Shown: piece after piece, positions 1 to 41,784 of the stretch
How the letters are laid out: every line of letters starts with the position of its first letter
How positions within the stretch are numbered: the first letter of the stretch is position 1
Source of the DNA: Bacteroidales bacterium
Lineage (GTDB): Bacteria > Bacteroidota > Bacteroidia > Bacteroidales > F082
Assembly: GCA_017394865.1 (NCBI GenBank)
Contig: JAFPWT010000003.1
Span: 1-41,784 of the forward strand
Reading direction: 5' to 3'
DNA: 41,784 bases
The notes under the pieces: generated by a model
What the model was told of the DNA's origin: nothing
Database searches by the model: none
The model's input: only the letters and a program-made list of their open reading frames with translations
Translations under genes and position numbers: made by a program

Positions 1-369
1 GTTGATGCGGGCGCGGTACTTGGTGGCCAGCATCTCGGCGATGCGTGCCATGATGGCGGCGCGCTCGTCCCAAGGCGTGTTCTCCCAGTCGTGCTTGGCG
101 GCTTGGGCGGCGTCGATGGCCATGCGGACTTCCTTCTCGCCTACCTTGTGGTAGCGTGCAATGACGTGCTTGTGGTCGTGGGGCATCACCACCTCGCCCA
201 TGTCGCCCGTGCGGACTTCCTGGCCGTTGATGATGGCAGGGATTTCAACGATTTCGTTGGATTGACGTTCGAGTTCCTTTTGGAGTTCGATTCTCTCCGG
301 ACTGCCTGGTCTGTAAGCTTTTACAGGCTCGTTGTCCGGCTTCGCAAATGTGATCAGTGCGTTGTTCAT
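1..369 (-). CDS. pruA: L-glutamate gamma-semialdehyde dehydrogenase (1-pyrroline-5-carboxylate dehydrogenase), N-terminal part
   Basis: Only the first 123 codons are inside the window; the gene runs off the left edge. The enzyme oxidises glutamate-gamma-semialdehyde to glutamate with NAD+, the second step of proline breakdown, in the cytoplasm. The N-terminus (MNNALITFAKPDNEPVKAY, then SPERIELQKELERQ, PAIINGQEVRTGDMGEVVMP, DHKHVIARYHKVGEKEV) is characteristic of the PruA branch of aldehyde dehydrogenases, with the usual N-terminal segment before the cofactor-binding fold. The catalytic Cys and Glu lie outside the window. The start is the ATG at 369, about 40 bases downstream of a TAnnTTTG promoter element. 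Recognition rests on remembered family sequence; a general aldehyde dehydrogenase is much less likely. Confidence 0.93.
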   Translation of the reverse strand, partial: MNNALITFAKPDNEPVKAYRPGSPERIELQKELERQSNEIVEIPAIINGQEVRTGDMGEVVMPHDHKHVIARYHKVGEKEVRMAIDAAQAAKHDWENTPWDERAAIMARIAEMLATKYRARIN

Positions 370-408
370 TACTGTTTATTTAAAGATTTTAAGTTTCCAA
401 AAGCACCG

Positions 409-416
409 CAAAAATA
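409..416 (-). promoter_or_regulatory. Bacteroidota -7 promoter element for pruA
   Basis: Read on the minus strand the bases are TATTTTTG, matching TAnnTTTG. It lies about 40 bases upstream of the pruA ATG. The surrounding 29 bases (405-433) are nearly identical to the promoter region of the MNT/HEPN pair (19318-19347). Confidence 0.7.
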
Positions 417-452
417 AGCAAACGGTTTTAATTATCAAAAAAATAAAAAACA

Positions 453-1172
453 CTATTTCAACCGTTTGATGACCTGAAGCCGATGGGTATGCTCGTTTCG
501 TTCCTTATTAAATATGCCCGTTTGGTCGAGGTAGTCGATGCGGACCTTACCCGAGGCATGGAGGATGTGCTCGGTGTCGAGCATCATGCCCACGTGGACG
601 ATCTTACCATCCTCGTTACCGAAAAAAGCAAGGTCACCAGGTTGAATCTCAGGCAGGAAATAGACCAACTCGCCCTCGTGGATTTGTTGCGAAGCATCGC
701 GGGGGAGGAGTTTGCCTGCTGCACGGGCACAGAGCTGTACGAAGCCGCTGCAGTCGATGCCGAAAATGCTACGGCCTCCCCACAGATAAGGCGTGTCCAT
801 GAATTTTTGAGCAAACTCAATCATCATGGCTGGAACGAAACGGCCAGGTGGGGTTGTGGTGCCAGGTACAGACTCGTACAACACGGTACCCATGGAGAGA
901 TGGCGGCCCTGGTAATCGAGCACGGGCTGGTCGACGATATAGCGTCTGCTGCCTTCGTAACCCGCAAATTCTTGCTCGCTGATGGCGTGATGCTGAATGC
1001 CTTGAATCCAGCCTTCATACTGGTCTTCAAGCGTTTTGATCAGATACCATCCAGGCTTTTCATCCAATACTTCATACATCTCGTTGTAAAGCAGCTGGCT
1101 CACCATCTCGCTGGCGTGGCTGCCTTCTTTCCTGATGGGCATCACCGAAAGGTCGCATATACCGTAACTCAT
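453..1172 (-). CDS. NlpC/P60 family cysteine peptidase (gamma-D-glutamyl-diamino acid endopeptidase type)
   Basis: A 239-residue protein that should cleave murein peptides between D-glutamate and the diamino acid, as in the YkfC / dipeptidyl-peptidase VI group. The first ~100 residues look like SH3-type substrate-binding domains (GWYLIKTLEDQYEGWI). The catalytic domain follows, with Cys141 in DCSGF, His193 in VHVGM and His205 in LHASG forming the expected triad. No clear signal peptide is visible (MSYGICDLSVMPIRKEG), so a cytoplasmic role in recycling muropeptides is more likely than wall lysis. It stands alone on the minus strand, facing away from the HD-hydrolase gene, with TATCTTTG about 20 bases before the ATG. 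Length is normal for Bacteroidota members. Confidence 0.88.
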   Translation of the reverse strand: MSYGICDLSVMPIRKEGSHASEMVSQLLYNEMYEVLDEKPGWYLIKTLEDQYEGWIQGIQHHAISEQEFAGYEGSRRYIVDQPVLDYQGRHLSMGTVLYESVPGTTTPPGRFVPAMMIEFAQKFMDTPYLWGGRSIFGIDCSGFVQLCARAAGKLLPRDASQQIHEGELVYFLPEIQPGDLAFFGNEDGKIVHVGMMLDTEHILHASGKVRIDYLDQTGIFNKERNEHTHRLQVIKRLK

Positions 1173-1192
1173 GGTTCGTATTTTTTTTGGAG

Positions 1193-1200
1193 CAAAGATA
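1193..1200 (-). promoter_or_regulatory. Bacteroidota -7 promoter element for the NlpC/P60 gene
   Basis: Minus-strand TATCTTTG, 20 bases before the ATG at 1172. It sits back to back with the plus-strand element at 1210-1217. Confidence 0.75.
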
Positions 1201-1209
1201 AAAAATTCT

Positions 1210-1217
1210 TACTTTTG
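1210..1217 (+). promoter_or_regulatory. Bacteroidota -7 promoter element for the 7TM-HD gene
   Basis: TACTTTTG followed by C, with a TTTG -33 element near 1186-1189 about 20 bases upstream. It lies only 19 bases before the chosen ATG at 1237. The longer in-frame start at 1171 lies upstream of this promoter and is therefore rejected. Confidence 0.75.
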
Positions 1218-1236
1218 CGCATCAACAAATTTTAAT

Positions 1237-3300
1237 ATGGGCAAGATCAAAGATTTTATCAATATATTCCGCCATCGTTATTATGAGTTTGCCAAGGTGC
1301 TGATGTTCATTTTGGCCATCGTTCTGGTGTACTGGCAGATGCCGAGGGCGGGCAAGTTCCGTTACGAATACCAGCTCTACAAGCCTTGGCAACACGAGAC
1401 GTTGTATGCGCCATTCGATTTTCCCATCTACAAGGATGCTGAGATGCTGAAGGCGGAGACCGACGATGTGCTGAAGTCGGTAAAACCAGTGTTCAACTAC
1501 AATCTGGAAGCTACAAAAGAAGCGCGGACGAAGTTGAATGAGGCATTTGAAGCACAATGGCGAGCCCATAGCGGTTACAGTGCGGAGGCCAATAAAGCGA
1601 CGCTGATGGAACTGTTCGACCGGATTCAGATCCAAGGTGTTGTGGCACACGACAAGGCGTTGGAAGAGCTTTCACCTTCTTCAATGGTCAGTCTGGCCAA
1701 AAACAAGGCGGTGACTTCGGTGACATTCGGGTCGCTGTATACCATGAGTAGCGCTCGCGACTCGGTGGCCACTTGGGCAGAAAACGATCATCCTGGTATT
1801 GATGAGAAGTTGTTGTCAACATTAATATTGAATGCACTGCGTCCAAATGTGGTTTATGACGCTACCATGACCAAGCAGGAACAGGACAAGGCGCTGTCGA
1901 GGATCTCGCTTACCTATGGCATGGTTCAAAAGGATGAGCTGATCATTGACAAAGGCGACATTGTGGACGATACGGATTTTGCCATACTGAATTCGCTCCA
2001 AAAGAAATATGCATCGGACTATCTTGATAAGGGCGATTCCGTGCAGGTGCAACTCAGCCAGTTCCTTTTGGTGGTCTTGCTCTTTGTGATGGTCTTGCTC
2101 TATCTGAGAGCGCTTCATAAAAACGATGTTTACAGTGCGCTGAGTAAGATTAACCTACTGCTACTGCTGATGGTCGTGATGATCATCCCGTCGTATTGGA
2201 TCATGCGGCTGCATCCTTCGTTTATCCTGATGATGCCGGTGGTGATGCTTACGATGATCATGATCACGTTCTATAGCCCGGGACTCACGTTCACCATCCA
2301 GGTGATCACCGTGTTGTTGATAGCAATGGCGGTGCCGAATCCTTTCCAGTATATCTTCATGCAACTGGTGGCCAGCATGATTGTGATCTTCATCCTGTCG
2401 CGCCATAGGTCGCGCCGTCATTATTTCATCACTTCGTTGCTGCTTTTTGTGGCTTATATGGCGGTTTATCTTGCCTTCACCTTCCTTTCTTCGGGGTCGG
2501 TTGATTGGTCGGTGGTGGGTATGCTGGCGTTGAATGCGCTGTTTACCATGCTTTCGCTGCCGCTGATTTTCTTGTTTGAGAAGTTGTTCCGCTTGACCAC
2601 CTCGTTGACATTGATGGAGTTGAACAACACCAACACACCTTTGCTGCGTCAGCTGGCCCAGACTGCGCCGGGCACCTTCCAGCACTCCATCCAGGTGGCC
2701 AACCTCTGCGACGAGGTGCTTTATGCCATTGGCGGCGACACCTTGTTGGCACGCACCGGTGCCTTGTACCACGACATCGGAAAGATGAAGAATCCAATGT
2801 ATTTCACGGAGAACCAACATGGCGGTTACAATTCCCACAACGATATCTCGAACGTGGAAAGCGCACAGATCATCATCGCCCATGTGCTTGATGGCATCAA
2901 GATGGCGCAGAAGGCTCGCCTGCCCGAACAGGTCATCGAATTCATCCGCACCCACCATGGCACGCGTCGTACGGAGTATTTCTATATCATGGAGAAACGA
3001 GAGCACCCTGATGAAGAAGTGGATCCAGCCGATTTCACCTACCACGGCCCGACGCCGTTCTCCAAAGAGACCGCCGTGCTGATGATTTGTGACTCGGTGG
3101 AGGCAGCCTCACGCAGTCTCAAGGAACCCGATGAGGAGAGTATCAGCAAACTGGTCGACAACATCATCCAGAAACAGATGGATGATGGCCAGTTCCAAAA
3201 TGTCGACCTCACCATGCGCGACTTCACCACCATCAAGAAGGTGCTGAAGAAGAAATTAATGAGTATCTATCACGTTAGGATTGCTTACCCAGAGAAATAA
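1237..3300 (+). CDS. 7TM-HD family membrane phosphohydrolase (PgpH-type cyclic-di-AMP phosphodiesterase)
   Basis: A 687-residue inner-membrane protein. Layout: one N-terminal transmembrane helix (about residues 17-35), an extracytoplasmic 7TMR-HDED domain to about 280, a seven-helix membrane block (about 285-460, with LLLLLMVVMIIPSYWI and similar stretches), then a cytoplasmic HD domain. Metal-binding motifs are H-x-x-QVANLCDEV, YHDIGKM near residue 512 and the HHGTRRTEYF segment. PgpH relatives hydrolyse c-di-AMP to pApA, so this gene probably takes part in c-di-AMP homeostasis; that role is inferred from the family. The start is the ATG just after the promoter at 1210. The 3' end overlaps the convergent WbqC gene by 26 bases. 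Confidence 0.9.
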   Translation: MGKIKDFINIFRHRYYEFAKVLMFILAIVLVYWQMPRAGKFRYEYQLYKPWQHETLYAPFDFPIYKDAEMLKAETDDVLKSVKPVFNYNLEATKEARTKLNEAFEAQWRAHSGYSAEANKATLMELFDRIQIQGVVAHDKALEELSPSSMVSLAKNKAVTSVTFGSLYTMSSARDSVATWAENDHPGIDEKLLSTLILNALRPNVVYDATMTKQEQDKALSRISLTYGMVQKDELIIDKGDIVDDTDFAILNSLQKKYASDYLDKGDSVQVQLSQFLLVVLLFVMVLLYLRALHKNDVYSALSKINLLLLLMVVMIIPSYWIMRLHPSFILMMPVVMLTMIMITFYSPGLTFTIQVITVLLIAMAVPNPFQYIFMQLVASMIVIFILSRHRSRRHYFITSLLLFVAYMAVYLAFTFLSSGSVDWSVVGMLALNALFTMLSLPLIFLFEKLFRLTTSLTLMELNNTNTPLLRQLAQTAPGTFQHSIQVANLCDEVLYAIGGDTLLARTGALYHDIGKMKNPMYFTENQHGGYNSHNDISNVESAQIIIAHVLDGIKMAQKARLPEQVIEFIRTHHGTRRTEYFYIMEKREHPDEEVDPADFTYHGPTPFSKETAVLMICDSVEAASRSLKEPDEESISKLVDNIIQKQMDDGQFQNVDLTMRDFTTIKKVLKKKLMSIYHVRIAYPEK

Positions 3301-3889
3301 GGTAAGACGTGGCTTCAGGCCCTTCGTTGAAGAGTAGATCCAAGATGCTTAAATCCGGAGCAAAGGGGAATTTTGTGCCGAAGACCTGATAATATTCTTG
3401 GAAAGCTTCAGGATTAGGGGTGGCTTTGGGGCTAAATGCTTCACGAAAATCGTTCTTGGCCTCGTGAATGTAGTCGGTGGTGTGGACGATCTCTTTCTTT
3501 ACCTTCAACATTTTGAAGATAGCCATCAGAGCTTCGTCGTTCAGGTCGATGAGGCGCTCAAAACGGGTCTCGAAAACAGGTCTCAGGTAATCGTAATAAT
3601 GTTCAAAATAAGGCGAAGCTTTGTAGGCTGATTCTAGACAACGTCGGTGTATTTGCTGCCAGTGTTCCTTGTAACTGATGGCAACGTCTTTGGTCATGGT
3701 GTGGTTGCCGTTGACTTTCACCACGGGAACACTTAAACTTTCCACGCCGTTGGCGGTCATCACGCGACAACGGTTGCGGTAGGTCTGTTTGTGATAGGTG
3801 TCGCAAACCTCAATAAAAGGCTCGTCTTCAGCAAGAAGACAAGCCATATAACTAATGCATGGAAAATATGCTGTGCTGAAGAGCTTCAT
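3275..3889 (-). CDS. WbqC-like family protein
   Basis: A 204-residue protein matching the WbqC family: the N-terminus (STAYFPCISYMACL), the QTYRNRCRVMTANGVESLSVPV segment and the IDLNDEAL region are typical. WbqC proteins occur near surface-polysaccharide genes in some bacteria and as conserved single genes in Bacteroidota; the biochemical function is not established. The ATG overlaps the stop of the upstream thioredoxin gene as ATGA (3886-3889), so the two are probably translated together. In many Bacteroidales a signal peptidase gene lies beside it; here the partner is a thioredoxin. The final 26 bases overlap the HD gene. Confidence 0.85.
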   Translation of the reverse strand: MKLFSTAYFPCISYMACLLAEDEPFIEVCDTYHKQTYRNRCRVMTANGVESLSVPVVKVNGNHTMTKDVAISYKEHWQQIHRRCLESAYKASPYFEHYYDYLRPVFETRFERLIDLNDEALMAIFKMLKVKKEIVHTTDYIHEAKNDFREAFSPKATPNPEAFQEYYQVFGTKFPFAPDLSILDLLFNEGPEATSYLISLGKQS

Positions 3890-4344
3890 TTAAGCAGCTG
3901 CTCTTCGATGACTTTCCGGTAGTCAGCCTCGGACATGGCTCCAACCTGTTTCATGGGTTGAGCGGGAGTCGAACCGCGGGTTTGTGACACGGGAATGAAC
4001 AGTACCATAGGGATGCTCTGTACTTGAAAGATCGAAGCCAACTCTTGTTCTTGGTCGACGTTAATTTTATAAATGAGCAGCTTCCCGTCGTATTCACTGG
4101 CAAGTTTCTCCATGATGGGGGCGACGCGGCGGCACGGGCCGCACCAGTCGGCATAGAAATCGATGATGGCCGGCAGTTTTCCTTTGTAGTTGAAGGTGGT
4201 TGGGCTCTTTTCAAAATCCCATACTTTGTTGAGGAATTCCTGATACGTCAGATGGGTAACTTTCGAGGTCGCTTTCTTGTCTTGGGCGTTCGCACTAGCG
4301 CCTACCATGATGAGAAGTAATGCGAGATAGATGGCTTTCTTCAT
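3886..4344 (-). CDS. Secreted thioredoxin-fold protein
   Basis: A 152-residue protein with a cleavable signal peptide (MKKAIYLALLLIMVGASANA) followed by a thioredoxin fold. The active site is ADWCGPCRR, the classical WCGPC, with the cis-proline loop SIPMVLF. It should act as a disulfide oxidoreductase or reductant in the periplasm. The upstream in-frame codons (to 4395) are rejected, because they would include the promoter TATATTTG and would bury the signal peptide. It forms a two-gene unit with wbqC and is divergent from hutI. Confidence 0.9.
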   Translation of the reverse strand: MKKAIYLALLLIMVGASANAQDKKATSKVTHLTYQEFLNKVWDFEKSPTTFNYKGKLPAIIDFYADWCGPCRRVAPIMEKLASEYDGKLLIYKINVDQEQELASIFQVQSIPMVLFIPVSQTRGSTPAQPMKQVGAMSEADYRKVIEEQLLK

Positions 4345-4362
4345 TTTTTTCAAAATTTTCTG

Positions 4363-4370
4363 CAAATATA
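4363..4370 (-). promoter_or_regulatory. Bacteroidota -7 promoter element for thioredoxin-wbqC
   Basis: Minus-strand TATATTTG, 18 bases upstream of the ATG at 4344; divergent from the hutI promoter at 4404-4411. Confidence 0.75.
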
Positions 4371-4403
4371 AACGCTTTTTTTGTTTTTTACACAAATGTT
4401 TGT

Positions 4404-4411
4404 TATCTTTG
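4404..4411 (+). promoter_or_regulatory. Bacteroidota -7 promoter element for hutI
   Basis: TATCTTTG followed by C, with TTTG about 20 bases upstream (near 4380-4383). The ATG at 4431 is 19 bases downstream. Confidence 0.8.
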
Positions 4412-4430
4412 CAAATTAAATGCCAATTTT

Positions 4431-5672
4431 ATGCTGATTGTCAATATCAAGGAGCTGGTCGGCATCGATGAAACGGGACGTTTACTGAAACGTGGCGCGG
4501 AGATGTCGAAGACGGGTAGAATCAAAAATGCCTTTCTTTTGACCAAAGGAAAGAAGATTGTGGACTTTGGTAAAATGGGCTCGCCTGAATGCAAGAAATA
4601 TCTTGAAGAAAACCATCGTGTGTACGACGTGAAGGGAAGCGTGGTGATGCCTGCTTTCTGCGACTCGCACACCCATTTGGTCTACGCCAACTCACGCGAG
4701 ACGGAGTTTGTGGATAAGATACGCGGCCTCAGCTATGAAGAAATCGCCAAGAGGGGAGGAGGGATCCTGAATTCCGCCAAGGCCACTGCCGCGGCTTCGG
4801 AAGATGAACTCTATGACATGGCTTGGCAACGTCTCGACGAGGTAATGCGCATGGGCACTGGCGCTATCGAGATCAAGAGCGGGTATGGCTTGACCACCGA
4901 GAGCGAGTTGAAACTGCTTCGGGTGATCCGCCGACTCAAAGAGAACTCTCCATTGACCATCAAGTCGAACTTCCTTGGTGCTCATGGCATCCCCATGGAA
5001 TACCGCGGACACCAAGAGGACTATGTGGATCTGGTGATTAATGAGATGATCCCCTTGGTGGCCGCCGAGGATCTCGCCGACTTCATCGACGTGTTCTGCG
5101 ACAAGGGATTCTTTACGTGCGACGATACCGAACGTATCCTGATGGCAGGTATCAAATACGGCATGCGGCCGAAGATCCATGCCAATGAGATGGCCATATC
5201 CGGTGGTGTTCAAGTGGGTGTGAAGTATGGAGCCATCTCAGTCGACCATCTGGAACAGATCGGCAAGGAGGAGATCGAATGCTTGAAGGGTACAGAGACC
5301 ATGCCGACCATCCTGCCTGGATGCGCTTTCTTCCTTAACCTGCCCCTATCGCCCGCACGCGAGATGATCCAAAACGGACTCCCCGTGGCCATGGCATCTG
5401 ACTTCAATCCGGGTACCTCGCCGTCAGGCAACATGCAACTTATCATGTCGATGGCTAGCATCCGTTACCGCCTGACTCCAGAGGAGGCCCTCAACGCCAC
5501 CACCCTCAACACGGCTTATGCCATGGGCGTCAGCGACCAGCTAGGCAGCATCGCGAAAGGGAAGATCGCCAACCTCATCATTACACAACCGATGACGCAG
5601 TTGGAGTTCATGCCTTACTATTATGGCGCCAACAAAGTGGCGAAAATGATTCTAAATGGTAAATTTGTATAA
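4431..5672 (+). CDS. hutI: Imidazolonepropionase
   Basis: A 413-residue amidohydrolase that opens imidazolone-5-propanoate to N-formimino-L-glutamate, the third step of histidine degradation. Metal ligands appear in DSHTHLVYANSRE, with GGGILNSAKATAA, SGYGLTTESELK, FLGAHGIP, KIHANEM, SVDHLEQI and ASDFNPGTSPS all matching HutI. Length equals the usual ~410. The ATG at 4431 is chosen over the longer frame from 4320, which would run through the promoter and the divergent gene. The next hut-type gene is ftcD at 9782. hutH and hutU are not in the window. Confidence 0.96.
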   Translation: MLIVNIKELVGIDETGRLLKRGAEMSKTGRIKNAFLLTKGKKIVDFGKMGSPECKKYLEENHRVYDVKGSVVMPAFCDSHTHLVYANSRETEFVDKIRGLSYEEIAKRGGGILNSAKATAAASEDELYDMAWQRLDEVMRMGTGAIEIKSGYGLTTESELKLLRVIRRLKENSPLTIKSNFLGAHGIPMEYRGHQEDYVDLVINEMIPLVAAEDLADFIDVFCDKGFFTCDDTERILMAGIKYGMRPKIHANEMAISGGVQVGVKYGAISVDHLEQIGKEEIECLKGTETMPTILPGCAFFLNLPLSPAREMIQNGLPVAMASDFNPGTSPSGNMQLIMSMASIRYRLTPEEALNATTLNTAYAMGVSDQLGSIAKGKIANLIITQPMTQLEFMPYYYGANKVAKMILNGKFV

Positions 5673-5702
5673 ATAATATAGTATTAAATAAAATTATCAG
5701 TT

Positions 5703-7253
5703 ATGAAAAGGATTGTAATGGTAGGAACGGCATTGGTATTCACGGCCTTGCTGTTTTTCTCCTGCAACAAAAACCGATTCGACTTCAGTGAAATGGATTC
5801 GATTGAAGGTTCCGGACAATGGAAACTTCCCATTGGCAAAGCGCACGTGACGCTGGGTGATTTAATGACCCAGTTGGGCGACAACCAGATGGTGTCGTAC
5901 GATGATGACGGAAACCTTCAAATCAGGTACAATCAGACGTTGAACAATGTGCTTAAGGGATCCAGTTTCCTGAATCTCGGCTCGCTGAACTTCAGCACAA
6001 CCACGAGTTTCGCCAATCCCTTCCCCTCAATTTTCATGGAGCCGATCGACACGGTGTTCCGATTTAACCAGAAGATAAGACTTACGGCTGACAGCGCTGG
6101 CATTGAAACGGCTATTGTCAAATCGGGTGAGATGATATTGTCATGGAGTACCAATCTGGGTAATGTTAGTGGAGTTGACATCTCGTCTTCCGGTATTATC
6201 ATGCCAGGAGGTGGGGAACTGAACAAGCACTTTAACTCCCTTTATGACAATTCGGTTGACTTGACCGGAGCTACGTTCCGGTTGCGTGACCCTGTGACTG
6301 GTGTGCCCGACTCCACCATGACATTGAGTTATGCAATCCATTATCAGATGACAGGCATTAGTGACCCGAATTATGAGGTCAATGTCATGATCTGGTTTAA
6401 TCAACTCAAGCTTCAGGAACTGAGTGGCTATGTCAGCGATTTTACGTATGACATTGATTACGACACGGCTTTTTCGCTTCCTTTGAATAATATCGAAGGT
6501 CAGGCGACTTTGGTGGGTACAAACATTAAAATCAACGAAAGAAATACCTTTGGAAACTTGTACGCCTCGCTTCAAGTCAACAAAGCTGAATTGTATGGAG
6601 GAGGAGCGCCGCCGTATGCGATATTTGGTAACGATCCATATGTGATCGAGGTGATTCCCTCCGAGGAGTTCGTCAATGTGATGCCTGAAGAACCCATTAA
6701 TCTGCATTTCGACTCAAGATTCGATGCCATTCGGGTGAACGCGGAGATGGATTTCAATCCCAATAACGCTGACAGGCTTGTCACTATCAGAGAAGACTCT
6801 TCGCTCGACTTGGAACTTGAGGCGTATGTCCCGATGAAGTTCAACATTCCTGGTGTCTATTATACCGATACCCTCGAGCTTTCAATGTCGGATATCTCGG
6901 CTCCTGATCTGGTGGAGGAGATACGGCTGAGCATCCTCTTTGACTCGGAGATGCCTTTCAATCTTGAAGGTCAGCTCTATACACTCAGCAATTTTACGGG
7001 CCATGTCACCGACTCACTGTTGTCGGCTCCGATACATATCGATGGCTCGTTCGATGGATCTCCGAAAAAGACTGATGCCGTGATCAGTATTACCCGTGAC
7101 CGTCTGAAACATCTTCTCGCAGCCGATAAGCTGATTATGCAATTTGGCGTCAATACCAATGGCGGTGACGTGATGCTGAATCTTGACAACGGAATCGGCC
7201 TGACCCTGAAAGCAGATGTGATTTATGGAGGGACAGTGGATCTCAATCAATAA
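5703..7253 (+). CDS. Secreted lipoprotein of unknown function
   Basis: A 516-residue protein with a signal peptide ending in LFFSC, so Cys21 is the probable lipidated residue. The rest is rich in beta-strand patterns, for example alternating polar and hydrophobic runs such as RVNAEMDFNPNN and LTLKADVIYGGTVDL. I recognise no catalytic motif. The stretch after Cys21 (FDFSEMDSIEGSGQWKLPIGKA) resembles other Bacteroidales lipoproteins of unknown role. It starts 30 bases after hutI and ends 19 bases before the DUF5723 gene, with which it probably forms a surface or envelope pair. Confidence 0.75.
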   Translation: MKRIVMVGTALVFTALLFFSCNKNRFDFSEMDSIEGSGQWKLPIGKAHVTLGDLMTQLGDNQMVSYDDDGNLQIRYNQTLNNVLKGSSFLNLGSLNFSTTTSFANPFPSIFMEPIDTVFRFNQKIRLTADSAGIETAIVKSGEMILSWSTNLGNVSGVDISSSGIIMPGGGELNKHFNSLYDNSVDLTGATFRLRDPVTGVPDSTMTLSYAIHYQMTGISDPNYEVNVMIWFNQLKLQELSGYVSDFTYDIDYDTAFSLPLNNIEGQATLVGTNIKINERNTFGNLYASLQVNKAELYGGGAPPYAIFGNDPYVIEVIPSEEFVNVMPEEPINLHFDSRFDAIRVNAEMDFNPNNADRLVTIREDSSLDLELEAYVPMKFNIPGVYYTDTLELSMSDISAPDLVEEIRLSILFDSEMPFNLEGQLYTLSNFTGHVTDSLLSAPIHIDGSFDGSPKKTDAVISITRDRLKHLLAADKLIMQFGVNTNGGDVMLNLDNGIGLTLKADVIYGGTVDLNQ

Positions 7254-7272
7254 TAAATAGGAGGATACAACG

Positions 7273-8706
7273 ATGAAAAAGATAAAAATCTATGTGACTT
7301 TGTTCTTCATGATGGCACTGTCATCAGTTGCCACGGCTCAGTTTGTATCGCCTGTGGATTTCATGCGCAACAACCCAAAGTCGGTCGATGCCAACCCCGC
7401 TTTCTATACTAAAGACTATGGTTATTTCAATCTTTTCCTGAGTGGCGTTAATTTCGGCGTTCAAAACCTTGGGTTGAAATACGACAATTTCTTCCGTTTT
7501 AATGAAAACGGTCAGCCTACGGCATTGTTGCTTAATGATGGTGTGGCCAGCCTTAGGGACGTGAATTACCTGAATACCTATTTAAATTATGATTTTTTCA
7601 ACTGTGGCCGCCGTACAGCACATGGTTACTTCACCTATTCGCACCGGATTCGTGAATACGAGTCGTTTAGTTACAACAAGGATATGGTGCAACTCGTTGC
7701 CAATGGTAATGCCGCTTTTCTGGGAGAATCGAATCCTGCGGACATCAGTATCGGCGTCGCCGCTAGGTTATTCCAGGAGTTCGACTTCGGTTATCAGATG
7801 AGCCTTACCGAACAGCTCAACATCGGCGTGCGGCTGAAGTTCCTCATGGGATTTGCTGATGCGAAGACCAAAGCCATGAACTTTAAGCTTTATACCGATC
7901 CTGATACTTATGAATTGGAACTGGTGGGCGATGCCGAGGTTTTGGGAACACTGCCGTATCAGTTTGTCATGAGCGACGATGGTGAGTTGTCGATCGTTGA
8001 CAAGCGTTTCAATCCCGCCAACCTATTCAAAAACTATGGCGGTGGTATCGACATCGGGGCGGAGTACAAGTTCAACGACCAATGGGGCGCTGCTGTCGCT
8101 CTCAATGATCTTGGCTTTATCCGTTGGAACAACTATGCGGTCAACTTTAGCGGTCAGTTGTATAACAACCCCGACGGAACGCTGATCTTCAATGGATTGT
8201 CCCAAGAACAGGTGAATTCCATCATGAATGATCCTGATTTTGCAGAGCATTTGATTGACACGCTGATGGGCTATATCCATATGGAACCCCAGAACTTGGT
8301 CGATTATACGACGGGTTTGAACACGAACATGATGCTGCGTGGCTACTTCGATCTTACCCCCGAGAATCGTTTCTCGGCACAGTTTACGGGTTACAATATG
8401 GGATTGGGGATGAAGCCTGCCCTGACGCTCGCCTATACTGGCTCGTTTAAAGACAAGTATGATGTGGTGGTTACTTACACCATGTTGCCTGGCGGATGCG
8501 ACAACGTTGGTCTTGGACTGAGCGCCAACTTCGGTGGTCTTCTCATGTATGTGGCATCCAACAATGTGTTGGGATTCTTCAACCCTGCCAACAGAGGATT
8601 GCTGAATGCTCAGTTCGGTATCTTGTTCACCAGCGGCGACTTGCGCGACCGCAGTACGACCATCGTTATCAAGGATCAGGACGATTGGGACGAATGGGAT
8701 GATTGA
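7273..8706 (+). CDS. DUF5723-type outer-membrane beta-barrel-like protein
   Basis: A 477-residue exported protein with a signal peptide (to about ATAQ at residue 23). The opening FVSPVDFMRNNPKSVDANPAFY, the many YxFxLxF-type amphipathic strands and the KYDVVVTYTMLPGGCDNVGLGLSANF region fit the DUF5723 family, probably an outer-membrane barrel. Function is unknown. A good Shine-Dalgarno (GGAGGA, 7260-7265) precedes the ATG, which is unusual for this phylum. It follows the lipoprotein closely, and its last eight bases overlap the start of the radical SAM gene. The C-terminus ends in an acidic DQDDWDEWDD. Confidence 0.72.
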   Translation: MKKIKIYVTLFFMMALSSVATAQFVSPVDFMRNNPKSVDANPAFYTKDYGYFNLFLSGVNFGVQNLGLKYDNFFRFNENGQPTALLLNDGVASLRDVNYLNTYLNYDFFNCGRRTAHGYFTYSHRIREYESFSYNKDMVQLVANGNAAFLGESNPADISIGVAARLFQEFDFGYQMSLTEQLNIGVRLKFLMGFADAKTKAMNFKLYTDPDTYELELVGDAEVLGTLPYQFVMSDDGELSIVDKRFNPANLFKNYGGGIDIGAEYKFNDQWGAAVALNDLGFIRWNNYAVNFSGQLYNNPDGTLIFNGLSQEQVNSIMNDPDFAEHLIDTLMGYIHMEPQNLVDYTTGLNTNMMLRGYFDLTPENRFSAQFTGYNMGLGMKPALTLAYTGSFKDKYDVVVTYTMLPGGCDNVGLGLSANFGGLLMYVASNNVLGFFNPANRGLLNAQFGILFTSGDLRDRSTTIVIKDQDDWDEWDD

Positions 8707-9307
8707 GGCCCGAATCTTTGCTGTCAGCCGTCACCGTCTGGTCACAGACGGTGACGGCTGCACTACTCTGGTGACATTCAACGGCTGCCCCCTGCGCTGT
8801 AAATATTGCCTCAACAAGGAGTCGTGGTCCGATGAGAGAGGACGTCTCTACACGCCCGAGATGCTCTATGAAGAGGTTAAAATCGATCAGCTCTATTTCC
8901 TGGCTACCCGTGGCGGTGTGACCTTCGGCGGAGGTGAGCCGCTGCTACAGTCAGCGTTCATCAAAGCATTCCGCTCACTTTGTGGTGACCGATGGCGACT
9001 GGTGGCTGAGACGAGCCTCAATGTTCCTCTGGAGACCGTGAAATCTGTTGATGCCGCCTTGGATGGCTATATCGTGGATATCAAAGACATGAACCTCGAG
9101 ATTTATCAAGCATACACGGGGAAAGGCAATGCCGCCGTCATCAGGAATTTGGAATGGCTTTTGCAGCAGGGAGATGCCGACCGCGTCACCGTGAGAGTCC
9201 CTCATATCCCTGAATACAACACCGATGAAGACGTGAAAAAAAGCATGGACTGTCTCAAGGCAATGGGAGTTGTGCACTTTGATGAGTTCCGATATGTGAT
9301 AAGGTGA
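8699..9307 (+). CDS. Radical SAM activase of the PflA type
   Basis: A compact 202-residue radical SAM protein. The cluster motif is C30-x3-C34-x2-C37 (CPLRCKYC). The other PflA-family marks are present: VTFGGGEPLLQ (SAM-binding GGEP), YIVDIKDMNLEIYQAYTGK and VRVPHIPEYNTDEDV. PflA-like proteins install glycyl radicals, but no glycyl radical enzyme is seen nearby, so its target is unknown. The true start is most likely the ATG at 8699, inside the end of the DUF5723 gene (eight-base overlap), since MIEARIFAVSRHRLVTDGDG aligns with family N-termini; the longer in-frame start at 8606 lies wholly inside that gene. It is probably translationally coupled to DUF5723. Confidence 0.85.
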   Translation: MIEARIFAVSRHRLVTDGDGCTTLVTFNGCPLRCKYCLNKESWSDERGRLYTPEMLYEEVKIDQLYFLATRGGVTFGGGEPLLQSAFIKAFRSLCGDRWRLVAETSLNVPLETVKSVDAALDGYIVDIKDMNLEIYQAYTGKGNAAVIRNLEWLLQQGDADRVTVRVPHIPEYNTDEDVKKSMDCLKAMGVVHFDEFRYVIR

Positions 9308-9328
9308 TGTGGAATTCGGAAAAATTGC

Positions 9329-9336
9329 TATTTTTG
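9329..9336 (+). promoter_or_regulatory. Bacteroidota -7 promoter element for the four-cysteine protein
   Basis: TATTTTTG followed by C, 25 bases before the ATG at 9362. No clear -33 element was seen. Confidence 0.6.
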
Positions 9337-9361
9337 CCTCCTCAAACAAAACAAAAAGATC

Positions 9362-9760
9362 ATGGAAAAAGGAAAACAAACTTGTAAGATTCTAAAGGAG
9401 ATCCGCAAGCAGATCGCGGCGGAGAACGACATCGAACTGATCACTTCAGAATGTACCCATAAAGGTGATTGTGCGGGTACCTGCCCGAAATGCGAGGCTG
9501 AAGTGCGTTACTTGGAACGTGAACTGGAGAAGCGACAGCGTCTGGGCAAGGTCGCCGTCTTTGCCGGTCTCTCGCTGGGTACCATTGTCGCCGCTGCGGG
9601 ATGTGGTCCGCTGATCCAGCCCACGGCAGGGATACCGATGATTCCGCCTGACAGCACCGAAGTAGTCCAAAAAGACTCCATCCCTGAGGAAATTTTTCCC
9701 CTCGCTGGCGATGTGGTGAAAGAGATCCCGGACTCACTTACACAGAAAACTGAGAACTGA
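9362..9760 (+). CDS. Small four-cysteine protein with a membrane segment and internal lipobox-like site
   Basis: A 132-residue protein of unknown function. Residues 1-60 hold a four-cysteine knuckle, C31-x5-C37-x3-C41-x2-C44 (CTHKGDCAGTCPKC), flanked by helical, charged sequence (EAEVRYLERELEKRQR). A hydrophobic helix at about 62-80 ends in AAAGC, so Cys81 sits where a lipoprotein cysteine would. The C-terminal 50 residues are proline-rich and acidic. Similar N-terminal knuckles occur, as I remember them, in several Bacteroidales membrane proteins. The knuckle probably binds zinc or an Fe-S cluster. It follows the radical SAM gene but has its own promoter. Confidence 0.75.
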   Translation: MEKGKQTCKILKEIRKQIAAENDIELITSECTHKGDCAGTCPKCEAEVRYLERELEKRQRLGKVAVFAGLSLGTIVAAAGCGPLIQPTAGIPMIPPDSTEVVQKDSIPEEIFPLAGDVVKEIPDSLTQKTEN

Positions 9761-9781
9761 ACAATTTCAAACTAGTATATA

Positions 9782-11479
9782 ATGAAACAACTTATCGAAT
9801 GCGTGCCGAATATCAGTGAAGGCCGCGACAAAAACATTATTGACCAAGTTACCGCCGAAATCGAGAAAGTGGAAGGCGTCAAGCTTTTAGACGTGGATCC
9901 CGGCATGACTACCAACCGTACTGTCATCACTTTTGTGGGTGAGCCGGAACCGGTTTGCGAAGCTGCTTACCGCGTGGTGAAGAAAGCCGCCGAGCTCATT
10001 GACATGAGCCAGCACCATGGCGCCCACCCGCGTCAGGGTGCTACGGACGTTTGCCCCCTCATCCCCGTGAGCAACATCACTATGGAAGAGGTGGTCGAAT
10101 ACGCGCACAAGCTGGGCAAACGCCTCGGCGACGAGCTGAGCATCCCGATCTACTGCTACGAAGAGGCTGCCTACATTAAGGAACGCCGCAACCTGGCTTA
10201 CTGCCGCACGGGTGAATACGAGTCGTTGGCCTCGCGCCTTGGCACCGAGCAGTGGAAACCTGACTTCGGTCCCAACGAATGGAACGAACATGTGGCCCAT
10301 ACGGGTGCCACCCAAGTGGGTGCCCGCGACTTCCTCGTGGCCATCAACTATAACCTCAATACCACCTCGACACGCCGCGCCAATGCCATCGCTTTCGACG
10401 TACGTGAAAAGGGTCGCCCAATGCGCGAAGGCGGTAAGGTTACCGGTAAGCCGATGAAAGATGAAAACGGCAAAGCCATCATGATCCCCGGCACGCTGAA
10501 AGCTACCAAGGCCATCGGCTGGTTCATCGAGGACTACGGCATTGCCCAGGTTTCGATGAATATCACGAACATCAGTGTCTCACCCGTCCACGTCTGCTTT
10601 GAGGAAGTTTGTGCCAAGGCCGCTGCCCGTGGCGTGCGTGTCACCGGCTGCGAAATCGTGGGTCTGGTGCCCAAGAAGGTTCTGATGGATGCTGGCCGTT
10701 TCTATCTGGCCAAACAACAGCGCAGCCTCGGCGTGAGCGAAGAGGAAATCATGAAGATCGCCATCAAGTCGATGGGCTTGGACGACCTGAAACCTTTCGA
10801 TCCGAAAGAAAAGGTCATTGAATATCTCATCGAAGACCATACACAGAAGAAACTTGTTGACATGACCTGCACGGGCTTTGCCAACGAAACGGCTTCTGAA
10901 AGCCCCGCCCCGGGTGGTGGCTCTATCTCGGCTTACATGGGCGCTCTTGGTGCCTCACTGGCCACGATGGTCGCTAACCTGTCGTCGCACAAGCCGGGTT
11001 GGGATGAGCGCTGGGAAGAGTTCTCCAATTGGGCCGTCAAAGGTCAGGCCATCAAGGACGAGCTGCTCGAGTTGGTCGACGAGGACACCAATGCCTTCAA
11101 CACCATCATGGCTGCCTTTGGTCTGCCGAAGAAGACCGATGAGGAGAAGGCTGCCCGTACGCAGGCCATCCAAGACGCCACCAAGTACGCCACTCAGGTG
11201 CCTTTCCGCACTATGAAGGTTGCCTTCAAGGCTTTTGAGGTTGTTCGCGCCATGGCTGAAACGGGTAATCCAAACTCTGTCACCGACGCTGGCGTGGGTG
11301 CTCTCTGCGCTCGTTCCGCCGTCATGGGTGCTCACCTTAATGTGAAGATCAATGCCGCATCACTGAAGGACGAGGAATTCAAGAACCAAATCCTTAAGGA
11401 AGCCGCTGAGATTGAAGCTGCCGCTTTGAAGGAGGAAGCTGAGATCCTTGTGATTGTCAACAAGGTGATTAACGGATAA
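9782..11479 (+). CDS. ftcD: Bifunctional glutamate formimidoyltransferase / formimidoyltetrahydrofolate cyclodeaminase
   Basis: A 565-residue fusion. The first ~300 residues are the formimidoyltransferase (ECVPNISEGRD at the start, catalytic-loop HHGAHPRQGATDVCP, FLVAINYNLNT), which moves the formimino group of formiminoglutamate to tetrahydrofolate. Residues ~355-565 are the cyclodeaminase (SPAPGGGSISAYMGALGASL, VDEDTNAFN), which releases ammonia and gives methenyl-THF. This step follows HutI in histidine breakdown and feeds one-carbon pools. Many Bacteroidota carry the two parts as separate genes. It lies 21 bases after the four-cysteine gene. An inverted repeat at 11497-11526 follows the stop. 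Confidence 0.96.
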   Translation: MKQLIECVPNISEGRDKNIIDQVTAEIEKVEGVKLLDVDPGMTTNRTVITFVGEPEPVCEAAYRVVKKAAELIDMSQHHGAHPRQGATDVCPLIPVSNITMEEVVEYAHKLGKRLGDELSIPIYCYEEAAYIKERRNLAYCRTGEYESLASRLGTEQWKPDFGPNEWNEHVAHTGATQVGARDFLVAINYNLNTTSTRRANAIAFDVREKGRPMREGGKVTGKPMKDENGKAIMIPGTLKATKAIGWFIEDYGIAQVSMNITNISVSPVHVCFEEVCAKAAARGVRVTGCEIVGLVPKKVLMDAGRFYLAKQQRSLGVSEEEIMKIAIKSMGLDDLKPFDPKEKVIEYLIEDHTQKKLVDMTCTGFANETASESPAPGGGSISAYMGALGASLATMVANLSSHKPGWDERWEEFSNWAVKGQAIKDELLELVDEDTNAFNTIMAAFGLPKKTDEEKAARTQAIQDATKYATQVPFRTMKVAFKAFEVVRAMAETGNPNSVTDAGVGALCARSAVMGAHLNVKINAASLKDEEFKNQILKEAAEIEAAALKEEAEILVIVNKVING

Positions 11480-11496
11480 ATGCCAAAAAATGGAAT

Positions 11497-11526
11497 GTAG
11501 AGACGTCGTTACTATGGCGTCTCTAC
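11497..11526. repeat. Palindrome after ftcD, possible terminator or REP-like element
   Basis: The arms are GTAGAGACG and CGTCTCTAC, nine perfect pairs around a 12-base loop. A short T-rich run follows about 12 bases later. A related GAGACGTCA palindrome occurs at 32614-32636. It could be a terminator for ftcD or a dispersed palindromic repeat. Confidence 0.65.
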
Positions 11527-11578
11527 GTCATTTGAAATTTTTTTTTCAAAAAGCCCTTGTCGATTCAAAAAAATGTTC

Positions 11579-11586
11579 TAATTTTG
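11579..11586 (+). promoter_or_regulatory. Bacteroidota -7 promoter element for rpmG-DUF4295
   Basis: TAATTTTG followed by C, with a CTTG -33-like element at 11556-11559, 19 bases upstream. The rpmG ATG is 32 bases downstream. Confidence 0.8.
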
Positions 11587-11617
11587 CAGTCCGAAATTTT
11601 TGAAAGGAAGATAAGCA

Positions 11618-11806
11618 ATGTCAAAGAAACAGAAAGACGCACGTATCAAGGTCATCCTCGAGTGCACAGAGCATAAGGCCAGCGGCATGCCGGGTACCTC
11701 TCGTTACTTCACCTACAAGAACAAGAAGAACACTCCCGATCGTCTGGAATTGATGAAGTATAACCCTATTTTGAAAAGAATGACCCTCCACAAGGAGATC
11801 AAATAA
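11618..11806 (+). CDS. rpmG: 50S ribosomal protein L33
   Basis: A 62-residue ribosomal protein. The sequence [40 protein letters not shown] is the Bacteroidota form of L33, with a single Cys where zinc-binding L33 proteins have CxxC pairs, so this copy is of the zinc-independent kind. The Shine-Dalgarno-like AAAGGAAG precedes the ATG. DUF4295 follows nine bases after the stop. The L28 gene rpmB, which usually comes first in this operon in Bacteroides, is absent here. Confidence 0.96.
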
Positions 11807-11815
11807 TTAAGAGTT

Positions 11816-11968
11816 ATGGCAAAGAAAGTAGTTGCTACCCTTCGTACACTGGGTAAGGAATACAGCAAAGTCATCCGGATGAAACGTTCGGAAAAGACCG
11901 GCGCTTATTATTTTGAAGAGACCATCGTTCCTGTCGAGAAGGTTCAAGAATTCCTCGCCAAGAGATAA
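11816..11968 (+). CDS. DUF4295 family small basic protein
   Basis: A 50-residue protein (MAKKVVATLRTLGKEYSKV, then IRMKRSEKTGAYYFEET, ending QEFLAKR). It is a Bacteroidota-specific conserved protein that usually follows rpmG; a ribosome-associated role is presumed from position and basic composition but not shown. It is short and easily missed by gene finders. A rho-independent terminator follows at 11995-12030. Confidence 0.9.
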   Translation: MAKKVVATLRTLGKEYSKVIRMKRSEKTGAYYFEETIVPVEKVQEFLAKR

Positions 11969-11994
11969 TTTGCGTTTCTTTCAAAACAAACACA

Positions 11995-12030
11995 ATAGCT
12001 TTTCCATAACCGATGGGAGAGCTATTTTTT
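11995..12030 (+). terminator. Rho-independent terminator after DUF4295
   Basis: Arms around ATAGCT (11995-12000) and AGCTAT (12020-12025), extended by imperfect TTCC/GGGA pairing, followed directly by a run of T. It separates the ribosomal pair from ftsY. Confidence 0.75.
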
Positions 12031-12049
12031 CGTGTAAAAAAATGAAGTT

Positions 12050-13003
12050 ATGGGCCTGTTTTCGTTTTTAACCAAGAAGAAAGAGCAAAAAGAAGACCTC
12101 GACAAAGGTCTCGAGAAGACCAAGACCAGCGTCTTCAGCCGCATCACGCACGCCATTGCTGGCAAATCGAAAGTCGATGACGAGGTACTCGACGAGCTTG
12201 AGGAGATCTTGATCACCTCTGATGTGGGTGTGGATACTACCTTGAAGATCATCGAACGGATCGAGAAGCGTGTGGCACGCGACAAATATGTCGGCACCGA
12301 AGAGCTGAACACCATCCTCAAGGAGGAGATCATGGGACTGCTTCAAGAGAACCAGTCGGGCGATGGCACCACTTTCGATATCACTGGCAAGAAACCTTAT
12401 GTGATCATGGTGGTGGGTGTCAACGGCGTGGGCAAGACCACGACCATCGGCAAGCTGGCTCATAACTTCAAGAAGGCTGGCAAAAAAGTGGTGTTGGGTG
12501 CCTCTGACACCTTCCGCGCCGCTGCCGTGGAGCAGCTCAAGATCTGGGCTGAGCGGGTGGATGTCCCCATTGTTCAGCAGGGCATGGGCGCCGATCCTGC
12601 TTCGGTGGCTTTCGACACGGTGAAATCGGCTGTGGCCCAGGACGCTGACGTGGTGCTGATCGACACCGCAGGTCGTCTCCATAATAAGGTGAACTTGATG
12701 CGTGAACTCACCAAGATCAAACAGGTGATGCAAAAGGTCGTTCCCGATGCACCGCATGAAGTGCTTCTGGTTTTGGATGCCTCCACAGGCCAAAACGCCA
12801 TTGAGCAGGCCCGTCAGTTCACCGCCGCCACAGAGGTTAACGCCTTGGCGCTCACCAAGCTCGACGGCACCGCCAAAGGTGGCGTAGTCATCGGCATCTC
12901 CGACCAGTTCAAGATCCCGGTCAAATACATCGGCGTCGGCGAAGGCATCGATCATCTTCAAGTGTTCGACCGCAAGGCATTCGTGGATTCGCTGTTCGAG
13001 TGA
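12050..13003 (+). CDS. ftsY: Signal recognition particle receptor FtsY
   Basis: A 317-residue SRP GTPase that receives ribosome-nascent-chain complexes at the membrane. The N domain covers about residues 30-95. The G domain holds P-loop GVNGVGKTTTIGK, the DTFRAAAVEQL insertion-box region, DTAGRLHNK, and the specificity motif TKLDGTAKGG. The acidic A domain is short, with a basic start (MGLFSFLTKKKEQKED), as in many Bacteroidota. The stop overlaps the rimO ATG by one base (TGATG), so the two are probably coupled. No clear TAnnTTTG element is seen between the terminator and the ATG. Confidence 0.97.
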   Translation: MGLFSFLTKKKEQKEDLDKGLEKTKTSVFSRITHAIAGKSKVDDEVLDELEEILITSDVGVDTTLKIIERIEKRVARDKYVGTEELNTILKEEIMGLLQENQSGDGTTFDITGKKPYVIMVVGVNGVGKTTTIGKLAHNFKKAGKKVVLGASDTFRAAAVEQLKIWAERVDVPIVQQGMGADPASVAFDTVKSAVAQDADVVLIDTAGRLHNKVNLMRELTKIKQVMQKVVPDAPHEVLLVLDASTGQNAIEQARQFTAATEVNALALTKLDGTAKGGVVIGISDQFKIPVKYIGVGEGIDHLQVFDRKAFVDSLFE

Positions 13004-14295
13004 TGAAACGTCCCGTTTTGAATATCGTCACCCTCGGGTGCTCCAAAAACAAAGTGGATTCGGAGCATCTGGCTGCACTCTTGGAACATCGCTATGTGAT
13101 CCGTCATGATGACGAACGTCTTTCCGATGTCGTGATCATTAATACTTGTGGCTTTATCGGCGATGCGCAAGAAGAGTCTGTTGACACCATCCTGGAATAT
13201 GCGGAGTTGCGAAAAAAAGGTAAGATCAAGAAACTGTATGTGACCGGTTGCCTTTCGCAACGTTTTAAGAAAGACCTTCAAAAGGAGATTCACGAAGTGG
13301 ATGGTTTCTACGGTGTGGAAAGCGTCAATTTGATTGCGGCCGACATTCTTAAAGAGGAACCTCAACCCCAATACTGTAGCCGACGTGTGCTTTCCACTCC
13401 CAAGCATTATGCTTATCTGAAGATCTCGGAAGGCTGCAACCGCCGTTGTGCTTTCTGTGCGATCCCTTTAATCCGTGGGTCTCACGCCTCGGTGCCAATT
13501 TCGGATCTTATCGAGGAGGCAAAGACACTTGCTCGGCAAGGGGTGAAGGAATTGATACTGATTGCTCAAGACCTTACATATTACGGCCACGATATTGATG
13601 GCAAATCCCATATCGTTGAGTTGGTGAAGGCGCTTTGCGATATCGATGGCTTCGAGTGGATCCGCCTGCACTACGGTTATCCTCTGGGTTTCCCCGATGA
13701 GTTGCTCGACCTGATGCGCGAGAATCCGAAAATCTGTCATTATATCGACCTACCTTTGCAGCACATCAGTACACATATTTTAAAAGATATGCGCCGCGGT
13801 GTGGATCGTGAACAAACCATTGGCTTTGTTAAGAATGTCAGAAAGCATGTACCAGACATCGCTTTCCGCACTACTTTTATTGTAGGCTTCCCTGGTGAGA
13901 CGGAGGAGGATTTTGAGGAGTTATGCCAGTTTATCAAGGACATGCGTTTCGAGAGGGCAGGGGTGTTCGCCTTCTCGCCCGAAGAAGGCACTCCAGCATA
14001 TGAACTTCCCGATGACGTGCCTGACGAGGTTAAACAGGAGCGTGTCGACCGATTGATGGAGATCCAACAAAATATTTCATTGGAGATCAATGAACAAAGG
14101 GTTGGAAAGACGGAGAAAGTTTTGATTGATCGTCTGGAAGGTGAGTATTTTGTAGGCCGTTCGCAATACGATTCTCCAGAGGTGGATGATGAGATTCTGA
14201 TTGCTTCCGACGAAGAACTTCAAATCGGGGAGTTCTATCAAGTGAGGATCACCCAAGCGGATTTTTTTGATTGTTTTGGGGAAGTAATAAAATAA
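13003..14295 (+). CDS. rimO: Ribosomal protein S12 methylthiotransferase RimO
   Basis: A 430-residue radical SAM enzyme that adds a methylthio group to the conserved Asp of ribosomal protein S12. The UPF0004 N-terminal domain has three cluster cysteines (TLGCSKNKVDSE, NTCGFI, VTGCLSQR). The radical SAM motif is CNRRCAFC, with IPLIRGSHASVP, and a TRAM domain closes the protein (RVGKTEKVLIDRLEGEYFVG). IPLIRG rather than IPxxRG-type MiaB variants and the overall length favour RimO over MiaB. The ATG at 13003 overlaps the ftsY stop; an in-frame GTG one codon earlier is possible. Confidence 0.95.
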   Translation: MKRPVLNIVTLGCSKNKVDSEHLAALLEHRYVIRHDDERLSDVVIINTCGFIGDAQEESVDTILEYAELRKKGKIKKLYVTGCLSQRFKKDLQKEIHEVDGFYGVESVNLIAADILKEEPQPQYCSRRVLSTPKHYAYLKISEGCNRRCAFCAIPLIRGSHASVPISDLIEEAKTLARQGVKELILIAQDLTYYGHDIDGKSHIVELVKALCDIDGFEWIRLHYGYPLGFPDELLDLMRENPKICHYIDLPLQHISTHILKDMRRGVDREQTIGFVKNVRKHVPDIAFRTTFIVGFPGETEEDFEELCQFIKDMRFERAGVFAFSPEEGTPAYELPDDVPDEVKQERVDRLMEIQQNISLEINEQRVGKTEKVLIDRLEGEYFVGRSQYDSPEVDDEILIASDEELQIGEFYQVRITQADFFDCFGEVIK

Positions 14296-14300
14296 AATGG

Positions 14301-14308
14301 TACCTTTG
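14301..14308 (+). promoter_or_regulatory. Bacteroidota -7 promoter element for the DUF368 gene
   Basis: TACCTTTG followed by C, 32 bases before the ATG at 14340, with TTTG near 14275-14278. Confidence 0.7.
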
Positions 14309-14339
14309 CTCGTTTATTTGGTGGATTCCGATATAAGCC

Positions 14340-15293
14340 ATGAGGTTTTGGAAAGGTCTTATAGTGTTTATAAAGGGCATCCTGGTAGGGGCTGTTAACG
14401 TAGTACCTATTTCCGGTGGTGCCATCTCATTGATTTTGGGAATCTATGAGCGTTTCATCAATGCCATCAGAGCGCTCACTCCAAAGAACTTCAAGTATTT
14501 GTTTCGTGGCGAGGTGCATGAATTCTCCCGAAGGACCGACATTCGATTCTTTTTTACACTAGTTGTTGGTATTGTGGCGGGAATGGTGCTGACCTCCGTT
14601 TTTCTCAAAAAAGTGCTTCATACGCAGGAGGTGTATACTTATGCGTTTTTCTTTGGGTTGATCGTCGTTTCGGCGTTTGATGTGATGCGAGGGATCGGGA
14701 AGATAAACTTGAAGAATATCATCATCTTGCTCATTGGTTTAGGTGGCTCTTTGTCCATATCACTGCTCTCGAATCCTGAGGGTAATAATAGTTTCATGTA
14801 TTTGTTCTTCTGTGGTATGGTGGGGGCGCTGGGTATGGTAGTCCCTGGCGTTTCCGGCTCCCATTTGATGATGCTGATGGGCAAATACGAACAGATCATA
14901 GGAGCGGTTTCCGACTTGACTCGGTTATCCACGTTCAAGTCGGGCTTTATGGTGCTTCTCCCGTTTTTGCTGGGATGTCTTGTCACGATCGTGAGTTTCT
15001 CTTATCTGCTCTCGTGGTTGATGCGTCAATACCGCAATGAAACGCTGTCGGCCTTGTCGGGATTCATGCTGGGCAGTCTTCCCGTAATCTATCCATGGGT
15101 GGATGAAAAAACCAATAATCCTGTTCTTCCTCCGATGGATACTAGCTTTTTGGTGGCTATATTGATCGCAGTGTTGGGTGGATTAACGGTATATCTGATA
15201 GGGTGGTTGGCCCGACGTGAGGAGAGAAAGATTGCTCGGCGCAAGGAGCGTCAGGAGCGAAGAGAGCGGAGAAAACACGCTAATCTTTCATAA
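14340..15293 (+). CDS. DUF368 membrane protein (undecaprenyl-phosphate transporter family)
   Basis: A 317-residue polytopic inner-membrane protein with about eight hydrophobic helices. Family marks are KGILVGAVNVVPISGGAISLILGIYE near the start and the repeated GMVVPGVSGSHLMMLMGKYE at about residue 165; the paired PxxSGG/PGxSG loops are typical of DUF368. Members (PopT) have been shown to return undecaprenyl phosphate across the membrane for cell-wall synthesis. The C-terminal tail is strongly basic (ARREERKIARRKERQERRERRK). The 3' end overlaps the convergent hydrogenase-like gene by 14 bases. Confidence 0.9.
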   Translation: MRFWKGLIVFIKGILVGAVNVVPISGGAISLILGIYERFINAIRALTPKNFKYLFRGEVHEFSRRTDIRFFFTLVVGIVAGMVLTSVFLKKVLHTQEVYTYAFFFGLIVVSAFDVMRGIGKINLKNIIILLIGLGGSLSISLLSNPEGNNSFMYLFFCGMVGALGMVVPGVSGSHLMMLMGKYEQIIGAVSDLTRLSTFKSGFMVLLPFLLGCLVTIVSFSYLLSWLMRQYRNETLSALSGFMLGSLPVIYPWVDEKTNNPVLPPMDTSFLVAILIAVLGGLTVYLIGWLARREERKIARRKERQERRERRKHANLS

Positions 15294-16557
15294 AAATACA
15301 GTCTGACATTTGGGCTTCGCCCATGACGATGTCGTGGGCAAGGGCGTCGCAGGTAGGTGCGCCGCACACGCTACAGTCCTTTTGGGGTAGCTTGGCCCGG
15401 ATTTGGTTGATGCGCTGCATCTTTTCCAGCGCCTGGGTGATGTCTTCATCGAGGACAAGCATCGAGCGGGGCCTGATGTCGTTCACCATTACGTTGCGGG
15501 CTAGGAAGTTGCGTTCGGCTTCGATTTCGTGATCCTTGGTCTGCTCTCCATTGCGCTCGCGTTCGGCAATCTTGCGGGCACGGGCGAAGATACGTTCGCA
15601 CATCATGAAGCGGTTGTCGCAGGTGAGGATGCCGCCGGGACAGCTCTGGTCGCAGGCGCGCAGTTCCAGGAAATCCACGTTTTCCACTTCGTCGTTCTCC
15701 ACTTTTTCGAGGAACTCGATCACGTTGTGGATCTCGTCGATGGAGTAGGAGTGTTTGGCGTTGGAGAGACGACGCTCGCCGTTGGTGAGGGCAGTGAGCA
15801 CGCCGTCGGAAGAGATCTGCGACACAGGTAGTTTCTGCTCCTTGAAGCCTTTGCCTTGCTCTTTGATGCGCTTGAACACGCGGTTGTAGAGCGCATCCAT
15901 GTTGATCACGCCATCAACCAGCGACCTGTCTTCACCGACAGGGGTCTTCACGGCAGCGATCTTGGCAGCGCATGGCGTGATGTAGAAGATGCCGATGTCC
16001 TCGGCGTTCCAGTCTTCTTTCTCCAACTTGCGGCGGATGTACATGGCCGTTAGGTCAATGGGTGCCTTGATGGGGATGAGGTTCTCGGTTAAGCCGGGGA
16101 ACTTTACCTGGATGAGACGAACGATGGCGGGACAGTAGGTGGAGATGAGAGGACGGATATCGGGATGCTCAGCAGCGTACCGATTCTTGGCCTCCGTATA
16201 GATCGGCACGGTAGCTTCGGTTTCGATGATATAGGTAAAGCCTATCTCCTTGAGGATTTGGTAGATTCTCGACACGGTGATGTCGTTGGGGAATTGTCCC
16301 ATGAACACGGAAGGCACCAATGCCACGCGGCAGGCGTAGTTGAAGATGTTGTCGAAGTCATCCTGCTTGATGTAGATGGACTTGGTGGGGCAGACCTTGA
16401 AGCAGTTGCCGCAGTCGATGCAACGGTCGGGGTATAGTTTTGCTTTGCCATCACGTATCCTGAGGGCTTCGGTAGGGCATGTCCTCATGCAGTGGGAGCA
16501 CCCGATGCAGGTCTCTTCGTCAATGGTCAGCGCGTGAAAAAAAGGTACCTTTTCCAT
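15280..16557 (-). CDS. [FeFe]-hydrogenase-like iron-sulfur protein, probably sensory (HydS-like)
   Basis: A 425-residue protein. Residues 10-62 are a two-[4Fe-4S] ferredoxin domain (CIGCSHCMRTCP, CIDCGNCFKVCP). Residues ~80-320 are a hydrogenase large-subunit C-terminal domain with all four H-cluster cysteines: Cys142 (STYCPA), Cys196 (TPCAAK), Cys302 and Cys306 (RACDQSCPGG). Tyr141 replaces the proton-transfer cysteine of TSCCP. The C-terminal end holds C395-x2-C398-x4-C403-x16-C420, like the single-cluster FeS domain of CdhD/RnfB. Catalytically weak, putative sensory hydrogenases share the lost cysteine. Neighbours are GHKL ATPases, DRTGG and PHP proteins, as in clostridial hydrogenase clusters. 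Sensing H2 or redox state is inferred. Confidence 0.85.
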   Translation of the reverse strand: MEKVPFFHALTIDEETCIGCSHCMRTCPTEALRIRDGKAKLYPDRCIDCGNCFKVCPTKSIYIKQDDFDNIFNYACRVALVPSVFMGQFPNDITVSRIYQILKEIGFTYIIETEATVPIYTEAKNRYAAEHPDIRPLISTYCPAIVRLIQVKFPGLTENLIPIKAPIDLTAMYIRRKLEKEDWNAEDIGIFYITPCAAKIAAVKTPVGEDRSLVDGVINMDALYNRVFKRIKEQGKGFKEQKLPVSQISSDGVLTALTNGERRLSNAKHSYSIDEIHNVIEFLEKVENDEVENVDFLELRACDQSCPGGILTCDNRFMMCERIFARARKIAERERNGEQTKDHEIEAERNFLARNVMVNDIRPRSMLVLDEDITQALEKMQRINQIRAKLPQKDCSVCGAPTCDALAHDIVMGEAQMSDCIFMKD

Positions 16558-16576
16558 ATCTCTTGATTCTAAATTC

Positions 16577-16990
16577 TTAATTAAATTTTACTTCCATCTC
16601 GACGGTGGTGCCTACGCCCACGGTGGATTGGACGTCGAGGCGGTCGACGTTTTTGCGGATGTTGGGCAGACCCATGCCGGCGCCGAATCCCATGTTGCGG
16701 ACTTCGGGCGAGGCGGTGGAGTTGCCTTCCTGCATGGCCCATTCGATGTCGGGGATGCCCGGGCCTTTGTCAACGACCTTCACGATGATCTTGTCGGCTT
16801 CGATGTCGGCGTAGATCATGCCGCCGTAGGCGTGGGCGATGGCGTTGACTTCGGCTTCGTAAAGAGCCACGACGACCCGTTTCACGATCTGGGGGTTCAC
16901 GTTGAGCTGCTTCAAGGTCTTCTTGATGGAACTCGATGCGGCTCCGGCGTTCACAAAGTCCGCTTCAAATACTTGATATTCTAAGTGCAT
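16577..16990 (-). CDS. RsbW-like GHKL ATPase (anti-sigma-factor kinase fold)
   Basis: A 137-residue single-domain ATP-binding protein. The GHKL boxes are visible: N box EAEVNAIAHA, G1 box VDKGPGIPD, and G2 box GFGAGMGLPNI. No dimerisation/His-phosphotransfer domain is present, so it is closer to RsbW/SpoIIAB-type Ser/Thr kinases than to sensor histidine kinases. No anti-anti-sigma protein is recognised nearby. It lies 19 bases upstream of the hydrogenase-like gene and 23 downstream of a DRTGG gene, in one operon. A signalling role, passing a redox signal, is inferred from this setting. Confidence 0.88.
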   Translation of the reverse strand: MHLEYQVFEADFVNAGAASSSIKKTLKQLNVNPQIVKRVVVALYEAEVNAIAHAYGGMIYADIEADKIIVKVVDKGPGIPDIEWAMQEGNSTASPEVRNMGFGAGMGLPNIRKNVDRLDVQSTVGVGTTVEMEVKFN

Positions 16991-17013
16991 AGCGTTTCAT
17001 GTTGGTTTGACAT

Positions 17014-17358
17014 TTAGAAAATGGGCTGCATGCCCGCTTTGAAGAGCAGTCCGCAGGCCTTGAACATGGAGAAGTCACATTCCATGACCACCATGCCCTC
17101 GTCTTCGGCCTCTTCGATCATCTCCTCGGAGGCTTTCTTGCGGCGCACCAGGACGATGATGTCCAGATTGCCCATCTCGCAGGTGCGGATGGTTTGCATG
17201 TTGCACAGTCCGGTGAGGATCACGGGGTTGTAGTCACCCAAGGTGAGCACGTCGCTCATCAGGTCGGAGGCGAAGGCCGTTTCGTGTTCTTCGTTAAGGC
17301 GGTCATGTCCGCAGAGGACCTTGGCCTCCAGCAATTCGGCAATTTCTTTGAGAGTCAT
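17014..17358 (-). CDS. DRTGG domain protein (copy 2)
   Basis: A 114-residue protein that is a DRTGG domain with little else (KVLCGHDRLNEE near the start, ASDLMSDVLTLGD, IIVLVRRKKASEEMIEEAEDEG). DRTGG domains occur beside CBS and phosphotransacetylase domains and are thought to bind small ligands, though which is unknown. It is a paralogue of the protein encoded at 20701-21036, aligning through AxxxSDLxSDVxxxG. First gene of its operon, with TAACTTTG about 50 bases upstream. Confidence 0.83.
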   Translation of the reverse strand: MTLKEIAELLEAKVLCGHDRLNEEHETAFASDLMSDVLTLGDYNPVILTGLCNMQTIRTCEMGNLDIIVLVRRKKASEEMIEEAEDEGMVVMECDFSMFKACGLLFKAGMQPIF

Positions 17359-17407
17359 TTTATGTTGAGTTGTTTATTTGTTGAGTTGTTGAATTGTTTA
17401 GTTGCTA

Positions 17408-17415
17408 CAAAGTTA
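17408..17415 (-). promoter_or_regulatory. Bacteroidota -7 promoter element for the DRTGG-RsbW-HydS-like operon
   Basis: Minus-strand TAACTTTG, 50 bases before the ATG at 17358. The leader between them is a tract of TTGAGTTGTT-like repeats (17361-17403, plus strand). Confidence 0.6.
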
Positions 17416-17497
17416 ATCATTTTTCTGATAGGATGGACGATCGTGAGGTTTTTTGTGTGAAAATCTCCAAAGTTGTTTTTCCTTTCGGAATTCTTTG

Positions 17498-17505
17498 TAT
17501 ATTTG
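17498..17505 (+). promoter_or_regulatory. Bacteroidota -7 promoter element for the structured leader
   Basis: TATATTTG followed by C; TTG near 17473-17475 could serve as the -33 element. Transcription would start near 17510. Confidence 0.55.
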
Positions 17506-17550
17506 CCTCAGTTCTTTTGGCGGATTTTATGCTGCCGATATGATTAACAC

Positions 17551-17651
17551 GAAGCGTTATGCTCGTCTTGCTATCGGAAACGTAAGAATTTATTAGTTTT
17601 TTTACGACGTCCGATAGAAGAAGTGGTATATCAGTGCCACGCTTCTTTTTT
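17551..17651 (+). ncRNA. Predicted structured leader or small RNA with terminator
   Basis: Inverted repeats define a fold: CTATCGGA (17571-17578) pairs with TCCGATAG (17610-17617), extended by CGTAA (17581-17585) with TTACG (17602-17606). GAAG/GTGG (17617-17626) pairs with CCAC/CTTC (17637-17645) before six T, an intrinsic terminator. GAAGCGT (17551-17557) can instead pair with ACGCTTC (17639-17645), which would break the terminator. This is an attenuator-like arrangement upstream of the secreted protein gene, or a stand-alone RNA of about 140 bases. No known RNA family was recognised. Confidence 0.5.
17617..17651 (+). terminator. Rho-independent terminator upstream of 17717
   Basis: GAAG..GTGG arms (17617-17626) with CCAC.CTTC (17637-17645) and then T6. 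It lies in front of the secreted protein gene rather than after one. Confidence 0.6.
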
Positions 17652-17687
17652 GTATTATCCTTTGAGGTGCTGGAAAGGAAGAAAGGT

Positions 17688-17701
17688 TGCGCCCGACACG
17701 C
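17688..17701 (+). promoter_or_regulatory. Conserved leader motif TTGCGCCCGACACG (copy 1)
   Basis: The identical 14 bases occur on the minus strand at about 23934-23947, also just upstream of a secreted protein gene. In both, AGGGA follows four bases later and the ATG comes eight bases after GGGA's A. This alignment supports the ATG at 17717 as the start. Confidence 0.6.
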
Positions 17702-17716
17702 AGTAGGGAAAATGAG

Positions 17717-18550
17717 ATGGAGATGAAAAGGAATTACAGAATTCTTCTGATATGCATCGTGTTTCTTATGGCGCACCTATCTGCTTTTGCTCAGGATTTC
17801 CTATGGGTTTCGGGTGAAGGAAAACTGATAGATTTTGCACCAATGCCTATTTATGACAAACTGCCAAGTGTGATTCACCCAAAAGTGAAACCAAACACCA
17901 AGTCAATAAAGGTTGACAGGTATCTTTTGGTTAACAGGATGGGAGAATTACACCGTTGGGCGGATCGTGACGGACAGTATATCATGCATTACGACACTAC
18001 AGGAAAGCTTGTGCAGATACAAGGCTCACCAGATGACATACATGGCATCAACTTTATATACGATGGAGAAAGAGTTGTCGAGGTTGACGGCAATTATGCT
18101 TGCAGATACATATACGATGCAACTGGAGAGCTTAAGACGATGCATAATATGTATAACCATACATTCCATTACACCCTTGACAAAAAAAGGAATATCACAA
18201 GAATTGATGAGTACGATGGCTCAAAACTCATCCGTACTCACAACTATAGGTTCGACAAAAAAGGAAGAAAGGCAGAATACCATGCCGAGTATAGCATCTG
18301 GAAGTTTGACATTGTCCAGTACTTCAATGACGTTGGTGATGTGGCAACCATAATACGCTATGAAGAACGGAAAAGTGTGGACGGAAGTGTCAAATACATC
18401 CATAATGAATATCGGTTTGAGTATGGGCCGGATGGCAATCCGACAAAATGTGTCGAAATTGAGATTGGCGATGTAGCCGTTGAAACCAGAGGATATGAAT
18501 ACGAATACACTTATGAATTCTATCCGGCGAAAGAAAAGTTGGAAAGATAA
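17717..18550 (+). CDS. Secreted YD/RHS-like repeat protein of unknown function
   Basis: A 277-residue exported protein: a signal peptide (to about AFAQ at residue 25), then tyrosine-rich repeats such as YIMHYDTTGKLVQIQG, FIYDGERVVEVDGNY, YIYDATGELKTMHNMYN, YRFDKKGRKAEYH and FEYGPDGNPTKCVEI. The spacing and YxYDxxGxLxxI pattern resemble YD/RHS or wall-associated repeats, here without a toxin tip. The start is set by alignment with the leader of 23917. Base composition is more AT-rich than the hydrogenase genes around it, which suggests later insertion together with the MNT/HEPN pair. Function unknown. Confidence 0.78.
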   Translation: MEMKRNYRILLICIVFLMAHLSAFAQDFLWVSGEGKLIDFAPMPIYDKLPSVIHPKVKPNTKSIKVDRYLLVNRMGELHRWADRDGQYIMHYDTTGKLVQIQGSPDDIHGINFIYDGERVVEVDGNYACRYIYDATGELKTMHNMYNHTFHYTLDKKRNITRIDEYDGSKLIRTHNYRFDKKGRKAEYHAEYSIWKFDIVQYFNDVGDVATIIRYEERKSVDGSVKYIHNEYRFEYGPDGNPTKCVEIEIGDVAVETRGYEYEYTYEFYPAKEKLER

Positions 18551-18593
18551 ATCAAGAAATTAATGTATCGCAAATATTCGAAAGCAGGAATTG

Positions 18594-18989
18594 CTACTTT
18601 ATCAACCCTATCACTTTCTCGATAAAAGTTCCGGTCAAGGCAATTCGTGGAGCAGTGTCTTCTTCGGTGGCATAATAAGTGCAATTGTAATCGCTTTTTT
18701 CTCGCATAGTCTGGAGTTGAGAATAAAATGCGCCTTCTTCTTTTGATAGGATGCCGGACTTGACATAATACTGATGAAGCATCACCACAGCCCCTTGATG
18801 GGTGCCAACAGGATGCCCATCGTTAATTAGCAAAGCACTTACCGCATGAAATGCAGCATAATACAATCGATTGGCGATGTTGTCCCAAAGACCTGCCTGA
18901 CGTAGAACCTCAATTTCAGAGAAAGTCTTTCGGGCTTTATCAATTTCCAAGTTGACAATGAGTTTCCTTTCTTCACTGTTAATGCTCAT
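18594..18989 (-). CDS. HEPN domain protein (HepT-like partner of the MNT protein)
   Basis: A 131-residue all-helical HEPN protein of the PF05168 type: NRLYYAAFHAVSALLI in the N-terminal helices and MREKSDYN in the later helix. The canonical RNase motif R-x4-6-H is not in the later helix; the only R-x6-H is R41-H48 in the first helices, so ribonuclease activity is uncertain. Its ATG overlaps the stop of the MNT gene (ATGA, 18986-18989). MNT/HEPN pairs act as toxin-antitoxin systems in which MNT AMPylates HEPN in some cases; that is the likeliest role here. Convergent with the YD-repeat gene. Confidence 0.85.
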   Translation of the reverse strand: MSINSEERKLIVNLEIDKARKTFSEIEVLRQAGLWDNIANRLYYAAFHAVSALLINDGHPVGTHQGAVVMLHQYYVKSGILSKEEGAFYSQLQTMREKSDYNCTYYATEEDTAPRIALTGTFIEKVIGLIK

Positions 18990-19300
18990 ACCAATAAGAT
19001 TTTGTCTTGTTCAACGTTCTTGTAATAAGGCAAAAACTGTAACGCATCCCATTCTTCTTGTGAATAGGTCTGGACACTGAAGTATTCACCCAAATCAAAT
19101 CCAAGCTCCATGATGGGATAGGCGATATTCTGGAAATCCGATGTTTCTTGCGGGCGATTGAGCAGAATAAGCAAATCCCAATCAGAATCCTCACGGTAAT
19201 CTCCACGGGCGCGCGAACCATATAGCAATAGATGAGCGTCTTGGGGAAGAATTCGCCTGCCCAATTGCTGGATTTGATGAAGAATGTCCGTGTGACTCAT
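18986..19300 (-). CDS. Minimal nucleotidyltransferase (MntA-like antitoxin)
   Basis: A 104-residue protein with the nucleotidyltransferase signature GSRARGDYREDSDWDLLIL, that is GS followed by ten residues and D-x-D. Length and context fit the MNT antitoxins that transfer AMP to HEPN partners. It is first in a two-gene unit with the HEPN gene. A frame-shifted 80-codon alternative on the same strand (18979-19221) is a shadow. Its promoter region is nearly identical to that of pruA. Confidence 0.87.
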   Translation of the reverse strand: MSHTDILHQIQQLGRRILPQDAHLLLYGSRARGDYREDSDWDLLILLNRPQETSDFQNIAYPIMELGFDLGEYFSVQTYSQEEWDALQFLPYYKNVEQDKILLV

Positions 19301-19321
19301 GGTTGTTATTCAATTATACCG

Positions 19322-19329
19322 CAAAAATA
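19322..19329 (-). promoter_or_regulatory. Bacteroidota -7 promoter element for MNT/HEPN
   Basis: Minus-strand TATTTTTG followed by C, about 22 bases before the ATG at 19300. The 30 bases 19318-19347 nearly match 405-433 before pruA. Confidence 0.7.
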
Positions 19330-19368
19330 AACAAAATGGTTTTAATTCGCAAGAAGTGCTTACCTAAG

Positions 19369-19917
19369 TTAGTCGTTGTAGTTTATCTCCTTCAAATTCT
19401 CCTGTATCATTTCCTTTAAATACTTCATGATGTGAACATCGTTCATCGGCATGCCGTCGAGGGCTTCTTTGACTTCGTCGGTGTCGAAAACGAACTCACC
19501 GTCGTCGGTGATGTGGGTGTAGATGAAGTGGATGTCCTCGTGGGCAGCGAAGAGCATCACTAGTGAGCCTGCCAAATCGCCCATCGGGGGACGGTCGATG
19601 TGGTCGTGCTGGAACCAGAACTTCAGCACGGTGCCTTTGCCCACCTCGCTCTGGATGTCCATGCCACCGCCCATATTTTCAGTGTTCATTTTGATTAATG
19701 GCAGTCCCAATCCCACCTTACGGGTGGTACGTGAGGTGGTCCATGGGTCGGTCACCTTGGCCAGGAACTCGGGGCTCATGCCTTTGCCGTTGTCCTTGAT
19801 GGTGAAGGCGTAAATGTTTTCTTTGAGGCTGTCCTTGATGGTGAGCTCCACCAGAGTCGAGTTGGCCGCGGTAGAGTTTTCCATCAGGTCGTATACATGC
19901 ATGGATAATTCTTTCAT
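19369..19917 (-). CDS. GHKL ATP-binding protein (histidine-kinase-like ATPase domain)
   Basis: A 182-residue protein starting directly with a GHKL fold: N box HVYDLMENSTAAN, G1 box DNGKGM, ATP lid TDPWTTSRTTRKV and G2 box GLGLPLIK. No H-box dimerisation domain or membrane segment is present. The last ~75 residues (from about DRPPMGDLAGSL) form an extra domain of unknown role. It is the last gene of the DRTGG-PHP-ATPase operon, six bases after the PHP gene. Together with the RsbW-like protein at 16577 it makes two different ATPases in one module. Confidence 0.85.
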   Translation of the reverse strand: MKELSMHVYDLMENSTAANSTLVELTIKDSLKENIYAFTIKDNGKGMSPEFLAKVTDPWTTSRTTRKVGLGLPLIKMNTENMGGGMDIQSEVGKGTVLKFWFQHDHIDRPPMGDLAGSLVMLFAAHEDIHFIYTHITDDGEFVFDTDEVKEALDGMPMNDVHIMKYLKEMIQENLKEINYND

Positions 19918-19923
19918 AGTCGT

Positions 19924-20700
19924 TTATCCGTATAAAAGTTGCAGTTTTTCGTTGGGTTCAGTGTCGATGTAGCGTCCGTCTTCGCCGTGAAGGGTTTTGC
20001 GGAACTCATCGAAGGTCTTATTGTACATATGCAGCACGCAATGCACTTCGCCGATGATGTGGAGGAAGTGGGCGTCGCTGCTCTTGGTGAAGTTGAATTT
20101 CTTCAGGTAGGCGTATTTCTTCAGGAAGTCGGGCTTGGTGACGTGTTTGGAAATTTCGAGGGCGTCGGCTTTGATGTCGGGTGGGACGAAACCCAATTGG
20201 CTTACCAAACTGCTGGCGGGTTTGTTCACGTGGGCGGGGACAAACAGTCCACCGATTTCGTGAACCACGTCGTATAGTTGGTCCAAATCCGTGTCGAGCG
20301 CCGACCACAGCAGCCATTCCTCTTCGCCGATCACCTCTTCGTTTTCATCTACGATGAGCTGGTAACCGAACTTCTCTTCATCCAATGGGATGTGGGGGAG
20401 ATGCTCGTTGAGGAATTCCTGGAATTTGTCCAGCTGCTCATCGGTTTCGAAGTAGGCGAGGGCATGGGCTTCTTCCTGGGTGGTGATCTCCACACCGCCG
20501 ATGACGAGAAGGTCGTTTTCGCGCCCGATCTTCTGGGTTACCTTAACCTGTCTTGTCGTGTTGTGATCGCAGATGGCAATGACGTCGAGGTGCAGCTTCT
20601 TGGCTTGCTCCACGATGGCTGATGGACTCATATAGAGGTCGCCACACGGCGAGAGTACCGTGTGCATGTGTAAATCGGCTCTATATGCGTTAAGCTCCAT
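19924..20700 (-). CDS. PHP domain phosphoesterase
   Basis: A 258-residue PHP protein. The metal-binding positions are kept: DLHMHT (His-x-His), CDHNT, GGVEIT, PAHVNK and SSDAH near the C-terminus, as in the trinuclear metal site of PHP phosphoesterases related to histidinol-phosphatase and TrpH/YciV RNase-type nucleotidases. The substrate is unknown. The ATG abuts the stop of the DRTGG gene with no gap, and the GHKL gene follows six bases later. In clostridial genomes, as I recall, PHP, DRTGG and ATPase genes sit with [FeFe]-hydrogenase genes, which matches this setting. Confidence 0.88.
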   Translation of the reverse strand: MELNAYRADLHMHTVLSPCGDLYMSPSAIVEQAKKLHLDVIAICDHNTTRQVKVTQKIGRENDLLVIGGVEITTQEEAHALAYFETDEQLDKFQEFLNEHLPHIPLDEEKFGYQLIVDENEEVIGEEEWLLWSALDTDLDQLYDVVHEIGGLFVPAHVNKPASSLVSQLGFVPPDIKADALEISKHVTKPDFLKKYAYLKKFNFTKSSDAHFLHIIGEVHCVLHMYNKTFDEFRKTLHGEDGRYIDTEPNEKLQLLYG

Positions 20701-21036
20701 TTATTCGTGAAGGAGGTTGTACACCAGGCCGGCAATTTCGTAGGTGGGCAGGTTGGTTTGCAGGATAGGCAGGTCCTCCTCGTTGCTCTGCTCGATGGTC
20801 TCGTCGTTGGGCACGAGGTTCTTCACCAGGATGATGCAGGCCATTTCTTTCAGCGAGGCCACGGCCATCACGTTTTTGTGGGTCTGGAGGGTAATCCAGA
20901 TGTTGCCTTCCATGGCGTTGCCCATCACATCGCTGAGCAGGTCCGATATATAGCATCCGTCAATTTCGCGGTCCAGGCCATTGGCACCGGAGAGGACTTT
21001 CAGTCCGAGTTTGTCAACTAACTCTTGTACTTTCAT
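20701..21036 (-). CDS. DRTGG domain protein (copy 1)
   Basis: A 111-residue DRTGG protein (MKVQELVDKLGLKVLSG, then YISDLLSDVMGNAMEG, ACIILVKNLVPNDETIEQS, YEIAGLVYNLL). It is a paralogue of the protein at 17014-17358. The ATG at 21036 is preferred over an upstream frame from 21090, which would include the promoter and end of the S8 peptidase gene. First gene of an operon with PHP and GHKL proteins. A small-molecule-sensing role is possible but unproven. Confidence 0.84.
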   Translation of the reverse strand: MKVQELVDKLGLKVLSGANGLDREIDGCYISDLLSDVMGNAMEGNIWITLQTHKNVMAVASLKEMACIILVKNLVPNDETIEQSNEEDLPILQTNLPTYEIAGLVYNLLHE

Positions 21037-21060
21037 GTTAAATGATTTAAAATTGGTAGG

Positions 21061-21068
21061 CAAATATA
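21061..21068 (-). promoter_or_regulatory. Bacteroidota -7 promoter element for the DRTGG-PHP-ATPase operon
   Basis: Minus-strand TATATTTG followed by C, 25 bases before the ATG at 21036. It begins 19 bases after the end of the S8 peptidase gene, so the -33 region lies inside that gene. Confidence 0.7.
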
Positions 21069-21086
21069 CTAAATTAAAAAGAATTG

Positions 21087-23336
21087 TCAAGGCATAATCT
21101 CGAACTCGATGCCAAAGCTCCAGGGTGATGGCTGGTTGGCAGGATTGCCGATCAGGCCGTCTGGCTTGGTGATGACATCCGAGAGACGATAGCGGGCAAA
21201 CACGCCCAAGTTGATGGCGTTCTCGAAGGTGTAGCTGATCCTGGTGGTAGCACCGTATTCGAAGAGATTCATCGCTTTGCAGCGTCTGTAATAGGTCACG
21301 ACATTCTCACTATAAGGTTGCGGCTCAACTGGCTGGAGGTCCATGTCTTTCCAAACCGTTTTGTCGGTGGTTCTCACACGTCGTGTGATGTTGATGCCAC
21401 CGTAGGCGCCGAGATCCCAGTTGATGCCCCACATGCGGAACACGATGCGCTCGAGTATCTCGCCACGTAGCTGCATTTGTCGCATTTGTACCTTATGGCC
21501 GGCAACATTAAGGTCGTTCACTCCAAGACTGTTTTTAGCCACAAACCGGTTGAAGTCGAGGCTGTAGCCCAAACCGAATTGATAGGTCTTGCCGTAGAAA
21601 TGACGGCGACCGAAGGCGACATGGCGGTTGAAGCCATTCCATGGGCCGGAAGCCAAGTTGTAATCGAATTGTAAGAAAGAGGTTTCTTGCCAGCCTTCCT
21701 CTTTGATTTCTGGGAAGGTTCCGTCTTGGCCTCTGAGTCGCCAGTTGTTGGCTTCGAGGGTGATCTCCTCGCCAGTGCCGGAGATGGGACAGGAGTCGCA
21801 GAAGCCATTGTAGCTCACGGTTAGTTTTTTGCCTTTGCCGAAGTCCTTGTTTTTCAGTTTGATGCCTTTGGCGTCGGGTAACGTTTTGTAGTAACCAAGC
21901 AGCACGCCGTCGGCCCCTTCCACACTAATGAACACATCCTGATTTTTGATCACTTTCATGACGTCGATGCGCACGCCGTCTTTTTCCTCTACGAAGTTAA
22001 AAGAGCGCTCGGTGGGTTTCAGGTCGCCTGTGAAGTAAGCTGCTTGGGGCACACCGTATCCGTAGGCGTAGTCAAAGTAGGGGTAGAGGTCGGCTGATTT
22101 CTCTATCTCGGCTTTCATCTGAAGGGCGGTGAGGTCGCGGCGGGTCTGCCATGCGCAGGCACAGAAGCCTGCCGTTAGGGGGCTTGAGAAAGAAGTGCCG
22201 TAGGCGTCGGTGAACTTGCCGTTGCTGGGGTTGGCCACCTTGGCGTGACCGAAGGCCACCACGTTGGGTTTCTTTCTTTTGTCGGCAGAGGGACCATAAG
22301 AGCTGAAATAGATATGGTCATAAAGGGTCAGATCGTCGTTGATGCCACCCACGCAGAGCACGTTCTCGGCATCAGAAGGCGTGATGATGGTCATCCAGTG
22401 GACGTCGTCGCCTTCGTTTCCAGCTGAGTTGCACACTAGGATGCCTTTCTCCACGGCTTTGTTGGCGGCTTTGGCTACGTAGGAGGTGCCGTCCATATCC
22501 TTGGTCCAGTGGCGGTCTTTGCCATAGCCTAGAGAACTATTAATGATGTCGACACCGTTTTTGTCGGCCCATTCGGCGGCTTGTGCCCACCACACCTCTT
22601 CCATAAAGGGCTCGGGATCGACTTCGGTGCGGGCCAACAGAAACTCCGCTCCAGTGGCTAGACCCAGTTTCTGCCCTTGGTCGTCAATGCCGGCGATGCA
22701 GCTTAGCACCATGGTGCCATGGGTGCTCCAGCCGTAGACATCCTCTTTCTTTTTTGGGAAGTTGTAGGTCTTGATGATCTGATGGTTGTCGCGCAGGTGC
22801 TTGAAAGCCGGATGCGTGTCCACCTTTGGGAATCCGCCATCAAAAACGGCGATGCGCAAGCCTTTTCCGTCGATGCCTTTATCGATGAAATACTGTCCCC
22901 CGAAACGTTTCAGTTGGTCGGTGAGGACGTCGCTGTTGTCGAGTGCATCAAGGTTATCTTCAATATTAAAGGAAGCGGTGGTTCCGTTGGATTCTATTTC
23001 CTGAACTTTTGCAACGAATGGTAACTGTTCGATCATCAAGGCGTTGTCGTCGGTGGCGAGGATTCCCACGGCGTTGAGCCAGCGTGACTCGCCAAAGACC
23101 TCGATGGAGTAGCTTCCAACGGTGTTGACATAGGTGTCATTCAAAGGGAAGTTGCTGATGTCGTAGAGGTCGGCACCGCAACGTTGGTAACGCTCGATAG
23201 CCTTAATATCAAAATAGGTATAAGGATCAAACTGGGTATTGCTTTTATCCGTAAAGAACACCCAGTAGCTTTTGTTTTGTGCCATCCCCGCTACTGCGAG
23301 CAGGACAATGATGGCGAGCAAGAAATTTTTTCTCAT
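21087..23336 (-). CDS. Secreted S8 (subtilisin) family serine peptidase with barrel-like C-terminus
   Basis: A 749-residue exported protease. Signal peptide at 1-19 (MRKNFLLAIIVLLAVAGMA). The subtilase domain holds Asp166 (AVFDGGF), His206 (STHGTMV), the oxyanion Asn307 (NSAGNEG) and Ser382 (YGTSFSSP), so it should be active. Residues ~20-130 resemble a prodomain. From about residue 590 to the end the sequence alternates in amphipathic strands (FGLGYSLDFNRF, ISYTFENAINLGVFARYRL) and ends in FGIEFEIMP, a pattern of outer-membrane beta-strands with a terminal aromatic-rich strand, not a type IX sorting domain. Located 17 bases after the internally duplicated secreted protein gene, probably in one operon. 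Confidence 0.88.
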   Translation of the reverse strand: MRKNFLLAIIVLLAVAGMAQNKSYWVFFTDKSNTQFDPYTYFDIKAIERYQRCGADLYDISNFPLNDTYVNTVGSYSIEVFGESRWLNAVGILATDDNALMIEQLPFVAKVQEIESNGTTASFNIEDNLDALDNSDVLTDQLKRFGGQYFIDKGIDGKGLRIAVFDGGFPKVDTHPAFKHLRDNHQIIKTYNFPKKKEDVYGWSTHGTMVLSCIAGIDDQGQKLGLATGAEFLLARTEVDPEPFMEEVWWAQAAEWADKNGVDIINSSLGYGKDRHWTKDMDGTSYVAKAANKAVEKGILVCNSAGNEGDDVHWMTIITPSDAENVLCVGGINDDLTLYDHIYFSSYGPSADKRKKPNVVAFGHAKVANPSNGKFTDAYGTSFSSPLTAGFCACAWQTRRDLTALQMKAEIEKSADLYPYFDYAYGYGVPQAAYFTGDLKPTERSFNFVEEKDGVRIDVMKVIKNQDVFISVEGADGVLLGYYKTLPDAKGIKLKNKDFGKGKKLTVSYNGFCDSCPISGTGEEITLEANNWRLRGQDGTFPEIKEEGWQETSFLQFDYNLASGPWNGFNRHVAFGRRHFYGKTYQFGLGYSLDFNRFVAKNSLGVNDLNVAGHKVQMRQMQLRGEILERIVFRMWGINWDLGAYGGINITRRVRTTDKTVWKDMDLQPVEPQPYSENVVTYYRRCKAMNLFEYGATTRISYTFENAINLGVFARYRLSDVITKPDGLIGNPANQPSPWSFGIEFEIMP

Positions 23337-23353
23337 TGTTGGCTGGAATCCAA

Positions 23354-23917
23354 TTAATCGCAGAGAAGGTCGGCTTTATTAGACAGTTTGTTTCCTATGC
23401 GATCACTCTTTTTGGTGAAGGCATCTGATTCATCGTCGGTAAAAGTAGAGCCGTCGATGTTTTCTGTTTGGTCCAAGAAACGTCCTACAGCGTCGTTGAG
23501 TTCATCGCAGCTCTTTGCGCTGTTGATGGCCGACTCCAGTTCATCCAAGGCCGACATTACCTTCTCGTAGTCGCTGGCAGAGTCGTCATCTGTCTCACAT
23601 CCCCAATACTGTTGTAAAAGTTTGACTCTTTCGTCGATTCGGTTGGCTTGCTCGGAAATCAGATCGCTTTCTTCGTCGGTCATCGTCTCAGCTTCGTCGT
23701 ATTCATCCTCGACAGAGGCAAGTAGGCTGAAGAAAAACATTAATTCTGCAGTTTCCAGATCGTCGCAGGATTCGGCGCTTTTAACGTCATTTTCATACTT
23801 GTCGAGGACTTCCTTAAAGTCCAGATACTGTTTGGTGTGAGGACCGCCTGTGTTGCCGGCGAAGGCTGCCACGGTCATCATGACGATGGCAAGTGCAGTG
23901 AGCATTACTTTTTTCAT
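23354..23917 (-). CDS. Secreted helical protein with two internal repeats, unknown function
   Basis: A 187-residue exported protein with a signal peptide (to about AAFA, residue 19). The mature part is acidic and helical and contains two related copies: the first has KSAESCDDLETA then TMTDEESDLISEQANRIDERV and a Cys near its end; the second has NSAKSCDELNDA then TFTDDESDAFTKKSDRIGNKL and again a Cys. Each copy could form one disulfide. The ATG at 23917 follows the conserved leader motif; the longer frame starting in the motif is rejected. The S8 peptidase follows 17 bases later. I recognise no family. Confidence 0.75.
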   Translation of the reverse strand: MKKVMLTALAIVMMTVAAFAGNTGGPHTKQYLDFKEVLDKYENDVKSAESCDDLETAELMFFFSLLASVEDEYDEAETMTDEESDLISEQANRIDERVKLLQQYWGCETDDDSASDYEKVMSALDELESAINSAKSCDELNDAVGRFLDQTENIDGSTFTDDESDAFTKKSDRIGNKLSNKADLLCD

Positions 23918-23933
23918 TTCGATATCCCTGGTT

Positions 23934-23947
23934 CGTGTCGGGCGCAA
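23934..23947 (-). promoter_or_regulatory. Conserved leader motif TTGCGCCCGACACG (copy 2)
   Basis: Minus-strand copy of the 14-base motif also found at 17688-17701, lying between the promoter at 23958-23965 and the ATG at 23917, followed by AGGGA at the same spacing. Confidence 0.6.
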
Positions 23948-23957
23948 CTTTTAGGTG

Positions 23958-23965
23958 CAAAGATA
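23958..23965 (-). promoter_or_regulatory. Bacteroidota -7 promoter element for the repeat protein-S8 peptidase operon
   Basis: Minus-strand TATCTTTG followed by C, about 40 bases before the ATG at 23917. Confidence 0.75.
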
Positions 23966-24027
23966 AGAAAAAACATGGAAAGCACAAGTGAAAGAGTAAA
24001 GGGTTTGAGGGATTGTTGATATTTTTC

Positions 24028-24035
24028 TATCTTTG
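24028..24035 (+). promoter_or_regulatory. Bacteroidota -7 promoter element for queH
   Basis: TATCTTTG followed by C, ending only four bases before the GTG at 24040, which implies a nearly or fully leaderless message. Confidence 0.7.
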
Positions 24036-24039
24036 CGGT

Positions 24040-24612
24040 GTGAAAAAACCATTCGTCATAGAGGCTCCCGGAGGTGCAACAAAAGTGTTGCTCCATACCT
24101 GCTGTGCGCCGTGTTCGTCGGCGATCATTGAGTGTTTGATGAAGCATGGGATTACGCCCACCATATATTATTGTAATCCGAATATCTATCCACTGGAAGA
24201 GTATGAGATCCGAAAAAACGAATGCTCACGCTATGCGAAATCGCTAGGATTGGAGATCGTTGATGAGGATTATGACCACGAAAGATGGCTTCAGGAGATG
24301 AAAGGTTTGGAGCATGAACCGGAGCGAGGGTCAAGATGCCTGAAATGCTTTAAATATCGGCTGTTGAGGACGGCTCAATATGCACAGGAACATGGTTTCG
24401 CGGTGATTACCACCACGCTGGCCTCGAGTCGTTGGAAAAGCCTTGAGCAGATCGAGGAAGCAGGCCGTTTTGCTGAATCGCAGGTTCCTGATGTGACTTT
24501 CTGGGCACAAAACTGGCGCAAAGGAGGCCTGAGCGAGCGCAGAATCCAGATTATCAAGGAATACGGGTTCTACAACCAACAATACTGCGGCTGCGAGTTT
24601 TCGATGCGATAA
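24040..24612 (+). CDS. queH: Epoxyqueuosine reductase QueH
   Basis: A 190-residue protein matching QueH, the cobalamin-independent epoxyqueuosine reductase that completes queuosine in tRNA. Key motif VLLHTCCAPCSS gives three cysteines near residues 21-25, and RCLKC and QYCGCEF supply further cluster or active-site cysteines. Other marks are YYCNPNIYP, EEY-IRKNE, FAVITTTLASSRWK and the C-terminal GGLSERRIQIIKEYGFYNQQYCGC. The start is probably GTG at 24040 (reads KKPFVIEAPGG); a TTG at 24013 lies upstream of the promoter element and is rejected. A strong terminator follows at 24672-24707. Confidence 0.92.
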   Translation: MKKPFVIEAPGGATKVLLHTCCAPCSSAIIECLMKHGITPTIYYCNPNIYPLEEYEIRKNECSRYAKSLGLEIVDEDYDHERWLQEMKGLEHEPERGSRCLKCFKYRLLRTAQYAQEHGFAVITTTLASSRWKSLEQIEEAGRFAESQVPDVTFWAQNWRKGGLSERRIQIIKEYGFYNQQYCGCEFSMR

Positions 24613-24632
24613 ACACCTTTTTTCGATGTGCT

Positions 24633-24653
24633 AAATTAGAATCATTCTAATTT
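24633..24653. promoter_or_regulatory. Perfect 21-base palindrome, possible operator
   Basis: AAATTAGAAT and ATTCTAATTT flank a single central C. No T-run follows, so it is not a simple terminator. It lies about 55 bases before the -7 element of the hydrogenase operon, a position suited to a regulator-binding site. It could also be the basal part of the queH 3' end. Confidence 0.5.
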
Positions 24654-24671
24654 ACGATTACTACTTAAAAT

Positions 24672-24707
24672 AGCTTCTGTTTCGTTGAAATAGAAGCTTT
24701 TATTTTT
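24672..24707 (+). terminator. Rho-independent terminator of queH
   Basis: Twelve-pair stem: AGCTTCTGTTTC (24672-24683) with GAAATAGAAGCT (24687-24698), one G-T pair and a three-base loop, followed by TTTATTTTTT. Its 3' half and loop also contain the -33 element of the hydrogenase promoter. Confidence 0.8.
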
Positions 24708-24715
24708 TACCTTTG
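24708..24715 (+). promoter_or_regulatory. Bacteroidota -7 promoter element for the [FeFe] hydrogenase operon
   Basis: TACCTTTG followed by C, with TTG at 24685-24687 exactly 20 bases upstream. The leader of about 75 bases ends in AAGGAGA six bases before the ATG. Confidence 0.78.
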
Positions 24716-24796
24716 CACCGGTTTTCTGAACATTATTCTAAATAAAATAATAAAGAAACAAATCCAAGTAATAACCCCTAAAAAAGGAGAATTAAA

Positions 24797-25189
24797 ATGG
24801 CAAAAGTTAAGTCTTTAGCAGAACTGAAAGCAATGAGAGAAAAGCTTTCGAACAACCTCGACATCCGCGAGAAGAGCAACGACCCCGACTCCCTCGTGCA
24901 GATTAAGGTTGCCATGGCCACTTGCGGTATCGCCGCTGGTGCCAAACAAGTGATGGAACATCTGATGGAGAAGGCCGATGAGCTGAAACTCAGCATCGTC
25001 TTCACCCAGACCGGTTGCATGGGCTACTGCCACGCTGAACCGACCATCGAAGTGAAGTGCCCTGGCCGCGACCCGATCGTCTTCGGTCATGTCGACAACA
25101 CCAGAGCTGACGAAATCCTCACCAAGTACGTCATGAACAACGAGATGGTCGAGGGTGTCATCCCCGTGAACTACGAAACAATTGGTTAA
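24797..25189 (+). CDS. Thioredoxin-like [2Fe-2S] ferredoxin subunit of the hydrogenase
   Basis: A 130-residue protein with a thioredoxin-like [2Fe-2S] fold. Cluster cysteines are Cys43 (MATCGIAAGA) and the pair in TQTGCMGYCHAEP, plus a cysteine in EVKCPG, as in the small 2Fe-2S protein that precedes NuoF-like subunits in clostridial hydrogenase operons. It probably relays electrons within or to the Hyd complex. A clear Shine-Dalgarno (AAGGAGA) precedes the ATG. It is the first gene of the operon and lies 21 bases before hydB. Confidence 0.87.
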   Translation: MAKVKSLAELKAMREKLSNNLDIREKSNDPDSLVQIKVAMATCGIAAGAKQVMEHLMEKADELKLSIVFTQTGCMGYCHAEPTIEVKCPGRDPIVFGHVDNTRADEILTKYVMNNEMVEGVIPVNYETIG

Positions 25190-25210
25190 TCTTTAATTGG
25201 AGGAAATTAT

Positions 25211-27025
25211 ATGACAAAAATCAAGATGCACGTGCTCGTCTGCGGCGGTACCGGCTGCCAGGCCTCAGCAAGTGCTCAAATCATCGAGAACTTCCAGCAG
25301 ATCCTCGCTGCGAAGGGCTTGCAGGATGAAGTTCAGGTGGTCAGAACAGGTTGCTTCGGCTTCTGCGAGAAGGGACCCATCGTGAAGATCATGCCTGACA
25401 ACACTTTCTACACCCAGGTGAAGCCTGAAGATGTCGAGAAGATCATCAACGAACACATCATCAAAGGCCGTAAGGTCACCGATCTTCTTTACATGGATCC
25501 AGAGAACCGCGAGCACGTTTCCGACTCGAAGCACATGGGCTTCTATCGTAAACAGCTCCGTATCGCTCTGCGTAACTGCGGTTTCATCAACCCTGAAAAC
25601 ATCGACGAGTGCATTTCACGCGGCGGCTATGAAGCTCTCGGTAAGTGCCTCACCGAAATGACCCCCCAACAGGTCGTCGACGAAATCACCAAGTCTGGCC
25701 TCCGCGGCCGTGGTGGTGCCGGCTTCCCCACCGGTGTGAAATGGGGCCTCTGCGCAAAGAACAAATGCGATGAGATGTACGTCATCTGCAACGCCGACGA
25801 AGGCGACCCGGGTGCGTTCATGGACCGTTCCATCATGGAAGGTGACCCGCACAGCATCGTCGAGGCCATGGCCATCTGCGGCTACGCCATCGGTGCTTCC
25901 CATGGTCTGGTCTACATCCGCGCTGAATACCCGCTGGCTATTCACCGTCTGCAAATCGCCATCGCCCAGGCTCGTGAATACGGCCTCCTCGGCAATGACA
26001 TCCTCGGCACAGGCTTCAACTTCGACATCGAGCTCCGCTACGGTGCCGGCGCATTTGTCTGCGGTGAGGAAACCGCTCTGATCCACTCCATGGAAGGCAA
26101 GCGTGGTGAACCCACTCTGAAACCTCCGTTCCCGGCGGTCAGCGGCTACATGGCCAAGCCCTCCAACGTGAACAACGTGGAGACCTTCGCCAACGTGCCG
26201 ATCATCATCACCAAGGGCGCCGACTGGTTCGCCAGCATCGGCTACGAGAAGAGCAAGGGTACCAAGGTGTTCGCTTTGGCCGGCCAGATCAACAACGTCG
26301 GTCTGATCGAGGTCCCGATGGGTACCACCCTCCGCGACATCATCTACGAAATCGGTGGTGGCATTAAGGGCGGCCGTAAGTTCAAGGCTGTCCAGACTGG
26401 TGGTCCTTCAGGCGGCTGCTTGACTGAGAAGCACCTCGACACCGCTATCGACTATGAAAGCCTCGCCGCTGCCGGCTCCATGATGGGCTCTGGCGGTATG
26501 GTGGTCATGGACGACACCTCCTGCATGGTGGCCATCGCCAAGTTCTACCTCGAGTTCACCTGCGAGGAGAGTTGCGGTAAATGCTCACCCTGCCGTATCG
26601 GTAACAAACGTATGCTTGAGATCCTCACCAAGATCACGGAAGGCAACGGCACCATGGATGACCTCCAGGAGCTCCGTAACCTCGCCGCTGTGATCAAGGA
26701 CACTGCTCTATGCGGTCTGGGTCAGACCTCACCGAACCCGGTGCTCTCCACCCTCGACAACTTCTGGGACGAATACGTCGAGCACGTCGTCGACAAGAAG
26801 TGCCGCGCTGGCGTCTGCAAGAAGCTCATGAGCTATGTCATCGACAAAGATAAGTGCATCGGCTGCGGCAAGTGTGCCAAGAACTGCCCCGCTGACGCCA
26901 TCTCGAAGACCGACTACATCGCCGAAGGCCACAAGCTGCCGTCGATGGTGATCGATTCCACCAAGTGCATCAAGTGCGGTGCCTGTATCGCTGGTTGTAA
27001 GTTTGGTGCTATTTCTGTCAAATAA
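25211..27025 (+). CDS. hydB: [FeFe] hydrogenase subunit HydB (NuoF-like, NAD- and FMN-binding)
   Basis: A 604-residue flavin subunit. Order of domains: N-terminal thioredoxin-like [2Fe-2S] domain (Cys11, Cys16, Cys48, Cys52); NuoF core with the FMN/NADH site SGLRGRGGAGFPTGVKW around residues 160-178 and CNADEGDPGAFMDR; SLBB region; the [4Fe-4S] motif ESCGKCSPCRIG; and a C-terminal two-cluster ferredoxin domain (CIGCGKCAKNCP, CIKCGACIAGCK). This is the site where NADH is used in electron-bifurcating HydABC enzymes. Shine-Dalgarno GGAGG at 25199-25203. Length is in the usual 590-630 range. Confidence 0.95.
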   Translation: MTKIKMHVLVCGGTGCQASASAQIIENFQQILAAKGLQDEVQVVRTGCFGFCEKGPIVKIMPDNTFYTQVKPEDVEKIINEHIIKGRKVTDLLYMDPENREHVSDSKHMGFYRKQLRIALRNCGFINPENIDECISRGGYEALGKCLTEMTPQQVVDEITKSGLRGRGGAGFPTGVKWGLCAKNKCDEMYVICNADEGDPGAFMDRSIMEGDPHSIVEAMAICGYAIGASHGLVYIRAEYPLAIHRLQIAIAQAREYGLLGNDILGTGFNFDIELRYGAGAFVCGEETALIHSMEGKRGEPTLKPPFPAVSGYMAKPSNVNNVETFANVPIIITKGADWFASIGYEKSKGTKVFALAGQINNVGLIEVPMGTTLRDIIYEIGGGIKGGRKFKAVQTGGPSGGCLTEKHLDTAIDYESLAAAGSMMGSGGMVVMDDTSCMVAIAKFYLEFTCEESCGKCSPCRIGNKRMLEILTKITEGNGTMDDLQELRNLAAVIKDTALCGLGQTSPNPVLSTLDNFWDEYVEHVVDKKCRAGVCKKLMSYVIDKDKCIGCGKCAKNCPADAISKTDYIAEGHKLPSMVIDSTKCIKCGACIAGCKFGAISVK

Positions 27026-27045
27026 AATAGAGGAGGAGAAAAAGT

Positions 27046-28830
27046 ATGATTAACGTAACAATTGATAACAAACAGATTCAGGTCCCGGAAGGCACTACCA
27101 TTTTGAAAGCCGCCCGCATGGCCGGTATCCATATTCCTACCCTTTGCTATTTTGAACTGGCAGGAATGAAATTTGAAAACAAACCCGGTGGCTGCCGCGT
27201 TTGCGTCGTCGAAGTGACCAAAGACTTCAACGGCCGTCCGCGTCGTAACCTGGCCCCGGCTTGCGCCACCGACTGCGTGGAAGGCATGGAAGTGCTGACC
27301 CACAGCGCCCGCGTCATCAACGCCCGTCGTACCGTCGTTGAGTTGATCCTCTCCGACCACCCGACCGACTGCTTGACCTGCGCCAAGAGCGGCAACTGCG
27401 AGCTCCAGAGCCTGGCCCAGTACCTCGGCATCCGCGACATCCCGTTCAAGGGCGAACAGAGCCACTATCGCCAAGACATGTCGCCCAGCATCGTGCGCGA
27501 CATGGACAAGTGCGTCATGTGCCGCCGCTGCGAGAACATGTGTAACAACGTCCAGACCGTCGGTGCCCTGAGCGCCATCAACCGTGGCTTCAGCGCCGTC
27601 GTGGCTCCTGCCTTCGAGCAAGACCTCGTCGACTCACCGTGCGTCATGTGTGGTCAGTGCGTCCAGGTTTGCCCCGTTGGCGCTCTGACTGAGGTGGACG
27701 ACACCCGCAACGTCATGGCTGCCATCAACAATCCTAAGAAGACCGTCATCGTCAACACCGCCCCCGCCACCCGTGTGGCTCTGGGTGAAGAGTTCGGCAT
27801 GCCCGCCGGCACCATCGTCACCGGCCAGATGGCCGCTGCCCTGCGCCGCCTCGGCTTCGACTATGTGTTCGACACCGACTTCACTGCTGACCTTACCATC
27901 ATGGAAGAAGGCACGGAACTTCTCGGTCGTATCAAGAGATTCATGGAAGGCGACAAATCAGTCCGTCTGCCTATCCTGACCTCCTGCTGCCCCGGTTGGG
28001 TCAACTTCTTCGAGCACAACTTCCCCGACATGCTCGACGTTCCTTCCACCGCCAAGTCGCCTATGCAGATGTTCGGCGCTGTCGCCAAGAACTACTGGGC
28101 CGACAAGATGGGTATCAAGAGAGAAGACCTCGTCGTCGTCTCCATCATGCCTTGCTTGGCCAAGAAGTACGAAAGCAAGCGTAAGGAATTCTACAAGGAC
28201 GGCAACCCGGATATCGACTACGTGTTGACGACCCGTGAGCTGGCCCGCTTGATCAAACAGTTCAACCTCGACCTGAAGGATATGCCTTCAGAGGATTACG
28301 ACGACCCGCTCGGCGAATCCACAGGTGCTGCCGTCATCTTCGGCGCCACTGGTGGTGTGATTGAGGCTGCCACCCGTACCGCCTACGAGGTGTTCACCGG
28401 CAAACCTTGCCCGAAGATCGACTTCACTGAACTCCGTGGCATCGAGGGTATCCGCGACGCTTGGGTCGACTTTGACGGCACACCGATTCACATCGGTATC
28501 GCCCACGGTCTGTCCAACGCTCGTAAGCTCCTCGAGAGAGTGCGCGAAGGCAAGGAACAGTTCCATGCCATCGAGGTGATGGCCTGCCCCGGCGGCTGCG
28601 TCGGCGGCGCTGGTCAGCCCTACCACCATGGCAACAGTGAGATCATCAAGAAACGTACGGAAGCCATCTACCGTGAGGATGCTGGCAAACCGATCCGTAA
28701 GTCGCATGAGAATCCTTCGATCAAGAAGATCTACGAAGAGTACTTTGGTGAGCCTTGTGGTCACAAGTCACACGAACTGCTGCACACCCACTATTTCGAC
28801 AAGTCAGAACATGTCGAGATCAGCGAGTAA
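27046..28830 (+). CDS. hydA: [FeFe] hydrogenase catalytic subunit HydA
   Basis: A 594-residue catalytic subunit reducing protons to H2. N-terminal plant-type [2Fe-2S] domain (Cys34, Cys50, Cys53, Cys73), His-ligated [4Fe-4S] site (His105, Cys109, Cys112, Cys118), two [4Fe-4S] clusters (CVMCRRCENMC and CVMCGQCVQVCP), then the H-cluster domain: TSCCPGW with proton-transfer Cys314 and ligand Cys315, MPCLAKKYE with Cys370, and EVMACPGGCVGGAGQP with Cys514 and Cys518. All catalytic residues are present, unlike in the homologue at 15280. It fits the trimeric NAD/ferredoxin bifurcating type. Maturases HydE, HydF and HydG must be encoded elsewhere. Confidence 0.97.
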   Translation: MINVTIDNKQIQVPEGTTILKAARMAGIHIPTLCYFELAGMKFENKPGGCRVCVVEVTKDFNGRPRRNLAPACATDCVEGMEVLTHSARVINARRTVVELILSDHPTDCLTCAKSGNCELQSLAQYLGIRDIPFKGEQSHYRQDMSPSIVRDMDKCVMCRRCENMCNNVQTVGALSAINRGFSAVVAPAFEQDLVDSPCVMCGQCVQVCPVGALTEVDDTRNVMAAINNPKKTVIVNTAPATRVALGEEFGMPAGTIVTGQMAAALRRLGFDYVFDTDFTADLTIMEEGTELLGRIKRFMEGDKSVRLPILTSCCPGWVNFFEHNFPDMLDVPSTAKSPMQMFGAVAKNYWADKMGIKREDLVVVSIMPCLAKKYESKRKEFYKDGNPDIDYVLTTRELARLIKQFNLDLKDMPSEDYDDPLGESTGAAVIFGATGGVIEAATRTAYEVFTGKPCPKIDFTELRGIEGIRDAWVDFDGTPIHIGIAHGLSNARKLLERVREGKEQFHAIEVMACPGGCVGGAGQPYHHGNSEIIKKRTEAIYREDAGKPIRKSHENPSIKKIYEEYFGEPCGHKSHELLHTHYFDKSEHVEISE

Positions 28831-28865
28831 TTCAATAACCAGTAAATAATAGAAAGGAAATAAAT

Positions 28866-29342
28866 ATGGCAGTTATTAAATTATCAGAAGCTAAGGTTAA
28901 CTTCATCAAGGACGTCTGCAAGTCGTTTGGCAACAAGCCAGGTGAGGTCATCAATGTGCTGCACAAGGTTCAGGGCGAGTATGGCTATCTGCCTGCTGAA
29001 GTCCAGGAGCTGGTGGCTAAGGAACTGGGTATCCCGGTATCCAGAGTGTATGGCATCGTGTCGTTCTATTCGTTCTTCACCATGACGCCCAAGGGTGAGC
29101 ACCCGATCAGCGTTTGCTTGGGTACCGCCTGCTACGTGCGTGGTGCCGAGAAGGTGTTGGACGAGTTGAAGCGTCAGCTGGGCATCGGTGTCGGCGAGGT
29201 GACTCCCGACGGCAAGTTCTCACTGAACTGCCTCCGCTGCGTCGGCGCCTGCGGTCTGGCCCCCGTCATCGAAGTCGGTGAGAAGGTCTACGGCCGTATG
29301 ACCCCCGATCGCGTCAAGGACGTGCTCGCTGAATACAAATGA
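28866..29342 (+). CDS. hydC: [FeFe] hydrogenase subunit HydC (NuoE-like)
   Basis: A 158-residue thioredoxin-like [2Fe-2S] subunit of the NuoE family. Cluster cysteines lie in SVCLGTACYVRGA and LNCLRCVGACGLAPV, the normal C-x4-C ... C-x3-C pattern. It carries electrons between the flavin subunit and HydA. Here it comes last, whereas in many clostridial operons the NuoE gene is first. AAAGGAAA precedes the ATG. A strong terminator follows at 29364-29397. Confidence 0.95.
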   Translation: MAVIKLSEAKVNFIKDVCKSFGNKPGEVINVLHKVQGEYGYLPAEVQELVAKELGIPVSRVYGIVSFYSFFTMTPKGEHPISVCLGTACYVRGAEKVLDELKRQLGIGVGEVTPDGKFSLNCLRCVGACGLAPVIEVGEKVYGRMTPDRVKDVLAEYK

Positions 29343-29363
29343 TCCTATATTAATTAGGAATGT

Positions 29364-29397
29364 AAAAAACTCCGTCTCAATGAGGCGGAGTTTTTTT
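29364..29397 (+). terminator. Rho-independent terminator of the hydrogenase operon
   Basis: ACTCCGTCTC (29369-29378) pairs with GAGGCGGAGT (29382-29391) with one G-T pair and a three-base loop, flanked by A6 and T7. Confidence 0.88.
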
Positions 29398-29404
29398 ATT
29401 TTTA

Positions 29405-29412
29405 TATCTTTG
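29405..29412 (+). promoter_or_regulatory. Bacteroidota -7 promoter element for the 409-residue lipoprotein
   Basis: TATCTTTG followed by C, immediately after the hyd terminator and 24 bases before the ATG. Confidence 0.75.
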
Positions 29413-29435
29413 CAAAAACTTAACATTATAAAACC

Positions 29436-30665
29436 ATGAAAACCACTCGCTTCTTTCTCATCGGCGCCATGGCAGTGCTGCTGAGTTGCTTCGCCTCCTG
29501 CGGTAAAGACGGTCACCCCAGTAATTTCCCGGAGGGTTGCCCAAATTTCACTAAACACGCTTATGCCGGCGACTTGGTGGATGCCATGGCTCCCGGTATC
29601 TATGAATTCAAGCTCTCCGAGACTTGGGGACATTCCGCCGTACTGGCCAAAAGCACCGACGGCGGCGTGTTCTGGCTGAAAGACGTCGATTATATTGCCC
29701 CTGACCATACCAACATCATCGGATCTGCCATCTATTTCGGCTTCTATGCCACCGATAACAAAACTTCGGCGTTCAGCCTCTTCGGCGAAGTTACCAACGA
29801 TGGTAAGATCCAATACTACGACCAGCACGAGTTCCTCGATCGTACGGCTATGTACAAGGGTATCGGCAATGCGGCTGGCGAGGAAGGCGATCCGCCCTAT
29901 AACTTCGGCCTTAAAGCCTCTGAAGGCGTTCTCAACACTGTCATGGTGATGAGCCGCAGAGCCTATAACTACGACACTTTCCTTGATGAGTGGGGTGAGG
30001 TTTACGACACCGTCATCTGTGGGATCCCTGTCACACACTACTCCAATGAAGGCCATCACTTCTATGTAGATGAACACTGGCAGTGCCTGTATTATGTCAA
30101 CTATAACATGCTCAATTCGGTGACCAACCATGTGGAGCATCAGTTGCTGCATTACTATCCTGCCGGTACTTTCGAGGAGACGTATGCCAAGATCTATGAA
30201 CTTTATGGTCCTTCGCTTCCCAAGCCGGAGTGGAATACCTGCATCAAAGGCTATCGCAAGCAGGCCGACGAATGGCTCACCGACGAATATCCTCGCTCAC
30301 TTGACGGCTGGATGAAGGTGTATCACGGCCAAGGCACCATCCACGACATGGAGATCGGCCGCCGTTATACCTGGATGGCTCACGACCATGTTTGCGGTAT
30401 TACCGTGAAGATCGAGAATGTGCCTTATGAAGATGCGTTTGCCTATACGGAAGACGCCATGTCGATTTGCAACGTAATTGATGAGCATGATACCTATTTT
30501 GATGCACAACAGGGAATCTTGCATTTCGAAGGAGAATACGATCCCGAAGATATCTCAGGCATCCAATTTGGTGACTCTTATTATCATCCGGGCTACGAAA
30601 TCGACCTCAATAAAGATGGTACGTTGACGATAAAGTTTGATGTGATTAAGACTACGGTAGTGTAG
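29436..30665 (+). CDS. Secreted lipoprotein of unknown function
   Basis: A 409-residue exported protein. The signal peptide ends at LLSC, so Cys18 is the best lipidation site, with Cys22 (FASC) as an alternative. The mature part is rich in Tyr, His and Asp and contains two sections: a region to about residue 255 resembling a substrate-binding or hydrolase-like fold without a recognisable motif, and a C-terminal part (EHDTYFDAQQGILHFEGEYDPEDISGIQFGD, DLNKDGTLTIKFDV) resembling a small beta domain. I do not recognise the family. It stands alone between the hyd terminator and a convergent membrane protein gene. Confidence 0.7.
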   Translation: MKTTRFFLIGAMAVLLSCFASCGKDGHPSNFPEGCPNFTKHAYAGDLVDAMAPGIYEFKLSETWGHSAVLAKSTDGGVFWLKDVDYIAPDHTNIIGSAIYFGFYATDNKTSAFSLFGEVTNDGKIQYYDQHEFLDRTAMYKGIGNAAGEEGDPPYNFGLKASEGVLNTVMVMSRRAYNYDTFLDEWGEVYDTVICGIPVTHYSNEGHHFYVDEHWQCLYYVNYNMLNSVTNHVEHQLLHYYPAGTFEETYAKIYELYGPSLPKPEWNTCIKGYRKQADEWLTDEYPRSLDGWMKVYHGQGTIHDMEIGRRYTWMAHDHVCGITVKIENVPYEDAFAYTEDAMSICNVIDEHDTYFDAQQGILHFEGEYDPEDISGIQFGDSYYHPGYEIDLNKDGTLTIKFDVIKTTVV

Positions 30666-30680
30666 CTTAATTAGAATAGC

Positions 30681-31376
30681 TTACTTATCTTCTTTTAGTG
30701 AAAACTTGAAGAAGAATATGATTATCGTGATGTAATAGACAAGGGTTAATCCTATGCTTAGGGTGTAATTGAATTGGTGTATACTGATAAGACGCTGGAT
30801 GGGGACTCTTGATGTTAAAATAAAGTTAGAGGCCGTGTTTATAATGGATACCAATAATTGAATCAGCCTTACTATTCCGTTTGCCATGGCCCAACTGCCT
30901 GCTCCTTTTCCCAATTGACGACCCATGACGATGAAGGCAACGCCTATCAGTATCAAGTTGGCGTAAGTGAAGAATGTGTTGATGACGATGTAGTATACAT
31001 TCGAAAAGAGAATTTCCCCCCTTTCTTCAAGCGTGAAACAGATGTTGGTGATAGTGGCGAAGATGTCGAACGCTATTAATATGGATAAACCTATTATGGC
31101 GACCACTCTTGCTCCATTGTTAATATGTCCTTTCACTAAGATGAACCATATCAGAAGCAAAACAGTTGCAAGGACCTGAATGATGTCTATTATGTTAGAA
31201 ATAATTGGAAAGGCTCCTCCTATTGTCAGATTCTTGGGAAGAACTCCATCCAAAGTGTTATTCAAACATAGTGCTAGGAAAATTAATAGGGAATACAAAG
31301 CCAATACGATGTTAAAGGCTGCGATGATGATGCCTAGGGGCTTCAGGCTTTTCTTGTCTGCTACGAGTGTGCTCAT
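30681..31376 (-). CDS. Polytopic membrane protein of unknown function
   Basis: A 231-residue protein with about six transmembrane helices (for example LGIIIAAFNIVLALYSLLIF, VLATVLLLIWFILV, VAIIGLSILIAFDIFATI, ANLILIGVAFIVMG). No catalytic motif or known family is recognised. It is clearly more AT-rich than its neighbours. It lies 18 bases downstream of fprA, so it may be the last gene of that operon, or a later insertion carried by its readthrough. Confidence 0.62.
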   Translation of the reverse strand: MSTLVADKKSLKPLGIIIAAFNIVLALYSLLIFLALCLNNTLDGVLPKNLTIGGAFPIISNIIDIIQVLATVLLLIWFILVKGHINNGARVVAIIGLSILIAFDIFATITNICFTLEERGEILFSNVYYIVINTFFTYANLILIGVAFIVMGRQLGKGAGSWAMANGIVRLIQLLVSIINTASNFILTSRVPIQRLISIHQFNYTLSIGLTLVYYITIIIFFFKFSLKEDK

Positions 31377-31394
31377 AATAGGTTTATCCGGGTT

Positions 31395-32588
31395 TTATTG
31401 TTGTTTAACGGCTTCAGCGACGGCCTTACCAAGTTCATAGAGTTTATCCCAATCCTCTTCGCGGATGGGGGCGCCTTTTACTTCGACGCTGTCAGTGACG
31501 AGGTTCCATTTGCCTTCTTCGGCATATTTGGCGAGCGTCCTCACGCCGCCACCGCTCCAACTCATGCCGCCAAAGGTGGCGTAGCACTTGTCCTTGGGCT
31601 TGAACTCATTGATCTCATGTACCAGCAGGGTCATGTTGGGAAACATGCTTCCATAGTGGGCGCAAGCTCCGATGATGACGCCTTTGTACTTCCAGATATC
31701 GCTCATGATGAACGAGACTTCGGTCTTGGCCACGTCGTAAACCTTCACCTCCTTGATGCCAGTCTCGGCGGCACCACGGGCCACGATCTCGGCCATGCGG
31801 GCAGTGTTGCCGTGCATGGAGCCGTAGACGATGACGATGCCTTCTTCCGACTCCTGCTTGCTCCATTGGGTGTATTTGCCAATGACCCAGGCGAGGTTCG
31901 AACGCCAGACTAAACCGTGTGACGGAGCAATCATCTTGATCTCCAAAGCGCTGAGTTTCTCAATGGCTTTCAAGGCTTGCATGGCTACCTTGCCAACGAT
32001 GTTGGCGTAGTAGCGGCGCATCTCGTCTTCGTAGAAAGCAAGGTTGACTTGGTCGTCGAAGATGCCTCCGTTCAAGGCGCCGAATCCGCCGAAAGCATCG
32101 TTGCTGAAGACGATCTTGCTGTTTTGTTCGTAGGTCACCATCGACTCGGGCCAGTGCACCATGGGTACCATGAAGAACTGCAAGGTGTGGGTTCCAAGGC
32201 TCAAGGTTTCTCCCTCAGCCACGGTAACCTTGTTCTCAATGGGGCCGTAGAAGGCCTCCAATGGGGCGAAGGTCTTGGCATTGCCCACCACCTGTACTCC
32301 AGGATACTCGCGTAAAACTGCAGCCACAGTGCTGCTATGGTCGGGCTCATCATGATTAATAATAAGGTAGTCCACTTTGCGTTCGCCGAGCACCGACTTT
32401 ACCTTGAAGAGATATTCTTCCAAGAAGTTGGCTTCCACAGGGTCGATCAAAGCGACTTTCTCATCTACGATGAGATAGGAGTTGTATGAAACGCCGTTGG
32501 GCAGTTCCATATGGTTCTCGAATTTGTCGGTGTGACGGTCGTTGACGCCGACGTAATATATATTTTCGGATAATTTAATCTGATTCAT
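31395..32588 (-). CDS. fprA: Flavodiiron protein (A-type flavoprotein, O2/NO reductase)
   Basis: A 397-residue flavodiiron protein that reduces O2 to water or NO to N2O. The N-terminal metallo-beta-lactamase-like domain carries the diiron ligands His79, Glu81, Asp83 and His84 (NHDEPDHSS), His145 (VHWPESM), Asp164 (FSNDAFG) and a His in APSHGLVW. A C-terminal flavodoxin domain (IVIVYGSMHGNTARMAE, GACAHYGSMFPN, FGGMSWSGGG) binds FMN. It follows a flavin reductase-rubredoxin and a rubredoxin, its natural electron donors, so the operon is an oxygen-defence unit. Between it and the upstream gene lies a GAGACGTCA palindrome. Confidence 0.95.
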   Translation of the reverse strand: MNQIKLSENIYYVGVNDRHTDKFENHMELPNGVSYNSYLIVDEKVALIDPVEANFLEEYLFKVKSVLGERKVDYLIINHDEPDHSSTVAAVLREYPGVQVVGNAKTFAPLEAFYGPIENKVTVAEGETLSLGTHTLQFFMVPMVHWPESMVTYEQNSKIVFSNDAFGGFGALNGGIFDDQVNLAFYEDEMRRYYANIVGKVAMQALKAIEKLSALEIKMIAPSHGLVWRSNLAWVIGKYTQWSKQESEEGIVIVYGSMHGNTARMAEIVARGAAETGIKEVKVYDVAKTEVSFIMSDIWKYKGVIIGACAHYGSMFPNMTLLVHEINEFKPKDKCYATFGGMSWSGGGVRTLAKYAEEGKWNLVTDSVEVKGAPIREEDWDKLYELGKAVAEAVKQQ

Positions 32589-32613
32589 TGATACTTTTGT
32601 TTTCTGATTATTC

Positions 32614-32636
32614 GAGACGTCAGCGTTTGACGTCTC
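32614..32636. repeat. GAGACGTCA palindrome between fprA and the flavin reductase gene
   Basis: Nine-base arms GAGACGTCA and TGACGTCTC around a five-base loop. No T-run follows on either strand. It may be an intercistronic mRNA hairpin that lowers or protects downstream expression, and shares its core with the palindrome at 11497-11526. Confidence 0.65.
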
Positions 32637-32641
32637 TTCAG

Positions 32642-33265
32642 CTAAAAAACCTCTTCGAAATCTTCCACGCCGTGTTTACAAAGCGGACATACGAAGTCGT
32701 CGGGGAGGGTGTCGCCTTCGTAGACGTAGCCGCAGACTTTGCATTCCCAGCGGCGTTTGCCATCTTTGGGTTTCTCGGTCTGGGGCTGTGGTTTGGGTTT
32801 GATGTTCTTTTGATAATAGTCGTAGGTCACCGAGGGCTTGTCAGAAAGCACTTGGGCGTCGAGCACGTCGGCAATGAACATGGTATGGGTGCCGAAGTCG
32901 ATGCTTTTGTTGACACGGCAGGCTAAATAGGCGTTGGTGTACTTGGGGATGTAGAGCACATGGTTTACGGCGCGGTGTTCACTCTCGCAGTCGGCGAATT
33001 TGTTGACATTGCGGCCACTTTGGAAACCGAAATGCTCGAATACCTTCATGGGCGTCTCGGTGGTCAGCATCGACACGTTGAACACGCACGAGTCCTTGAT
33101 GAGCTCGTGCGTGTAGTTGCCTTTGTTGACCGTTACGGCAATCTGCAACGGGTTGCTGGTGACTTGGGTCACCGTGTTCACGATGCAGCCGTTGTCGATG
33201 TTGTCGTAGTTGGTGGTCAGGACATAGAGCCCGTAACCAATGTTGAACAAGGCCTTGGTGTCCAT
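32642..33265 (-). CDS. Flavin reductase-rubredoxin fusion
   Basis: A 207-residue fusion. Residues 1-160 are an FMN-binding flavin reductase-like domain (ALFNIGYGLYVLTT, then CIVNTVTQVTSNPLQIAVTVNKGNYTHELI). Residues ~170-207 are a rubredoxin domain with two CxxC iron knuckles (WECKVCGYVYEGD, FVCPLCKHG), joined by a Pro/Lys-rich linker. It should carry electrons from NAD(P)H to the flavodiiron protein encoded next. Start: ATG at 33265 overlapping the rubredoxin stop by one base; an ATG one codon earlier (33268) is equally possible. Longer starts read into the rubredoxin gene and are rejected. Confidence 0.9.
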   Translation of the reverse strand: MDTKALFNIGYGLYVLTTNYDNIDNGCIVNTVTQVTSNPLQIAVTVNKGNYTHELIKDSCVFNVSMLTTETPMKVFEHFGFQSGRNVNKFADCESEHRAVNHVLYIPKYTNAYLACRVNKSIDFGTHTMFIADVLDAQVLSDKPSVTYDYYQKNIKPKPQPQTEKPKDGKRRWECKVCGYVYEGDTLPDDFVCPLCKHGVEDFEEVF

Positions 33266-33426
33266 CATTCCATCACTGAGAAACTGTCTTTGCCGATGCC
33301 GCACAGGGGGCATTTCCAGCTGTCAGGAATAGCTTCAAACGGGGTTCCGGGAGCGATGCCACTGTCGGGATCGCCTTTTTCTGGGTCATAGATGTAACCG
33401 CAGACGTCGCAAACGTACTTTTTCAT
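33265..33426 (-). CDS. Rubredoxin
   Basis: A 53-residue rubredoxin, short enough to be overlooked. Iron ligands are Cys6 and Cys9 ([17 protein letters not shown]) and Cys39 and Cys42 ([13 protein letters not shown]). It is a one-electron carrier, here likely for the flavodiiron protein. The stop overlaps the start of the flavin reductase-rubredoxin gene. It lies 19 bases after the nucleoside hydrolase gene, without a clear promoter between them. Confidence 0.95.
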
Positions 33427-33445
33427 GTTAATAATATTAAGATTG

Positions 33446-34810
33446 TTAGTGTTGAATTGCCATTAATCGAATGTATTTGAGCACCATGTCGCACCAAACG
33501 GCATCGCCGGGATACTGGTAACGCGCATTGCCTTTGGGGTCGGCGGTGAAGATCGTCTCTCCTTTGGGTGTGAGTGTCACCCAGCCGCGCTCGGAGAGCT
33601 TGTAGAAGCCGTCGCCTTCCACCGCGTGGATGACTGCTTGAGGATCCCACATCTTTTGGCCTGTGTCGCAGTTGAGGAACTGGTAGATCCATTTGATAGG
33701 GTGGATGTCGGTCCAGTTCATGTCGGCGATGACGGTTTCGGGACGGTAGTCGAGCGGGTCACCCACCTCGCCAGGCGAGAAGATGATGTCGACATCCTTG
33801 GGCCACAGCTCAAAGAACTTCAGCGAGAAGTCGATGGCCGCGCTGAAGTTGTAGTCAGGCTCCACCGACTCGCCGAACACGCCGCCCATGGCGAAGATGT
33901 TCTTGACCTTGGCACGGACCAGTTCCACGCCGTTGAGAGGGGAGTACTCGTCGGGTCCCGACTCCAGCAGCCGCGCCAGCGAGGTCACGAAGCCGATGGA
34001 GGCGATGGTCACCGAATGGTCGGGCTGCTCGCTGAGGAGCTTGCGGTAGAGCTTGTAACCCTCCATATAGGTGCCATCGTCGCCGATGCTGCGCTTGAAC
34101 ATCGGCACACCGTCGGTGGTGCGGGCATAAGGCGCGTTGTGGTAGGTGATGAAGACGTGCGGGGTCTTCACGCCCTGGGTCTCAAGTCCTATGGGGATGT
34201 CGGGGTAGCCGTAGAAGTTGTTCATCACATCCACCACGTCGGCGTTGGCTTTGCCCATGCGGTCCACCACCACGCCAAGCAGGTTGCAGCGTTTCATGTC
34301 CATGTAGCGGTAGAGCATCATCAAGGCAAACAGGTCGTCGGTGGAGCTGCCCATGTCGCAGTCCAAGATGACGCGGACGTCCTTCTGCTCATAGTTCGAC
34401 CATATATTGATGCCTTTGGAGGTGACGTAGACGGTATGCTGTTCGTTCTCGCGGGCGAAGGCCACGGCGGCAGCCAGGCTGTCCTCGGGGAATGCACGGT
34501 TGCTGTCGAAGTAATACCTTCCGTTTTCGGGGTTGTACCAGCCGCCCACTAAGTTTTCGTGCTGGCGGGCGTGTTTGATCACCGCCGGCAGGCTCTTGCG
34601 GTCAAAGCTGTTCTGCGTGGCCTTGTAGGAGACAATCAGTCCCTCGGTAGGCTGACGCATCGTGTTCAAATCCAAGGTGAAGCCGTCGGGGTACATCTGT
34701 CCCATGGCGTAGATGACGTTGACCAACTCCTTGTCGGTCAGCTTCTCCTGCGAGAAGCCGAACACGGAGGCAACAAAAAACAACAGGAGTAAAATGCTTG
34801 CTTTTTTCAT
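33446..34810 (-). CDS. Secreted nucleoside-hydrolase-like protein with an extra N-terminal domain
   Basis: A 454-residue exported protein. Signal peptide to about FGFSQ (residue 21). Residues ~22-140 form an additional domain ([25 protein letters not shown]), similar in style to domains found in secreted proteins of this phylum. From ~145 a nucleoside hydrolase fold starts with [20 protein letters not shown], the D-x-D-x-G-x3-D-D calcium site, followed by [23 protein letters not shown] and [15 protein letters not shown]. It probably cleaves nucleosides to base and ribose in the periplasm. The TATCTTTG promoter is at 34836-34843. The rubredoxin gene follows closely, an odd partnership. Confidence 0.83.
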
Positions 34811-34835
34811 ACGATGGAAGGTTTACATGATGTGA

Positions 34836-34843
34836 CAAAGATA
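34836..34843 (-). promoter_or_regulatory. Bacteroidota -7 promoter element for the nucleoside-hydrolase gene
   Basis: Minus-strand TATCTTTG, 25 bases before the ATG at 34810, divergent from the exonuclease promoter at 34873-34880. Confidence 0.75.
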
Positions 34844-34872
34844 AGATTTTTTTCGGAAAAGCAAGAAAAAAT

Positions 34873-34880
34873 TATCTTTG
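34873..34880 (+). promoter_or_regulatory. Bacteroidota -7 promoter element for the exonuclease gene
   Basis: TATCTTTG followed by C, 20 bases before the ATG at 34901. The longer frame from 34814 would start upstream of it and is rejected. Confidence 0.78.
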
Positions 34881-34900
34881 CAGCCGCAAAGGATACAAAG

Positions 34901-35497
34901 ATGACAGAGACGGAGAATCAGGAACGACCCCAAAGAAAGTGGCGGGGGAGAAGGAATAAGCCCCAGAAGCCCAAGGAGAAGCCGGTATACTTCCCTGAGG
35001 GTCATCTGGATGACTTTGTGGCCATCGATTTCGAGGCAGCCAATGCGGCCTTCACCAGCGCATGCAGCATGGGTTTGGTGATTGTACGTGACAACGAGAT
35101 TGTGGAGCGCTACTATGGCCTGATGAAACCCGTGCCGAACCATTACGATTGGTACAATTCCAAAGTGCACGGCATCAAGAAATCCGACACCGAGAATGCC
35201 CCGACCTTTCCATTTCTCTGGAATCAGGTGGTCGATAAGGTGGCTGGACTGCCTTTCGTAGCGCATGGGATGTTGTTTGATCAGCATGTTTTAAAGGCTC
35301 TTCACGAGCTTTATAAGATTCCGTATCCGAATTATAAATTCTATTGCACCCACGAAGGCTCCAAGAAATATCTTCCCGACTTGGAGAACCACAAGCTTCA
35401 TACGGTGGCCAAGTACTTCGGCTATGAGATGAAGAATCATCATAATGCCTTGGATGATGCCGAGGCTTGCGCCATTATCGCCATGCATATTTTTTGA
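34901..35497 (+). CDS. DnaQ-like 3'-5' exonuclease (DEDDh type)
   Basis: A 198-residue exonuclease. After a basic N-terminal stretch (about RPQRKWRGRRNKPQKPKEK) the DEDDh motifs follow: FVAIDFEAAN (ExoI, D-x-E), FVAHGMLFDQHVL (ExoII) and HHNALDDAEACAIIA (ExoIII, H-x4-D). Such proteins resemble DNA polymerase III epsilon or short epsilon-like exonucleases used in repair or RNA decay. The basic tail may bind nucleic acid. It stands alone between two promoters. Confidence 0.87.
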   Translation: MTETENQERPQRKWRGRRNKPQKPKEKPVYFPEGHLDDFVAIDFEAANAAFTSACSMGLVIVRDNEIVERYYGLMKPVPNHYDWYNSKVHGIKKSDTENAPTFPFLWNQVVDKVAGLPFVAHGMLFDQHVLKALHELYKIPYPNYKFYCTHEGSKKYLPDLENHKLHTVAKYFGYEMKNHHNALDDAEACAIIAMHIF

Positions 35498-35525
35498 TTT
35501 TTGTTTTTTCAAACAAAATAATTCT

Positions 35526-35533
35526 TACCTTTG
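35526..35533 (+). promoter_or_regulatory. Bacteroidota -7 promoter element for the Nfn-type fusion
   Basis: TACCTTTG, 25 bases before the ATG at 35558. Confidence 0.7.
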
Positions 35534-35557
35534 GCCATCTTTTAAACTCATATCACC

Positions 35558-37825
35558 ATGTTTGAAATTGTACAAAAGAAAACCTTTGCGGCGGAAACCT
35601 ACCTGATGGACGTTTACGCCCCGAGAATCGCCCAGTCTGCTCTGCCGGGCCAATTCCTGATCATTAAAATGGAAGAGAACTCCGAGCGTATCCCGCTGAC
35701 CATTAGCGATTACCAGCGTGTCAAAGGAACCGTGACCATCGTCTTCAAGGCCATTGGCGAGTCCACCAAGAAGATGGCAGAATATAAGGTGGGCGACAAG
35801 TTCCACGATGTGGTCGGCCCACTTGGTAAGCCTTCTGAGTTCGCCACCATGACGGCCGAGGAACTCCGCAAACGTTCTTTTGTGTTCATCGGCGGCGGCG
35901 TTGGCATCGCCCCTATCTTCCCGCAGGTGAAATGGTTGTATGAACATGGTGCTGTGGCCGATTGTATCATCGGCGCCCGTACAAAAGACCTCCTCATTTA
36001 CGAAAAGGAACTCTCGGAATACTGCCACCTCTATGTGACGTCCGACGATGGATCCACGGGCCGCAAGGGCTTGGTGACCGACGTGCTGCGTCAGTTGGTG
36101 GCCAGCGGCAAGATCTATGACGAGGCCGTGGCCATCGGACCGATGATTATGATGAAATTCGCCACCAAGACCTGTGAGGAGTTGGGCATCCGCTGCACCA
36201 TCTCGCTCAACAGCATCATGGTCGACGGCACAGGTATGTGTGGCGCCTGCCGCGTGAGCATCGCCGGCAAGACCAAGTTCACCTGTATCGATGGTCCCGA
36301 GTTCCTGGGTAAGGATGTGGACTTCGACGAGGCCATGAAACGCCAGGCCATGTACAACAACGTGGTGACCCGCAAACAACTGGTGGCCGAAGAGAAAGCC
36401 GAAGGCCATGAGTGCCATATCGGCGGTATCTCCGAAGAGACTTTCGATAAGAAACATAGAGTTCCCGTGCCGGAACAGAAACCTGAGATCCGCGCACACA
36501 ACTTCGACGAGGTGTGTCTGGGCTATTCGGCCGACATGGCCATCATGGAGGCCCAGCGTTGCCTCAACTGTAAGGACCCGCAGTGCGTGAAGCATTGTCC
36601 CGTCAACGTCAACATCCCGGGCTTTATCGCCCGTGTGGCTAAGGGCGACTTCGAAGGTGCTGCTGGCGTCATCAGCTGTGACTCCGCTCTGCCGGCTGTC
36701 TGCGGCCGTGTGTGTCCGCAGGAGACCCAGTGCGAGGGTAGCTGCATCATGGGCAAGAAATTCGAGCCCATCGCCATTGGCAAGCTGGAGCGCTTTGTGG
36801 GCGACTACGCCATCGAACATGATTTGCATTTCGACAGCCAAAGCATCCCGAACGGCCATAAGGTGGCCATCATCGGCAGCGGTCCTTCAGGTTTGACCTG
36901 CGCCAAAGACCTTTTGTCGATGGGCTACGACGTTACCATTTTTGAGGCGTTGCACGAACTCGGCGGCGTGCTGATGTATGGCATCCCGTCGTTCCGTCTG
37001 CCGAAGGACACCGTGGTGAAGAAAGAGGTGGAGAGCGTGCGCCGCTTAGGTGCCAAGTTCGAGAAGGACGTGGTCATCGGTCGTACCATCACCATCGACG
37101 AGCTGATGCACCGCGAGGGCTTCGAGGCTGTGTTCGTAGGCTCGGGCGCTGGGTTCCCGATGATGCTCAACGTGCCGGGTGAGAACCTCTGCGGTGTGGT
37201 CTCGGCCAATGAGTTCCTGACCAGAAACAATTTGTTATTCGCATACAAGGAAGGCTTCGAGACCCCGAACTTCGTGGGTAAGAAAGTCGCTGTGGTCGGT
37301 GGTGGTAACGTGGCTATGGATGCCGCTCGTACCGCCCTGCGTCTGGGTGCCGAGGTGCATATTGTCTATCGTCGTTCCGAGGCTGAGCTCCCCGCCCGTG
37401 TGGAGGAAGTGCATCATGCCAAGGAAGAGGGAGTGCAGTTCGACCTGCTCACCGCTCCTGTGGAGGTGTTGGGCGACGAGAACGGCTGGGTAAAGGGCTT
37501 CAAGTGCGTCCGCTGCGAGCTAGGCGAGCCCGATGCCTCTGGCCGTCGCAGCCCCGTCCCGGTGGAAGGCTCCGAGTTTGTCCTCGATGTCGACATGATC
37601 ATCATGGCTTTGGGTACCTCTCCGAACCCGCTCATTGGCAGCACCACGCGTAACCTCGACCTCAACCGTAAGGGTTGCATCGTGGCCGACGAGGTGGGTG
37701 CCACCTCGCGTCCCGGCATCTTTGCCGGTGGCGACGCGGTCAGCGGCGCGGCCACAGTCATCCTCGCCATGGGCGCCGGCAAGAAAGCCGCCAAGGCCAT
37801 CGACGAGTACATTAAAGGGCTTTAA
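35558..37825 (+). CDS. Fused NfnAB-type NAD(P)H:ferredoxin oxidoreductase
   Basis: A 755-residue fusion. Residues 1-~280 are the ferredoxin-NADP reductase-like subunit (FAD site RIPLTISD, VGPLGKPS, GGGVGIAPIFPQ; [2Fe-2S] cysteines in GTGMCGACRVS and FTCIDGPEF), like NfnA/SudB and the PyrK part of dihydroorotate dehydrogenase B. Residues ~300-755 are the GltD-like subunit (two [4Fe-4S] sites such as CLNCKDPQCVKHCPVNV, FAD GSGPSGLTCAKDL, NADPH GGGNVAMDAARTALRLG), like NfnB. NfnAB bifurcates electrons between NADPH, NADH and ferredoxin. Some annotations call such fusions a dihydroorotate dehydrogenase/glutamate synthase. The hydrogenase context favours Nfn. Confidence 0.88.
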   Translation: MFEIVQKKTFAAETYLMDVYAPRIAQSALPGQFLIIKMEENSERIPLTISDYQRVKGTVTIVFKAIGESTKKMAEYKVGDKFHDVVGPLGKPSEFATMTAEELRKRSFVFIGGGVGIAPIFPQVKWLYEHGAVADCIIGARTKDLLIYEKELSEYCHLYVTSDDGSTGRKGLVTDVLRQLVASGKIYDEAVAIGPMIMMKFATKTCEELGIRCTISLNSIMVDGTGMCGACRVSIAGKTKFTCIDGPEFLGKDVDFDEAMKRQAMYNNVVTRKQLVAEEKAEGHECHIGGISEETFDKKHRVPVPEQKPEIRAHNFDEVCLGYSADMAIMEAQRCLNCKDPQCVKHCPVNVNIPGFIARVAKGDFEGAAGVISCDSALPAVCGRVCPQETQCEGSCIMGKKFEPIAIGKLERFVGDYAIEHDLHFDSQSIPNGHKVAIIGSGPSGLTCAKDLLSMGYDVTIFEALHELGGVLMYGIPSFRLPKDTVVKKEVESVRRLGAKFEKDVVIGRTITIDELMHREGFEAVFVGSGAGFPMMLNVPGENLCGVVSANEFLTRNNLLFAYKEGFETPNFVGKKVAVVGGGNVAMDAARTALRLGAEVHIVYRRSEAELPARVEEVHHAKEEGVQFDLLTAPVEVLGDENGWVKGFKCVRCELGEPDASGRRSPVPVEGSEFVLDVDMIIMALGTSPNPLIGSTTRNLDLNRKGCIVADEVGATSRPGIFAGGDAVSGAATVILAMGAGKKAAKAIDEYIKGL

Positions 37826-37837
37826 TTTAGAATTAGG

Positions 37838-37886
37838 AATTTAGAATTTAGAGAGATTCGCGAAAAACCTCTCTAAATTCTAAATT
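37838..37886. terminator. Bidirectional terminator between nfn and the 99-residue gene
   Basis: An 18-pair perfect stem: AATTTAGAATTTAGAGAG (37838-37855) with its complement at 37869-37886, loop of 13 bases. It is followed by a short T-run on the plus strand. The right arm covers the stop of the convergent gene. Confidence 0.78.
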
Positions 37887-38179
37887 TTTAATTCCACATA
37901 GAATACAGTAGGATCGTCCTCCTCGCAGAACGACTCGTCGGTGTAATATTGTCCCGGCTTGCCGTCGTCGGTGAAGAGGTTTAAAACCACCTTCTTGAAG
38001 GGAATAGGTTTCCCTTGGTCGCTGTATTTCTGAACATCCTCCCGGGTAAGGCCTTCGATCTCCATCATTTTGAGCATCATGGCCAGGTCGAGGTTCACGT
38101 TGAGCAGCTCCTGTTTCCACTCGATGCTGATCACCGCAGTGGTGTAGAGTTTGAATTTTTTTACTTCAACAGCTTTCAT
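37880..38179 (-). CDS. Small hypothetical protein
   Basis: A 99-residue protein with no signal peptide or membrane segment. The N-terminal half has a helical ELLNVNLDLAMMLKMMEIEGLTREDVQKY, the C-terminal half is acidic and ends FYVELKI. I recognise no family. Its reality is supported by normal codon usage, a promoter (38206-38213), a terminator at its end and a sensible start at the ATG 38179. Convergent with the Nfn fusion gene. Confidence 0.62.
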   Translation of the reverse strand: MKAVEVKKFKLYTTAVISIEWKQELLNVNLDLAMMLKMMEIEGLTREDVQKYSDQGKPIPFKKVVLNLFTDDGKPGQYYTDESFCEEDDPTVFYVELKI

Positions 38180-38194
38180 GTCTGGTATTATTTG

Positions 38195-38202
38195 TAATTT
38201 TG
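38195..38202 (+). promoter_or_regulatory. Bacteroidota -7 promoter element for the MORN-TonB operon
   Basis: TAATTTTG, 25 bases before the ATG at 38227. It nearly overlaps the opposite-strand element at 38206-38213. Confidence 0.65.
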
Positions 38203-38205
38203 ATG

Positions 38206-38213
38206 CAAATTTA
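38206..38213 (-). promoter_or_regulatory. Bacteroidota -7 promoter element for the 99-residue gene
   Basis: Minus-strand TAAATTTG followed by C, 26 bases before the ATG at 38179. Only three bases separate it from the plus-strand element. Confidence 0.55.
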
Positions 38214-38226
38214 AAAAATAATCACT

Positions 38227-39072
38227 ATGCGTAAAAGTTTGTTTTTAACGGCTGTGGCCATGTTGCTTTCATTTGTTGTGTCGGCACAGGCACTGGAGAC
38301 GCTCAGCGTGGCCAACGAGCCCAACGGGAAACTCTCGAAAAGAACCAATAACGGAATGCTTTTCGAAGGTGAGGTGCTGAACGGACTGAAAGAGGGTACC
38401 TGGTACGAGATTGATGCCAAGAATCTTGTCCGAAAGGTGATTCAATATAAAGAAGGTAAAAAGGATGGCGTGTTCCTTGTGATTGACGAGACAGGTGCCT
38501 TGATCTCGAAGAGCGAATATCTCAACGACCAGCTCAATGGCAGCGTGTTCACATGGGTCAGAGGTGGCCGACTCACCAGCAAGCAGAGCTATAAAAACGG
38601 TTTGCTCGACGGCGAGCAGATCGAGTGCTACGACCAGGGTAACAATCGCGAAGTGGCCAATTACAAGGACGGTCTTCGTGATGGATTGACTACTTGGTAT
38701 GCCCAGGATGGCAGCAGAGTGATGTCCATCGAGTATAAAGCTGGGTTGTTCGAAGGTACGCAGGAAACCTATTACAAGAATGGGGTTTTGAAGACCTCGA
38801 AATCCTATAAAAACAATGTCCAGGACGGCCCGTCGGTGGAGTACTATGAGAGTGGCTCGAAGAAGACGGAGGCCAATTTTAAAAAGGGCAAGCAGACGGG
38901 TAAAGTGAAGAAATACGATGATGTGAAGCCTGTTGAGGAGAAAAAGGTTGTCGAGAAAAAGCAGCAGGAAAGAAAGGTTACTGAGGAAAAGAAAGTAGAG
39001 TCTATTTCGATTGAGAAGAAAGAGTTAAAGAAGCCCATTGAGGAAAAAAAGGTCGAGAAGGAAAAGAAGTGA
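38227..39072 (+). CDS. Secreted MORN-like repeat protein with a charged tail
   Basis: A 281-residue exported protein. Signal peptide to about VVSAQA (residue 21). Residues ~45-230 hold about seven MORN-variant repeats such as FEGEVLNGLKEGTWYEID, YKEGKKDGVFLVID, YKNGLLDGEQIECYD and YKDGLRDGLTTWYAQDG, as in YwqK-type antitoxin-like proteins. The last 50 residues are almost entirely Lys/Glu (EEKKVVEKKQQERKV, then similar), of a kind expected to be extended and charged. The TonB receptor gene follows ten bases later. Binding to the envelope or to the receptor is a guess. Confidence 0.8.
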   Translation: MRKSLFLTAVAMLLSFVVSAQALETLSVANEPNGKLSKRTNNGMLFEGEVLNGLKEGTWYEIDAKNLVRKVIQYKEGKKDGVFLVIDETGALISKSEYLNDQLNGSVFTWVRGGRLTSKQSYKNGLLDGEQIECYDQGNNREVANYKDGLRDGLTTWYAQDGSRVMSIEYKAGLFEGTQETYYKNGVLKTSKSYKNNVQDGPSVEYYESGSKKTEANFKKGKQTGKVKKYDDVKPVEEKKVVEKKQQERKVTEEKKVESISIEKKELKKPIEEKKVEKEKK

Positions 39073-39082
39073 ACATGATCGT

Positions 39083-40999
39083 ATGAAGGCGAGGCTGAGG
39101 TTTTCATGGCTGATGGTATTGGCGCTGTGGACGTTGTCGGCTCAGGCCCAGGATACCATCACGCTCAATACGGTGGACGTTTCAGCGGAAGGGATTCAAA
39201 AAGAAGCGCTGCGTCCGCTGGTGATGAAGAAAATGGACTCGCTTGTTCTTGAGACAAAAAGCACCTCGACGCTTTCAGAACTATTAATTCAGCATAGTCC
39301 TGTCTTTATCAAGACTTATGGGCCGGGAGGGATTTCCACGGCCTCGTTTCGTGGCACCACGGCGAGCCATACCCTCGTGCTATGGAATGGCTTTCAGTTA
39401 AATGCTCCCACTTTAGGACAGGTTGATTTTAGCACGATTCCCGTGTTTCTGGCTGATGACATCGATCTGAAGTGGGGGAGTGGTACCTCCAACAATAGCG
39501 GTGGACTTGGTGGATCGGTCAATATCGATAGCAAAAACACTTTTGGCAAGGGATTGATCCTCGATGTGAAGCAGACCTACGGGAGTTTCAATACATGGGG
39601 CAGTTTTGTCACTGTGGGTTATTGCGGCCAAAGGGTCTCGTTTCGTGTGAAAGCCTATCGTAACTCGTCGGACAACGACTTCGAATATTACAATGATGGC
39701 GTTATTCCTCATAGAAAGATGCGTCAGCAGAATGCTGACTTTGTTGATTACGGCGTGATGCCCGAGTTGAGCGTGATGCTGCGACATGGTATTCTTTCGG
39801 TTTCCTCGTGGAACCAATGGAACAACCGTAATCTGCCGCCCATCATGCCCAACGTGGGAAACAAAAATACCGAGGAGTGGACACGTGATAACTTCTCGAG
39901 GAACTTCCTGACCTATAAGCTGTTCTGGGACGGAGGCAAGCTCCAACTGAAATCTGCCGCCTTTGTTGAAAACCAGCGCTACTATCTAGAGGTGCATACC
40001 CAGAATCCCGATGTGCTGATCACCCGTATCAATTCTGAAAACAAGGCTTTGGTGTTGCATCAGATTGCCGATGTGGAACAGCAGGTCTACTCCTCATGGA
40101 GACTAAAAGGCAAGCTGCAGTGGGATCGTGAGCGGGTCAACTCCAACAATTATGATGATGTTAAGCGCCGTGATATGCTTTCGGCGTATCTTGCCGTTGA
40201 GGGTAATCCTTTGGAAAGAGCCAATCTGAGCGTGACGGCGCGATATGATGTCGTTGACGGGAAGTCGATGGGTGTGTTCCCGACGGCCACTTTTTCCTAT
40301 CATTTCCCGAAGGGCTTTGGCATGACGCTGGGCTATAGCCACAACTACCGCAATCCTTCGTTGAACGACCTCTACTGGTATCCTGGAGGCAACCCCGATC
40401 TTTTGCCTGAGAACGGCCGCACTGTAGACTTGGCCTTCAACTACAACCTCGATCGTCAAGGCCTGAAACTCGATTTCCGCACGGGCGCCTATGCTTCCAA
40501 GGTGAAAAACTGGATCCAGTGGGTACCCACTTCTTATCGTTACTGGGTGCCTCAGAACGTGGCGTTGGTCTTTGCCCGTGGCATCGAGAATCATATTGAT
40601 TTCAGTTATTCGCGGGGCGATTGGAAGTACAGTCTCTCGGGCAACTATGTGTTTACCTTCACCACTGACGAGAGCGAAAATGCCCAGTCATATGGCAATC
40701 TGGGTAAGCAGTTGATTTACATCCCCCGTCATCATGGCAACCTCTTTGCCAACGTGCGGTGGAAGACCTGGGATTTGGGCTATACCCTTGAGGTGACGGG
40801 GATGCGCAACACCTCCTACGCCGACAATCCTTTCGACCTGCCTTCGTATGTTTTGCATCATGTGGCGTTGGGCAAACAATTCGGAAAGTTCCGTTGTGAG
40901 TTGCGCTGCAATAACCTCACCGACTGCGATTACCAAAACGTCCTTTGGCGGCCCATGCCCGGGAGGAGTTTTGAGGTGATGCTGAACTACCATTACTAA
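39083..40999 (+). CDS. TonB-dependent outer-membrane receptor (BtuB-like)
   Basis: A 638-residue receptor. Signal peptide to about LSAQAQ (residue 22). The plug domain starts directly (LSELLIQHSPVFIKTYGPGGISTASFRGT, VLWNGFQLNAPTLGQVDFS, WGSGTSNNSGGLGGSVNI), without the CarboxypepD_reg domain of SusC proteins. The 22-stranded barrel follows and contains YSHNYRNPSLNDLYWYPGGNPDLLPENGRT, a BtuB/cobalamin- or siderophore-receptor mark. Terminal strand ends in GRSFEVMLNYHY. The substrate is not known; no riboswitch is seen upstream. The ATG at 39083 is chosen because the longer frame overlaps the MORN gene. Confidence 0.9.
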   Translation: MKARLRFSWLMVLALWTLSAQAQDTITLNTVDVSAEGIQKEALRPLVMKKMDSLVLETKSTSTLSELLIQHSPVFIKTYGPGGISTASFRGTTASHTLVLWNGFQLNAPTLGQVDFSTIPVFLADDIDLKWGSGTSNNSGGLGGSVNIDSKNTFGKGLILDVKQTYGSFNTWGSFVTVGYCGQRVSFRVKAYRNSSDNDFEYYNDGVIPHRKMRQQNADFVDYGVMPELSVMLRHGILSVSSWNQWNNRNLPPIMPNVGNKNTEEWTRDNFSRNFLTYKLFWDGGKLQLKSAAFVENQRYYLEVHTQNPDVLITRINSENKALVLHQIADVEQQVYSSWRLKGKLQWDRERVNSNNYDDVKRRDMLSAYLAVEGNPLERANLSVTARYDVVDGKSMGVFPTATFSYHFPKGFGMTLGYSHNYRNPSLNDLYWYPGGNPDLLPENGRTVDLAFNYNLDRQGLKLDFRTGAYASKVKNWIQWVPTSYRYWVPQNVALVFARGIENHIDFSYSRGDWKYSLSGNYVFTFTTDESENAQSYGNLGKQLIYIPRHHGNLFANVRWKTWDLGYTLEVTGMRNTSYADNPFDLPSYVLHHVALGKQFGKFRCELRCNNLTDCDYQNVLWRPMPGRSFEVMLNYHY

Positions 41000-41030
41000 A
41001 AATTGTTTTGGTTATTTCAATATTTTTTCT

Positions 41031-41038
41031 TTTCTTTG
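41031..41038 (+). promoter_or_regulatory. Bacteroidota -7-like promoter element in the ahcY upstream region
   Basis: TTTCTTTG followed by C (one mismatch to TAnnTTTG), with TTTG at 41007-41010 exactly 20 bases upstream. Transcription would start near 41044, far from the ahcY start. Confidence 0.5.
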
Positions 41039-41048
41039 CACCATTAAT

Positions 41049-41102
41049 CCATTGCCATTTTAGGCTTTCTGAAGTCTCCAAAGGCAATGGAGACATATTT
41101 TT
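41049..41102 (+). terminator. Attenuator-like terminator with alternative pairing
   Basis: GTCTCCA (41074-41080) pairs with TGGAGAC (41088-41094) and is followed by ATATTTTT, an intrinsic terminator. CCATTGCC (41049-41056) pairs with GGCAATGG (41083-41090), which excludes the terminator stem. Confidence 0.5.
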
Positions 41103-41104
41103 GA

Positions 41105-41784
<680 letters not shown>

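Follow-up and report, generated by a model that had tools for sequence, protein, structure and literature searches.

A conserved six-gene set with a group D-type [FeFe] hydrogenase, and a possible phospho-switch acting on the bifurcating hydrogenase HydABC in Bacteroidales

Many Bacteroidales that encode the bifurcating hydrogenase HydABC also carry a conserved set of six genes, for a group D-type [FeFe] hydrogenase (HydS), two GHKL ATPases (an RsbW-like protein and GHKL2), two stand-alone DRTGG domains (DRTGG1 and DRTGG2) and a PHP-family phosphoesterase. The set probably reads the hydrogen or redox state of the cell and adjusts HydABC via proteins, not via gene control. Our main reading, to which we assign a probability of roughly 0.4, is a post-translational phospho-switch on HydABC, with putative kinase activity, phosphosite and target. 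The set was identified in a window of 41,784 nucleotides (contig JAFPWT010000003.1 of a Bacteroidales bacterium), for which the observations of a first-pass annotation are confirmed below and its interpretation is supported in part.

The six genes and the HydABC operon in the window

The minus strand carries the six genes between positions 15280 and 21036, where they had originally been placed, as two tight trios: DRTGG1 (20701..21036), PHP (19924..20700) and GHKL2 (19369..19917), the latter with a C-terminal extension of ~80 residues, and DRTGG2 (17014..17358), the RsbW/SpoIIAB-like GHKL kinase-type ATPase (16577..16990) and HydS (15280..16557). The trios are not contiguous here; between GHKL2 and DRTGG2, and outside the module, lie a minus-strand MNT/HEPN pair (18594-19300; MNT nucleotidyltransferase at 18986-19300, HEPN at 18594-18989) and a plus-strand ORF (17687..18550) with no family match over the cut-off. 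All six genes are present in 18 of the 20 longer stretches from the genus, with a GHKL2-DRTGG2 gap of at most ~230 bases in 15 of these 18, and no MNT or HEPN match was found in any of the 20. Around the insertion, no repeats of at least 40 bases were detected in positions 14000-25000 of the window. A BLAST match in two stretches (L048 and L055) was dropped as a clue to the insertion, since there it falls ~200 bases upstream of DRTGG2, and a defense system was rejected, given that the PADLOC candidate models match MNT only. The HydABC operon is complete on the plus strand (24797-29342) and consists of a separate [2Fe-2S] ferredoxin-like protein that we call HydX (24797..25189), NuoF-like HydB (25211..27025), the group A6 [FeFe] hydrogenase HydA (27046..28830; 893 bits, cut-off 765) and NuoE-like HydC (28866..29342).

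Pfam searches matched HydS to Fe_hyd_lg_C, Fer4 and FeS, the RsbW-like protein to HATPase_c_2, GHKL2 to HATPase_c and the PHP protein to its family (32.3 bits vs. a cut-off of 26.4). DRTGG1 scored 32.9 bits for DRTGG (PF07085), over the cut-off of 25.2, and was the sole match in the window's own genome, whereas DRTGG2 scored 20.0 bits, under the cut-off; DRTGG1 has a further match, to the HPr kinase N-terminal family. These matches, DRTGG2 being below cut-off, together with the conserved residues described below, bear out the earlier description of two GHKL ATPases, two DRTGG paralogues and a PHP protein with an intact metal site. In none of the six proteins did a receiver, PAS, STAS or DNA-binding family exceed the Pfam cut-off, in line with the claim that they carry no receiver, output or DNA-binding domain, and the lack of any receiver or DHp domain argues against a two-component system.

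Gene order and co-occurrence across genomes

Among 246 other Bacteroidales genomes, HydS was found in 78, PHP in 80 and both in 75. A HydA6 match (E ≤ 1e-100, reached by 161 of 247 genomes including that of the window, vs. 157 of 247 for the curated cut-off) occurs in 77 of the 78 HydS genomes and 79 of the 80 PHP genomes, whereas 83 of the 160 HydA6 genomes lack HydS and 81 lack PHP; the p-values for these associations ignore kinship. The count for GHKL2 (85 genomes) includes weak or partial matches (90 bits in G521, 147 bits in G466, partial in G441). In other Bacteroidales, the six genes are mostly one block that often runs directly into HydABC. At the 74 HydS loci found order-wide (ten families searched), DRTGG2-RsbW lies directly upstream of HydS in 69 and DRTGG1-PHP next downstream in 64; the six genes DRTGG2-RsbW-HydS-DRTGG1-PHP-GHKL2 are together in 59, and the row extends through HydX-HydB-HydA-HydC in 46, some of the loci without the expected neighbors being contig ends and some real absences. 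GHKL2 is usually encoded adjacent to HydX/HydB. The conserved rows and the association with HydA6 support the proposal of one functional unit tied to HydABC; neither co-occurrence at chance level nor scattered members were found in Bacteroidales, the two trios being apart in L250, L256, L276, L279 and L281.

Outside this core, four further families recur in 8 or 9 of the 78 HydS neighborhoods and none in more than 9 (ORFs of at least 100 codons); by their sequence starts, they look like a piece of a SpoIIE-type phosphatase, TruA, a group C HydS and response regulators. The partner genes were absent, at working cut-offs, from the HydABC stretches of 15 genomes with neither HydS nor PHP, L307 having one GHKL match at the 30-bit level. 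In a class-wide sample (247 searched, including the window's genome), matches of HydS strength occurred in two other genomes, G158 and G279, both Bacteroidales. The module and HydA6 are present in G158 and G459, with no HydF over the cut-off in either and no HydG in G158. No relatives of the RsbW-like protein were found among viral contigs.

Four genomes (G311, G363, G411 and G414) lack HydS and keep the other five genes, with the conserved active-site residues of the partners all intact. Natural fusions join DRTGG2 to RsbW in G344 and G410, which have the HydS arm in a genome without PHP or GHKL2, and PHP to GHKL2 in G470; DRTGG1-GHKL2 is retained without PHP or HydS in G354, G513 and G466. 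The fusions and the HydS-less operons with intact active sites are suggestive of two DRTGG/GHKL pairs that serve the bifurcating hydrogenase, with HydS as a dispensable input. Because the other five genes can do without HydS, an accessory of HydABC that takes HydS as one of its inputs seems the better description of the set. HydABC cannot be the sole target, however, since G036 has all six genes and no HydA at all, and in P. distasonis (L155) no HydABC lies within 10 kb of the six genes. A group C HydS with a PAS domain lies beside the operon in G363 (L315); we do not claim it as a stand-in for the lost HydS because genomes that do have HydS, e.g. G490, likewise give weak matches of comparable length.

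Conserved residues of HydS and its partners

Conservation was counted after dropping rows below the length limit or at least 85% identical to a kept row (kept: 88 of 173 for HydS, 79 of 175 for RsbW, 92 of 170 for DRTGG2, 76 of 145 for DRTGG1, 73 of 147 for PHP and 73 of 146 for GHKL2). In HydS, the H-cluster cysteines C142, C196, C302 and C306 and those of the C-terminal Cx2Cx4Cx16C motif (C395, C398, C403 and C420) are kept in all 88 rows, and the eight cysteines of the two N-terminal [4Fe-4S] motifs in 86 to 88. The C299 position holds Phe (80), Tyr (7) or Ala (1) and never Cys, the M353 position Thr (84), Ser (3) or Ala (1), and the M497 position Arg in 84 of 88. Residues of the group D proton path, mapped by equal spacing rather than by alignment to TamHydS, are also conserved (E261 86/88, E298 88/88, D274 86/88). 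As in group D, the window's HydS has an FeS match and no PAS domain. The first-pass annotation had described HydS as seemingly altered in catalysis; this holds for the proton-transfer cysteine, replaced by Tyr in the window, but not for the H-cluster, all four cysteines of which are kept. Since, in addition, HydS is the single PF02906 match in G036, where HydF and HydG are retained, its sequence fits a group D [FeFe] hydrogenase of the TamHydS class and not a dead enzyme.

TamHydS of Thermoanaerobacter mathranii is a putative sensor from group D (M2e) of the [FeFe] hydrogenases, with a proposed proton path through E252, E289 and D265 and with Ala as the residue usual in groups C and D at the C299 position (PMC8163306, PMC10407848, PMC13104023). 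Going by the passages on TamHydS in these papers, which do not mention DRTGG or PHP genes, the HydS proteins analyzed here resemble it in the absence of PAS, the two N-terminal [4Fe-4S] motifs, the C-terminal Cx2Cx4Cx16C, the absence of Cys at the C299 position, the hydroxyl residue at M353, the location of the gene near a bifurcating HydABC, and the Glu/Glu/Asp conserved at the spacing of the proposed path. They differ in having Phe or Tyr at the C299 position in 87 of 88 rows, where TamHydS has Ala, and Arg at the M497 position, where TamHydS has Leu. The sensory hydrogenases of group C (TmHydS, R. albus HydS and HfsB) likewise have a putative role in sensing H2 or redox state and genes close to those of other hydrogenases; in an R. 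albus record, a gene for a SpoIIE-family phosphatase comes after the HydS-type gene. However, group C proteins have a PAS domain, and ten HydS rows, including L154 and L317, form one clade separate from group A and C rows (100/100, with a long-branch warning).

In the RsbW-like protein, E45 and N49 occupy the positions of the catalytic N-box Glu and Asn in an alignment with SpoIIAB (1til) and are invariant (79/79). SpoIIAB is the closest of the solved structures, and the score with the spIIAB model is 64.2 bits against a cut-off of 135, with RsbW cut-offs missed as well. D10 and N14 of GHKL2 are also invariant (72/72); its acidic N-box residue is Asp vs. Glu in RsbW, which counts against a phospho-switch. 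The fold matches of GHKL2 include the serine kinases BCKDK and PDK, as well as MutL-, gyrase- and Hsp90-type folds. PHP retains its metal-site residues H11, H13, D45, H46, E71, H79, H157, D209 and H211 in all rows that have letters there. Among its named solved relatives are nucleases and the PHP domain of a DNA polymerase but no protein phosphatases, again counting against a phospho-switch, and it matches nucleotide-phosphatase and nuclease families below cut-off.

The AlphaFold2 model of DRTGG2 (mean pLDDT 95.3) has the DRTGG fold, matching 2ioj (TMq 0.80), 3l31 (TMq 0.75) and 1ko7 (TMq 0.62). Within its motif S31-D32-L-M-S35-D36, S31-S35 are flanked by a strand and a short helix, and S35 is invariant in both paralogues (76/76 in DRTGG1, 92/92 in DRTGG2). 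In DRTGG2, Q55, R58, T59, R72 and K74 are invariant too and would equally suit an anionic ligand; in a 16-row alignment, the polar invariants common to both paralogues are only S31, D32, S35, D36 and T49.

A possible phospho-switch and its alternatives

Under the phospho-switch reading, the module would be an accessory that regulates the bifurcating, NADH-linked HydABC by acting on proteins rather than transcription. HydS, as a group D enzyme with a real H-cluster, would read H2 or the redox state of ferredoxin and pass the signal by contact to the RsbW-like kinase, which would pair with DRTGG2, as GHKL2 would with DRTGG1. The DRTGG proteins would be the switch proteins, in place of the STAS proteins of partner switching, with Ser35 (or Ser31) as the likely phosphate acceptor; PHP would be the phosphatase that resets them, in place of PP2C, and their phospho-state would set HydABC activity, most likely via HydX/HydB. 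Gene order and co-occurrence, the fusions, the DRTGG1-GHKL2 pairs retained alone, the conserved active-site residues, the place of S31-S35 in the model and the BCKDK and PDK fold matches speak for this reading; the presence of the HydS arm in G344 and G410 without PHP or GHKL2 speaks against it, as does the dispensability of HydS. That the module amounts to a new bacterial phospho-switch, in which two GHKL kinase/DRTGG pairs and a PHP phosphatase tune a bifurcating hydrogenase post-translationally with a group D hydrogenase as H2/redox input, is possible but doubtful. In the open-access literature searched, no biochemistry of the five partner proteins was found.

S35 could instead be a ligand-site or structural residue. 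Conceivably, DRTGG binds a nucleotide or another anionic ligand that PHP hydrolyses, with the GHKL ATPases serving as ATP-gated clamps to link the level of this ligand to HydABC or HydS. The invariant Arg/Lys/Gln/Thr set of DRTGG2, its fold kinship with the DRTGG domain of CBS pyrophosphatase and the HPr kinase N-terminal domain, and the resemblance of PHP to solved nucleases and, below cut-off, to nucleotide-phosphatase and nuclease families all agree with such a ligand switch, but so few polar invariants are common to the paralogues, and the N-box residues are so uniformly present in RsbW, that we regard it as rather unlikely. A role of the ATPases and DRTGG/PHP in building, loading or protecting HydABC (or HydS), with no regulation, would suit the operon linkage, the persistence of the partners without HydS and the MutL-, gyrase- and Hsp90-type folds; it is unlikely given the many HydA6 genomes that keep HydABC without HydS or PHP.

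It is quite improbable that HydS serves slow metabolic H2 turnover and that the other genes regulate HydS instead of HydABC: TamHydS, which turns over H2 both ways at low rates according to the part of PMC8163306 concerned with it, and the retained group D proton-path residues would be compatible with this, but four genomes keep the other five genes without HydS. Least of all do we expect transcriptional control via a sigma factor or STAS protein encoded apart from the module. The proximity of the RsbW-like protein to SpoIIAB among solved structures speaks for it, yet the spIIAB score falls short of the cut-off, no sigma factor or STAS antagonist is, judging by sequence starts, among the families recurring in at least 8 of the 78 HydS neighborhoods, and the family nearest to a regulator, the response-regulator-like one, reaches 8. 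A true anti-sigma factor was thus rejected for the RsbW-like protein, which scores under cut-off and has nothing of the kind linked to it in the 78 neighborhoods.

Partner-switching modules consist of SpoIIAB/RsbW, STAS and PP2C proteins. The six-gene set resembles them in its RsbW-type GHKL protein with N-box Glu/Asn, a small partner protein and a phosphatase-type gene, but it is without STAS, sigma factor or PP2C and has DRTGG, PHP and two GHKL proteins. The DRTGG domains of CBS pyrophosphatase and AF1212 and the HPr kinase N-terminal domain share the predicted fold of DRTGG2; unlike these, the DRTGG proteins here are a free-standing paralogous pair with an S-D-L-x-S-D motif, encoded with GHKL proteins. 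The DRTGG/PHP/GHKL wiring around HydS looks undescribed, no description having been found in the open-access literature searched; 'DRTGG' and 'hydrogenase' both occur in one paper, PMC10102598. The conserved partners, fusions and HydS-less operons provide named, testable components; should the switch act on HydABC, it would offer a means of influencing H2 turnover in fermentation.

The clostridial counterpart that the first-pass annotation had mentioned for such neighborhoods exists: a Clostridia record (L154) carries the same six-gene set as Bacteroidales, which suggests that the system may be portable. In L317, the ten-gene row is as in Bacteroidales except that HydC is shifted to before GHKL2. 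Many of the listed carriers are rumen or gut bins.

Co-occurrence and gene order across Bacteroidales and beyond

When 246 other Bacteroidales genomes (completeness ≥ 90%) were searched for HydS (A1 profile, E ≤ 1 × 10−40), PHP and GHKL2 (E ≤ 1 × 10−20 for each) and HydA6, the group A6 [FeFe] hydrogenase (E ≤ 1 × 10−100), these were found in 78, 80, 85 and 160 genomes, respectively. HydS and PHP occur together in 75 of the 246 genomes, and HydA6 is present in 77 of the 78 genomes with HydS and in 79 of the 80 with PHP; 83 of the 160 genomes with HydA6 have no HydS (Fisher p = 5 × 10−17 for the association between HydS and HydA6, kinship between genomes ignored).

Gene order, counted over the ten families searched only, was compared in stretches from 74 of the 78 HydS genomes (the other four were three genomes from the same genus as the window and one represented by a 3.7-kb contig). 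DRTGG2-RsbW immediately precedes HydS in 69 of these loci, DRTGG1-PHP comes next downstream in 64, and HydX, the [2Fe-2S] ferredoxin-like protein of the hydrogenase operon, follows with HydB and HydA on the same strand in 49. The full row DRTGG2-RsbW-HydS-DRTGG1-PHP-GHKL2-HydX-HydB-HydA-HydC is found in 46 loci and its first six genes, DRTGG2 to GHKL2, are intact in 59; among the causes of incomplete rows are contig ends, a PHP::GHKL2 fusion (locus L234) and genomes with separated trios. Genes for DRTGG, RsbW, PHP and GHKL2 were absent from 15 control stretches around HydA6-type operons in genomes that lack both HydS and PHP, where a single 30-35-bit match to the GHKL2 profile was recorded (stretch L307). 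No further recurring neighbour family was found in more than 9 of the 78 HydS neighbourhoods. A second, different HydA (<700 bits to the HydA of the window) is located upstream of HydS, on either strand, in 24 of the 74 loci, mostly accompanied by its own HydC and HydB.

Similar arrangements were found outside the Bacteroidales genomes surveyed. In a plasmid-labelled record of Subdoligranulum, a member of Clostridia (L154; OY725842.1), DRTGG2, RsbW, HydS, DRTGG1 and PHP share one strand and HydC-GHKL2-HydX-HydB-HydA occupies the other. A human-faecal, bacteriophage-labelled record (L317; MT835800.1) carries DRTGG2-RsbW-HydS-DRTGG1-PHP and then HydC-GHKL2-HydX-HydB-HydA on one strand, and a record of the same kind (L318; MT835590.1) carries the latter row. 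Despite their phage or plasmid labels, these three records and that of P. distasonis (L155; NZ_OY725779.1) look like bacterial chromosome because of their hydrogenase operons and, in L155, gyrA. The best 80 of 541 relatives are titled Bacteroidales, Bacteroidia, Bacteroidetes, Lentimicrobiaceae or the Candidatus genera Limimorpha and Onthomorpha.

HydS and its five partners

The active sites of the partner proteins are conserved. In RsbW, N49 and E45, which is aligned to the catalytic N-box Glu of SpoIIAB, are kept in 79 of 79 rows; in GHKL2, D10 and N14 are kept in 72 of 72 and D42, G44, G46, G69 and G71 in 73 of 73, and the PHP metal-site residues are kept in each row with letters at those positions. 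Both DRTGG proteins keep D32 and S35 throughout (76 of 76 rows for DRTGG1, 92 of 92 for DRTGG2) and S31 nearly so (71 of 76 and 91 of 92), and Q55, R58, T59, R72 and K74 of DRTGG2 are invariant. The DRTGG2 model (pLDDT 95.3), in which S31-S35 fall between a strand (27-30) and a helix (34-37) or at the start of that helix, matches AF1212 (2ioj, TMq 0.80), the DRTGG region of a CBS pyrophosphatase and HPr kinase. For the GHKL2 model (pLDDT 87.5), the fold matches include MutL, gyrase, GRP94, the catalytic domains of histidine kinases and the kinases BCKDK and PDK.

Every one of the 88 non-redundant HydS rows has the four H-cluster cysteines and the four C-terminal cysteines. In place of the proton-transfer cysteine C299, 87 rows carry Phe/Tyr (Tyr in the HydS of the window) and one carries Ala; at the M353 position 84 rows have Thr and three have Ser, and at the M497 position 84 have Arg. 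The counterparts of the proton path proposed for the group D putative sensory hydrogenase TamHydS of Thermoanaerobacter mathranii (PMC10407848), matched to it by spacing, are Glu in 86, Glu in 88 and Asp in 86 of the 88 rows. In a tree that drew the program's long-branch warning and had no TamHydS row, ten HydS rows, including L154, L317 and the divergent L288 and L289, form a single clade (support 100/100), separate from four group A rows (100/100) and five C-labelled rows (93/88). By the features tested, HydS is a predicted member of group D, with a variant Phe/Tyr plus Arg pocket; TamHydS and its class are already known (PMC8163306, PMC10407848, PMC13104023).

In genome G036 (99% complete), HydS is the single match to PF02906, the family searched for H-cluster proteins; HydF and HydG are kept over the cut-off and HydA6 is absent. 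Because the match is single, these maturases, if serving an H-cluster protein, can serve HydS alone, and their retention argues against a dead H-domain. Genomes G158 and G459 (family f27) each have three PF02906 proteins, including HydS and HydA6; HydF was over the cut-off in neither, and HydG over the cut-off was not found in G158. Group C-like [FeFe] hydrogenase genes lie near other HydABC-type operons of HydS-less genomes (L302, L303, L307 and L315), with PAS detected in L303 and L315 and not in L302.

Natural fusions, HydS-less operons and a proposed switch

Natural fusions join DRTGG2::RsbW (genomes G344 and G410) and PHP::GHKL2 (G470), and both kinds name partners. DRTGG1 and GHKL2 remain neighbours without PHP or HydS in G354, G513 and G466. 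In four genomes of three genera and three families (G311, G363, G411 and G414), the operon reads DRTGG2-RsbW-DRTGG1-PHP-GHKL2, HydS being missing between RsbW and DRTGG1, and no HydS match >120 bits is present genome-wide. HydS is retained in G490, which shares its genus with G311 and G411, and in G316 and G491, which belong to the family of G414; this distribution therefore supports at least two losses. The listed active-site residues of the five partners are retained in all four; RsbW H53 is Tyr in the HydS-less stretches L292 and L294, and L294 has further changes at other conserved positions (RsbW S91; DRTGG2 S31, T59 and M62; DRTGG1 Q51; GHKL2 D114). PHP is missing in three HydS genomes: G436, whose locus stops at a contig edge, and G344 and G410 (stretches L289 and L288), which have a divergent HydS (~294 bits), the fused DRTGG2::RsbW and a DRTGG1 gene; neither genome has a match to PHP or GHKL2. 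NuoE/NuoF-type genes lie downstream of this HydS, no HydA match was found in either stretch, and in G410 a molybdopterin-oxidoreductase-type gene follows, together with Nfn-like genes identified by eye. Together, these HydS genomes and the HydS-less operons make HydS look like one exchangeable input, with the DRTGG/GHKL pairs as the apparent core of the module.

We tentatively propose, with a probability of about 0.4, that the module is a post-translational phospho-switch acting on HydABC, the NADH-linked bifurcating hydrogenase. HydS would read H2 or redox state, RsbW with DRTGG2 and GHKL2 with DRTGG1 would form two pairs of kinase and switch protein, and PHP would reset both. The observed basis is gene content, order, co-occurrence, fusions and conserved active sites; from these we infer kinase activity, a Ser35/Ser31 phosphosite, PHP as a putative phosphatase and HydABC as a target. 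The main rival, a rather unlikely one, is a switch driven by a ligand instead of phosphorylation, and the invariant Q55, R58, T59, R72 and K74 of DRTGG2 would suit an anionic ligand. As for the target of the proposed phospho-switch, G036 has all six module genes and no HydA, and HydABC was not found within 10 kb in the P. distasonis stretch L155; HydABC therefore cannot be the sole target. KdpD, reported to be a serine kinase that also exerts post-translational control of its pump (PMC11018627), is a possible precedent. Hydrogenase partners of the DRTGG or PHP type are not described in the accessible portions of PMC6288185, PMC9431212, PMC11406978, PMC9304861, PMC12578642, PMC8924675, PMC11837493 and PMC3492117, and no earlier description of the six-gene arrangement, of the fusions or of operons lacking HydS was found in the open-access literature searched.

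The module in the window and its genus

The source genome is incomplete (2.08 Mb, 73% complete; the window is its contig C8). All six genes that the first-pass annotation had placed on the minus strand between 15280 and 21036 are confirmed there, as trios DRTGG1-PHP-GHKL2 (21036 to 19369; gaps 0 and 6 bases) and DRTGG2-RsbW-HydS (17358 to 15280; gaps 23 and 19 bases). The trios are separated by an insertion that comprises an MNT and HEPN pair (18594-19300) and a family-less plus-strand ORF; of the pair, the MNT has hits to PADLOC candidate models (PDC-S09, 53 bits at best) and the HEPN has none. The nearby HydABC also claimed in that annotation is indeed present, starting 3.8 kb away on the opposite strand, with a separate HydX gene. 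Close to it, at 31395-32588 and 32642-33313, respectively, a flavodiiron-type protein and a flavin reductase whose tail resembles rubrerythrin are matched below curated cut-offs.

Among 20 stretches of the genus compared with longer flanks, 18 contain all six genes, and L056 and L060 contain the DRTGG1 trio alone. The trio order is swapped compared to other Bacteroidales, and HydABC, where seen, is on the opposite strand. The trios lie no more than about 230 bases apart in 15 of these 18 stretches and 1.6 to 3.2 kb apart in L044, L048 and L055; no MNT or HEPN match was found in any of the 20. The GHKL2/DRTGG2 junction, a possible insertion hot spot, carries other DNA in L044 (11619-13260), L055 (10966-14154) and L048 (10863-13099), which by eye includes an ATPase-like ORF in L044 and two ORFs in L055.
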